Below are positions 1 to 64,000 of a stretch of DNA of 64,000 nt, one piece after another. The first letter of the stretch is position 1; each line of letters begins with the position of its first letter. Source of the DNA: Leuctra nigra (Eukaryota; Arthropoda; Insecta; Plecoptera; Leuctridae); the NCBI GenBank assembly GCA_934045905.1, contig OW203768.1, forward strand, positions 12,242,316 to 12,306,315. The letters run 5' to 3'. Below the pieces are notes generated by a model. It ran no database searches, was not told where the DNA came from, and saw nothing but the letters and a program-made list of their open reading frames with translations. A program made the position numbers and the translations under genes.

Positions 1-27
1 GCTCCATTTCTTGGGATATTAAATATC

Positions 28-391
28 GATACCCTAACTGCAGAACCTCTTATATGCAATTTTTATAAATTTTACTGGGACATCTTCCAAAAAGCAAACG
101 ATTATGTTTAACATATATTTACATCATAATAAGATGAAAATAATTGAATTCTTCAATTTCTGAAGCTCGTATGACCTTAGACAACAATTTTATGTCATCA
201 GAGAGTGCTTTTCATGTTTTTCCATGCATTTTCATACGAGGAAATTTGGAAAAAGTGACATAGAGGAATGTTCTTTGTCTGATCAACCCAAACTTTTGCA
301 ACAACATGAAATGATATATTTTCCATTTTTTTGGGTTAAAAAGTCAATTTTTAAAAAAAGTGCATACAAGAGGTTTTGCAGTTAGGGTATC
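28..391. mobile_element. MITE with about 31-bp terminal inverted repeats
   Basis: The left end GATACCCTAACTGCAGAACC (28-58) is mirrored by TGCATACAAGAGG ... GTTAGGGTATC (361-391). The arms stay alike for about 50 bp with a few changes. The flanks AATATC and AATATG suggest a short AT-rich target duplication. No coding capacity in 364 bp. Superfamily not assigned. Confidence 0.75.
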
Positions 392-949
392 AATATGGCA
401 ACAGCTTTATAGTCCACTTTGAACACCAATCAACTTGATCGGTAGAGCTTATGTCCTTGAAAATGGACTTTCTATAAAATATTAAAGCTCTTGAAAGTAT
501 TAACTTCCCAAGACACCGAGCCTTTTTTATGTGTATTATATTCACTTTTACTTGTGTTATAGATAGTACCTATTGTTCTTGTTTAAAATGATCATACAAT
601 TTACTAATCAAACCTAAAAATAGTCCCTAAACTATGCATATATTTACTCCATCTCATTGAAAATTGATTCTAGAACATGAATGTATTTTTTGATTTGTGT
701 TGACAAGAAAAAAAGTTTGGTAAAATCATATATTTATTGAACATTAAAAAATCAAAGAATGGTTGACATAAATCTATACCAATAAATTTTGTCAATTTGA
801 AATTGAAAGGAACAACTATTCAAAAACATGTTTCCAGTCCCCAGGAACCCCCGCCATCGGTGGACACCCGTGTTAAAGCAGTGTCAGTGAGGGATTAAAC
901 GGAAGCTCGGTACATGCGAACACCGCTTTGCGCGTGGGCGCGCACTCAC

Positions 950-1025
950 CTGACATAGGGGCCTTGGAGGCGGAGAAGGAACCTTTCCTCGGGATACTGT
1001 TGGCGCGGATCTTCGTCGCCGATCT
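950..1025 (-). CDS. chb: CLASP coding exon 7 (basic/Ser linker)
   Basis: A 76-nt exon between acceptor CGTGCTGTTGCAG and donor GTGAGTGCG. It enters in phase 0 from the microexon and leaves in phase 1. It encodes RSATKIRANSIPRKG then SFSASKAPMS, a basic Ser-rich linker of the sort that links CLASP TOG1 to TOG2. Codons are GC-richer than the surroundings. The next exon lies left of position 1. Confidence 0.72.
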
Positions 1026-4000
1026 CTGCAACAGCACGGAACACTTCGATGCAACGCAGATCGACAAGTTCGAAATACACAGTAATATTCAGATGTGTGT
1101 GGCACTATTTACTAGGTAAGCAGTGTTGTGACTTATATAAATAAAATTATCAAAGGTCGGTGACAGGCAAAGATGAACCCGCGCTAGCATGGGCCGGCCT
1201 ATACCTGGCAATGCTAAACAGGGTTCATCTTTGCCTGTCCCCGACATTACATAATTATCTAGATAATTATTTTTTATCTATTATCTTATCTAGATAATTA
1301 AATAATTGAATTAGTTATCTTTATCTTTATCTACAGTACATTCGACACGGAATTTTCAGCAACGAGAAATCTAGTTTTTGTTTGGAATCCCTATTTTCAA
1401 TGCTAATTTTGGCTAAATTTCTGGCACTACCTCCATTCCAACCCATATCAATAGAGGAGCAAAGAAAAATCACGTTTCTGAGGTGTATACAGCATTTATT
1501 GGCGATTGCTGAAAGGTCCGGTCCGAATGGAGTATAGATAAAAATATTGTTTTCTATTGGCAATGATCTAGATATGCATTTTAAATATGCATATTAACTT
1601 AACTATAACTATTTAAAACTCCATTGTTTAACCATTTTAGCCATGGTTTAACTTTGAATACTGACTGGTAGGTTCTTAAAACAATTATAAATCTGCAGAG
1701 ATATGTATAATTTTTTTAAAATTCATATCATAAGTACCTACTTAAAATTCATAATGTGTATCATTCTAGTTATGACCAAAAATATTTACTAACGCTATTT
1801 TAATTATTGGTAGACAGTGCTCAACATAATCCTCATCTTTATCCTTATAATTATTAATTTGTCAATAGTAGTGTTCAAAAGAAAAAAACAACGATTTGTT
1901 TTCCCATTTAAAAGATATGATTGATTAATGACCAATGAAATAACACATGTGACAAGTGGAGATAAACTACGAGCTCAAAAGTCAATTATTTTGACAATCA
2001 GTAAGGTCAAGCCAACAATTAACAGATGTCGCACTGGCTATTGACAGTTGACCTGACATAACTAGTTTTCTGAACCGCCCAACAAGAGGTCGTAAAAACT
2101 ATTCAATTAGTCGACACTGACAAATTAGTACTTATTATTTGCATCTTGTTGACAACTCCTAACTGACCAGCGCAACCTCGAGTTAAATACTTGTCGCAAA
2201 GTTGAAAAGACGTCACTGGTATTCATGAACTTTACCAGTGACAGAAGTCAAGATAAAAACTGATGAATACAAATTCTTCTCAAACAAACCTAGGATGTTT
2301 TGCACGTCGGTTATATGGAGATAAAAATGAATGTTATCCACAACAATAAACATGCGGGTAACTATTTGATGTAATACAAAACGTGGGACATTTACATGAA
2401 GTTCGTGCAAAGCATGCAGATGTTATGACGTTCGGTTCGTTGCAGTTTCAAAAGTAATAGTTGTAGTTAGTTGTGATTTGTTTGACTGTGTGCACAGTTT
2501 ATGATAATAAGCCTTCACTAATGACACGATACAGAGGTCTAAAGTGAAGTAATGAGAGGTGAACGTCTAATTATGTTCCAATAAAGTCAAATGTGTACAT
2601 AAAAAAGTGTATTGGGTTTGATATTGAGTTAGAGGTAGGTAACTATCCAATTTTTGTATAACATTTTGAACCGAGAAACACATTATATTTTTTGCTATTT
2701 TAACTCCACTCTTCCAACCCGTTTTTTGCAACTTATCTATAATTTTCACACTGGCACAGGCAATGATTTGGTTTTGAGCAAGTTTTCGAAAAAAATTAAT
2801 GACCTTAAAAAATCAATCAACATCTGATCGGATAAAAAAAATACCAAAGCATGTACACGTAACATAAAATACCCATAACATCAACTCGAAACGATTTGCT
2901 AATAGATTTCGTCTGCCAAAAAAATGGAGGCCAATATCTTGAGAAGATAGCAAGCGATTATCTTCGTTTTAAACACCAGAATCCAATCTGAACGTATCGG
3001 TAATAGCCCAGTTCCTAGCCAAGGATCAGGTAAATTATCTGTAACATTTGGACGCTTATTATCACGCGCCCAAGAGGAAACAATTCGACCTGGATGTTGA
3101 TACAGAGTGTCCTTGCCATAATCCCGCCATTGAGATCTGTGTTCACACTGCGAGGTTGGTTTACAGAGATGATGCTGTGCGCTGCCACTCAGGTACACAC
3201 AGTACCTGGGAACGCCTTTTAATTAAGGACCTAGCTAACTAGTGAATAAAATTAAGCCGAAGGCTGTGATTATATTCTTACATCTTGATTAAATTAGTGA
3301 TGACTTCAACTACACATAAAAAGTAGTTTTGGTAATTAAGAATTACAAGATTCGAATTGATTTGAATTTCCCGCCGCTGAGCACGTGGTTGTGTTTTGGA
3401 CAGTGACGTCAGGGGTGGTAGAAATGATTTTGTTTGACTAATGACTAGTATCATTATGCATCTTTAGCACAAGCTTGTTTTCTCTATTCAAACACATTTT
3501 TCTAGAAAAAAATCACCGAGTTATTTGTTTTGAAAATTGCATTCCTGAGCGCGCTAATTTATTACACACGTAAGCATGTTCATGTGCAGAGATTTCTCTA
3601 TCTACCGCACGGGAATTCCAGTGCAGCACCACTAGAGTGCAGCGAGTCAAGGGCTAGAACAAGGGTACTCACGACTGCCGCTGCGTCGGGTTCGTCATCG
3701 CGTGATCCTGCAACACAAGAAACAAGACACGACATTAGTTAGACAGCTGATTGCAGTATCAATCACATGATGAGGGATGACTCTGTAGCGCGGTAAAACT
3801 GCACAATTACCACATTAATGTCAATTAGCACCACATTTGTCTGCAATTGCGGGCAATTATGTAGTGGGCATCACTCAAGAACTAATCATAAGGTTTAGCC
3901 GCCCCACAGTTGTCAATTTAACAAGTGGAGGTGTTCGATGATGTCAACCATATTCTCCAAACACTTGACGATCGCTGAACGTTATACCATTATGTTTGCG

Positions 4001-7000
4001 ATCAGATCATATCCATATATTTAAAATACGACTAATAAGAAGCATATTGTTGTACTGTGTCAGGTTTCCCTGCAACTTGGTAAAATGTAAGACGACCTCG
4101 GCCGTCGCAGCGGAAAATTTGACCTTGACGCATTACGTTCCCCCGCTTTGCCAGGAGTTTCATACCCCGAACAAAGAAGCGTTTGTCAATGATCAATGAA
4201 CTTTAGGGGAAGTTCAAGCGTAACTTTTGTGCGAAGTTACAGCCAACCCTTGATAAAAAACAGAGAGTATCATACTGCATGGTATCCTCGAGGTGTCAGA
4301 CGAAGAACAATGAGATATGCGATGCAGACGAGGTCGGGCTTGACGTATGAACGTGTCCGCCACCTCCTCGCCGAGGACAGGCGGGGTGGCGCCACGTCAG
4401 TGCATCAGCCACACGTGGCAATTAGCAATTCAACCTGCCTCTCAACATCAATCAACAGTAAGAACCCCACAGGTACACCCGGCTCCAAGTAGTAGGGGAG
4501 CAAATGTAATTCCGCTCGATTGGAGTGCCGAAATTGATTTTTTCATAACTATCGATTGTTTACATCATTCTTAATATTACCTGACGTGCCTTCAATTTTT
4601 TTGGTGGCCATCTTGGAAAATATGGCGGAAAACGAACGAAAAACGTAAATTTTCCAAATTATTTAATTGATGGTAAAGGAAATATTGAAAAATTATGAAA
4701 TAATTCACTAAAACTAACTCAAATATAGTGACTTGAAAAAAAAAATACGCCGTAAACAAAAAATTAAAAAAAATTAAAAAAAATATAAGTTTTTTTCTAA
4801 AAAAACATAATTTTTTTTAAAACGCATATTGTTCAAAATGAAATTGTCTACAAATTTTAATTCTACATATTTTAGTCTAAGTCTACGCGTTTCATAATAA
4901 ATTGAGAGCAAAAAAACACAGAAACGTGATTGGTCAATTCCAACAATGAAAAAATAAAATTCGTTCACGGCGTATTTTTTTTTCAAGTCCCCATATTTGA
5001 GTTAGTTTTAGTGAATTATTTCATAATTTTTCAACCTTCACTCTACCAACAATTAAATAATTTGTAAAATGAACGTTTTCCGCCATATTTTCCAAGATGG
5101 CCACCCAAAAAATTGAAGGCACGTCAGGTTATATTAAGAATTATGTAAACAATCGATAATTATGAAAAAATCAATTTCGGCACTCCAATCGAGCGGAAAG
5201 CATTTTTTCTACACTTGAACCTGCACTAAAGTGTTCGTACTGTCTTTCTCATAAGAACACAATGTATAAAACGGTAGGAACACTTGGAGGTGGGTGTACA
5301 GTGAGATTCAGAAGAAGGCGGTCGTAGTGCCCCTGTGCCAGGCAGTATGCAAAGGGGCACTCCGACCGCCTTCTTCTGAATCTCACTGTACATAAGGTAC
5401 GAATACGAACACGGACTCCACTTTACAACTTTCTGGTCCGAAATGTAGCGAAAAACTGAATCCTTCCTGGATTTGTAGTAAAGAAGAGCTGTCTTATTTT
5501 ACATGAAGATTCGTTTAGTAACGTAACGTAGATAACTTTCTTTGGATTTGGGAGAGTTAGAAGACGCCTGAAGTCATTGCAAATGTTAATACACTTATGG
5601 AATAAATTAAAACCATACGCGACCTATGGATGTTATTGTGTAATTTACAGGTTTCACAGTAACTACCTGCAGTTCAACACAAAATAAAGCTACAGAGGGT
5701 AACTTGGGTCGCATGTCGATCATCTGCAGACGGTAGTTACCACTTAGTCAAAAGTAGCCTGTAAAAGTTTGCCTATGGGATCCAATGAACTACATACAAA
5801 TGTAAAACAATTAACTTAATTATGCTAATTTAATATAAATGCTTTACCAAAGTGTCACACACGTAATGCAACAACTACGAATAAAAATCATTATGCGAGT
5901 CGTGTTTCTGTTCTGGGGTTTGCCGGAATGCCATCAGCATCCTAGGCGTTGCCATCTCTATGAAGACGCTACACTACGGCATATCGCACGGCCTTCCAGC
6001 ATCCACATGTATCAAGCAGATTCTTCGCACACACGACCACCTTGCTGATGGCACCTGTTGAGTGTGCGGTGCCAACACCGGCCAAGGATATGCGCGGCAA
6101 AAACGTGTTCGAAATCACGAGCTCTCAAGTGCGTTTAAATTTAGAAGTAAAAAAGTGATGTTATGTGAGGTTAAGGTTAGACAGTTTATACGATGTTATG
6201 CACATAAATATTTACTTAACTAGCGATGTGACATTCATCTCTTACTATTACGTGTTTTAGATGCTAAAAATGTAAATTTGAAATAAAATTGTATTTTAGA
6301 AACTAATTTCACTTTGTGAGTAAGTCATTTGACCATGGAATTTGACGTTCAAAATGACATCAAATAATCCGTTTTTAATTTTGTCTGCAATCTTATAAAT
6401 ATTCTTGGTTATGACTTGACAAAAATGTCTGTTTATGGGATGTAATGAACTACAATTACAGATAATGAACTTAATAATATACTAAAATGATAATAGATGT
6501 TTTGCTAAAACACGTAAAATGAGTCATAGGGAGTAGTAACAATGTACCAGGAAAGTTGTCAGTCCATTTAGCTCTAAAAAAAACACGCAAAAGTTCGATT
6601 CCTGTATTCATATGACAACTAGGAAGCATATTGCCACACATCGCATGTAAAACAATTATGCAATTAGTGAGATCACAGCTGTGTACATACATACCAACCT
6701 TGTCGTCAATAGTAATTATAGCCGAGATAATACCCGAGGAAATCAACTATTCAAAATATGTATAATATCTCAATCAGCATGGCGTCATTTCTAACTCCAC
6801 ACGATCTTATGCGCAACATTGGATGGAAATGCAACTGCAAGGAATTGTTCCAAGCCTCGATAACTTACATCAAAATTCAAAACACATTCAAACTTAACAT
6901 TAAATTGTAAATGATAAAACATTATAAATGTGTGCCATCAAGTAAAGAAATAACATTTATGTGCCCGAATGTTTTCATGGTAGCTAAAGCAAAAAATATA

Positions 7001-10000
7001 AGAAAAAAATTCACAACACCTGGAATAATTCAACGCAGATTAATGTTTTCGACAAGTACTCCTACTAATTTAAAAACATATTTTGCTGTTTTGGAGTAAA
7101 GCTCCAAGTTCACGGCAAATTTTTAGATAATATAAAATTGTATAAAATTATTATAAAGCCCCATTTACACGGTGCAATTTCTTGAAGAACTTCCGTGTCA
7201 TATTCCCATTTTTCATACAATTTTGTATTTACACTGTCACAGAACTTAAAACATGTTCTAATTTCCATTCAAGAAGTGTGACACAGAAGTGTGGTACAGA
7301 AGTTGTACAAGAAATTGCACCGTGTAAATGGGGCTAACAACCGAAATCTTTCCTTTTTCATTTATTATATTCCTCAATTAAGTTATTTAATTATTGTTTT
7401 CACATCTAGTTGTCTCCTTGCTGTGTATAAATATGTTCAATAACGTCTTTATCTGAAGTCAAAACTATCAATATTTACCCTACTAATAGCACATTGGAGC
7501 ATGAACATTGTAAAACCAGGACAAAGTACTGCGTATGCAAAACCGGTCCTTGGACAAATAGTCAATTATCTCGATGACTGGTCAATATTTGCCGACCTAA
7601 TCTCCAAGCCATGCACCCTCACGGCCAGTACAAGGCGATGACGCAATACTAGTTGGTATTCCACCCGCACTCCGTAGGCAACTGGTTCCCGACCAGGACC
7701 TAGCCGAGCCCCGTAGCCCCAGCGCCCGATACCAATCAGAAACAATGCTTTTTACAAATGCACAATGCGCACTTATAATTGCTATCTGGTTGGTTCTGCA
7801 AGCTGGCTGCATGTTGCGGGCGGGTGTGAGGTGAAGAAGGTTTTCCACTTTTCAACGTCACCTGGCGTTCTGTCAGGTTTCAAAACATCTTCTTCTCCAA
7901 GTGCCAAGTAGAACTCCGCGACCTTCCCGTAAGGAATTGGAAGAAGAATGAACATTGGCTGGGAATAACGGGTAAATAGTGGTAGGGTATTTATAGATCG
8001 TTTCAAGTGAACTTTAAACAGCGTTCCACAGCTAATTTTTTAATTTTTAGGCAGATTTTCCGAAAATTACGAATTTTACGTTTTTTTTTTATTTCTGGTA
8101 AGTCTGCGTCAGTTTGCCAGTATAGGAATCGCCTGATGCAGGAGCACAAGCCCAGGGACCCTATTCTGGAACTTTTAAATCCCCAATTCTGATGGAATTC
8201 GATTCGCATGCAATGATAATTCTTATGACCGTGACCGGATTCCATCAGAATGGAATTGGGAAATTGTTCTAGAATAGACCTCCAGGAGGCCTATTCTACG
8301 TTTTCTCAATTCCATTCTGATGGAATCCGGCTCACAGCCATAAGAATTAACATTGCATGGAATCGAATTCCACCAGCATTAGGAATTTAAAAGATCTATC
8401 GAATCGCCTTCCGATATCTCATCCAATTAGTTAGCAACAGAAGAAAGCGGCATTCGTTTTTCCCCACAATTGTCATGTTTTTGCGCGCGCCGCAACGCAA
8501 GTCTCCGCTGCACTAGTACACACAGATCAACCAACTCGTTCTCCTCCGCGCGCACAGCATCCTAATGGACCACTTTCCACCTCGCAGCCAGACAAACACG
8601 TCTCGCGCTTCCGTCTCGCAGGCGGATCGAACCCGCGACCCCGCGCAGTGCAGGTAGAAATCGAAATTACTCATTAACTCTTAGACAAGTTATAAAGTTA
8701 TTAAAACATACCCGATACAGATGTTTGACATTACGTAAAACGGACTAGAAAGGTATGCAATTTATTAAAATATCACGTACTATAATTTGATATCTTTAAA
8801 GTTGTCAAAAGTGAATTTTGAAAGCGTGCATAGAGCTGTATGGTGGGGTATTTTGCTTCTATTTACCTACGTCGATTTTTGAACTTTAAAAAAGGTGAAA
8901 ACATTCGAGCAAGGTTAAAACGCATGTGAAATAATTGAGGAAATCACCAATAAAGTTCACTACAAAGTGTTTGACAGCTGTCTTTAAAGACTATACTTGT
9001 CACTAAATAGTCTCCTAACTTGACAAGGTTACCAACGTAATGAGGAAGCCGAAATCATCCCCAGGAGTATAATTTCAAAACATGAGAGAGGGGAGTATGT
9101 TTAGAATATCTACAAGACATTAAAGATGATTGATGCAATATAGTGCAATTGTTTTTTTTCCACTTTTTTCTGGGCCTTAACGTCGCACTGTTTTGCAGCG
9201 AGGCTAATGGCGACGGATGAATGATTATGATGATGATTGGGAGATGATGGTGAAGAGTATAGGTAAGGATGGAAGGTGGGAAGGAGTCGGTCGTGGCCTA
9301 TTAGTAGGGTACCTTCCCAGCATTTGCCTGTCGACTGAGGGAATACCACGATAAAACCCCAGCCAGGAAGGACGGCCGCGGGAATCGAACCCGGGCATCG
9401 GGAATACAAGTTCAGAGCGTTACCACTCAGCCATTTCTCGTCTGCAAATTGAATTCCCTTCGGCAACAATCCCGCGCTAAGGCCTGTAGAACTGCAACAA
9501 GAGCGAGCGGTGCACTTGCTGCCATGGCAACAGGAGCACGAGGGGAGGCTGAGGGGGGAGATTGCGCTAGGTCAGGGGCAGGGGCGAGGGGGCACACAAT
9601 TAACACGGGCGCAGGGGAGCAATGTTTTCACAGAGGGGAACAGGGGAGCTCTCGATACAACACGGTAGTGGCTTCATACAAGTTAAGTCTAAAGCCGCAC
9701 GAGGAATAGATATGCTGATCATTGCAGGCCTGCCACTGAGTAACTAAGCCAAAGAAAATCTAAAAGGTCAGGACATAAAAAAAGTCTAAAAATGCATATT
9801 GAGCACTCAATCATATTGGTATCAATTTATTTATATCATTTCCTAACATTTTCTATCAATGCCATTTATTTAGGTGAATTGGCAAAAAATTCTAACCAAC
9901 CGTAAAGGGTTAGGGAGAATGTCCAAGATACCCCGCAGGGCACTTTTTAAAATTTTAACGAATTTTTAATGGTCAAATGTAATTGGTCATGCTTTATTAA

Positions 10001-13000
10001 TTGTTTAGAAGTTTTACATTTAAAAGTAAAAATAGTACTATCTTCAAAAAAAAGGGTTTCGAAAAGGTCTGTTTTTGTATTTTATAGTTTAAAAAGTCCA
10101 GAATAGGCGAATGGTCAAGAAAAAAGCCAACAATTTCTTACAGTGACACCCTGCTTTGGTGTGGGGCCTTATTCGGTTGCCAATTCACACAATTTAAATA
10201 CCAAAAGCCACTTTCCAAATCTTGAAGTTAGATTCGAATATGTAAGTTGTACTGTCTAGAAATCCTTTAGCTGCTGAGAAAACAATGCTATTTCCCTTCA
10301 TGATGTGTATCTATAAGATGTTGTTGCGAGATGAATGGGATCGCGTGGAAGTAGCGTCACAGCAGGAAGGAGCATGGGAAAGATGCTGTGCAGAGAGTCG
10401 AGATGAGCCACGACATCCCAGCTGATCACTGACCTCCTCGTAGTAAACATTGCCAGTGTCTCGGAATGACAGCTCACAAATCATCTGTCATCATCACACA
10501 TAATCTAAACATTGGCAGATCTTTCAACACTTCTAGAGACGAAAAGGAAGATTTGCCATAATGTCAACAATAACCTTGACTAAACGGCGACGTTCGTAAA
10601 ACGTGGAATTCGACGAACCCGATGATTATGTTTCTAACCTTCAGCAATATTTAAATGACACTGTAAAATTTTATATGTACCACTATGCTTGAGAAGTTAG
10701 TTCCTGAGGAAGATTCCAATATGAAATCGGAACGGCGCATATTATCCGATGAGATGGTTTTGTCTACGCTCGACGCTGGAGGGCCGCGCTGGGTTATCCC
10801 CCATGTATCCCCATCATTCTGTATCCCCACGGAGCTCCCCTCCTGCCCCGTGTTGATAGTCAATCATCGCTACTGCTGCGGGCGACACGAGATCAGCCAC
10901 CTCCAACACCAACGCTGGACCAGATTCTAAAATTTTACCATCTTCGAACGTTATACAAAGCTTTACCAACACCCCAACCAATAATAATCTCATAGAAGCA
11001 ATTGCGTCTAAAGCTTGTCTTCCATGAACGCGAATTCGCGACGCGATTCAGGACCTCATTGGCTGAGATGGCCAACATGGCGTTGCGTATTCGCGTGTGA
11101 TGGAAATGATTTTAAGTAGAATGTGAGCCTCGAGGCCGCAAAGGGTGAGGAAATAGTCGGGAAATATCTTCAATCAGATTGGCAGATTAGATAGAGGAGA
11201 TTTCATTTAAATACGGCTGCGTACTAAATGGGTTATTGGAGATGGTATTTCCTAAGTATCGCTATAACTTTTAAACCATTCAATAAAAGTGTAAAATAAT
11301 TAGCAAACTAATTTGTTGTGCTAACTCGTAGATAATCTGACAAAACTAGAGAAATTTCAGATTTTCCACGAGTTTGGGCACAAATATTGAATTTATGAGA
11401 TGGCGTTTGTATTGCTAAGGTCGACTACAAAAAATATTTTTAAAAATATTCGCAAATTGAATGGATAACAAAAGTTATGTCGATATTTAGAAATATTATC
11501 GCCTAAGATCCGACGCGGCCACAGGAGGTCAATCCTAAATTTCCTTGTCGTATCGTTTCACTCGATACGGTCTCACTGCTATGGTCGGTGACAGGCAAAG
11601 ATGAACCCTGTTTAGCATTGCCAGGTATAGGCCGGCCCATGCTAGCGCGGGTTCATCTTTGCCTGTCACCGACCTTATCTATCGGCGCCACGCGGGAGAT
11701 GAGTCACGTGAGAAGTGGCACAATGTCGACCGCACGGCTGTCACCGAGTGACGAGGTGTCACGCTTTGTCACGCATCTCGCCGCAGCCTCCGCGCTGGGG
11801 TTACCTCGCTGGACCGCTGCCAAGCGATCGCATTCGATACACAATCAATCATCAACCAAGCACGATCACAAGCAAAAGGGATCCGCACAATACAATGACT
11901 AACTTTTTGCCATTTTGATTTGTATTTGATTAAATATTCCCAGGATCGACTTGTATTTTTCAAAACTGATACCTTCATATCACGTTATTTTTTTCACAGT
12001 TCTGGAACTCGGCTAATGGCGCCGGAAAAAAACAATTATGCAGATGGTGATTATAAGATGATGAACGGTGTGAATTGAAAGTAGTCTTGGCTGCTTTGGA
12101 AAAGTCATAGCATTTAACTCTCGGTTGAGGGAAGTCACAAAATTTCTTTCAGGAACGATGGCGCCGTGAATCGAAGCCGGGTATCCGGAATGCAATTCAG
12201 AGCGTTATCCAACTTGCTCATATCTAGTTCATGACGTGTGAAAATGTCCATTACAAAACCATCATTCTGAGACTTTTCATCCTAGATCTGGAGTTGCCAC
12301 TATAATCCCACAATAACAGCATCCAAGTATCAATAAACTACTAACAGGGATTAGCATCAACGTGATGCGCTGTGGAATAAGAAGTGTTCGTGTACCTAAG
12401 CTCCTGTGCCGGGTCCTGGCGTGGACGTCGCACTGACAGCCGCGACACTTGCCGCCGGGGTGCTTGATGACGTCGTCGAACTGCAGGATCCACCAGGCGT
12501 CGACGTCGAACAAGATCGGGTCCACGTCGCTCACGGGCATGTTGATGCGGTCACCACCCTCTCGACCTTGCCGTGTCTAGCACACGCTCACGTCACCGCC
12601 CTCTTGACGCGCACCACACGTCCAGCGTCGCGCTCGGTTCACTTCACCACCCTCTTGACGGGCACAACACGTCCAGCGTCGCGCTCGATAACCTTCACCA
12701 CCCTCTCGACGGGCACCACACGTCCGTCACGCTCGATAACCTTCACCACCCTCTTGACGGGCACCCCACGTTCGCAGTCGACACTAGGCGAGCACTACGA
12801 GCTCTGCCCCACGGACAAGGTACACTAACAGACCCATGGTAGGCTCGCACAGTTTTCACAAATTAATAGAAATCACTGTCCCTTCAATAATTCTGAAGCT
12901 GTTCACAAGTTTCAAGCAGGCAGAAGAAAGGTGTTCATACGCTGATGTCTATTTGCGTTAAGCACCCTCTTACTGGGTTCGCCGTTAGAGTCACCTCCTT

Positions 13001-16000
13001 CACCTCCGTTACTTCTCAATACACATGCAACGTTCTTTGTGCCGACTGATTTCCAAATGCTGTGGAAATTACCACACCGTTACAATTAACATCAAGACTA
13101 TCCCTTTCAGATCCAGACAGATTTTAAAATACACTTGCTTATTAGTTACATAAGCTTATACAGTCCATTCAATGCATCAATTGACACAGTCACTGAACGG
13201 TACTTTACGTCATCAAAGAAAAGTACAGCAGAAACTCTACATGACCAAAATATACATTTCCATTTGGTATCTGAAAGGGATATCTTATGCTCAGATAGTT
13301 ATCGATGACTTGAACTTGACTGGCACGAACGCCGAGTGATTTATGCCGATGATAAAGATATAAACCCCAAATAATGAACCGCGGGAAATTTAATTACTAC
13401 TTTGTTAATTACGATTAAGAGTGATTTAGTGATATGATCTGCTGATAACGGGTCGGTAAGCTGCTTGATTAGCTAAGTTTGAACTTGAAGATGTTTGTGA
13501 ACCGATGATCGGGGATTAGGCGTGGTAATCTGAATCGCGTAATAAGTCAGATATCAACACAGATTATCAAGGTGATAATCTCTCAAATAAACCTGCAGAA
13601 ACATTCAAAAGTGAACTTACATAACAAATTGTATTTTTGAAAATTTTGCAGGACGATAATAAAAGGAATTAATGTAAAGTTGTGGTACTCGGTAATAATG
13701 AAAAAATGAAATCTAGAGTAGGACTAGGTATTGCATTTAGATCCTCGGAAAAATCGCTCCCCAACATCGTGTATAATTATTCATACTGGACTTATGCAAT
13801 AATGTGTGTCTTTCATATCAAAAAAAATACATGTATCACAAATTTTCACCTGTTACATGCCAGGTAAAAAATTATTTTACCAATTTAAACGGTAAAATAA
13901 TTTTTAAAATTCATTTAAAATAAGAATATTACAAAAATGATATTAAAAACAAGCTACGCGATTTAAAGTTTAAAAAAATGACACGAAATCTCGAGAAAAC
14001 TGTATTAAAAATAAGCGTTTTTTTTTTAAATGCCACGAATATCAGTATAAAACTGCTGTAACTTCCTATGTGACGGAGAGGTAATGCCATATCATCTCCT
14101 TCACGCCACGGCCGCAGCAATGTAGCGCCTCTACATGGTGTTGCCCCGCTAGAGGTCGCTACGACACCTGGGAGGGTCGTCCTGCCAATGCCACCGTGGC
14201 GGAGTGACGCATGCGCAGTGTCAAGGAGACACCGCATTCCGCGCAGCGCCGATCATGTCATTAGCACCCTTGCGGTCGTCGCGCGATAAGGGTCTATTCC
14301 GAGCAACGTAGCATAGCAATCTCGACCTTAGTGGTGCATGGCAATAAGGTCGACGATACAATACAACTTCACCCTTATAGTCCAGTCAAATCAGGCTTAA
14401 AAATGTACAAACCCCAGAACAAATTGCAACATTTGGTTTTTTGGTGTCATTCTCTTCAGAAAATTGCCCTCTATAAACAATAGATCCAAAATCCGCGCAC
14501 CGGAAGTACTTTTTAATCACTTTTTAAGTTAATTTCCCATGTTAATTCCATCTTGCAAAAAACACTTTTTTCATGTAACTCCGATTTTGACGAAACTTGG
14601 CAGAATTGTTCACCATCCTAAATGAACAAAATAGCTCCCTGAGCGTTTTTCTCTAAACCTTATCGTTTGGGAAATATGGACCTCGCAAAACGTCAAATTA
14701 CACTCGAAGTGACCTAAATCGTCGAAAACTGACAAAAATATGACTTTTCGATTATTGTCTAATTTATAAATTTTTGGGAAATCGCCTCCTTGACCAAAAA
14801 AGATACCCCTGAGTTACAACTTCCCCCTTATGCCACGCACTAAGGGTGATTTCCTAGTGTTTCAGTATTATAAAGTCGACCTTATGTCAAATCACAATAA
14901 TGGTTTAAGAGTGACGTCGATAGGATATAATTCGTTTCTCATTCCATTGTCGAGATACACATTCGTAGCAGTTTTGCGAGTCGTAACTTATGTGATTAGG
15001 TTAAAATTCTGACCAGAAGTGAAAATTTGGATTTCCAAACATGTCGATTTAGTGTATTGAAATTACAAGAACGCTGGCTATTTTTATCGCACTGAATAGT
15101 TGTAGGCACTTTTTACGCATTTAGTACGCTCTTACTTTCCATAGAACGTCATTAAAAATGCTTCTTAGCATGAATGAATAAACATTCCACAAAAAGCATA
15201 ATATCGGAACAGAATTTGCAATACAAATGGAGGAATGATAATTCGCGGCAATTTCTATAACAATACAAATCGAAGAAAACACACCTGGAATACCTGCGTT
15301 ACGGTCACGTAATAATCGCTGGAAGAAATAACCTTATACCATCTCCGAGAAACGCCGACGCTCGAAGTACAATAAGTAATTCAGCTCATTGTTATGAACG
15401 AGGATTTCTGACGCATGGATTTCTACAAATACACGCGTTCAGTTCGAGATGATGAAGAAAGCTGTTCACATTTCTCATCTAATCCACATGTGCGGCGAGC
15501 GAGAATTTTAAACCGGAGAAGAACTTTTAAATTAGGAATAAGAGGCAAAATGAACGGTGGCAAAACTGCATGTAACTAATTTAAATAATTGGAACACGTA
15601 TACTGGCATGCAAATTTAATGCAAAATTGGTATCAAATAGCTGGTTACTTAATTAAAATAATAATAACTACCTATTGCATGGCTCCATAGGTCTGGGTTT
15701 CAAATGCTCTGTTAAATTAGTTGATGATTAATTTGATCGGGATTATTACCATGGCAACAACAATAATTACTACTTTAACATTCAATTAATCAATATTACA
15801 TTCATGGCAGGACGATCTATACATTTTATTGAAAAAAGTGTTTCACCCCTTAAAACAGGAACCCTCAGTATTATACGATGAATTTTTTCGCCAACGTGAA
15901 ATGTTTGCCAGAACATTCTAAATATTTAGAAAAATAACGCAATGAAATGGACGTCGCCGATTGGTGGAGAAGAGTCACGTGGTATACAAGCAGAGGAAAT

Positions 16001-19000
16001 CAAAACACCAGCAGCCGAGGGCAATATTTAAATCATAATTTAGTCATCAACTTTCAGACGTCAAGAAATGTTACGTGCTATTTTTATAGCTAACACACGA
16101 CCACCGACCAAGTATATGAAGTTTTAGTTATTAACTATTACATTTTAATTAATATTACCTACAAACGCTGTGACAACCGTTTTGCAACTTTTCACCATGC
16201 AATAAATATTGAATAGCGATTATAATCACTGCTGTGCATTTAATAAATCTCGTTATCAACTATACAGAAAACCATTAGAATCATATTAACTAACTTCTCC
16301 AAAGGATACTATTTGCATATGAGAGGAATGGAATCCACACAAAAGGGTCCATATTTTTGGAATATATTATGTGTTTTAACAGCTTCTCAGTTTAAAAATT
16401 AAAAATTTGAAGTCCTGTCAACTCGATTGGTGGAGTGGAAAAGTTAGCTTCCCAAGAAATGAAGTTACTTCCCAAGGAATGGAGCCTTTTTCTGTCGATT
16501 CTATTCCACTTTGCTCGTGGTACAGACCTCCATTCAACATTTTTTTAACGAGCATGTATCGAAAACTTATCGTCATTTCCCAAATTACGTAAAAAGGCCG
16601 ATAAGGAAAATAAGCTCGATATGATATTTAAACAAAAGCCCGGCGATAGAGTAATATAACCCACTGAATTATCAGCTAGAAACACGCTACAGTGATAGTA
16701 ACGTGTGTGGCCGTGCGCCATTAACGACCTATTGTCTCACATTCACTATCACAATGATAAGAAGACTGGAAGCAGCGCAAGCCAGTTGTCGTCGGTTCCA
16801 ACTCCGAAGGTATGCGATGGCGTCGACTAGATAGTGATCTCATTGGTGGGATTAACAGTGCATACAGAATGCTGTTTGACACCGCTTTGTGTGGCCAAGA
16901 CGAGAAGATATGAGCACTTTTGTTGGAATGGAGGTCGAAATTATACAATGAACACTACCACTCTTCTCTCGGACAGATATGTTATTATTTTGAAGGGACT
17001 GGGTTCCAAGTTTTTAAAAATATCGGTTCCGATTCCGGTTCCAGTTCCATGAAATTCAGACAATAATTATTTTTTTAAATCGACTTTTGGGAACTTACAT
17101 TCTCAGCAATGTAACAATCATTCATTGACTCGGTGATCATTTATTTGAAAAACCATAAATGGAAGTAAATAATTTCAGATTTGCAAGGCAATGAAGTTAA
17201 AATTCAATGAAAAACCCTTATGGAACCCAAATAATATTTAATATTAAAATGGTTCCGGTTCGGTTTCCACCTAAAAAATAAATAAGAGTTCCGATTCCGG
17301 TTTCTATAAAAATATCTCGGTACCGGTTCAAGTCCGTTTTGAACATATAATACTTGGTAAAACGACCTACCGACACGCAAATTGCCCAAACATTTCATAT
17401 GATTTCATCTATTCACGCCAAAAGTCGATTTTATCACCGAAGTTTGTGCAGGAAGTAGAAGTTTTCCAATCAGCAATAATTTCGCCGAGCAAATCGAGTT
17501 GAGCCAACTAATTTCAAGTCACATAATTTCAGTTCATAACCACATTCGGATTGAAAATCACGCGCACATTATACAGTTGGATCTGTGTTGCGGATCTGCG
17601 TGCCATTAGAGGACATGTCGGCAGAAGGCGTGTGCGATAAACTGCCAGGTAGATATTCCGACAGTAATCGAGCGCAAGAGGTTCGCAGGCGGAACAGAAG
17701 TATTATAGAGCCACGTAAACCCTGCTCTTATCAGATTTCTCCTACACAACTACATGGTGCAGTCCAGTTTCTAGTGATTTCAGTCATTACATGCAACGCA
17801 GAGCGCTTTAAAACTTGGTTCATATCAGACATTATGCTCGTCTTAATTTTACTAGGTATACAATTTTGTTAAAATGCCGTATAATTCCATGGTATAATTA
17901 CTAATTGGGTGGGATGGTTCGATCTGTGGGATCTCTCCAAATGTTCCATTTTTATAAAAGATGATCCATTCACTGGTCTCTTTTCTGGAACTTTTAAATT
18001 ACCTTTCTTGCTTTCTTTTTGCATTCACACTTCGAAAAAATATCTAGACATATTATTTCACTGTTCGAAACGTTAAAAAATTAAACAAATTAATATTCAC
18101 AACAGACTTATTTTCAAAACTGATGATCCACTACATTGGCTGTTTTTGAGTATACAAATCTTCCAAATCGTTCCAAAATTTGAATTTGAATTTTCGAATG
18201 TTCTTTTTTGAAACGTTCCAAAATTAAAATGTGTTCAGGTCCGCCACCGTTGATTTTGAATAGTACTTCATAGTGCATAGGTTTGCCAAGCAACCACGTT
18301 TCCCACATTATTCATCTGAATCCGATTCCGCCAGCGATTCTAGTGCACAGCAAGCGAGGGAGCAGAGCGCAATTTCTCCGGCAAGTCACATGATTTGCAC
18401 GCTGCATTGAACTAGCTCTGCAGCCACTTAGCGATTTCACGGCGCCTTACGCAAGTAATTCCCTCTTCAACACAACAAAACCGAGAGGGAAACTAATCGA
18501 GCGGCGCAGTACGTTGAAAGTGATTCGAAGATTCGCGCTTCAAATTCAATTCCTTTAGACGTCGACAATGATACATAGAAATATAATTCTTATTACAGCG
18601 TGTCACTTTTCATGATCATCATTTTACCGCGTCAATGTCACCTACATGTATGGCATACGTCAATGTGTCAATGTCATCATACGATTACCTACACCCTCTA
18701 CAAGGAAAATTAGCAAGTTGCAATCAGCAGTTTTTCCGACGAATTTAGATTTTTGTAAGTATGTAGGTTAGTATAGTTGACGGAATTACGTAGTGAAGTG
18801 ACTAAACTGCAGATAAGCTTCATTATGTTACATTGATTGTAGGTGCATTGTTTTGATTTTTCTCGTATAACTATCAATATTAGTCGCAGTGTATGTTAAT
18901 ACCGCGCTTTTTCCAAAAATGGACAAAGGAAATTTTAAAACAATGAACAATTGATAGTCGGTTTGGTTCGGGGCACAAAGGTTAGAAACGACATGGTTAT

Positions 19001-22000
19001 ATATTTAAAAAAAAGTATGAGTGAGCATATATTTAAACTTACGAAATAAATTAATTTCAAGGGTACCTTAGAGATAATCACAAGATGGTAAATATTTAGA
19101 TCCTTCAAGTTCATCAATTATTTCCTCTATTTGTATATGCAAAGTATAATAAATAATACCTCTTTCACGAAGCTATTCAAATATGCTCAATTGCGGATCC
19201 TGGCGACTCTATCAATTATCCCCAGTGACAAAACAACAACACTACCTCCAGGTAACGCGTGAAACTCTGAATTTGCATCTCATCTGGCCAGTCGTGTGAG
19301 ATTGCACGCTGGGACACGCGAGAAGTGTCGGCTCACTCTTGCATATTAGCGGAACAACAGGCGAGATTATCTACCATGTTGTGGGTAAACAACGCAGACA
19401 AATGCCACGGCAATCTGTTCGCCGCGATTTACCTGAAACGTTTAGTCAGTGTCGTGACTTGGTGGCTATTTCTATCAATTTTACTTTAGACTTTCGTAAC
19501 TTGTTTCGTGCCACCGTGGGAGCTAATGATTTCAATGTAAGTGTAATTCGACGCGTATGTTTTCTTCTTTTAGAATATTACGAAAATACGAACGTCTCGA
19601 CTAATACATGTCACGATCCATGCATATTAAATCGATAATTTAAATATACAAAAATGACGAAGAATGTAATTTCTGTTACTTTTCAAGTTCCTAACATCAG
19701 TTCCACAACTATTAGAATAAAATTTCCGATCATCACCGTTCATTATTTGGGGTTTTGGTAATTCAAAATAGGTTAAATAAACTTATTAAATTCTCTGGGC
19801 CAAGAAGAACATACATTCACAAAGAGGTAAATTTCTTGGGAATTTAAATACGGGTTCCACACATTTTAAGATATGACAAGTCCAATTTGAAGCAAAAGCT
19901 CAACCATTCAGATTTCAGATTCACTTCAGAGCGAACTTTTGACACCTAGAAAACGTATTAAAATACCCCAAAAATATTCATTTTATGTATATTACATTCC
20001 CTTTCTCTAGTGATACAGTAAAATCAACACAGCGTTTCATTTCGTATTTGCAAACAAGATTATTAATGATCTATCACACCTAAACAAACAAACAACACTA
20101 TTATTTACTCCTCCGAAAGATTACACGAACAAAGTCTTCCACGCACAGTGCGTATATCTTAAAACACCTGGACACAATCTCGCGCCGAAGACACTGTATC
20201 GATCAATCAATCACTGTCTTCCCGATCACGCACGGCACACCTCAGACACCGACACACACACGTGTACTCTCGGCGAGCGCTCGCGCAATACTGACTCGTA
20301 CTTGCGATTACTTCCAGTCAGCTGGCTCCCCTCCCCCGCCGCCCGCGCGAGCACGTGGTACAACCCTTGCGCCTTAATGCACGGGGGACATTGCTGCACA
20401 CGAGGGTGATGGGGGATGGTGATAGGGACGTAATCGATTGGTGGCCAAATGAGATACATTAAGTACGAAAGATTTTGACTGAATTTATGCATCAAAAATA
20501 CGCTTGTAACAATAATACATATTTTGAGGATAAAATGTGCAAAATATTTTGGGATTAATTAAATATATTTTACGATTACGAATAAGATACGATTGATGAA
20601 CATGTCACAAATGATACATTATGGTTGACATATTCCCAAGATAACATAACCGAAATACATGAAAACACTTTTAGCCGATTTCTAGATCATCAAGCATACG
20701 GAGGTAGAATTATCCTCCTAAAATTACGAATTTATGTGTATCTCCTTAAAAAATTAGCAAATTCAATAAAAAAACAATACAATTCATATGATGCTTTATG
20801 TTTGACTTCATAAAAAAATCTGAATCCTTTTTTCCACCATACGTTAATGTCTTAAACTTAACCCCCCCCCCCCCTCCCCCATTGTTGTTTCACTGAATAA
20901 AGGTCCTCTCTAATCAAAATAGCACTACTACACGTCGAACACTTGACTCTAAAACAGCTTGCATCATATCAAACAAGACTGAAAAAGCAGTGACAGAAAC
21001 CGAAGCCATTGCTCCACATCTCCATGTCCTGCACGTGACCCTGTAACGTGAGATGATATCGATCTCACGGCGCTATCGTCTCACCCACTTCTGTCGTCTT
21101 ATCGCACGAGATGTCAAACAAGTATGTGCCCTCGCCATACCAGGAAGCCAGATACAATCACTATATACTTCAACACGATTAGATAATGCTGACAATAACA
21201 TAGGATAATACGGGATTTAGGCAATCATGTCGAAATAGATGGTTCTTGAATAATCCTTTATAATTTAAATAAAAATCTGGAATTGAAAAATTTTTAATTC
21301 GAAAAAAACGCCCTGCGGGGCAACAATTGGAAGGTTATTTGATCCAGTTTGTTAATTTTAGAGTCCCAAAATCACCTTTAAATTGTTGAAATTTTGAAAA
21401 AAATGCGAAGCAAAAACGGGGGGCTTCGTAAAATATCAAAATAAACTAGTAATTCAAATTTTTCTTTTCGGTGTACTATTATATTTGATTGCCTCTACTG
21501 CGGCTCCCATAATTATCAAATTTATTAATTATTGGGGAATTGGCTCTTTCACCAAAAAAGGTTGCCGACCGCTCTGGTTTAGGCAATTCGGCCTGTGAGT
21601 GATTATGACGATGTGGAGGGTGGGAAGGAGGTCGTGGACTATACCTCGAGAGAAGGGGAATAGAATCTACATAAATGGGCTCCATTTCTGGAAGTTTTAA
21701 CAACTAGGTGTCAAAAAACCTTCAATCTTCAATCTTCAACGATCGAGGGTTTGTTTCTAATTGAGAAATATAGAAATGTCGTTGTGTGAAGAATTGGTGG
21801 GAACCTTCACAGCGATTGCCGCGCGACTGAGGAAAACTACGAACAATTTCATTCAGTTGTGCAGTTTAAAGTTGTATCTTAGTTGCACTCTACTGTGACT
21901 GTGCTCTATTTAGCCGGCACTGTAATAGTCTGAGAATAATAGAAATTATCTGAGAATAATAGAAATTATCTTAGAAATAATAATTTGAGAATGAGACATT

Positions 22001-25000
22001 TGGTCTGAATCCCAGGTTCTAAGTGGATAACAGCTATGTCGACTTGAATGTGTAGAACAGTAATAAATAATGACTTGTAAAACTTGATCAAGTACTTGAG
22101 GTTAATCATGCAGTTACATAGATTAGGATCTCATTGGATATAGGACCTGTAATTTAGATGTTCCCCAGTCAAAACTCAAGTAGTTGATAAGCTTTATCCA
22201 TAATGTACCACGAGAAAAGGGGTAGGAGAACATTTACACAAGTCGATTTTTGCCTTCAAGTTTTGCCTAGTAAATATGTGCATTTCCTCCTCCTCCTCCT
22301 CTATTACAGTACAGGAGATGATGTGTTTATAGTATTTCGCTCTTCGGCGTTGAAGACTAAAACAGAAATATAAAAATAACGAAAACGTTCCACTTTCTGT
22401 ATCACTTTGACTTTGTAACAGGGCTGTAGAGAGAGAGGTGAAAACAAGTCGAGGATTTTGTGAACGAGCACTCACTTTGACGGTATGCAATACGTATTTG
22501 TATCCAGATGGGGCTGATTGACTAGCGTTCGACCGTTTTAGAAAATTCAGAGAGAAAAATTATAAGTGAGTGTAACTTTTACAGGATGTTCACATGATCA
22601 GTCTGATTGTGTATTAGTAGCACTTTTAAATTTTTGCTTATTGCATCGTTATTAGGCGCCGGTTATTCAACAAAATTTGCGATACGATTAGAGACCATAA
22701 CCCGTAAACCAATTGTTCTCAAATTTTAATCATGATTAGATGAAAGACAAACTTAGGGTTATCCCTTGGCACATTTTTGAAATTTAATTTTATACGGCGC
22801 CCAGGGAGACATGCAAATAGCTAATTTTTCAACAAAACTCCACTAATTATTACTAATTAACGAAACAAAAAATTAAAAATGTACCAAGGGATAACCCTAA
22901 TGTTGTCTTTTATCTAATCATGATTAAAATTTCAAATCATTTGGTCTACCCATTTCGTCTCCAATCGTATCGCAAAAAGTGTCTACAAAAAGCAGCAAAA
23001 TCGCTCTCGCTTGCAGCACCTTAAGCGTCAAGGCCATGCGCTAGGTGGCGCTCCATGCACGAGCATTGCGCGGTAAACAATGCGTATTGAGGCACTTTTG
23101 TCACGAACTCTCTTCAGTATGCTACCAACAGCTACGATTTGGCAAAACCACAACAAGAAAAAGGAAATATTCATGAAGAAACTAGCGCTCATAAATGTAC
23201 CGATTTGATTACAAAAATAATACAGGGTTTACGAAAGTTTCTAATGTTGGATTTACAAAAGTATTACTTACATTAGTATTATAAATATTACTTTTTGTGA
23301 ATGTGGTCCTTAAAACAAACGCATTCTCATAAAAGCAAAGACAAAGTGATAAAATATCTGAAATTTTCTTAAAGAAATTTAACAAGTTCCCAAATGTCTG
23401 TAAAATGTCAATTTATTCTGAAAATTGACGAAATCACCTAAAATGCTGTTCCCGATGAGCATGACAAATTTTAAGTTAATAGGTCTAGGTCGAACGGTTC
23501 CAGTTTAAATTTCAAAAATCACAGGATTCTGTTTAAAATCTATGTACACGAAATCGCTTACATTAGAATGTGTGTCAAATGTCAGATCTATTGGTTGAAC
23601 AGTTTGTATTATATTGTCTTTATTAGCTGCATTCAGCTTTTGTTACATACATAATACATAGGCAAATCAGTAATAAAGTTTGACCTGGGCACTGCTGGCA
23701 AGAAAAACAGAGAAAGTGTCATAAGGTGGTGACACTACAGTCGTTCAATAATGAAAACAATGCGCTAAATGTGTTGAACGTTGATGTTTACCGGCGAGGG
23801 ACGTGGAGGGGAAGTTCAACGCAATCCAAGACGTCCATGTCATTAGTCCCCCTGCCACTAGGTGGCGCTGTCACACGCCTACATCGCAGTAATTGCACAC
23901 GCAAGTGAACAATACCAGGCGAGAGCAAACATCTCTTCTTCTGATGTTTACCGGCGAGGGACGTGGAGGGGAAGTTCAACGCAATCCAAGACGTCCATGT
24001 CATTAGTCCCCCTGCCACTAGATGGCGCTGTCACACGCCTACATCGCAGTAATTGCACACGTAAGTGAACAATACCAGGCGAGAGCAAACATCTCTTCTT
24101 CTGATGTTTACCGGCGAGGGACGTGGAGGTAGAAGTTCAACGCAATCCAAGACGTCCATGTCATTAGTCCCCCTGCCACTAGATGGCGCTGTCACACGCC
24201 TACATCGCAGTAATTGCACACGTAAGTGAACAATACCAGGCGAGAGCAAACATCTCTGCTTCTGATGTTTACCGGCTAGGGACGTGGAGGTAGAAATTCA
24301 ACGCAATCCAAGACGTCCATGTCATTAGTCCCCCTGCCACTAGGTGGCGCTGTCACACGCCTACATCGCAGTAATTGCACACGTAAGTGAACAATACCAG
24401 GCGAGAGCAAACATCTCTGCTTCTGATGTTTACCGGCTAGGGACGTGGAGGTAGAAGTTCAACGCAATCCAAGACGTCCATGTCATTAGTCCCCCTGCCA
24501 CTAGATGGCGCTGTCACACGCCTACATCGCAGTAATTGCACACGTAAGTGAACAATACCAGGCGAGAGCAAACATCTCTGCTTCTGATGTTTACAGGCGA
24601 GGGACGTGGAGGGGAAGTTCAACGCAATCCAAGACGTCCCTGTCATTAGTCCCCCTGCCACTAGATGGCGCTGTCACACGCCTACATCGCAGTAATTGCA
24701 CACGTAAGTGAACAATACCAGGCGAGAGCAAACATCTCTTCTTCTGATGTTTACCGGCGAGGGACGTGGAGGGGAAGTTCAACGCAATCCAAGACGTCCC
24801 TGTCATTAGTCCCCCTGCCACTAGATGGCGCTGTCACACGCCTACATCGCAGTAATTGCACACGTAAGTGAACAATACCAGGCGAGAGCAAACATCTCTT
24901 CTTCTGATGTTTACCGGCGAGGGACGTGGAGGTAGAAGTTCAACACAATCCAAGACGTCCATGTCATTAGTCCCCCTGCCACTAGGTGGCGCTGTCACAC

Positions 25001-28000
25001 GCCTACATCGCAGTAATTGCACACGTAAGTGAACAATACCAGGCGAGAGCAAACATCTCTTCTTCTGATGTTTACCGGCGAGGGACGTGGAGGTAGAAGT
25101 TCAACGCAATCCAAGACGTCCATGTCATTAGTCCCCCTGCCACTAGGTGGCGCTGTCACACGCCTACATCGCAGTAATTGCACACGTAAGTGAACAATAC
25201 CAGGCGAGAGCAAACATCTCTGCTTCTGATGTTTACCGGCGAGGGACGTGGAGGTAGAAGTTCAACGCCATCCAAGACGTCCATGTCATTAGTCCCCCTG
25301 CCACTAGATGGCGCTGTCACACGCCTACATCGCAGTAATTGCACACGTAAGTGAACAATACCAGGCGAGAGCAAACATCTCTGCTTCTGATGTTTACCGG
25401 CGAGGGACGTGGAGGTAGAAGTTCAACGCCATCCAAGACGTCCATGTCATTAGTCCCCCTGCCACTAGATGGCGCTGTCACACGCCTACATCGCAGTAAT
25501 TGCACACGTAAGTGAACAATACCAGGCGAGAGCAAACATCTCTGCTTCTGATGTTTACCGGCTAGGGACGTGGAGGTAGAAGTTCAACGCAATCCAAGAC
25601 GTCCATGTCATTAGTCCCCCTGCCACTAGATGGCGCTGTCACACGCCTACATCGCAGTAATTGCACACGTAAGTGAACAATACCAGGCGAGAGCAAACAT
25701 CTCTGCTTCTGATGTTTACCGGCTAGGGACGTGGAGGTAGAAGTTCAACGCAATCCAAGACGTCCATGTCATTAGTCCCCCTGCCACTAGATGGCGCTGT
25801 CACACGCCTACATCGCAGTAATTGCACACGTAAGTGAACAATACCAGGCGAGAGCAAACATCTCTGCTTCTGATGTTTACCGGCTAGGGACGTGGAGGTA
25901 GAAGTTCAACGCAATCCAAGACGTCCATGTCATTAGTCCCCCTGCCACTAGATGGCGCTGTCACACGCCTACATCGCAGTAATTGCACACGTAAGTGAAC
26001 AATACCAGGCGAGAGCAAACATCTCTGCTTCTGATGTTTACCGGCTAGGGACGTGGAGGGGAAGTTCAACGCAATCCAAGACGTCCATGTCATTAGTCCC
26101 CCTGCCACTAGGTGGCGCTGTCACACGCCTACATCGCAGTAATTGCACACGTAAGTGAACAATACCAGGCGAGAGCAAACATCTCTGCTTCTGATGTTTA
26201 CCGGCGAGGGACGTGGAGGTAGAAGTTCAACACAATCCAAGACGTCCATGTCATTAGTCCCCCTGCCACTAGGTGGCGCTGTCACACGCCTACATCGCAG
26301 TAATTGCACACGTAAGTGAACAATACCAGGCGAGAGCAAACATCTCTGCTTCTGATGTTTACCGGCGAGGGACGTGGAGGTAGAAGTTCAACGCAATCCA
26401 AGACGTCCATGTCATTAGTCCCCCTGCCACTAGGTGGCGCTGTCACACGCCTACATCGCAGTAATTGCACACGTAAGTGAACAATACCAGGCGAGAGCAA
26501 ACATCTCTTCTTCTGATGTTTACCGGCGAGGGACGTGGAGTTAGAAGTTCAACGCAATCCAAGACGTCCATGTCATTAGTCCCCCTGCCACTAGGTGGCG
26601 CTGTCACACGCCTACATCGCAGTAATTGCACACGTAAGTGAACAATACCAGGCGAGAGCAAACATCTCTTCTTCTGATGTTTACCGGCGAGGGACGTGGA
26701 GTTAGAAGTTCAACGCAATCCAAGACGTCCATGTCATTAGTCCCCCTGCCACTAGGTGGCGCTGTCACACGCCTACATCGCAGTAATTGCACACGTAAGT
26801 GAACAATACCAGGCGAGAGCAAACATCTCTGCTTCTGATGTTTACCGGCGAGGGACGAGGAGGGGAGGTTCAACGCAATCCAAGACGTCCATGTCATTAG
26901 TCCCCCTGCCACTAGGTGGCGCTGTCACACGCCTACGTCGCAGTAATTGCACACGTAAGTGAACAATACCAGGCGAGAGCAAACATCTCTGCTTCTGATG
27001 TTTACCGGCGAGGGACGTGGAGGGGAAGTTCAACGCCATCCAAGACGTCCATGTCATTAGTCCCCCTGCCACTAGGTGGCGCTGTCACACGCCTACATCG
27101 CAGTAATTGCACACGTAAGTGAACAATACCAGGCGAGAGCAAACATCTCTTCTTCTGATGTTTACCGGCGAGGGACGTGGAGGTAGAAGTTCAACGCAAT
27201 CCAAGACGTCCATGTCATTAGTCCCCCTGCCACTAGATGGCGCTGTCACACGCCTACATCGCAGTAATTGCACACGTAAGTGAACAATACCAGGCGAGAG
27301 CAAACATCTCTGCTTCTGATGTTTACCGGCGAGGGACGTGGAGGTAAGTTCAACGCAATCCAAGACGTCCATGTCATTAGTCCCCCTGCCACTAGATGGC
27401 GCTGTCACACGCCTACATCGCAGTAATTGCACACGTAAGTGAACAATACCAGGCGAGAGCAAACATCTCTGCTTCTGATGTTTACCGGCGAGGGACGTGG
27501 AGGTAGAAGTTCAACGCAATCCAAGACGTCCATGTCATTAGTCCCCCTGCCACTAGGTGGCGCTGTCACACGCCTACATCGCAGTAATTGCACACGTAAG
27601 TGAACAATACCAGGCGAGAGCAAACATCTCTGCTTCTGATGTTTACCGGCGAGGGACGTGGAGGTAGAAGTTCAACGCAATCCAAGACGTCCATGTCATT
27701 AGTCCCCCTGCCACTAGGTGGCGCTGTCACACGCCTACATCGCAGTAATTGCACACGTAAGTGAACAATACCAGGCGAGAGCAAACATCTCTGCTTCTGA
27801 TGTTTACCGGCGAGGGACGTGGAGGGGAAGTTCAACGCAATCCAAGACGTCCATGTCATTAGTCCCCCTGCCACTAGGTGGCGCTGTCACACGCCTACAT
27901 CGCAGTAATTGCACACGTAAGTGAACAATACCAGGCGAGAGCAAACATCTCTGCTTCTGATGTTTACCGGCGAGGGACGTGGAGGTAGAAGTTCAACGCA

Positions 28001-31000
28001 ATCCAAGACGTCCATGTCATTAGTCCCCCTGCCACTAGGTGGCGCTGTCACACGCCTACGTCGCAGTAATTGCACACGTAAGTGAACAATACCAGGCGAG
28101 AGCAAACATCTCTGCTTCTGATGTTTACCGGCGAGGGACGTGGAGGTAGAAGTTCAACGCAATCCAAGACGTCCATGTCATTAGTCCCCCTGCCACTAGG
28201 TGGCGCTGTCACACGCCTACATCGCAGTAATTGCACACGTAAGTGAACAATACCAGGCGAGAGCAAACATCTCTGCTTCTGATGTTTACCGGCGAGGGAC
28301 GTGGAGGTAGAAGTTCAACGCAATCCAAGACGTCCATGTCATTAGTCCCCCTGCCACTAGGTGGCGCTGTCACACGCCTACATCGCAGTAATTGCACACG
28401 TAAGTGAACAATACCAGGCGAGAGCAAACATCTCTGCTTCTGATGTTTACCGGCGAGGGACGTGGAGGTAGAAGTTCAACGCAATCCAAGACGTCCATGT
28501 CATTAGTCCCCCTGCCACTAGGTGGCGCTGTCACACGCCTACATCGCAGTAATTGCACACGTAAGTGAACAATACCAGGCGAGAGCAAACATCTCTGCTT
28601 CTGATGTTTACCGGCGAGGGACGTGGAGGTAGAAGTTCAACGCAATCCAAGACGTCCATGTCATTAGTCCCCCTGCCACTAGGTGGCGCTGTCACACGCC
28701 TACATCGCAGTAATTGCACACGTAAGTGAACAATACCAGGCGAGAGCAAACATCTCTGCTTCTGATGTTTACCGGCGAGGGACGTGGAGGTAGAAGTTCA
28801 ACGCAATCCAAGACGTCCATGTCATTAGTCCCCCTGCCACTAGGTGGCGCTGTCACACGCCTACATCGCAGTAATTGCACACGTAAGTGAACAATACCAG
28901 GCGAGAGCAAACATCTCTGTGTCTTGCGTCACGCTATCTACCCGCTGATTATTCAGCGGTGACCTAGTAGTTGCCGTGCGAGCACACACAGATCTGTCTA
29001 ATGAGGCGATGCGAGGGGTGAACAAGTTAAAAAAATCAGTGTACCAACACTTTGATAAGAAATTAAAATAAAAAAATCTGAAGGAAAATATCAAGTAGTA
29101 TAGAAAAAAACTACAAAAAACTACAAATAAAAAAAATAAAATAAAAAAATAAAAATGTGTGTTGTTAACCCTTGAGGTGATGCTATGGGACGTAGCATTC
29201 ATAGCATTCATACGGCGTTAGGGGTGGGAATGTACACAACTTTCGCCCTTATTGAGTGCAACATTGAACCATACCATACACATTCTTCAAAAAAAATATC
29301 GTGCTGTTTTATTTTTTGAAAAAATAATCGCATTATTTACGAATGATTGACATTTCCTTATTTATAATTTTCTGGCTTTTCCTGTTAGGTATATAATCAT
29401 CCTGCTTCTTTCCAAGAATTACCAGTTCAAAGACTTGATACATTGCCATTGGTATTACAGAGATGACATTGTCTTACCCCATATTTTACTATGTCAACAA
29501 TTTAGGACGTACAACTAAAAAATATGTAACGACAATATATTGTAAAAAAAACTTATTTATCCCCCATTTTGTTCAGCACGGAACAATTGAGTCATTCCAC
29601 CACCAAACAGACGCATATCTGACAAAGTGTTATTCATTAATCAAACAATGAGACGACCAAAATAAGTGCTTAAATACGTCACACTACGCCTGTTATCAGA
29701 TTGTGTATCACACAAACACACTGGAGACAGCACTCTCCTTGTGCTAAATCCCTAAATGTATCCTAGCACTCCATCACCCTGCCCCATGAACATTGTCTAA
29801 TTGATCACGATTCGCATTTCATTCGCCTGCACTGCCGAGCCTATGTCGGGCTTTTGTTTCACCCAGTCGGCTAGTTATGCGATATTGTTGTCCAATAAAC
29901 ATAGCCAACGTATCATTATGCCGTATTACAACCGGAGTGACCTTACCTTTCATGTCGAAAACCGTGGACGAAAGTAAAAACTCGCTATTGTATTTGATAA
30001 ATGTCAGGCGGTGAATGCAAATATTAATACGTTATTCAAATTCCCATAATGTAACCTTTAAATTGCAATAAGAGTTAAATGGAAGAAAAAATATTCATGA
30101 AAACAAAGCGTATAGGTAGTGAAAAGAAGATGAAGTTGTCTGTCGGTCTACAAGTGAAGGGGAATAGAATCTAAATAAAGGGGCTCCATTTCTTGAAGTA
30201 CTATGCCTTGTGACAGCTAGTAAGTTGTCAAAACTCAAAAATAACCAAATGGACGAGCTTTTCGCTTGTATTTTACAACTTATAATCTTGTATTTTGCCA
30301 GGTAAGAAAGTGAGTCTTTTACGAAGATTCTTTTATGCTTCGATAATAGCAATAGCTGCCAAGGTACATCTTAAATTTATATAAAACATTTGCGTGGTAT
30401 ATCCAAGGAGGTAACTTATAAAATCTTCTTGGATATACAACCGAATAAACAATAAGATTTATTAGTACAAATCGAACTATGTAATTAAATGTTGCACATA
30501 AATTAAGGAAAACACCTACAATTCTGGACCTTGATACCACGCAAGGACAGCCTTGAAAATTAAACCATCCACAAATATTGTAATCATGAAGAAATGCTGA
30601 AAAAGTAATATATTGCGCGTCCAACAATCCATATAATGATGGGGCAGTGCACTCTGATATATTTTTGTTTTACTTTAAAATGTGGGGTTGAGATTAATTT
30701 TTGTGAATATTTGGAAATGTGTGGTATTTTTATTATTTTATGTGTCTACTTTTTAATTTCAGAGTGTAATTTTTAATCCTCTTATTTCTATTTTACCTTT
30801 CTTATTGAAAAACAGGGTGTAATTTTTCAATGTGATTATAAAATCGTTTTTTTTATTATGTTTTTGGTTGCACACCAATTTGAATTGTTCACCCATTGGC
30901 CCATAAATTAAGTTCAGTAGTTCACCCACAAGACATCTATATTTGGAATGTCAAGCCAAGCATCCCACTGAAAGGTGACATTACGGGAGGAGTTCCGTGC

Positions 31001-34000
31001 CATTAGTTCCCCATCCGAGATGACCTTCGCATGCATCGCATCTCAAACAATACGCCAAGTAATTACTATTATTAGTCATGACTGGAGGTAATGTGTGCAC
31101 GCCCACTTCCAATCAATTACATTGAATTAACTGCATCTCGGATAGACAAGGGGCCAAGGATGCCGACGCAAAAGGCGCGGATCCATTGTCGAGACGGCTA
31201 TTGTAAGCCGGCTGAGGAACGATTGGAGATTGATCTTTCAGTTTGAGGATGGGTGCTAATTATCTATAATTATTTAATTCCTAAAATGTCTTTCTTTGTG
31301 GCATGTCAAATATGGTAGGATAATTCTGCTGTCATATTTGCGATGATTGAGTAGTGGCCAAAAGTGTTTCCATCTCATTCTCTATGCATCAATCAATACA
31401 TAAGATGGATTAATCTCATCCGTAAAATATATTTTGTCACCGTATTTCGCATATTTTATCAGTCAATTAATTTTAATGAGATCTATGAATGTTTTAAAAA
31501 TTTAATTGAAATATTGGGCAGATATTCTAGAACTTTCGCATTTCACAGCCTTCGTGGTGCAAAATTTTCAGACTTGACAGTAAATTTTGCCACTAATCTC
31601 TGTAGGAACATGATGATAGATGAGCTTGGCAATGCCCTATTGTGGTGGCTGCTTTTATAAATGCCGGCTAATGAACGGCTTGCTGATCGATCTTGATGTT
31701 TAAGGATGGTCGGCAATCAACTGTAATCATCTATTTCCTATAATGTATGGTATTAAGAAGCCACACCGACTGCTCTAAGACGGGCAAAGTGCAATCATGT
31801 AGGTTGTGAAGATTCCATAGTCGCACTACGCTCACATCGACGTTGTTGCATGCAATTTATATTTATATGATAATGGCTTCAGTAGAAATCCTTGAATTGA
31901 AAGAAAAGTACAAAACTGAATTTGATAACTCAATTAGTTGGCACTTAGCAGATTCATAAACACAGACGTCATACTTCGATGAAAATTACAAATCATACTA
32001 GACAAAAGAGCCACTAGGAATCGAGTAATTTCTACTTAATGGATCTGTTGTTTTGGTTAGAACTTCGCTTTCAGCACTTTTTTATTTTGCAAATTCTAAA
32101 ATAAGTTTAAGACTATAATTTGATACTTCGACTGCATCATTTTCGAGGCAAGATTGTTGAGAAGTGGACGATGGCAATCCGTCATTTCAAGTTGTTTCAG
32201 CTTGGACACACTTTTTCAAGTTGAATCCATCAACAGAAGTTCAACTTTCAGAAATCTTTTGTTTTTCAAATGTAAATTACTTTATGATTCCTTTATGTAG
32301 TGACGCAATTCCACATGTGAACATTTACAATATACGTGATACAGGTAGGTAGATACCCTGGTTTAAACTCTGGCAGTTGTCTCTCAGGGTTGTAATAATG
32401 AATCTGGACTCACCATGATGGTCGCCCGCACCGTTGAGTGCCGACGGCAGAAGTTCCCCGTTCTCTCGCAGCTCGTCGAACTTGGCTAGCAGCACCGGTA
32501 GCCTGCGGACATAACAGTGCCGAACATTTAGACACAGCAACACAGAATTTACGAGGAGCAGAAATCTAAAATCAATCCCATCTTTAACTAAGTTCTGATC
32601 TCTCTACATTCCTGTATAAGTTGTTTCAGACATCACAAAAATAATGTTCAAAATCTTATGTAGCACTCTAACATAAAATCTTCACCACCTACAAGCGCTA
32701 TACCTACAAATAATATTGTACACTCCTGGACACTGAAATTGGTCCGCAGTCAATGTTCAAGTGACACTACGGCTAGTATTTAACATTTATTTTAATGTAT
32801 ACCGGAAGGCCTTTGTGAGTTTAGGGTAAAAAATTACTTTAAATAAATAATAAATACTAGCCTAGGAGTCTTGTGAATATTGACTGCGGACCATTTTCCG
32901 TGTCCAGGAGTGTACCTAAGTAACTAGTTAATATAACGGTTGAACCCATTTCATATCAAGTTTAGTTAGTTGGAGAATTCAACAGAAGTATTGCACAGCC
33001 AGCCACTTAAAATTTGTGAAGCCCCAATATCATCTTCACTAAAAAACAAAACAATACGACTCCAATATTCAACTAGTCAAGATCCAATTGCGTAGAATGT
33101 GTTTGTGTGGCCGAACAGCGAGATGAACAATGAGTCTAGTTACTGGTAGTGGTATCTTGCGAGTCGCAGCAGCCTGGTATCCATGCCGACCTCTCAGCGC
33201 CCTGTCTCGGCCGATACTGAGCTGGGTCTGGGCGTACTGAGACAAGAGTGTCACCCGCTCGATGGACCGAGACACAAGCCTCACACCCAACTAACTGCTC
33301 ACTTAGATCCATCAGACAAGTCAAGATCGATGACACGAGGGCAATGGTAAGTAATACGGTGATTAGGCCGCTAACCCGTAATAGTTTGACTGTCAAAATT
33401 AATTTTGTGAAAGTTGAAGGTATCGTTAATTGTATCAATGACACCAGACATTATCCGGTTGCCAAATAATATTTAAATAATAAAATAGTTGTCCAATGTC
33501 CACAGGTGTGTAGGAACTAAATTTGCAAGGGAGGGGGGGGGGGGGGGGGGATAATACTGACAAGAACTTGAACTGGAGATACTAGTGTCCACGAAGACAA
33601 TGGGAAATTTTTTGAATTCAGGCCTAAATTTGGTGCATTTCTCTGCGATTTTAACACTTTTTAAGCATATTTTTATCTTGACATATAAATGTATTAGAAC
33701 ATATAAGCGAGTTGATTGAATCAGAGGGGGGGGGGGGATTATACCCCTATTTCCTCCCCCAAGAATCAATTTTTATGAATATTTCCGTTCTCACAGTTTG
33801 GAAAAAATCAGTTAACTTGGAAAAAGAGCTCACGAGGAATGATCATGATTCATGATAAAATGGCTGGGGACTGACATAATAATTAATTTTAAATAAACTA
33901 AAAATTAATATGTACCTGGAACTAGAAAAAAAACTACCTATGCATTTTCTTCCAACAATCAAGTTGGTGGTTGGGTTGATATATTTTCATTTTCCACCCT

Positions 34001-37000
34001 TTTCTAGAGCTGCCTCCTGGGATGCCAAAGCCAGTTTTTCCACTGGGTACAATTTTAAGTGGACTTATGACATAAGTGACTATCAGATCTAATTATAATA
34101 TCCGGATCCTATTCTCTTTGGTAACGATTGTATTCATCTAGAAGAACAAAAATGACTTAAAATTTGTCAAGAGCGTTGCCCCTGAGAAGGTGCAAGATTG
34201 TAGCGCCAAGCAGTGAGGGGAGGAAGGAGCTAACACGTCCATCAGCCGAGCGAAGCAACTGCTGACAACGCACAATTACTCCTCGACGTGCATGAGAGAG
34301 ACATAATGGGAGCGGCAATACTGGCACCCGACCAGTGTCGAGCCAATTGCCAGTGCTCTTTCAAGCAGCTGTCGTACCGCACGTTGACCTCATGGGATTG
34401 GTTATTCGTCAGATCTGCGGCAACAAAGTACAACAGACTTAATTTTAATTACCTTCTTTAATCATTGACTTCCGCTCTAGGGGATTTGCAAGACTGTCGT
34501 CGATGTCTAGTCACAAACGATACCGACCAGTTCTTACGTATAGACCAAGGTCAAATTCTTCACGCGACCGGCTGAGATCGTCTTACATCTGACAAAAATT
34601 GCACGGAAAGCTGACGCGCACAACAATTATACTTAATACGAATGTCTGTTATAAATATTACGACAGGACGGGTTATTAAACAAAGTTAGTAATATGTCTT
34701 TATATTGCCAGAATCCTGTCAAGCAGTGCGGCCTCCGGCATCGGCGAAAGCATTCAGTGCTGCAGCTACAGAAGTCACAAATCCCATATAGTGCGGAGAT
34801 GCTTTAATTACGTGTACCATGAGAAGTGTACAGTCAATATTATATTTCAATTTCAATTTCTAGCAATGAAATAGTGTTAAGAATGGTTTCAAATGGGAGC
34901 CATTTTTTGTAGTCCATACATTTTATAAGCTTTTTAAGTTGTCAATAGGTAATCGGTGAATAAATTTGAATGACTGCTGGTCATGTTCCATACAAATCAT
35001 TGCTTGTTATTATCATTGAAATGTGAGATCACCTACTAGACGCAAAGATACAAGGAGATCGCTTGGACTGACTTCGGTTGGTGCGACCTAAAATTTTTCA
35101 GTCAGTCCGATTTATTGAACAATCAATTTTAGTTGTGCCAAGTGCACATAGAATGCATCCCAAGACATAGAGCATTTTTGTGAACTATACTCCACTTCGC
35201 TCATGGACATGGTACCTAAAGAGTCCGCATTTGTATCCATGAAATATTTCGAAACCGATTTCTGCTTCAAGTATAATTACACTTTCTTTAATATTTAATT
35301 TTTTTATTAAATAACAAATAGACCGACAAGTTTACAACTTATGATTTGTACAACCATAACTCCAGTGTTGAGTAAGTTACTTTAGAAAAGGAACTTCGTT
35401 GAAGTTAAGTTACTTGGTCAAAAAAGGAACTTAGTTAAAGTTAAGTTACTTCATGAAAAAAGGAACTTACAAGTTACCAGTTACCCAAAAGTACCTTTCA
35501 AGTTACTTTTAAAGTTACTACAATGGATTTTTAGGAAAAAAACGTGAATAGTGCAGGGTAATAGTGGTTTCAAACGTAATGTCATACATGCAGTGTAGTA
35601 TTTTTGTCTGCACAAAGTATCACGGCAAATAGTTTCATTTTCACGCATTTTTATCACCATATAAATCTACAAAAGATAGACATTCACACATAACGAAATT
35701 GAAATACTAGAAGAGGTTATAAACAATGCTCTGCACAAGTAATGGCGACGATGGTTGAAGGGAGAATGAGCTGAGCTGCTAAGTGCTACCTACGTCACAC
35801 TGCAACAAGCCAAGGTCAAGTGAGGGGGTGAAGGGAAAGTGATTCTCATTGGTCCTCCTTCTACCCCTCCCCACACCCTTATCATCACTGGCCTGGCGAG
35901 AGTATGCACATTCCACAGCAATGACTCATGCAGCTGCACTGACTGCCTGTGAAAACTTGTTTTGATGGCAGATCGCTACTCCGGAAGTATAAGTTGGGAA
36001 ATTTTGGGAAGATTGCTGAAAAAGTAGAGTCTGTTCAAACGAAAAAAGGAACTTTGCAAGTAACGTAACGTAATATTGACGTTACATCAATAAAGGAACT
36101 TTATCAGTTAAAGTTCCTGACTGAAAAAAAGGAACTAAGTTAGGTACCACTAAAGTTCCTGAAATGTAACGCGTTACTGGTAACGTGTTACTTTCGTTAA
36201 GTTACTACTCAACACTGCATAACTCTTAGTAGCATAATAATTAGTAATAACTTAAAAAGTTAAGCAAAACATTTCACGTAACTAACGTACTATATTCCAC
36301 ACAAGAAACTACGATTCCAGTTGAGGTGGGGCACAATAATAAATTATTTAGAGCTCATTCCTTAGAGTTACAATTCAGAAAAAGAATACAAAAAATTAAG
36401 TGTCAACTGAGGTTTAAATAAAATCTTGTATTGCAATGCAACCCTATTCTACAACAACCCTACCACCCCTACCCTACCCTACCTAGGGTATTGCAACCCT
36501 ACCCCATTCTAAATTTCCTTAGTAATCTCGTTTCACTTCCTACACGGTGCACACTGGAGTGCTATATATTACACATGGTTGTGATGCCGTATCAATGGGG
36601 TTGTTCACTGCCATTTGCTCTCACTCGCAGCGCTAGCGGCAATGGAGTAGTCTCTCTCTGATTGGTTGGTCTCTGAATCCAAGATCTCTGAATCAAACTC
36701 CCGCTAAGATTTAAAAATGCTCCTTTCCGCTCTGCAGTTTGATTGGCTCTCTCTTGGCATTTTGATTGGCTCTTATTACGTTTAGGACAGCAACGCCATC
36801 TACAATGTTTTGCGTAAACATACGCATAAATTGATACGAGACGACAAGGAAATTTAGAATAACCACCCTGGGTGCCTATTCTCAAGCTGAATCCGTCAAA
36901 CGGAATTCGGAAATGTTCACATATGGCATTTTCTGTAGTTTCAAATTTCAATGTTAATTTAGCTTGAATCTATTATGCATGGTTTGCCATTCCACACATT

Positions 37001-40000
37001 CCCAACCAACTCGAGAGTAGGCCGTCAGAGAGAAACACCGCGTGACACTCACTTTGACTGTGGGACGTTGTTCTTGCGCTGGAGGTCTGCGCGCAGCCGC
37101 TCGCCCACCATCTTGTACAGCTCCACCAGCGTGTTGAACGCGGCGTCGCGCACGTTCGGCATCGGGTCGCTCAGCAGCTTCACGATGGCCGGGACGAGCC
37201 GAGACACGGCGATGCTGTTTGAGCCGTAGCTGGACAACAAGGAAACACTTCGTTAGTTGATATAAAAACAATGTCTTCTATTTCGGACTACAGGAAGCTA
37301 TATTACCATGTTGTTCAAATTAAGGTGCCTAACACCAAAATCTGACAGTTTGCTAATGATAAAATGTAATTTAGGAAGACTTACGAAAGACTTATTTTAT
37401 AACTAACAACAGTAATTGACTCAGACATCACATCCTATAAAATAAAGTGTCGAGGAGTAAGAAATATCAAAAGTAAAAACTTCCGTTCTCAGCATATCGG
37501 GGAGTTTGTCAGTAATAAAGTTGTTGGGCATCTCGGCCAGTACCGCTCTGCCTTGCGGCGGCACCGAGGCACTACCCGTTGCTCTGTCGGTCTCGGACCG
37601 GCCCCCGACGCAGACCTCGCGGTCGCGGGCTCGCTGGTCGGACCGACATTCAATTGCATGGACCATGTTTCATTCAAGAATACAAATTATCTTGTATTTA
37701 TAACAAATGTTTCACAAATAATATACCTACCAGAACATGAATATTGTACATTTCAAAGATAATGTCTACATAGAAAGTATCACATTGTTTATTGTCATGA
37801 GCAGACGTTGAGTTGTATGAACAATGAACATTGTTATAATGCAAAATTTAATACATTGTATGTCTACCTAGCCGAATCCAAGAAATAATATATGTCATAT
37901 TTTTAAGTGTTGCCTCTTACTACTAGCCAGTGGGCTATGAGGCATAGTTAGTAGAAAACACATTTTTTATTTTTATTTTTAACACTAAAGAATTTGAATT
38001 GATATTGAAAACTGAACTAGGTAGGTAGGTAGCTACTAGCTAGTAAGTAAACTGCTCATACAAATCCACAACCAACTCGAGTCTGATGCATTCTCTTGTG
38101 CACAGTGGCGAAGCGTACCTCCAAAAATTGGGGAGACACAAGACAAAAAAAAATAGAAAATAGCGTATTTTGGCTTACCTAAATTTTTGGTATATTAACT
38201 CAATTCGACGCACTTACGAGTTACGACTTATTTTACCATCTCTCTGGCTAATATCGAGATGAGGCGTAAGCCGCTTTGATTTTATTGAACACTTTTATTC
38301 GTATGAATGCAAAATATGAAATGCGGCAAAACTGTTTGTTAATAAATAAATAATCGATAACGTCATTGTCAACGTCAGTTTCCATTTTAGTGATAAATAA
38401 ATTATTAAATAATACACCGTACACAAACACAATACAAACGATTAACGAACTAAAATATCTGGAGGAAATAATACGTCTAATCAATGCAATTTCAATGTGT
38501 GAACTGACTTGTTTTCAAGTCTGACTCATTTTTCTAGATATTTTTAGTTTTACTGCTGACTAAGTGCGTTTATGCGAATGTCGTGTGTGTTGCACAACGG
38601 TGTAGGCGAGCGCTGCATTCAGCACTGCGGCGTGTACATTCCAGTCAATCTGTTCTTGTTGCTGTCAAGGGACATTATAATAACCAAGGAGACACGTCTA
38701 CCTCGGAGTCTATTTTGCAAGACTGTTATCGCATGGAATGTCCATACGCAGTATAGGCGGGCGGATGTTAGTGTGAGTGCGAGTGGGAGAAAACATATGA
38801 ATGCGTGAACAACGAGTGGAAGAAGGATGCAGATACTTCTGCGTTCGCCTGCGAGGACACAAGTAGCTTATGTCTCCCGGGTTATAAGATAGGAGATGCG
38901 CGCGCAGCAGCAGAACTCGCTCGCTCGTAAAGACACCAAATTGAGCATGGTTTTCAACTGACAATCAATGTGTTTCATTACAACACCAATTAATACATCG
39001 AATAAAAGTACGATACATAAAAATAAAATACAATTACAGCAAATTTTAAGGTATGAAAGATAAGAACAGCACTGTCCGCTTTTTCCAGGGGAGACACTGT
39101 CTCCCCTGTCTCCCCTGACGCTTCGCCCCTGTAGGTACATAAGAATATCTTTACATTGGCAAAAGTCCATTTCAATGATCTTTCCCAGAAAAAAAATACT
39201 AGTACGGCTGGCTGCCTTGATCAGCTAATCTCATTTGTAATGTTTTAAAAAAGCTATTTGTTTTATAATCAATAATCACTACCACTTTGTGAGCTCTCCT
39301 GCAAATCATTTTAATGAACTTCTGCCCTTCTACTATTAACCCCTCAAGCCGGTTCGACGTACTCCGTACGCGCTCTAAATTTCGTCCCTCAGGCGGTTCG
39401 ACGTGACATATACGTCCTGTGGAATATTATGTTCAAACAGTGCTAGTAGTGCCATCTCTCAGGACTTTGGTGAACTATTTGGAACTTATGATTTCTGGTG
39501 GTTTAGTGTTGACTGTTGGCAGCATTGAATATTTTTAGAATCTCTCATAGCCTTCTGAATTAAAATATAAGATAAATATGATTCTTCCGTCTGCAAAATG
39601 GCGTCTGAAGCGACTGTCAGGTGTTGACATAAATGCTTTTTTTAAGATTCTGATGAAGATGACGACCCATCGGGAAATGTTACTCGCAATGATAAATATG
39701 ATAGTGATTACAGTGATAGTGAGGAGAGTGACAGTGCATGAGAGAGTGACCAAAGTGATGATGGAAATGTTGAGAAATTGTGGAACCCACAGGAAAAGAA
39801 CTACCGCCTGACAGCTCGCGCGCCTAACATTTTAGTACCGGCTTGAGGGGTTAAGGAATGTACAGACAGATATGAAATCAATATTCTATGTCGATGAGAC
39901 ATAATAACGACATCTGATAACTTTCTCGAGGGAAACCCGCTTACTCTGAGAGTGTCTTGACGAGACAGTTCATCACCTCCTCGCGGATCTTGTGGTTCTT

Positions 40001-43000
40001 GTGCGCGAATGCGGGATTCATGCGGTCGAACAGCGCCTGCGGTGCGATCACCTCGCGCTCCAGCAGCTTGAGGATGAACAGCTGCGAGTGTTCGCGCACC
40101 ATCTCCTTATTGTCGCCTGCGGAACATCGGAACATCGTTAGTGTGGGTCAGGTGATGGGGGCATCGGCAAGTTGTTCGGGACAGAAACAGGTGGTTGGAG
40201 GTAAATGCAAACAGTAATAAATAACAAGTTACGGACAAATCTGCTGAATGTATGGGAATCGATCGATGGATCACAATGCTTATGATGGATCAATACGCCA
40301 AATACTGGCTAATACTGGTTAATGATAGTCAAATACTGGCAATGGTACATAAGTGGTATAAAAGTACCTAACCAAATGCATGTTTTTTCATCAATTTGGA
40401 ATTAAATAAGTACTGTATAAGGTACTAGAATATAAGTTGTGGCGGGTATTCAAATTTTTACTTTCTTGAAACCTTAGGGCGGCTTATATTTACGTACACG
40501 GCATATACCTACTAGATAGGTAGGTACCAAGTGTTTCTCAAAAACAAACATTCCAAAACTGGGGTGAGGCTAATATACGAATAAATACGGAATTTTAAGG
40601 GTAGAAATGTCGATTAGTTTGTTTAAATAATGTAAGAAACAGTTATTGACATCTTCAACAAAATCCCAAAAGGTGCTATCAAGAAATATCAGTGTACAAA
40701 CACAAATAAAAATTATATAAAAAATTATTTTAAATAAATTTGCTGAAAATGAGATTATAATTGATTTAATTACCTAGTAAAATAAAAATGGAATTAAGAA
40801 AAATAACAATTTTTCTTTAATAATATTCAAGTAAAAATACAAATCAATAAAATCCCTAAAAGAATTATAAAAATAAAAGAAGGTAGGTACTATGTATTTA
40901 AAAGTGTTGATACAAGACAAAATTTGTAGTAATTGTGTGTGGATTTCAAGCCCACGATATGTTAACAGATGAATCATTGTGCGACTATCGCGCGAGACAC
41001 TCACCGAGTCTGTCGATGATCGGAGGCAGGACCGTCGGGATGTACGGTCGGAAGTCGTGCCCCATCTTGTCCACTAGCGACGTCATCGCCTCGATGCCGT
41101 TCTGCGACACCTGGAAAACAACACGGGGATCAGCACGGTGCCAAGAATGTCACAAGGTCAACACCACTCATAACCATCATTACAGAAGCTGCGTTTATAC
41201 ATGCAATTACCACAGCCGCATTCCAATCTCTGCAGATTAGATCAGGCGTTGTAAACTGGACGATACTTCAGAAATGAAGTGGTAATTTTTATTTCAGTAC
41301 CTAGCCGTGCCTCAACCTACTTACTAAATTATCATCTTGTGACTTGCTAACAAATATTTGATCAAATATTAGAGATAACTATCTTTGGTTAATAATAGAA
41401 TTTTACACTGACAGAAAATTGCTTTTTTTCTTGTCAACCCCAAGATTACTTTCTATTATTTTATTACGATTTTCTAAGAATACTATAATGTATTCGATAC
41501 ACAGGTTCTTGGAAGGAGCAGAAGGTGAGAAACAATGCCCTCCAGTACCAGCATCATAAATTAGAAAAAGAAAAACACATTGACTATTTATGGTAGTTTT
41601 CACACAGATACTGCTCAAAGAATGTGTTTTCCTGCTCAATCATTATAAACAAAAAAATTATTACATGAGATGTGTGCATACTTGACACCTCCCAAGAAGA
41701 GTGCAAGAGGTGAAGTGTACTTAGGCAATTTCCGTGGAATGACAGCTAAATTACGTGGTCAGATCATAAAGCGTGTGTCTCTATGGTCGTACAGTGGTGG
41801 AAAAATGTTCTCCTAGTTACGTGACCCTATTGGTTCATGCTCTAATGGTAAATTTCTAGCAACTGAGTGCAGAGGACTCATCAATGTGTAAAAATTTTAG
41901 ACAAAAGAAAAACACCCATAAATGTATATTTTAAAAATCAGAGGACAATAAATCCCAAAACAAAATATTTAACATCTTTCTTCACGTTTACGAGTTTTCT
42001 GAATTACAGACTAGATAAATATTTCCTGTACTAATACTATTTAATCTCGTAAAAAAGCACCTGCAGTTACTCAATGACGCAACAATACGAGGAATGTCAA
42101 TAAAACTTTCTGCCCCGCCCACGGGGTGGGAGTTCAGCGATCATAAATTAAAAACACACTAACAAGACAAAAGTGAAACTCTCACACAATCTGTCACCGA
42201 CGACCTAACAGTGAAACTCTAATTGAAACACCAAACAACAGCTCAGGTCAGGACTGCAAGTGACGCCACACCGCTGCGTGGGGGGTACCTGTCAAGGTCA
42301 TCGCGCGTGACGTCACGCGTGTCTCGTCACCATGTCACCGGGGGACAGGTGGTCGGGGTGCCCTTATTGGGCGCGCGCCCACGCCCGGCAGCGAGTAGCA
42401 GGCCAGGACGTTGGCCTCTCAGCTCGCATTGCAAGATCATGCCCGATATGTATGTACCACATGAGCTCGACGTCAATAGGTGCCTTTCTGTGCGAATGTG
42501 CGTTATTGAAGGATTTGACGTTTCAAAAGTGCAATTTGGTCAACCTGAATGTTTGAGCTATTTCTTATAACAGTACTTTCTACAGAAATCTACATAAAAA
42601 TAAAATATACGGAAGAAAGCTCTCTTTCTTGGAGTTCGCTATTTATAAGATTTTAAGTTGTCAAAAGTGCATTTGGTAAACCTGAATGCTTGGCCATTCC
42701 TTATACAGTAATTCTAACAGAAAACTACAGAAAACTAGACTCTACGGAAGAAAGCTATTTTTCTTGGGGCAACAATTTATATACTTTAACAAATTTTTAT
42801 TTGTCAAAAGTGCACTGGGTAGTGAGTTTGACCTTGAAGAGTTTTTAATCGATTTTTATCAATATCTTTTTCCAGTGTAATTGTTATAAAAAAAAATCGT
42901 CAAGGCCACGCTCACTACCAAGCCCTCTTAATTTGAAGTCCGGGCAACCTGAGTAGTAAAATCTTATGTTTCCGAATTGGCTGTTTGTAAACTAAAGACA

Positions 43001-46000
43001 TCTGTTACGAAATTAAATATGTTTACGTAGATTCTACATCGCCCCCTCGCCTTACGGATGGTACAGCTAGATGAACGGATGATACAGCCTTAGACTAAGA
43101 TACAGCTATTGCTAAGATGACGCATTGTTATTATGCTGGGTATCGCCCCTTTAGATGGAAACTCATTTAGGTCAACTCGTTAGTAGAAGTTCATTCTAAC
43201 ATGACGAGTACCTATTCAAAATTAAAAGAAATTCCCTTCCCGGAGAGAATTTTCTGCTCAATATTTTGAGGGCATCCCTTGAAAGACAGCACAAATTATT
43301 CACCAACAGCGAAGCAACTCATCAAAAATTAAAAAAAAAATCATTCGCCAAAATTCATCACAATACCTATCCTTATTCCAGAACAGAAAAAAATAGGGCA
43401 CATCATGAAAGGGACAACAATTATTCACTAACAGCGACCCAACTCTTCAAAAAATTATAAAAATCGATCTTCGGGGAAATTCATCAATCATCACATTAGA
43501 ACAGAAAACAAGAGCAAATATTTTGAGGACATCCCTTGAAAGACAGCAAAAATTATTCACTAAGGGCCAGTTTTTCAAATACTCTCCCCACCAATGGACT
43601 GCCACCTTGACGCGGTGGTGGGGCTTAAGGGGCCGCCTCTCATAACGAGTGTTGGTCCCAACTAAGTGCAGTCCAGGGTCGACCTAGTCCCTTGCCCTCC
43701 CCAAATTCGCGGGCCCCTCGGACCGGCCTTCCCCCTCGAGATGGTGATCCCCCTGAAATCGGGTCCCACCGGCCCGAAGTCCCCCCCCCCCCCCCCCCCC
43801 CCGGTCTGTCCCCATTCCGGCCTGGCCTTCCCACCAGTGCTGGACTCCCCCGGATCGGGCCCGTTAGGTCGACCCCTCCCCATTCCTCCAATTATGTTCA
43901 ACAAAGTTAAATATACAATTAATGTGCGCAATATAACCTCGTCGTTGACGCGCCGTTAATTCAAACTAATCAATCAATTAATCAAATACTCTGCTAACGC
44001 CTCAATTGTTGTTAACAGTTAGTTAGTACAAAACTCTGTATTTCTATTGGTTGTTGTCTTAACAATACAATCCTAATCAACCGTTTACAAGTTAGCAGAG
44101 TATTGAAAGACCGGCCCTAAGCGGTGCAACTCTTCAAAAAATATATGAATCGTCGCCAAATTCATCGCAACATCTGACCAGAAAACCACAGAAATCCATT
44201 ACGACACGGAAATCTGTTTAAAAATGCATTGTCTCGTGCCAAGGCGCTGCACTGCCCTATGAAGTCGCGTCCGATCTAGCTGGCAGGCCGATGGCCTCGA
44301 CGAGGTTGCAGTTAATCCGCCGGCTCTGTGGCGTGGTTTATGACGAGGGGTTTTAATCAATGAGGCGCTATCGGGAATTCTTCGAGAGAGTCAGAAATAC
44401 TCCCAGGTTATTACACTGTGTCTCAATCAGAAGAGCAGCACTCACTCTCACTTCAGTTTTGAAAACCAATTTGGACGATTGAATACCGAAGTTGAGCTAA
44501 AAGTTGAGCTAAAAGTTGAGCTAAAAGTTAAAATGAAAACAGCTATAAAAGTGTTTCATAATCTGTTGGTTCTGTTGATTTTGGGAGGCCTCTACCGTAA
44601 CGCATTATTATAAAATGTGCATCAATATCTTATTCGAATGATTTTAAATCACCTTATTTTGCAAATCTAAAATTCTAATAACCGTTACGGTATTTGGGTA
44701 ATCGAATCCACTGCAATTTTTATGGTAGGTACACATTTTGTACTGGCAATCTAATTTGGCCACTTACCGACTTACTAAGCGACTTCTAGGCACATACATA
44801 AATTGGCCTTTAGACAATATAAGGCTGAGAATAATGTGTGCTATCTGAAAGTGATGTTGAGAAGTGTGTGTATTGTATGCCATAGGCTATCTAGAACAAA
44901 AATTATACTAACCATACCTCATACCAGCGATCACGATCACTCATACTCTATAATACATTACCCATAAAAAACACTCCTTGTAAAAAACTCAGCCAAGTCT
45001 CTTCAACTATAAAAAATATAAGAAATCTAAAAATTCAGCACTGAAAAGAAGTGATCAAAAAATGGGCCAAGTCAAAACTTAATTTTAAAAAACAAAATAT
45101 ACTTGGCGCATCGTGTATATAAATAATATAGAAAAGCAAATGCCAAAAATTAAATGTACCTATAAATATATATTATATACCGACCTATTGCCCTTAAAAA
45201 CGATGCGCCAAGTATATTTTGGTTTTTAAAATGAAGTTTTGACTTGGCCCATTTTTTGATATCACTTCTTTTCAGTGCTGAATTTTTAGATTTCTTATAT
45301 TTTTTATAGTTAAAGAGACTTGGCTGGGTTTTTTACAAGGAGTGTTTTTTATGGGGATATCACTATTTTTTTTAGTTTATTTACCAAACTTGTAACACAT
45401 CTTGGAGCAACGATGACTAATTTCTTTAAAAAAATATGCTATTCCCGATTTGGTTACTACGAAAAATTGTGTTTGGTGCTAAATATATGCTTAAGATGAT
45501 ATTCCATGAAGAATTGCGAAAGCATCATTCCAATCGGCCCAGCTGTTTTCGAGATATGGCATCACTGCCGGTTTTCAAAATGGCGGAAGAAATAACTGCC
45601 ACATAGAATTTATTTCTATAAATGTTATGTATCATTATAAGCCTTCTGAATATGTAGCTATTGTAGTAAGAGGTGATTAAAGTCTCTTTTTTTACTATTG
45701 GTATTTCATATAGATGACCATCTGAATCATTTGGCGTTGGTTTCATTCCGATCGGTGTAGCCGTTTTCGAGATATGACGTCACTTCCGGTTTCAAAATGG
45801 CGGCTTCCGGTTGGTTTTATAAAAAGGCACCTCAGACGCCAAAAGTGCACATGTGGTAAAAATTTAAGATCGATCGGTTTAGCCGTTTAGGCTGTGGCGG
45901 TGATTGCGGTGTTTCCTGATATCTGAATCAGATACCTTTTAAAAGTGATGTGAATTCACTGTTTTCACGGCCCTCTAGCTCGCGAAAGGCATAACCTGTT

Positions 46001-49000
46001 GTTCCCAAATTTGGAATATGGGGTTGGGTGGGCCATAGCTCGAAATTAAGATATTTTGCAATAATGTGAGATTTTCCAATTTTACGATCCAGTAGGCCGA
46101 AAATGCCACGTTGTTGCTTACAGTAAAAGTGTTGGTCTGCTCCTCAGTTTATTATGCATTTACGGTATGTTGAGTGACTGTGAGCGTACAGTACGACTTG
46201 GCTGGGTGGAGCGACCGCTCCACTAGATAATTTTTACTCCCAACATATAATTTCACAATAATTTTTAGAAAAATATTACGTAGACCTTGTCTACTTTGAT
46301 ACAAATACTAGGTAGCTACGTGAATTTAATCTCTTTCTATACGCAAATATATTACAACTGCAGGTAGTTACCTGCATTTTGAACCGCTTCCCATAATAAA
46401 TTTCGCGCACTTGGAACATTTTTAGAGACTAATTAATTTCAAAACAACAGTGGGGTTTGACAGTAGCATCTGTGGAAAATTAAGTGATGAAATTAAACTA
46501 ACAGTTTTTAGGTGTTACGTCGAGAAAAATTATGAAAGAACATTGCCGTGTACTGAGAAATTGAATAAATACATTTAAAATAGGTATTTAAAACACGTTT
46601 TGTGGCATTTAAGTTTTTAAATGTCCAATGGCAAGCGACTCTAAATGTCACCAGCAATTTAAATATGAATTCTATGACATCATCAATATTGAAACTGGAC
46701 ATGTTTACACGAGTAAAAACAAATCACGACGTTCCGAACTAATTGAGTCCTTGGGTCTATGCAAACTCTCATGTGTGTACATTGCGCCCGCGGTAGTACC
46801 GGTAATACTATTGACACACTACAATGTTGTCATTTACTCGATTAGCTCGTCCGAGGCAAATATTACGTGTGTCTGGAATCGACCCATCATTTAAAAATAG
46901 TTCACTTTGAATCGGTAATTATCACGCGGTACGGAAAGGTACAGAGTGGGTTAGCAGTTTATTTCAGGGTTCCGGGTTCGAGTCTTTTGTGTGGCTATTC
47001 TGTGGTCATCAACCGCAGTAGGCAATGCAGGAAACTGCAATTGTCATGCAGAATGTAATCTAAGAAACCTGTGGATACATAATTTGTATGATTTTTAGGA
47101 CGGGGACGAAAATCTCAAGCGTAGAATTTAGATTTATAAGTTAATAAAATTCAAGGAAAATGAAGTCTAAACCGGTGAAAAAACTACATGTTGGACAAAT
47201 AATGTGGGGGATTGTTTGTTCGATGCCACTCATACTGATGTAGATGTAGAAGGCCATCAACCTACGACAAAATATAAAAACTATTGGCGTAGCTGATCAA
47301 AAATGACAATTAATACTAGAGTAAGAGTACCTAGTACATGCAGTTCGTTATCAAATTTGGATACGATAGGGTACGGATTATTAGATAACATTTAATGCAG
47401 AGATAAGAGGAATAACACCTACATAAATGCCTGTTCCTTTTCTTGAACTACACTCTGTTTGCATATCTTTTTTCTTCTATAAGAGGACGTTTAAATATTA
47501 AATAGACCTACCAATCCCAAGAATGATCCTTTATGCTAATTCTATTTCCTTTCTCTTGGGGTACAGACAGCATCCAGAACATCGATTTGTTTCCTCTCAT
47601 TTTATACCTTGGCCACGTCTTTTCATGCATAGTTACTTCCCATTCATGCCCACAATCGTTTTAACATCGGCCATTAGCCACCTGGCGCCTTAAAACAGTG
47701 CGCCGTTAAGCCGTAGTAATAAATAACAACACGTTATTTTCGGACTTGTGAACTTGTGATTTATGAGCTTTTTGGCAGCTTTTACAATGCTTTACAACGT
47801 CGCGCCTTAGAGACGCTCTAGTCATTTAGCTCGAGAGATAGGAACATTCCTTATGAGATAAGCATAGCGACAAGTCAGCCAAATCTAACACCTTATCATC
47901 TGAGATAATATGTCACATTTCATTAGCATTGCCTACACTACAATATATTCCAGAATGAGACACAAAAAACTAAGCTAATGATAATATTTGGTATAGACAC
48001 ATTAGGTAGACCGTATGGAACTAATGCAGATAGGTACAGACATTTTGAACTAGGTAAACAAATGTAAAAATAATTAAAATATTTTCTTCGAAACGGGCAA
48101 AAAAGGTGAAAAGTGAAGCGTCAAAATAGATTAAAATCTAAATTAATATTACTACCAACGCAATTTTATAATTTTCAGAACACTAGATGAACAAGTCCAT
48201 CATGGAGAAACTAATTTACCTAAACTTCAGATCAACAGGTAATTCCTCAACTCCTTGGTAGTGCAAGTAAAATTTTGGAAAATAGAACCATCTAAAAGTC
48301 CGTTCACGGTTAGAATAGCAAGCCCGTGTACTACTGTAGTCAAGCGAGCATTTGTAAACCTACACATGTAAATATCAATTATCAAAGAATATGTACAAGA
48401 CGACTGTAGATCAAGATAAATCAATTTTATAGAAGTTTTCTAATATTTTCTACTATTAAAAAGTGTGTATTTCACATACTTTATACAATTTCAATAATAC
48501 AAAGAATAAAGTCTTGCCATTGGCAGGGCAGTGTTCATGTGACCGACCAATGAACGACGTGATCGACTTGCTATTCTAATCGTGAATGAACTTTATTTAA
48601 AATTTAAACTCGAATCTCTATAGTTCCTAGATTCAGTCGGCAGTGCATAGCGACACTTGTAAAAAATAGAACAAATTCAAAACGTCAACATCATCATCCA
48701 CTCCGCCACACTCATTCTCCATACAATCGAATTCCACAGCCTTGTCGCTGGTCTTGGCCACTGTCCAACAGCCTCCTCGGCCATTCATTGGCCAATTACC
48801 GGCCTAATTACGCGTCGGGACCGCTTGTGTAGGTGACAAAGTGCGGCCCACATCGCATTGTCTGTCACACCATCACGGTGACACGATGTCCCGTTAGCAG
48901 ACTCTGCGGGGAGGCTGGCCACGACATGATTACTAATCGATGCGTGTTGGCGACAAACACAGAGCAGAAGAGCCGTTACGGGGTAGACTGAATCGAATTT

Positions 49001-49319
49001 AATAGAATTTAAAACAATTTATAACTCGACCAAAGATGTTTGGTTCCACTGTCTCTGAGCCTCAAGACATGGGGCCGTCACTCATATCTGTACCTCAGAG
49101 TCAGAATTAGAAGGCCGGATGTAAATTTTAATTATTCTTGAGTATTGAGCTCAAAAACCAACTAATTCTTATTCCATCAAATTTTATTTTTGTAGTCATA
49201 ATGACAGGCGCGTAGGAATGGGGGGGGGAACGGGGGGGATTATCCTCCCCCCACTCGAGCAGGCTGACTCCCCATTCACCATACCTACCTACTTTCCAAA
49301 AATCACTTTAAATTTTTTT

Positions 49320-49351
<32 letters not shown>

Positions 49352-52300
49352 GCGGCTTGCGGGCAAAAATAGGGAATTATTTGTTGCAATTCGAGCAGTC
49401 CCAGAATCGATTTTAAAATGTTCATATTCGAAAAAATGCTCTGCGGGACAACAATTCGCTTCTTTTTGCTTCAGTTTGCTTTTAAAGCCCCAGAATCACT
49501 TTGATCTGCTTTAAATTCTAAAAACGCCCCGCGGGACTGAAACTGGGGGGATTCGCCCCCCAGGCCCTCTTTCCGGGTGTTGCAATCCCCCCCATGACGA
49601 AAGTAGTTCCTACGCGTCTGGAAAATGTAAGTCGGGCCTTCTACCACTGAAGTACAGTAGGTACCTATTACTTTCTCCATTTTCTCGAGCTTCAAAATAA
49701 TGAGTTTGAAGAGCTCGAGTTGTCAAAAGTTCAATAAGTAATCCGGTAAACCTGAATTGAGCTTTTTGCTGCTAGTTGACTTTTCATAACAATGCTGATA
49801 CATTACAATTGACGAAATTGAGCCTTTTATCCCTTCCCGAGGTAGATATTTTCATTTTCCAATTGACATACATTACCGTGTATAACTTTAGCTTTAGGTA
49901 CAATATTAATGGAGCGTTCCGCATGCAATTGATTCTAGGAATTGGATGTTTCGAAACACGTCAATAAATTCAGTTTTGACATTTCTCAAAACATTTGGCC
50001 TAACAAACAAAAGGTCATAGGGATGAACAATTTTCAATTCTAAAGTGGCAAGTTCACGTAATTTTAAACATCAGTTGGAGTGGGCGTGAAAGAGTTTACA
50101 ACACATAAATTGACAGTCTTTCGAGAAGTACCTACCACATATCTCCCTCTAAACATTAACTTTCCAACAATACTTTCAATTTCCATCGCTTTTTCACGTT
50201 TTTTTCCGAAACGAGAATCCTTGTGGAAAACAACTCGCTGGCAAGGCGACCTTTTTGTCATCTGTGAGATTGAAACAACAATGTCATGATGAAGAAATCT
50301 CATTTCCAGTTTATAAATAATTGCTGCATCACATGTAATCTTCGTTACCATCGTCTGGCATCGCATTGCGGTATTAGTCACGAAACCTTAATACGAATTG
50401 AAACTTTTGTTAAATTATAGGTAGGTATAATATGGCAATTAGAAATCACCATTGATTAAACTGATGATTAAAGTTTACGTTAATTGTTAATTGCTTTTGA
50501 AAACGAACGATCCCGCTTCTTTTCAACGTGTCCGAAGTTACGTAGTAGACCAAATATGGATACATCATCGTACCACGAGAGAAGGGGAATAACATGATGA
50601 CATCTGCATAAAAGGCTCCATTCTAAGGTCCAATTATTTTCAAAAAGTCCACCTAACATGGTCGACATAATTAACTATAAAGTTTACATTTGCGAATAGG
50701 CATAAAAGATTTTAAAACGCACAAAATTATAGAGAAAAATTGAATTTTTAAATGTAGATTCGACATAATTTACTATAAAGTTGACATTTGCGAATAGGCA
50801 TTTAAAAGATTTTAAAACGCACAACATTATAGAGAAAATTTGAATTTTTAAATGTAGATTATCTAATTTTCTTCTCTCATTAAAATTAGTAAAAACGGTA
50901 GTAGGTACAACATCCTATGAAATATTTAAATTTGTCTAAATATTGACAATTTAAGTCTCTTGTATATTCGGTAATAGGTAAGCCTGAGCTTTTAACAATG
51001 AAGTCGTAATTTCCTAATTTAAAAGCTGATAAACCCAATAAATAGAGCCTTTCTAGATCATATTTCCCGTCACTCCTTGTTTTACAGTTCTATAATTATT
51101 TCGAGTTCTTACAAATTGCGCACCGCCCGCCACTGATCCCCTATAATCCTGATAAAAGGGCATTCGCTCTGTGAACAAGAGCGCTCTGAAAATCACCTGC
51201 CCTTGCTATCAGCGAAACAACCGCTTCATTTCAAGCCTCCACTTCCGCCATCCGCGAGTCTTCTGCATCACACTGCATGCAGAATCATGCGGCGAAACGA
51301 AGAAGAAGTTGTTGCCAGACAAAAATGGAGAGATAAGGAACAGATTCATGAGGCGGCTGTTTCCTAAAGTCTGGGTAGAGAGCATAATGGAACGCTTTTA
51401 AAGACAGTTTGCTAGGAATATAAATATAAAGAGACCATTTTCAAGGAATTAAAAAATGCAAACGCAATGTTTACTTCGCACTGTTCCGCACTGACTAATG
51501 GGCCGACTGGATTTTTGATTGGAAGATAATGACGAAGAATAGGTTAGGACGGACATTAGGAATGAGGCGGTCGTGGTCTATTAGAAGGGAACCTTCCTAA
51601 CATTTACATCGACTGAGAAAAGTCCCCAAAAAACCTTGACAGGAGTGACAACTTTGTCGAGATCACGCAATTTACCGCCAGATTTTAATTATTTCCCTAC
51701 GACAGAAACAACTCTACAAATTCTGTACGATTATTATTTTTAGACAGAATATAACTTCAAAAGGTATAAATTAGGTCTATAATGTTGGTTTCTTAAGCCC
51801 GATTTACACGGTACAATTTCTTGAACAACTTCTGTCTAACATTCCCACTTTTCAGTTTTCATACAATTATGCATTTACACGACGCAACTTTATGTCACAG
51901 AACTTAAAACATGTTCTAATTTCCTTCAAGACTGGGCCAAAGACTGTGACACAGAAGTTGTTCAATAAATGTGGCCGTGTAAATCGGGCTTTACAGTCTT
52001 TGGTATTTTCTGTATACTAATTTATTTTTCTAACTACTTAATTGACAGCTGTAGTAAGTCACCTAATAATACTAAATCCCTGTACAATACCCATTCCCAA
52101 CCATCACCAAATCGTCTCCAATGTTGCCTAATGTCCTCACACCGCCACGAACAATCAAGTAGATTCAATAGTCATCTTAGACGAGCGACGTGACAACACC
52201 GCTGTTCCAACAATCATGAATGGTCCAAGGATTTCGCCATTTAATTCACACGTACTGAATGGATAACCGCACTGCATTGTGTTCTACTAGGTACACATCG

Positions 52301-54278
52301 TCGTGTACAGAGAATTAAAACACATGCTTGGAGGCAGATCCGCTTCGACGTGGCCTACCGTGAAAGAGCCACCAATTAGTGGTTTTTACAACAGGGGGAG
52401 ATGCACACTTGAAAACAGAAATAGACAGAAAGTAGAGAGAGAGTGAGGGAAAAGAGTTGTGTCGTGTTGGTTTAGGGTTACGGTGCTATTTTAGAGTTAA
52501 AGACAAAAGGTAGACAAGTACATAAATTAAGGTGGGTGACAACTGACAATTTACGTTAATTAATTGTTGCTGTACTTAACAGAATTTAATCTGACGAAGC
52601 TTTTATTGTCAGTTACCGGATGGCAGAAATAAAAGACAACCTGTGATTTAAATATCTAAACAAATGAAAGTAGCATGGGCACATGAAAGTAGCATGGGCA
52701 CATGAAAGTAGCACAAAATAACATTCCCTAAAAACTTGGACTTGAGAGCATATTTCGTGTTGTTTCACAAGATTTTTAATAAAAATCCTATATGACTAGA
52801 ACATTTCTCCCTGCGCCAATGTCTAGAAAGTAAACACGACATTTTGTATCGCCGGCAGCTGTTCTAAAAAGCTCATCTTATGATCTTCCGGAGTAATATG
52901 TGACGTGATCGCGTCGCCGAGGAAATCAGCTGTTTCCAGCCTGTAATCAATAGCACAGTCGGTCTGGCGAGCAGCACCAGGCCTGACCCACGGGGGACAT
53001 CGCCACAACATCACGGAATCACGTTCGTGTCATACTTGTCATGTCACGCACATTGCACGATGCATAAGAGGTCAGAGTGTAGGCGATGGCAGAGGAAACG
53101 AGTATTTTGATTATTGCCATATCGTAAGGTACTTCTGAAGCACTTGAAACTGTCCTTCTTCGATCGATTTACATCGAATCGAAGTAAAACAACTGTCAAA
53201 AGTCCTCAGGATGTAGGCGACTAAAAATGTAAAATTCGGAAGTATTTGGAAATGTCATTGCAATTTACAGAAACATGAATCAGAATTCATAGTTTACAAA
53301 GCTGATCTTGTGTTTACTGCCGTCTTATAGATTAGATCATAATCTCTAGTATAATATTATTGATCTAGGTAGGTATCTACCTAGATTCATGATAACAGCC
53401 ATACTAGTAAACTCAAATGAATGAACGGTAGGCACCTTAGGCAATTGCTAAGTAGTACAGTATTCCAATTTGCTTTGCCAAATTCGAAGCAGGTACTACA
53501 ATTCAATAAGACACAATAGAACAATATTAAACATTACGTAGAAATAAGCCTACCATTGTTCATCATTCCAAGAACACGCGGTATTTTACGCCTTGTTGCA
53601 CTTAATGTGCATCCAGTATGCAGTTTATACACCGCACAGCGTTAGGTGACCTAGGCAACCAACCAGTAAGGTGATAACAACTTGACGATGTACCTTATAA
53701 GTTGATTGACAAGGGAAACCTAGAGCTGCCAGTAGGGCTCAGGGCTGAGAAAGTATCTGTAAGCCTCATATGACCTTACTTTGACAATCTGTGGAGTTAT
53801 GCCACTTGTTGTATATTCATCACTAAGAATAAATAACTTGGTTAGAATTACGTCATCATAAGACAACCTGAATACCAGTTAGGATTTATTTGCTTTGCAA
53901 ATAAAACTGCAGCATGATTCTAATTGCATATTTAATATGCAATTACTGGGTTACATAATGAACAACCATTTAATTACCTCCCCATCCCCCTGAAGACACT
54001 GCCCCTATTAGAGAAACCTAGGAAGGTAATTATACAATTAAAACAAGACAACTGTCAAAGATGAACAACCACCAGCTTACCTTGAAATTGCTACTCTGCA
54101 TCCATGGGATGAGATTATCGATGAATTGGCCGATATCCGAACATTCGATTGAGCTTTGCGGATTGTCGAGGAATGCAATCAAGTTTGTGGCTATAGTCAT
54201 TTTGTTCTTTGTATCGGTTGTCACTAGGAGCGGCATAAAACCGTCCATATCTTTCGGTGATAATGTTTTTCCAGACAT
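950..54278 (-). CDS. chb: CLASP (chb/Orbit/Mast) microtubule plus-end protein, N-terminal part, seven exons, 3' end beyond window
   Basis: Coding exons in order: 54081-54278, 41005-41110, 39945-40116, 37053-37229, 32414-32502, 3673-3707, 950-1025. Each has a GT donor and AG acceptor, and the phases agree at every junction (0,1,2,2,1,0,1). The 853 nt encode about 284 residues. CLASP proteins bind microtubule plus ends, spindle and kinetochores and promote rescue through TOG domains. Residues about 1-235 match the first TOG region and the following conserved stretch: DMDGFMPLL, IPWMQSSNFKVSQNG, VLPPIIDRLGD, KNHKIREEVMNCL, VGERLRADL, AKFDEL. After about residue 235 comes a low-complexity basic/Ser linker (IPRKGSFSASKAP), as expected ahead of later TOG domains. 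Family identity is read from remembered CLASP motifs. The last two exons are the least certain because that linker is poorly conserved. Confidence 0.9.
1026..3672 (-). other. CLASP intron 6 (2.65 kb)
   Basis: AT-rich. It holds a 91-bp foldback MITE at 1155-1245 and an AT-rich inverted stretch at about 1247-1345 (repeated TTATCT/AGATAA). I see nothing else with coding character or clear repeat structure between 1350 and 3670. Confidence 0.6.
1155..1245 (+). mobile_element. Foldback MITE, copy 1
   Basis: 91 bp with terminal inverted repeats of about 25 bp (GGTCGGTGACAGGCAAAGAT ... CCCCGAC; one end change). The core GCTAGCATGGGCCGGCC is GC-rich. The copy at 11583 is this sequence in reverse complement. 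Confidence 0.85.
3673..3707 (-). CDS. chb: CLASP coding microexon 6
   Basis: A 35-nt exon flanked by a strong acceptor (TTTCTTGTGTTGCAG) and a strong donor (GTGAGTACC). Phase 1 from exon 5 joins to give GSRDDEPDAAAV, an acidic stretch at the place where other CLASPs carry an acidic DDEDSVDG-type segment, and the exon leaves in phase 0. The call rests on splice-site quality, phase and position rather than on sequence identity. Confidence 0.68.
4511..5197. mobile_element. Long-TIR foldback element (687 bp)
   Basis: Ends TCCGCTCGATTGGAGTGCCG and CGGCACTCCAATCGAGCGGA. The inverted arms run about 230-245 bp (left 4511-4755, right 4965-5197) with few mismatches, including CCATCTTGGAAAATATGGCGG against its complement. 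They enclose about 210 bp of AT-rich loop. No clear target duplication and no transposase. Confidence 0.85.
5295..5392. mobile_element. Palindromic MITE (98 bp)
   Basis: TGTACAGTGAGATTCAGAAG, then AAGGCGGTCG and AGTGCCCCT, are mirrored to the end at ...CTCACTGTACA with one or two mismatches. The arms are about 40 bp and the loop about 20 bp. As RNA it would form a long hairpin. Confidence 0.85.
7157..7335. mobile_element. PIF/Harbinger-like MITE, copy 1
   Basis: Ends AGCCCCATTTACACGGTGCA ... TGCACCGTGTAAATGGGGCT with TIRs of about 28 bp. The internal text (CAGAACTTAAAACATGTTCT) is shared with the 51796 copy. Flanking TAA is present on the left and nearly on the right. Confidence 0.8.
8170..8393. 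mobile_element. Foldback element (about 224 bp) centred on CCTCCAGGAGG
   Basis: The left arm (ACTTTTAAATCC, AATTCTGATGGAATTCGATT, GGATTCCATCAGAATGGAAT) is repeated inverted on the right (ATTCCATTCTGATGGAATCC ... GGAATTTAAAAGAT). The GAATTCCATCAGAAT word itself occurs twice per arm, so the arms are internally duplicated. No target duplication seen. Confidence 0.7.
8430..8660. promoter_or_regulatory. CpG-rich patch within the large CLASP intron
   Basis: About 220 bp dense in CG (GCGCGCGCCGCAACGC, CCTCCGCGCGCACAGC) within AT-rich DNA. Its right end, read on the minus strand, contains GGTCGCGGGTTCGATCC, a tRNA B-box-like word. It may be an internal promoter of CLASP or a second SINE family head. 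Confidence 0.3.
9185..9441 (-). mobile_element. tRNA-derived SINE
   Basis: Read on the minus strand, the head carries a pol III A box (TGGCTGAGTGGTAACGC) and a B box (GGGTTCGATTCCC) at tRNA spacing. The body follows (ACTGAGGGAATACC on the plus strand, CCTTCCCAGCATTTGCCTG) and ends in a TCATCATCATAATC-type tail. The 119-codon minus-strand frame over it is incidental. Related copies lie at 12003, 21590 and 51497. Confidence 0.75.
9535..9665 (+). other. G-rich, purine-skewed stretch
   Basis: Runs of G on the plus strand (GAGGGGGG, then GGGGCAGGGGCGAGGGGG at about 9575-9592) could form quadruplex structures. No gene or repeat match recognised. Confidence 0.4.
11029..11040. other. Palindrome CGCGAATTCGCG in a GC-rich patch
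   Basis: A perfect 12-bp palindrome, followed by ACGCGATTC and, 60 bp later, GCGTATTCGCGTG. The patch 11020-11110 also holds GATGGCCAACATGGCG. It may be a short regulatory patch or a remnant terminal repeat. Confidence 0.25.
11525..11582 (+). mobile_element. Half MITE of the 58130 family
   Basis: GGAGGTCAATCCTAAATTTC, then CTTGTCGTATCG and TTTCACTCGATACGGTCTCAC match the left half of the 58130-58268 element and the 36.5-kb copy. The right half is absent; the foldback MITE begins where it stops. Confidence 0.65.
11583..11674 (-). mobile_element. Foldback MITE, copy 2 (inverted relative to copy 1)
   Basis: 92 bp with 26-bp perfect terminal inverted repeats beginning GGTCGGTGACAGGCAAAGAT and ending TTTGCCTGTCACCGACC. 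The core GCCAGGTATAGGCCGGCC is the reverse complement of copy 1. It sits directly against the left half of another MITE (11525-11582), so it inserted into or next to it. Confidence 0.85.
12003..12235 (-). mobile_element. Diverged tRNA-derived SINE, same family
   Basis: Shares GCTAATGGCG near its 3' end, GGTTGAGGGAAGTCAC in the body, and a tRNA-like head on the minus strand (GATAACGCTCTGAATTGCAT, degenerate B box GGCTTCGATTCAC). Older and more mutated than the 9185 copy. Confidence 0.6.
12394..12560 (-). pseudogene. Exon-like coding fragment, protein unknown
   Basis: On the minus strand this reads MPVSDVDPILFDVDAWW, then ILQFDDVIKHPGGKCRGCQC and DVHARTRH. Nearly every codon ends in G or C (GACGTCGACGCCTGGTGG and so on), unlike the AT-rich surroundings. 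That is the signature of real coding DNA in this genome's conserved exons. A TAG lies 15-20 codons upstream, and the frame degrades left of about 12390. It abuts the 51-bp repeats to its right. I do not recognise the family. It could be a decayed exon, a captured gene fragment or an unrecognised real exon. Confidence 0.4.
12585..12800 (-). repeat. 51-bp minisatellite with coding-like minus-strand frame
   Basis: About four units of 51 bp (one of 48 bp). On the plus strand they read around CACCACCCTCTTGACGGGCA and CGTCCAGCGTCGCGCTCG. All unit lengths are multiples of three, and on the minus strand they encode a 17-residue repeat (VVKVIERDAGRVVPVKR) interrupted by TGA in the third unit. Plus-strand frames over it (140 and 89 codons) are by-products. 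Confidence 0.7.
14050..14290. promoter_or_regulatory. GC-rich patch with NRF1-like site
   Basis: CG-dense sequence in an AT-rich intron. ACGCATGCGCA (14207-14217) resembles the NRF1 palindrome. GTAGCGCCTCTACATGG (about 14125) and GCTAGAGGTCGCTAC (about 14148) resemble degenerate CTCF cores. It may be an internal promoter or enhancer. No exon is evident. Confidence 0.3.
14325..14889. mobile_element. Possible degenerate element with nested inverted repeats
   Basis: CCTTAGTGGTGCATGG ... AATAAGGTCGAC (14330-14353) is mirrored by CCTTATGCCACGCACTAAGG (about 14826-14845) and GTCGACCTTATG (about 14876-14887). The interior is AT-rich text with no coding. Divergence is high. Confidence 0.35.
16320..16530. 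repeat. Dispersed GGGCTCCATTTCTTG-type repeat, two diverged copies in opposite orientation
   Basis: GGAATGGAATCCACACAAAA, GGGTCCATATTTTTGGAA (plus) and, inverted, CCCAAGGAATGGAGCC, GATTCTATTCCACTT. This family has the schematic core GAAGGGGAATAGAATCTAC, GGGCTCCATTTCTTG, then often AGTTGTCAAAAGTGCA. Confidence 0.5.
18330..18530. other. GC-rich patch with an AGAGGGAA/TTCCCTCT hairpin
   Basis: Denser in CG than its flanks. TTCCCTCT (about 18461) pairs with AGAGGGAA (about 18485). No open frame with support. A regulatory role is only a guess. Confidence 0.25.
20150..20360. promoter_or_regulatory. CpG-rich patch
   Basis: About 200 bp with many CG steps (CTCTCGGCGAGCGCTCGCGC, CCGCCGCCCGCGCGAGCACG) and a CACGTG E-box at about 20353. 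It could be an internal promoter of CLASP. No exon boundary can be assigned. Confidence 0.3.
21295..21430. repeat. Repeat related to the 49.2-kb poly-G element
   Basis: AAAAACGCCCTGCGGGGCAA, TTTTAGAGTCCCAAAATCAC and GGGGGGCTTCG resemble the 49430-49560 text (GCTCTGCGGGACAACAATTC, AAGCCCCAGAATCAC). Same dispersed family. Confidence 0.5.
21590..21850 (-). mobile_element. SINE fragment interrupted by a dispersed repeat
   Basis: 21598-21638 (GATTATGACGATGTGGAGGG, GGAGGTCGTGGAC) and 21795-21840 (GTGGGAACCTTCACAG, GACTGAGGAAAACTACG) line up with adjacent parts of the 9185 SINE. The 21650-21770 segment between them belongs to the GGGCTCCATTTCTTG repeat family, so the SINE seems to have been split by a later insertion. 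Confidence 0.45.
21929..21970 (+). repeat. 20-bp tandem repeat, two copies
   Basis: TCTGAGAATAATAGAAATTA occurs twice head to tail. Confidence 0.8.
22670..22983. mobile_element. Foldback element (about 314 bp)
   Basis: The left arm (GCGATACGATTAGAGAC, AATCATGATTAGATGAAAGA, TTAGGGTTATCCCTTGG) is mirrored on the right (CCAAGGGATAACCCTAA, TCTAATCATGATT, GTCTCCAATCGTATCGC). The arms are about 120 bp with scattered mismatches and the core is about 70 bp. No coding capacity. Confidence 0.75.
23038..23052 (+). promoter_or_regulatory. Isolated CTCF-like motif upstream of the array
   Basis: GCGCTAGGTGGCGCT matches CCASYAGRKGGCRSY at 13 of 15 positions (mismatches at positions 1 and 3), in the same orientation as the array sites and about 0.8 kb before the first. 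The flanking sequence is not related to the 161-bp unit. Confidence 0.4.
23783..28919 (+). repeat. 161-bp tandem satellite, 32 copies, each with a CTCF-consensus site
   Basis: Head-to-tail units starting GATGTTTACCGGC, mostly 161 bp. Eight units are 160 bp (GAGGGGAAG in place of GAGGTAGAAG or similar) and one, at 27318, is 159 bp. Unit starts include 23783, 23943, 24103, 24906, 26033, 27157, 27477 and 28764. The first unit's left flank diverges, and the last ends at about 28919 where TCTCTG runs into TGTCTTGCG. Offsets 74-88 of the 161-bp unit hold CCACTAGRTGGCGCT, always on the plus strand: R is G in 20 units and A in 12. Each unit junction carries the inverted repeat AAACATC ... GATGTTT with a 10-nt spacer. 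Open frames of 68-125 codons on both strands are by-products of the repeat and not genes. Confidence 0.97.
23855..23869 (+). promoter_or_regulatory. CTCF-like motif in array unit 1 (representative of 32)
   Basis: The sequence CCACTAGGTGGCGCT fits the widely used CTCF consensus CCASYAGRKGGCRSY at all 15 positions. The same 15-mer, or its A variant, recurs about every 161 bp through the array to about 28836-28850. Binding is inferred; it has not been shown. Confidence 0.7.
28940..28962. other. Hairpin just past the array
   Basis: CCGCTGA-TTAT-TCAGCGG is a perfect 7-bp stem with a 4-nt loop, 20-40 bp right of the last satellite unit. Confidence 0.5.
30140..30240 (+). repeat. Dispersed GGGCTCCATTTCTTG-type repeat
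   Basis: GAAGGGGAATAGAATCTAAA, GGGGCTCCATTTCTTGAAGT, then TAAGTTGTCAAAACT. Closest to the family's apparent consensus among copies here. Confidence 0.6.
31150..31740. repeat. Diverged direct repeat pair (about 110 bp, 490 bp apart)
   Basis: 31180-31290 (GCCGGCTGAGGAACG, GATTGATCTTTCAGTTT, GAGGATGGGTGCTAAT, AATTCCTAAAATG) and 31655-31745 (GCCGGCTAATGAACGG, TTGATGTTTAAGGATGGT, CATCTATTTCCTATAATG) align along their length with many changes. Confidence 0.45.
32414..32502 (-). CDS. chb: CLASP coding exon 5
   Basis: An 89-nt exon from acceptor TTATGTCCGCAG to donor GTGAGT, entering in phase 2 and leaving in phase 1. It encodes LPVLLAKFDELRENGELLPS then ALNGAGDHH, matching the segment after TOG1 (human LNVIFTKFDEVQKSGNMIQSA). 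It is followed by the 28.7-kb intron holding the tandem array. Confidence 0.88.
32721..32912. mobile_element. MITE with TA flanks
   Basis: Ends CACTCCTGGACAC ... GTGTCCAGGAGTG. Inverted text (TTGGTCCGCAGTCAA ... TTGACTGCGGACCA, GGCTAGTATTTA ... TAAATACTAGCC) makes arms of about 65 bp. It is flanked by TA on both sides, fitting a Tc1/mariner-type target. Confidence 0.8.
33533..33550 (+). repeat. Poly-G tract (18 bases)
   Basis: Uninterrupted G run; a shorter G12 lies at 33726-33737. Length may be unreliable in assembly. Confidence 0.8.
35363..36217. mobile_element. Non-autonomous hAT element (855 bp) with perfect 8-bp target duplication
   Basis: Terminal inverted repeats CAGTGTTGAGTAAGTTAC and GTTACTACTCAACACTG. 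The element is flanked by identical CATAACTC (35355-35362 and 36218-36225). hAT elements make 8-bp duplications and often begin CAGTG. Subterminal regions on both sides are packed with GTTAC/GTAAC and AAAGGAACTT words, as expected of transposase-binding repeats. There is no transposase frame, so it depends on a partner. Confidence 0.93.
36505..36872. mobile_element. MITE of the 58130 family split by an insertion
   Basis: 36509-36596 (TCTAAATTTCCTTAG, ATCTCGTTTCAC, CACACTGGAGTGCTATAT, GCCGTATCAAT) and 36823-36872 (AATTGATACGAGACGACAAG, AATTTAGAATAACC) are the two halves. The 226 bp between, including GATTGGCTCT words, are foreign to the family. Confidence 0.65.
37053..37229 (-). CDS. chb: CLASP coding exon 4
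   Basis: A 177-nt exon from acceptor CCTTGTTGTCCAG to donor GTGAGT, phase 2 at both ends. It encodes YGSNSIAVSRLVPAIVKLL, VRDAAFNTLVELYKMVG and ERLRADLQRKNNVPQSK. The VGER-RADL signature followed by PQS is a strong CLASP hallmark. GC content and G/C-ending codons are far above the flanking intron. Confidence 0.95.
38103..39131. mobile_element. hAT-like non-autonomous element (1.03 kb)
   Basis: Left end CAGTGGCGAAGCGTACCTCC; right end, inverted, CAGGGGCGAAGCGTCAGGGG. Subterminal GGGGAGACA occurs on both sides. The 8-bp flanks (CTTGTGCA and TAGGTACA) agree at only four positions, so the target duplication is decayed or absent. No transposase frame found. Confidence 0.65.
39340..39850 (+). mobile_element. 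piggyBac-like element remnant flanked by TTAA
   Basis: The ends CCCCTCAAGCCGGT and ACCGGCTTGAGGGG are perfect inverted repeats bordered on both sides by TTAA (39336-39339, 39851-39854), the piggyBac target. A subterminal repeat of the left end occurs (CCCTCAGGCGGTTCGACGT). The interior is the start of a transposase, with a large deletion of the catalytic part. 511 bp in total. Confidence 0.9.
39598..39846 (+). pseudogene. piggyBac transposase N-terminus, truncated, with stops
   Basis: From ATGGCGTCTGAAGCG the frame gives MASEATVRC, a stop, then after a second stop an acidic stretch (DSDEDDDPSGNV, YDSDYSDSEESDS) and LWNPQEKNYRLTARAPN just before the right terminal repeat. Acidic N-termini are typical of piggyBac transposases. 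Three or more stops and no catalytic domain, so inactive. Confidence 0.7.
39945..40116 (-). CDS. chb: CLASP coding exon 3
   Basis: A 172-nt exon entered through acceptor GTTCCGCAG and left at GTAAGC in phase 2. The split codon G/GC restores the family motif DRLGD. The sequence continues NKEMVREHSQLFILKLLE, then FAHKNHKIREEVMNCLVKTL, which is the HEAT-repeat pattern of TOG1. Confidence 0.93.
41005..41110 (-). CDS. chb: CLASP coding exon 2
   Basis: A 106-nt exon following acceptor TTGTTTTCCAG and ending at donor GTGAGT in phase 1. It continues directly from exon 1 (SNFK then VSQNGIEAMTSLVDK) and ends in VLPPIIDRLG, the conserved HEAT-repeat helix end of CLASP TOG1. It is separated from exon 1 by a 12.97-kb intron. 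Confidence 0.93.
42232..42440. promoter_or_regulatory. GC-rich patch with 16-bp CRE palindrome, candidate alternative CLASP promoter
   Basis: CGCGTGACGTCACGCG (42304-42319) is a perfect palindrome centred on the full CREB/ATF site TGACGTCA. The surrounding 200 bp are dense in CG (GGGCGCGCGCCCACGCCC), 1.2 kb upstream of CLASP exon 2 on the minus strand. Vertebrate CLASP genes use internal promoters. Whether this one initiates RNA is inference. Confidence 0.4.
42590..42860 (+). repeat. Dispersed repeat, two adjacent diverged copies
   Basis: Two similar blocks (CGGAAGAAAGCTCTCTTTCT and CGGAAGAAAGCTATTTTTCT), each followed about 40-60 bp later by TTGTCAAAAGTGCA, about 130 bp apart. Same broad family as 30140-30240. 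Confidence 0.5.
43564..44117. mobile_element. PIF/Harbinger-like MITE with TAA duplication, carrying GC-rich cargo
   Basis: Ends GGGCCAGTTTTTCAAATACT and, inverted, GGGCCGGTCTTTCAATACTC, flanked by TAA on both sides (43561-43563, 44118-44120). The right half has a long internal inverted text (AATACTCTGCTAACGCC ... GTTAGCAGAGTATT). Inserted into a tandem repeat, so the empty site can be read from neighbouring units. Confidence 0.8.
43590..43895 (+). mobile_element. GC-rich insert resembling a non-LTR retrotransposon 5' region
   Basis: CACCTTGACGCGGTGGTGGG, GCTTAAGGGGCCGCC, then a Pro/Gly-coding GC-rich stretch with a C22 run at 43781-43802. The opening phrase resembles 5' leaders I recall from insect non-LTR elements, but this cannot be checked here. 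Open frames of 72-97 codons over it are Pro/Gly-rich by composition. Confidence 0.3.
44491..44529 (+). repeat. 12-bp tandem repeat
   Basis: GTTGAGCTAAAA repeated three times, then GTT. Confidence 0.85.
44961..45355. mobile_element. Long-TIR foldback element (395 bp)
   Basis: CCCATAAAAAACACTCCTTG, then CAGCCAAGTCTCTT, AATGGGCCAAGTCAAAAC and ATACTTGGCGCATCGT are mirrored on the right out to ACACTCC-type text and ATGGG. The arms are about 155 bp with high identity and the loop is about 85 bp. No target duplication confirmed. Confidence 0.85.
45525..45915 (+). repeat. Spaced direct repeats (GATCGG..AGCCGTTTTCGAGATATG)
   Basis: The phrase CCGATCGGTGTAGCCGTTTT, CGAGATATGACGTCACTTCC, GGTTTCAAAATGGCGG occurs in diverged form at about 45531-45592 and 45750-45805, with a partial third at about 45875. 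Probably fragments of a larger dispersed repeat. Confidence 0.5.
46950..47020 (+). other. B-box-like word, possible old SINE
   Basis: GGGTTCCGGGTTCGAGTC contains GGTTCGAGTC, close to the pol III B box. No convincing A box upstream. Confidence 0.2.
48303..48586. mobile_element. MITE with about 20-bp TIRs (284 bp)
   Basis: Ends TTCACGGTTAGAATAGCAAG and CTTGCTATTCTAATCGTGAA (inverted, one mismatch). The interior is AT-rich with a 65-codon incidental frame. Confidence 0.7.
49205..49622. repeat. Poly-G/poly-A containing repeat with CAGGCGCGTAGGAA ends
   Basis: Left CAGGCGCGTAGGAATGGGGG and right TAGTTCCTACGCGTCTGG are inverted over about 14 bp. The interior holds G9, G7, A25 (49327-49351) and internally repeated text (CTGCGGGACAACAATTCGC; CCCAGAATCACTTTGAT). 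Likely a transposon-derived repeat; related text at 21295-21430. Confidence 0.55.
50570..50655 (+). repeat. Dispersed GGGCTCCATTTCTTG-type repeat
   Basis: GAGAGAAGGGGAATAACATG, TCTGCATAAAAGGCTCCATT. Diverged copy. Confidence 0.5.
50663..50861 (+). repeat. Tandem duplication, about 98 bp x 2
   Basis: CGACATAATTAACTATAAAG starts at 50663 and CGACATAATTTACTATAAAG at 50761. The two units are near-identical, with a few substitutions and a small indel. Confidence 0.85.
51497..51650 (-). mobile_element. SINE body fragment
   Basis: GGCGGTCGTGGTCTATTAGA, GGGAACCTTCCTAACATTT and ATCGACTGAG match the body of the 9185 SINE. The tRNA-like head is too mutated to recognise. Confidence 0.55.
51796..51990. 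mobile_element. PIF/Harbinger-like MITE, copy 2, with TTA target duplication
   Basis: Ends AGCCCGATTTACACGGTACA ... CCGTGTAAATCGGGCT. It is flanked on both sides by TTA (51793-51795 and 51991-51993), the 3-bp duplication typical of PIF/Harbinger. Same family as 7157-7335, 195 bp, no open frame. Confidence 0.85.
52664..52714 (+). repeat. 19-bp tandem repeat
   Basis: ATGAAAGTAGCATGGGCAC at 52664 and 52683, with a partial copy at 52702. Confidence 0.85.
54081..54278 (-). CDS. chb: CLASP coding exon 1 (start of TOG1)
   Basis: Encodes 66 residues from MSGKTLSPKDMDGF to IPWMQSSNFK and ends in phase 0 at AAG followed by the donor GTAAGC. The start is the first ATG in this frame; upstream the frame stays open for about 20 codons to a TAA without another ATG. 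The string NPQSSIECSDIG followed by FIDNLIPWMQSSNFK is characteristic of the first helices of the insect CLASP TOG1 domain. Confidence 0.92.
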
Positions 54279-54908
54279 TCTCTTTGCGTTGATCGAAGGT
54301 ATAGGGAATGTAGCGCGACAAATCGGAGTTAGGTGGCAATCGCACGTTACTGTTTATCGATTAATATACACATTTTTACTGAAAGTTAGCTATTTTACAT
54401 ATTGTATGTGATCAGATTTGAGTTGCTTGGTAGTTTAGAGGTAGGTGGTAAACGAATAATAGCGTAGGTAGAAGGTGCTGTTTCTCCAGAAGGTCTGCAG
54501 TGGGGAGCTCAAGGTTTTAAGATTACCTAGTAGGTTGAAAATATAGTAGTAAATCACTTAATTGAAAACAGTGATCCTCACGCACGGTATTACTGAAATA
54601 CTGATTAATCAATATATACTGACAAACAGTAATTCAAGTCAAGAATAATAACGATAACGTTCTTTATGTCTTCTGAAGGTGCAACCCACTATCCGGGTAG
54701 GGACCTCCAAATATGGGCGAACTCACGGAACAAGAAAATACGAACGAATGTATATTTCTCTAGAAGTTACTCGAATATTTCAATTGAGAAAGTGACTTAT
54801 CGCACCATTCAAACTATAAAAACACTGTTTCTACAGACATACTTCACTTGCTAACACCATTTGTTCGTCTTTACAGGAGTTCATCTCACGCACGGAAATC
54901 CGCCATGA

Positions 54909-55094
54909 TACAAACGACCGAGAACCGAAGACCGTAAAGTGGCGCTGAAAGAACGAATAATCTGGGAACTAAATAAAATGTTGCCAGCCTTCAAAGTCAA
55001 AATTCCCCTAGATGAGTATCATGACTCTGAGGAAGGATCTATAAACCTTGACTTTTCAAATTTGAAAAATAATCTTGATGAGGAAATAATATGA
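54909..55094 (+). pseudogene. Coding-like C-terminal tail of unknown small protein, divergent from CLASP
   Basis: On the plus strand this 61-codon frame reads ALKERIIWELNKMLP, AFKVKIPLDEYHDSEEG, SINLDFSNLKNNLDEEII and stops at TGA (55092-55094). The amphipathic and acidic composition and an unbroken ending look like a genuine protein tail. A good acceptor (TTTGTTCGTCTTTACAG, ending 54876) lies just upstream, but the frame from it is closed by a TGA at 54906-54908. A second frame from the acceptor (EFISRTEIRHDTNDREPK) is open only up to the tail. It is either a gene with an internal frameshift or assembly indel, or a decayed copy. I do not recognise the family. Confidence 0.35.
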
Positions 55095-56909
55095 TTGTTA
55101 TTTGTTTATACGAATTCAATGCTTAATTATAATTCAGGGTCAGAAAGTTCCATCAGGAAATGCTAGTACGATAAAAACAAGTTTATTGGAATTGGAATGA
55201 TTCAGGTTTAAATGCTCCAATAAGAAATGCAAACAATATAAAAACAGAATATTTATTTAACACACCCATTAGTGGTGCCCATGAGCAGTGATTATAGCAC
55301 CTCCAATAAATGCACATGTGCATTAAAATTACATTTAAACATTTTTTTACATCTTCCTTTGTCCTACAGATTCTTATAAAAATCATCTAATGAGAGAATA
55401 ATTGTGAATTGTAACTTCTTCAGAGCACAGTGAGTGACACATTGAAATATTTGTTAAAAGCATGCAAAAATATGCCAGTCTTGTTCAAAATATAACTTTG
55501 AAACGGAATGTAAGTTACGACCAGTGTTTACGACCAATGCACAGAAGAATTTTAAGAAATGTGCAAATTTCCTTAGGAGTCAAGCTCAGGTTGTACAATT
55601 CTCAATAATTTGACAATTTAACAATATGCAAATAAATAGCTATGTAGCTACTTGTACAAGTTTTTGTAGGTACCAATTATTAGTCGATACTTTTCATTCT
55701 GTAAAAATATACCTACAGTTCTAAAAACTAAAATGTTCACGAAATTAAAAGAATTATGATCTTATACAAAATTTACATACATTTACTGAATTTGGTTTCA
55801 AAATCAAAACACGCATTTTGTTGTCACAATATTACCTTTTAAGATAATTACTACCTTTGTAAATAAATGGCTTTGACTGATAAGAGTGATAATGATAAAG
55901 AATACCTCCTTGATAACCGATTTCAAAAATATATACGTTCGAGTTCTCAGGTTCATACTTGGTTCATTTTTCGTTGCATTTATTACTAAAATTATCTGAT
56001 TGCATTAGATATCTGTTTACCATAATTCAGAAAAAAAATTAGCAGAATCTTTTTTAAATTGTTTAAAATTTTCGAATTGACATAAGTAGTACAATTACAA
56101 ATACAATTTAGTATTCTGGCTGGACACTACAGCTCAATATCTAAAAATTAGGCACTACTTACGCAATTTATTAATTCGCTATACAGATATAGCATGAGTA
56201 GGTAGTACAAGGTAGTAGTACCTATATTACATGAAAATCTTAAATGATCATGTATTTGAAATTATGAGTCACAGTAGGTAGGTACACCCGGCTTCAAAAC
56301 TTGCTTTAACCCTCCGTCCTCCCTTTCCATAATTTACGTTAGTTGAGGCTCCTCCCCCTAGACCTGTTCTACGGGAAAAGTTGTTTGAATGTGGTGAGGG
56401 TTGAACGGAGGGTAAACATTTCTCCTACGGCCCACTGTACCTAGTAGCAAGTTTCTTTTGTAAAATAAAATTCAGTTCTTGGGGAGTCTGTAAAGCTATC
56501 TACATACAACGGACAACCCAAACCCATGTTATTTATATTTAAGTGTTGTACAACAAAACAAATTATAGATTAAATGAACCATTTTAACATGACTTGAACT
56601 CGATTTTCTGAACTACACAAAAATATTCAGTAGTGTACCTCTATCAGAACACATCTGAATTTTTACATGATAAATGATAGACTGTACATTATTATGCAGC
56701 TAAAAACAAAAACCTTTGACTAGTTTTAAATATAGGTGGATATTCTGCATAATATTACTAATTTTAATAATATAATATATTGGTAGGCCTTCTTTAAATA
56801 ATTGCAAACAAACAACGCAATTCCAAGGTACCATCAGACTTCGTAACATCATATCTACAGTCAGTCCACAACAGTGCCAACAAAAGAGAAACATTTACTG
56901 AATCTAGTC
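55095..56909. other. Intergenic, AT-rich
   Basis: No supported gene. A short inverted pair CCCTCCGT ... ACGGAGGG at about 56313-56413 beside TTAA on its left side may be a very small MITE remnant. The rest is low-complexity AT-rich DNA and probably includes the 3' UTR of the membrane-protein gene to its right. Confidence 0.5.
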
Positions 56910-58772
56910 CTACGCCAGTGGAGGATCGTCGTCCTCCTGACCGAATTGCACTTCGTCGTATCGCCGTTGCCTCAGCGATCGCAATCTCTGTATCCACTGA
57001 TATCGTCGGGCAGCGTAGAAAACGCCCAACATCAGGATGACGAAGAGCAGAGGTATTAGTATCCCGGCAGCGATGTGAGACGAGTTGTACGTCGGCGTGC
57101 TGGCGGGAGACGGAGCTACGGTCGAGCTACTGTCTGGGGAGATCGTCGGACTCGAGGGAGGTAACACGCATGACTTTGTGGAATTATCACGGATGTAGCC
57201 CGGCTTACACTCGCAGGACCCGTCTGATTTGTCCGGATATTTTTGTTGACATGTTTCGTTCGGCCCGCATTGGTCTAGATGCGTTGTGTCGCACGTAGTT
57301 TCTGTAAAGAGAAAGTATTTTAGTTGTATAGATTTATTAAAGCTCAAAACTAAACTATTGTAGGAGTCTACAACTGTTTCCGTAATGGCAGACAGTTGTT
57401 GGTTGTATTACAACAAGTTGCGAGACCTATTTGGTCTTTTAAATACCTAGTTTGTTTCAATTTGATGGGAAACCGCCAAATGGTCCCCCCCCCCCCCCCC
57501 CAATGGTTTGATGGGGGCCTTGCATACGTGCAGAGGCGAAAAGAATACGTAGCGGTTTAATTGGAAAATTAGAGATTTCTCTAGCCCACAACAAATAAAA
57601 CAAATTATGCAAAATAGCTACAGCTGTGCATAAATTGACATCATGCTTCAGGTGACACCAGAATTTTTTCTAAAAACAATCAATTTTTCTAAATTTTGCA
57701 GTCAAACAAATTCTATTTTAAAGGGGAGGAGGGGAGGAAATAGTTTTTTGTTTTCCTTTTAGAGTCAAAATACATCACACAGTATATATGTCTATGATCA
57801 CACCATACCAATTTGTTGCATGACTTTGGCCTATTGTTGCAACAAAATTGCAACAATGTGTCAAAATAGTCATGCAAATTTCTAGCTTTCTATTAAAGTT
57901 AATAGCTCTTTGAAACCAAGAAACTGGTTGAAACTTTTAAGTTTCAATAGATTATCAGTCACAAAATTAATCTATGTAGGTATACCATATTTATAACTTG
58001 ACTTTGCTTTTGGAAAATGAGTAGCAAAGCAGGGAAACTAATAGATATCGACCATAAAATCTTAGCAACTTCACTGCTGACTTCTTTGTCGAGAAACAAT
58101 ACTGAAATATAAATTTTCTGACCACTTCAGGAGGGCTATTCCAAATTCCCGTGTCGTCTCGTTTCACGTGATACGGGCTCACTGCACACTGGAGTGCTAT
58201 CTTTTCAACATGGTGGTGACGCCGTATCAATTGATACGAGACGACAAGGGAATTTAGAATAACCCTCCAGATGGTGTAAAATCCTTTCAATTTGCAGTTG
58301 AGTTGAACAATAGATACCTACTTGTTGCTCAATGCTCACAAGATTATGAAAGGTGATAAAATGTCTAAATAGAGTTCATCGCCACTTCCTGGACTTTGGA
58401 AGTTGATTGTTTGTACCTACCTAGACTAGAACTTAATTACCTACCTACTGGTTAGGGTAAATTAAAATAACTAGTACTGCCAGAAGCCCTGTGTTATATC
58501 ACAAGCCCCTGTTATTGTCACAGACTTAAATGATTGTTATTTCCGTAGCATCAATTTCATTAATGAGGAAGTGAGCCTAACCTCAAATCAGATAAATGAA
58601 CCGAGATTTGTCCAGGAAGACATCCACCCTTATACCTAGTATACAATACCTACATATCACTAATAATTTCAGATAATATAATCAATCACTCACCTTGACC
58701 AGTAGCATTTTGAACATATATTAAGCAAACGATAGCAATTATCGCCCCAACTTCGGTTTGACAGCTAACCAT
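56910..58772 (-). CDS. Single-pass membrane protein with one EGF-like module
   Basis: Two coding exons: 58694-58772 (79 nt) and 56910-57301 (392 nt), joined in phase 1 through donor GTGAGT and acceptor TCTTTACAG, giving 156 residues. Residues 1-26 form a hydrophobic leader (GAIIAIVCLIYVQNATG). Residues about 29-70 hold six cysteines in EGF-like order, including CECKPGY. A Ser/Pro/Thr-rich stalk follows, then a transmembrane segment (AAGILIPLLFVILMLGVFY, about residues 104-123). The short cytoplasmic tail is basic near the membrane (RSLRQRRYDEV) and ends EDDDPPLA. By layout it is a type I surface protein. I cannot name the ortholog and infer no function. The 1.39-kb intron carries a 17-base C run and a MITE. 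Confidence 0.85.
57485..57501 (+). repeat. Poly-C tract (17 bases)
   Basis: Uninterrupted C run within the intron of the membrane-protein gene. Confidence 0.8.
58130..58268. mobile_element. MITE, full-length copy of the family also at 11525 and 36505
   Basis: Left GGAGGGCTATTCCAAATTCC and right, inverted, GGAGGGTTATTCTAAATTCC. The interior has CTCACTGCACACTGGAGTGC and GCCGTATCAATTGATACGAG. 139 bp, no coding. This copy defines the ends used to interpret the two broken copies. Confidence 0.8.
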
Positions 58773-59236
58773 GACTGTCAGGAAAAACACCAACAAGGAA
58801 AAAATAGGACACTGGACACTGAAGAGTTTACACTTTTCTCAATTATCGACCACTATTAAAATGTAGTAAAAGATTGCCGAGAGCTAGGTCTAATCACAAT
58901 AAACATAACTAAATCAATCAGACAATGATGAACGAATCAGCCGCTCATATAAATCACTTAACCTTCGACCTCTCCCCCTTTAATTGAAGTCATGAGACGA
59001 AATTCCAGAGACCTTGCTTTAGTAATATCAGGGATTCCAACAACACAAAGTAAAAAGCACTGACTAAATAGCAATAGAAGTCTGGAAATTAATATATCTT
59101 CATTTTATTAAGAGTTTAATTGAAATAAGAGTGTAGAAACAATTCAAAATAATTAAACGTGTGAAACTACGCACAAGAAAGATGAAATTCATCACGTACT
59201 ATGTCTTATGTGCCACTTTCAGCTGGCACCATCGTT
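58773..59236. other. Intergenic, upstream of the membrane-protein gene
   Basis: AT-rich. It probably includes the promoter and 5' UTR of the minus-strand membrane-protein gene. No TATA box or other element is clear enough to call. Confidence 0.4.
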
Positions 59237-59308
59237 GGCCTGTTGGTCTAGGGGTATGATTCTCGCTTCGGGTGCGAGAGGTCCCGGGTTCAAATCCCGG
59301 ACAGGCCC
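59237..59308 (+). tRNA. tRNA-Pro (anticodon CGG)
   Basis: 72 nt folding as a full cloverleaf. The acceptor stem is GGCCTGT/ACAGGCC, the anticodon arm CTCGC-TTCGGGT-GCGAG has CGG in the loop, the T arm is CCCGG-GTTCAAAT-CCCGG, and the discriminator is C. The internal B box GGTTCAAATCC and a following T run (59310-59313) are typical of a pol III gene. No intron, and all stems are intact, so it is probably functional. Confidence 0.97.
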
Positions 59309-59467
59309 TTTTTTATTTTTTTAAAACATGATTCTTCACATCAAATTCGACTTGCTTTTTGTATTACTGCTAAAATATACTTGAAAACAACGACCTAACA
59401 ATATTTTTTTAATGACATGACGAGAGTTGTATTACTGGATTGTCTATTTCCGACGGAAACAGGATCT

Positions 59468-59540
59468 GCCGAAATAGCTCAGTTGGGAGAGCGTTAGACT
59501 GAAGATCTAAAGGTCCCTGGTTCGATCCCTGGTTTCGGCA
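59468..59540 (+). tRNA. tRNA-Phe (anticodon GAA)
   Basis: 73 nt. The acceptor stem is GCCGAAA/TTTCGGC with discriminator A, the D arm is GCTC-AGTTGGGA-GAGC, the anticodon arm TTAGA-CTGAAGA-TCTAA has GAA, and the T arm is CCTGG-TTCGATC-CCTGG. A T-rich stretch follows at 59543. Sequence and length are standard for eukaryotic tRNA-Phe. It lies 160 bp downstream of tRNA-Pro on the same strand. Confidence 0.97.
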
Positions 59541-59798
59541 ATTCTTTTTATTTTCAAATTTTTTTAGATATACATTCTTATGATGATTTCACTTCATATC
59601 TATGCTATTTTGAATCTCCTTTGCGTCGACATTGACGTTCACATTCAAGCTTGTTGAAATACCTTGCGTTGACAGTAAACTTGTAGTCAAACTGGAACAT
59701 TCCAGAAAAACACCACAATATAATTATCTACATTAAATTCAATTGAACACATTTGAAGATAGTATTGGAGAATTTTAATTCTGTTCTTCAAGAGTCTA

Positions 59799-61471
59799 TC
59801 ATTCTACCTTATGGCTGACGTAACAAGTTTTGTCGGCAGAATGGTGGTGACACTCATAGCAAGTCAAGATGACACCGACTCCGTCCCAATTGTCTCGAAC
59901 AGTGCATGACTGACAGTGGCTGTTCAACATGTCCTCTTCCTCTTCCTCTAAACTACATTCGCCTTCGAATATCGGCTCTTGTATTATGCTCTGGCTCACC
60001 TTCTTTCCCGCAGTGGCTCCTTGCCCATGTCCCGGATCGAGGCAAACCCTTTCCTGAGGATCCACAAATACAAATCGACTTTACAACAAAATTGGAGCTT
60101 TTATGGAAAGTCAAGAAACTCTCGGTTGAGTAGGTAGGAATTTAAAAATGTTAGAGCATTTTTAATTTAGGTATTAAGAGCCATTTTTTATGAAGAAATT
60201 AGAAATCAAAGTTTTTTTCAACATTTGATTGCAACTCAATATTTTAAAAAATTAATACATTTAGTATTACTCTATTACTTGAACTAATACTACTTGGAGT
60301 AATTCTAATTCTGATTGCAAAATTTAAGAAGAATAATGATTTGGCATATTTTTACTTCCATAATAGGAAGTATAACGGCAAGTAATGATTTCATTTAGAA
60401 TTTGAAAATATTTGTGAATTTGAACTTGTGGTTTATACTGTGAGTAGGAAATTATTGTCTGCGATTTTAATAAATTTTGTCTAAAATATTAATATATTTG
60501 GCTATGATTAAAATTCTGTAGTAAAACAATTTGTAATCTCAATGAAGTGAAGCTCAGTCAATGAAAGTAACGTTGTTTGAGACCAACAGGAACTTAAAGG
60601 AGAACCATCTTCTGACTTAACAAGCTTGTCGAATTCCACGACTGTTGCACTCTCCAAGTCCAGTGGTTCGGTAGCGTGGACCTCTTCGATGTCTGTAGTG
60701 CCGCCCTCTTCAGTGTCCACATCACCGTCCTCTTTAGTGTCTGCAGCGCTGTCCTCTTTAGTGTCCGCAGTACGGTCCTCTTTAGTGTCCGCAGTGTCCA
60801 CATCTTCGGAGGTTTCAACCAGAATTGGAAGAGGTAAAGGAGTTTCTTGGCTTTTAGGTTTGCATTTTGGACGACTTTTTAAGCTCAGAGTGCCAGTGGT
60901 GTTGACCACATGCATGTCTTTTGGGATTGGGGGTGGTAAAGCATTTCCATGGCTGTCTGTGACTTGAAGAATGGCTTTATCTGGGGTCATAGTGTCGTTG
61001 AGGTATTCTTCCAGCGTTTGGGGTCCGTATAATTGTGGTTTCGTTGGTGAATGGGTGAGATTATCGTTTGCGTGTACGTCTGTATTGACAAGGAGAGTAG
61101 GGTTAATCCAAGTCTTTTTCTATTCTTGGTCAAAGCAAAAATGATCAGTGAATAAATCAGAATGACTGCTGTTCAGATTACTTTGCTTTGAAATTCAATG
61201 AAGAAAGCTCAAATATTAGAGTGAGACAAGGACATCACACTGGTCCTGATGGTGTAATCTACTATTTGTCAATCTGATTTTTCAACTAGTAGGTAGGGTA
61301 CCCACCGATAATTTTTTCTTTGGTCAAGTAACATTATTTTTTTCTCTGTTGGCTTGAAGTGCAATGAAAAAGGAAGAGGCACGATCGGTACTTACTGAAT
61401 TTGGAAATGGGTACAGCGATGTCACAAAACAGAATAAAGAACCCAATCAATATGATTTGTGTTGCCTGCAT
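59799..61471 (-). CDS. Probable secreted acidic-repeat, Cys-rich protein (three exons)
   Basis: Proposed exons: 61396-61471, 60622-61079 and 59799-60053, with phases 1 and 0, giving 262 residues. Exon 1 encodes a signal-like leader (MQATQIILIGFFILFCDIAV) and ends at a strong GTAAGT donor; acceptor TTGTCAATACAG opens exon 2. Exon 2 encodes LEEYLNDT, a Pro/Lys-rich stretch and imperfect 8-residue repeats (ADTKEDRT, ADTKEDSA, ADTKEDGD, VDTEEGGT). Exon 3 (acceptor ATTTGTGGATCCTCAG) encodes seven cysteines, an acidic run and two CxxC pairs (CQSC, CYEC), then stops. The exon 2 donor (CTT then GTTAAG) is weak. The alternative is read-through to a stop at 60508, giving 215 residues without the Cys-rich end. 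Family not recognised. Confidence 0.6.
60741..60840 (-). repeat. 24-bp coding minisatellite
   Basis: About four imperfect 24-bp units within exon 2 of the secreted-protein gene. Each encodes 8 residues around DTKED or DTEEG. On the plus strand the units read around GTCCTCTTTAGTGTC. The period is a multiple of three, so copy changes would keep frame. Confidence 0.7.
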
Positions 61472-61479
61472 CTTGGAAA

Positions 61480-62567
61480 TGTTTTGAATTTGGAAAAGGT
61501 GGAATTTTTATGATGTTAAATTTGGAAACGGACTGAATGTCACACAGCCATGGGATGTTGGTGATGTTATGTATCCATGAAAATGAATAACAATTGAACA
61601 AAATCCTCAGCCTTCTATCAATACTAAATTAGCATTGTCCATATTTTGGACCATGGTTTAGGAATACAAGGTAGAAATAAAACCAGAACACGAAATTAAT
61701 TACTTGCATAACAATGTGTATTACATTTTAACATTTCACAAATTTCATAATATACATAATAGTTTGTAATATTTCAATAACAAATCGGATCAACACGTTG
61801 TCCTCGGAACGCGGTCACACTTCCGAGGGAAAGAAACTACGTAGCACCATACTCTCGGCAAACTACAAGCTAGCGTAACATGAAGATTATATTTTTTTTA
61901 TCCAAACTTTTAATGAAACTACCAGAGTTAGCAAAAGTAACAGTAATTTATACAGCTGTCAGAAATACAGTTTTGTTCCATAAGTGCTAAGAAAGCTATG
62001 TTTGACAAACAAAACGATATATATAAGAAAATATATTAGGTACATATATGTATAGAAGTAAATAATTAATTAAACTTAACAGAACTATTTATAGAAATTT
62101 CTTATCTACAATTGTACCAACTTTCTTCACGAGAAAGAGTTGCAGTGAATTGCTTTGGTCCGCATAATGTTTTTGTGCTCTCAAATATGTTTCTGGACAG
62201 GCCATGTATACCGAGAAGCTCTATTGATAGAGGGCTATAACTTAAAAGCATAATATTTTACATACTGTTAATTCAGGAGAAACACTCTAACGAAAGTCCC
62301 AAAGATATTGGCCGCATTTGGGATAAGATCTAACCGATTAGCTCTAGAACAGCTCATTGCATCCTTAAGTAATCGAAACTCTTCTGTAGAAAAACACTAC
62401 GTCTAAACAAAGCTGAGGGTGTGAGTCGGAAATCGGGAGGGTACCAGCTTACCTCGGGAACGGTTCACTGAAGGGGTTTGGAATGTCGAGCGATAATACT
62501 GAGCAGGCGAGGCGAGTCAAGCGGGTTGGTATACATGGCGGTCGTCGCGACGGGGAGGAGGCGGAGC
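61480..62567 (-). other. Probable 3' UTR of ced-6 and intergenic spacer
   Basis: AT-rich sequence downstream of the ced-6 stop. A possible ATTAAA poly(A) signal on the minus strand lies near 61909, but no unambiguous 3' end can be read. No further coding features. Confidence 0.4.
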
Positions 62568-63669
62568 TTAGTTGCGCAGCGGATCGAGGCTCTCCAATGA
62601 GAAGTCGTCGTTACCGATGGACAGACCTCTACTGAATCCAGCCTGTAGATGATGGAGAAGAATTAGAAACCAAGCGAAGACACTGTGCTATTATTATAGA
62701 TCTAAATAACAATAACAAGCCAGATATCAAAACACAAAGAATAATCTGACACAATATTGGTTGGGGGCATACTCTCTGGGCTATTCAAGTTCTATCAGTA
62801 CCAAAAGGAAAAGATTCCATGCGAAAAAGCTCCATATTAAGCTCCTTAATGTACTTCCATTCTCTTGAGGTACACAGCCAAGTCACAAGGAATATTTATA
62901 ACTACCTACTAAATTCTAAAACAAGTTAACAATAAATTGCAGAAAAAATTTGTTTGCCACTTGCCAATATGCCATTCGTAGGTATGGTAACCTAACCAGT
63001 GGCATACAGTTAAGTTTAATAGTAGCCTTACATTTGGTAGAATAATATAACATTAATTTATTTCAAGAGATAAATTACAGAGAAGCATGGAATCATGCAA
63101 CAGGTATCATGAGTTGAACAAATCTGAAAGTATGTAAAGTCTGCGATGAGTAAGAGCACTGAGCAAATGATACAATGAGATCCCCTTAGAGGCAGGTTGG
63201 GCTGAAAAGGCCCGGGATGCGACAAGGTAAATGACCCGGATAAACTTGTGAAAGGGTCATAAAACAAAGACGAGACAAGAAAAAAAAATATGGATAAAAG
63301 AGTAAAAATGCTGGTAAAATATGAAAAAGACATATAAAATGTAAATTGGAGTCCGTAAAATATAAAAAGGGCCCACAACCGACCGGGACTGGGGATGAAA
63401 AATTCCGCCACTGCATCCCCTCGCACCCACCTTCATCTCGAGCAGCCGCTTGTCGAGGAACCCGATGGCGTCGCTCAGCTCCCGCTGACTCGAGTCGGCG
63501 CCGCCCGCCGGGCCGGCAAACTCCTCCATGCCGAACGGATCGGACGCGGTCGGACCGGGAGAGAACGGGGTCGAGCCGAAGAGGTCCTCCTTGAACGGGT
63601 CCGACGAGCCGTTGGTGTGAGAGTGAGAGCGTCGCGCAGTCTCTCGAGACACCTTCGGAGGAGGAGCCA
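62568..63669 (-). CDS. ced-6: Ced-6/GULP engulfment adaptor, C-terminal two exons (5' part beyond window)
   Basis: Exons 63431-63669 and 62568-62642. The first is entered through TTCTGTTTTCAG and left at GTGGGT in phase 0. The second begins at CTACAG and ends with TAA at 62568-62570. The protein reads PPPKVSRETARRSHSHTNG, DLFGSTPFSPG, DPFGMEEF, ELSDAIGFLDKRLLEMK, then AGFSRGLSIGNDDFSLES and LDPLRN. The DPFG motifs and the terminal LEMK-GFSRGLS-NDDFSLESLDPL block are diagnostic of Ced-6/GULP1, the PTB-domain adaptor for Draper/CED-1 receptors in phagocytosis of apoptotic cells. The N-terminal PTB domain lies right of position 64000. Exon codons are strongly GC-rich compared with the intron. 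Confidence 0.93.
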
Positions 63670-64000
63670 CTGAAAACAGAAGGAAGTCGTTAATACAGAG
63701 GTTATTTACTACATTCACTTTTGCAGAGATTTATTATAGTAGAAATTATTGTCCAACTTTCTCGATTTCTAAAAATACTTTGGGACAAAAATTTTTTGTG
63801 AAGTTTTGAATTGTATTGCAATAAATAATGCATATTATTCAAAAATTAAAAGACACACTCTCTCAGAGAAAACTAAATTAAAAATCTGCGTAACATGTGG
63901 ATTATGTGTGTAATTAAAGAAAGAGAGCAACATTTCATACAACTTATACTTGAACAACGAAGTAATAACTTAGTGATTAGGACACAATTCATAGTTCGGC
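63670..64000 (-). other. ced-6 intron (partial)
   Basis: Intron upstream of the penultimate ced-6 exon, with acceptor CTTCCTTCTGTTTTCAG at its inner edge. AT-rich, no other feature. Confidence 0.75.

Follow-up and report, generated by a model that had tools for sequence, protein, structure and literature searches.

A tandem array of predicted CTCF-type sites within a CLASP intron of the stonefly Leuctra nigra

Introduction

The closest described counterparts of the locus reported here are DXZ4, Firre and ICCE on the mammalian X chromosome, which are likewise tandem CTCF arrays inside transcribed genes (PMC6985041). The Firre duplicons run head to tail, as here, with units of 3.4 and 6.2 kb (PMC4391730), and the DXZ4 unit measures 3 kb (PMC3218863), compared with 161 bp in the stonefly. 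Many CTCF sites are also found in the Igh VH and protocadherin clusters, and those of the Igh VH domains all point in the same orientation, as here (PMC6746451, PMC7087399). However, the Igh VH and protocadherin sites are tied to gene segments or promoters and do not form a simple short tandem repeat. The gypsy insulator of Drosophila, with roughly a dozen Su(Hw) sites in tandem, likewise packs the sites of a single insect insulator protein closely together, but involves another protein, is carried by a transposon and is shorter. It is the reference insulator in PMC7880997. In the oyster, Cg_HINE monomers of mostly 140-180 bp form short interspersed arrays with at most 29.3 monomers, and 7,151 arrays fall into 13 clusters with shared flanks (PMC7492417), whereas the stonefly array occupies one locus.

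The stonefly array shares with DXZ4, Firre and ICCE head-to-tail repeats with a predicted CTCF site per unit, placed within a gene, but its unit of ~161 bp is not the kilobase unit of a macrosatellite, and it lies in an insect, in the intron of a protein-coding gene, with sites that are predicted, whereas those loci are mammalian and X-linked. The original prediction that no intronic satellite built like this had been described was too strong, as DXZ4, Firre and ICCE lie within transcribed genes (PMC6985041). Tandem CTCF arrays in genes are known from mammals; what appears new is a repeat unit of 161 bp placed in the intron of an insect gene. No comparable insect array was described among the matches listed in full-text literature searches, which is a weak negative.

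The array and its host gene

The window is the whole stretch of 64,000 nucleotides that was analysed (assembly GCA_934045905.1, contig OW203768.1), and all positions below refer to it unless a contig is named. The array and the parts of CLASP surrounding it are as follows.

23782..28919, plus strand: tandem array, 32 units of ~161 bp, head to tail
3708..32413, minus strand: CLASP intron holding the array, 28,706 bp, with splice sites
32414..32502, minus strand: CLASP exon preceding the intron, LPVLLAKFDELRENGELLPSALNGAGDHH
3673..3707, minus strand: CLASP exon after the intron, 35 nt, in-frame join read from the sequence
37052..37246, minus strand: CLASP TOG1 exon, 49% identity to a human CLASP1 N-terminus
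39947-40117 and 41000-41116: further CLASP TOG1 matches

The array was detected by TRF with a period of 161, 32.0 copies and 98% matches (23782-28919), confirming the 32-copy intronic array that had been proposed, with a start one base away that reflects phase only. Mean pairwise identity among the units was 98.1%, the 31 full units comprised 20 distinct sequences and the last unit ended early, at 157 bp. Two other tandem arrays with a period of at least 100 were found in the window by TRF, each with only about two copies. Folding of the single-stranded unit was ordinary (z -0.7). Rfam and ARAGORN searches of the window returned two tRNA genes and nothing more, Pfam gave no hit above cut-off for ten of its ORFs, and a 23-base piece of the unit had no matches in viral contigs.

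The placement within a 28.7-kb CLASP intron was borne out by the splice sites and the exon matches. The array begins 3,494 bp from the intron donor, and a further 20,074 bp separate it from the following exon. As CLASP is encoded on the minus strand, sites on the plus strand are antisense to it.

Candidate CTCF-type sites

One candidate site was located in each unit, the first and the last being:

23855..23869, plus strand: candidate CTCF-type site of the first unit, CCACTAGGTGGCGCT; 31 more follow, every 159-161 bp
28837..28851, plus strand: candidate CTCF-type site of the last unit

The motif CCACTAGRTGGCGCT was present on the plus strand of 32/32 units, with G (20 units) or A (12 units) at its R position and a motif-to-motif distance of 161 bp in 23 cases, 160 bp in seven and 159 bp in one. 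In every unit it matched CCASYAGRKGGCRSY with no mismatches, the first 14 letters of which are the human ChIP-chip CTCF consensus (PMC6746451); the predicted agreement at 15 of 15 positions, on one strand throughout, therefore holds for all 32 units. Their shared orientation follows from tandem duplication, and any such duplication gives the same result.

Scoring against a CTCF matrix, proposed originally as a check, was carried out with the 19-base human matrix JASPAR MA0139.1, and all 32 sites scored 24.1 or 25.5 bits (maximum 29.9), with a chance per unit of 1.3e-6 or 3e-7. When the unit was shuffled 3000 times with dinucleotides preserved, the site score was never attained (best 22.6 bits), and the top matrix score in the window outside the array was 14.4 bits. 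The consensus match is far above chance for one unit; as the array is derived from one unit, it represents one coincidence and not 32. An upstream U-motif beside the core was unconvincing, the best windows matching at only 6/9 positions. Scanned with the matrix, the 20-kb stretches flanking the window contained no site of at least 15 bits, and thus no nearby partner was seen.

The genome encodes CTCF, which the original prediction had asked to be confirmed: the gene lies at C3:13610586-13614910 with collinear zinc fingers and the finger series kept. The best PDB match of its product is CTCF at 357 bits, with the next protein at 223, and a Diploptera punctata protein is 90% identical to it over 89% of the query. 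The gene has two alternative zinc-finger-4 exons.

Occurrence of the unit and the consensus across the genome

A search of the 536-Mb assembly with the unit, by a method that passes over very common words, gave 32 matches at a single 5.1-kb locus, and 32 of the 33 occurrences of the exact 15-mer fell within the array. With the unit confined to one locus in this search, and without the large or numerous arrays of an abundant satellite, a dispersed satellite was rejected.

The degenerate consensus was matched 393 times genome-wide, 32 of these in the array, compared with 11 times for the reversed pattern. Flanks were compared for the first 40 of 100 consensus places listed among the 393 matches: 17 belonged to three repeat families, and 23 had flanks unlike those of the others in the sample, which suggests that the enrichment does not come only from transposons. 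Repeats do supply part of it. Enrichment of a vertebrate-type consensus, though partly repeat-borne, suggests that stoneflies use the same site. The 100 listed places included two further tandem repeats that contain such sites: a 40-bp satellite on C3 holds 207 sites of at least 16 bits, 11 of those of at least 20 (best 23.9 bits), and a coding repeat holds four consensus sites (best 19.3 bits). Scores no better than in unrelated satellites, which had been named as evidence against a CTCF array, were thus encountered in part: other repeats do hold sites, but their best scores stay below the 24.1-25.5 bits found here.

Origin of the array and alternative explanations

The unit was found nowhere else, and the array therefore looks like a local duplication of one single-copy segment. 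Adjacent units differ by 2.2, compared with 3.1 for units at large (0/10000 shuffled orders as low), and the R alleles are clumped along the array, with 8 switches compared with a shuffled mean of 15 (p = 0.007); both are as local duplication predicts. From this likeness of neighbouring units we infer that a single-copy piece of the CLASP intron with one strong CTCF-type site would have been duplicated in tandem, and that unequal exchange or replication slippage would then have raised the copies to 32. As the best explanation of the whole, such a duplicated segment would be bound by CTCF and form a dense one-way cluster acting on CLASP contacts, a reading that we regard as evenly poised between right and wrong.

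It is quite possible, if not probable, that the array is instead a neutral minisatellite in which intron DNA with a chance CTCF site was amplified, maybe bound, and without an effect visible to selection. The motif shows no more conservation than the remainder of the unit (1/15 columns variable compared with 15/146, Fisher p = 1.0), and column variability between units gave no sign of purifying selection on it. In addition to the two other site-bearing tandem repeats described above, a rough extrapolation from the two further arrays of the window gives about 17,000 arrays in the genome, with units totalling ~2 Mb; as the consensus has 361 other matches in 536 Mb, one or two of these arrays would be expected to have captured a site by chance. 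However, this estimate rests on two arrays of about two copies, arrays of at least 30 copies must be far fewer, and a site of 24-25 bits is retained in every unit here. That the motif serves another DNA-binding protein of similar specificity is scarcely credible: the genome does contain a large zinc-finger family, with 388 matches to the CTCF fingers, but the match extends over all 15 bases of the consensus and the 19 of the matrix, and the finger series is retained in the genome's own CTCF.

Two flanking features bear on a transposon origin.

23408..23725, plus strand: left flank, dispersed repeat copy, which stops 56 bp short of the array
28942..28959, plus strand: right-flank palindrome with 7-bp arms, CCGCTGA-TTAT-TCAGCGG, 23 bp past the array

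Together with a 7-bp inverted repeat, GATGTTT/AAACATC, seen by eye at the array edges, and a unit length within the range of the 138-181 bp repeats of oyster HINE elements (PMC7492417) and of the ~140-180 bp expected of a Helentron/HINE repeat, they could mean that the array forms the repetitive core of a rolling-circle transposon (Helentron/HINE), or part of another transposon, with which the CTCF site travels. This is nevertheless very unlikely. Such an element would recur with the same repeat and flanks at many loci, but the unit lies at a single locus in the assembly and the exact 15-mer occurs just once elsewhere; the last part of the left-flank repeat (~23677-23725) has 30 further matches genome-wide, and 3/3 fetched copies do not continue into the unit. 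Among subterminal inverted repeats, a left microsatellite and a right palindrome, only the palindrome was found, insufficient by itself as a Helentron/HINE mark: inverted likeness between the flanks was no better than in shuffles (17/200 equally good), TRF detected no microsatellite on the left, and single-strand folding of the right flank was ordinary (z -1.6). A tandem MITE or Helentron array was also rejected, given one locus and flanks without paired structure.

Predicted binding and function

Judged from the sequence, the stonefly's own CTCF is likely to bind many of the copies. The spacing had been described as near-nucleosomal, which footprint sizes weaken: 161 bp is shorter than a full nucleosome plus bound CTCF. 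This is too tight for a full nucleosome between occupied sites, and bound CTCF would therefore strip nucleosomes. In the preferred reading, a dense one-way CTCF cluster would replace nucleosomes over ~5 kb and lower contact between the TOG1-encoding part of CLASP and the remaining gene, by enhancer blocking or as a local boundary. Such a boundary or enhancer-blocking effect is plausible, though on the doubtful side. Enhancer blocking by fly CTCF fragments is proportional to occupancy, and 11/14 tested fragments block (PMC7880997). The orientation-dependent action originally put forward is weakened for an insect, as fly CTCF makes fewer than a tenth of boundaries, without clear directionality (PMC7880997), and orientation-dependence therefore cannot be assumed here. 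For a mouse boundary, the number and orientation of the sites mattered less than what the individual sites are like (PMC9279147). In its most far-reaching and rather improbable form, the array would be an extreme homotypic CTCF cluster, in which 32 strong sites keep ~5 kb of intron free of nucleosomes as a one-way boundary separating TOG1-containing from shorter CLASP products, tuned between individuals by copy number and perhaps switched by the alternative zinc-finger-4 exons of CTCF.

The copy number of the array may well differ between individuals. Given such variation, together with one short unit, one orientation and no second strong site within 20 kb of the window, a dose-response would be measurable at one locus. 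The array thereby offers a clean natural test of how boundary strength depends on the number and spacing of CTCF sites, in insects only distantly related to flies, where CTCF may or may not act directionally or with cohesin.

Array structure and genomic context

Tandem repeat analysis of the window with TRF identified an array at 23782-28919 with a period of 161 bp, 32.0 copies and 98% matches, in agreement with the original prediction of 32 units of 161 bp. In the unit alignment 16 of the 161 columns were variable and the mean pairwise identity was 98.1%; the 31 full units (the last unit is cut) fell into 20 distinct sequences. Adjacent units differed at 2.2 positions versus 3.1 overall, a value as low being found in 0 of 10000 shuffled orders, and the alleles of R, the degenerate (A/G) position of the 15-base CTCF-type motif, were clumped along the array (p = 0.007), both as expected from duplication of adjacent blocks. 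A genome search with the unit, which skips very common words, returned 32 matches, all in this array. This single locus sets the unit apart from dispersed satellites and from the central repeats of Helentron-type elements, which in the oyster have a similar unit length but form 7,151 arrays (excerpt of PMC7492417).

On the left, a dispersed repeat, whose stretch at about window 23677-23725 has 30 other genome matches, stops 56 bp before the array, and no continuation into the unit was found in three fetched copies. Within this repeat, some 70 extra bp at 23607-23677 with GTTTG on either side look like a small insertion that duplicated its 5-bp target site. The right flank holds a palindrome at 28942-28959, and its inverted likeness to the left flank did not go beyond that of shuffles.

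A human CLASP1 query located TOG1 exons on the minus strand of the window, and the following CLASP exons were joined in frame by reading the sequence:

Window 32414-32502, minus strand, CLASP exon
Window 3673-3707, minus strand, CLASP exon
Window 950-1025, minus strand, CLASP exon

The intron carrying the array spans 28,706 bp with identified splice sites, as had been proposed (28.7 kb), and the array begins 3,494 bp into it. Upstream of the CLASP exons found, tRNA-Pro(CGG) (59237-59308) and tRNA-Phe(GAA) (59467-59541) lie on the plus strand. A minus-strand open frame at 56913-57407 encodes a small membrane protein 39-45% identical to uncharacterised termite proteins and possibly EGF-like (Pfam matches below cut-off). 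Four stretches (44961-45355, 8169-8396, 22676-22976 and 5295-5392), which are 73-89% identical to themselves in reverse complement, are probably foldback elements.

The CTCF-type motif and its chance expectation

The predicted site, CCACTAGRTGGCGCT, was present on the plus strand in 32 of 32 units, its sole variable column being R (G in 20 units, A in 12); the consensus used is quoted in an excerpt of PMC6746451. Elsewhere in the window, three further motif matches were found with 1-2 mismatches, and shuffled windows gave 2.3 on average (maximum 5) at up to two mismatches. A vertebrate matrix scan, one of the checks originally proposed, used the human CTCF matrix (maximum 29.9 bits) and scored the array sites at 24.1 or 25.5 bits. 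The best site in the rest of the window reached 14.4 bits, and none of at least 15 bits besides the array was found in the 20 kb fetched on each side. As the units share one ancestor, the chance test counts one unit: a random 161-bp unit would hold such a site with a probability of 1.3e-6 or 3e-7, and none of 3000 dinucleotide-shuffled versions of the unit reached the array-site score (best 22.6 bits). The chance of such a match stays small even if a thousand motifs were noticeable.

Motif columns were as variable as the others (1/15 versus 15/146, p = 1.0), which counts against function. The single orientation is confirmed; since duplication of adjacent blocks yields it, it is no separate sign of design.

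CTCF-like sites elsewhere in the genome

Matches to the consensus CCASYAGRKGGCRSY numbered 194 + 199 in the genome and 6 + 5 for the reversed control, a 33-fold enrichment without the array, which holds 32 of the 393 (8%). The first 40 of 100 listed places, out of 393, were fetched, and two clusters and two inverted-pair places were also examined. Three repeat families accounted for 12, 3 and 2 of the 40, and 23 had no flank likeness to any other of the 40. The 12-member family (fetched stretches L013, L018, L020, L021, L028, L041-L043, L045, L047, L048 and L051) carries CCAGCAGATGGCAGC in the common context GCGAAACAA-site-ACA and may be a transposon spreading CTCF-like sites. L011 and L012 carry the same site as an inverted pair separated by 494 bp, a pattern that suggests a further repeat family. 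The two clusters are tandem repeats:

C3:45181468-45190206 (L080-L081-L009), 40-bp satellite, 216 copies, sites on the minus strand
C3:14265338-14265609 (L010 1839-2110), 54-bp coding repeat, four consensus CTCF matches

The satellite, which may be a second array of this kind, holds 11 consensus matches, with 207 minus-strand sites of at least 16 bits and 11 of at least 20 bits. By eye, integrase-like open frames adjoin it, and the gene around the 54-bp repeat looks like a peptidoglycan-recognition-protein gene. Given the three families, both tandem repeats and the inverted pairs, repeats account for part of the enrichment.

This genome thus does give rise to tandem repeats that contain CTCF-like sites, which counts against function of the array sites. 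Scores no better than in other satellites had been named as grounds for rejecting the prediction; such sites do occur there, but at best at 23.9 bits (satellite) and 19.3 bits (coding repeat), below the 24.1-25.5 bits of all array units. The exact 15-mer has one further genome copy, on contig C1, in a context without evident likeness to the unit. The window contains two other arrays of period at least 100, of only about two copies each; by rough estimate, two arrays per 64 kb correspond to ~17,000 in 536 Mb, or ~2 Mb of unit sequence, and one or two arrays genome-wide would be expected to hold a consensus site by chance. As the consensus is common in the genome, it is no surprise at this scale that one tandem array or another should capture a site.

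Among the other fetched stretches, L071 1450-3003 (C13:51651552) is a full-length open COI copy with nad2-like sequence (by eye) upstream. Its protein is 100% identical to that of Leuctra nigra, 99% to Leuctra fusca and 94-98% to other stoneflies, the top-scoring match being a UniRef cluster labelled Neoptera (99%), which places the host among the stoneflies (Plecoptera), in or close to Leuctra. Further COI matches occur in the assembly, one on C144. Because the contig of the L071 copy exceeds 51 Mb, this copy either entered the nuclear genome in a large, recent insertion of mitochondrial DNA or reflects a misjoin.

Spacing, possible effect and novelty

CTCF has a footprint of ~50 bp, so that the 161-bp spacing leaves ~110 bp between predicted footprints, too little for a 147-bp nucleosome and at odds with the near-nucleosome spacing first proposed. 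CTCF bound at all sites would therefore exclude canonical nucleosomes; otherwise only every second site would be in use.

In excerpts of PMC7880997, enhancer blocking by fly CTCF fragments scales with occupancy (11/14), and fly CTCF accounts for under a tenth of boundaries, without clear direction. On this basis, our best guess is that the array, if it has any effect, would act in enhancer blocking; for an insect, there is less support for a directional loop anchor. Tandem CTCF arrays within genes are known in mammals (excerpts of PMC6985041 and PMC4391730), so the general kind was already described, and the novelty originally claimed narrows to the form (a 161-bp unit in 32 copies in an insect intron), which is new as far as literature searches reach.

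The stonefly CTCF gene

An all-finger genome query was dominated by other zinc-finger genes, the CTCF gene not being among its results. With the human CTCF fingers as query, the following were located, establishing that the genome encodes CTCF:

C3:13610586-13614910, CTCF gene, exons collinear with the human CTCF fingers
C3:13611918-13612054 (L078 7919-8055), finger-4 exon, 137 nt
C3:13612096-13612232 (L078 8097-8233), finger-4 exon, 137 nt

Identity to the human fingers was 59% (fingers 1-3), 75% (4), 68% (5-6), 46% (7-10) and 39% (10-11). In the PDB, the joined fingers scored 357 bits against CTCF chains and 223 bits against the next protein. Among the best 120 of 6450 database proteins, the first (88% over 99% of the query) does not carry the CTCF name, one from Diploptera punctata matches at 90% over 89%, and one named transcriptional repressor CTCF at 81% over 73%.

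Both finger-4 exons have AG before and GTGAG after, share 72% DNA identity and, by reading, match the phase of the neighbouring exons. They are probably mutually exclusive, the 41 nt between them being taken as too short for an intron; no title on mutually exclusive CTCF exons was among the literature matches listed. The finger-4 helix reads SVEMSKLKRH, the usual form, in one exon and SVELSKMRNH in the other. Among the same best 120 of 6450 proteins, 59 had the KLKRH form, 59 neither pattern and two SVELSKMRNH; as these two are hemipteran (Diaphorina citri and Homalodisca vitripennis), the alternative exon seems to be of old standing among insects. Finger 4 belongs to the part of CTCF that binds the core motif, and two predicted CTCF isoforms of different DNA recognition could result from these exons.
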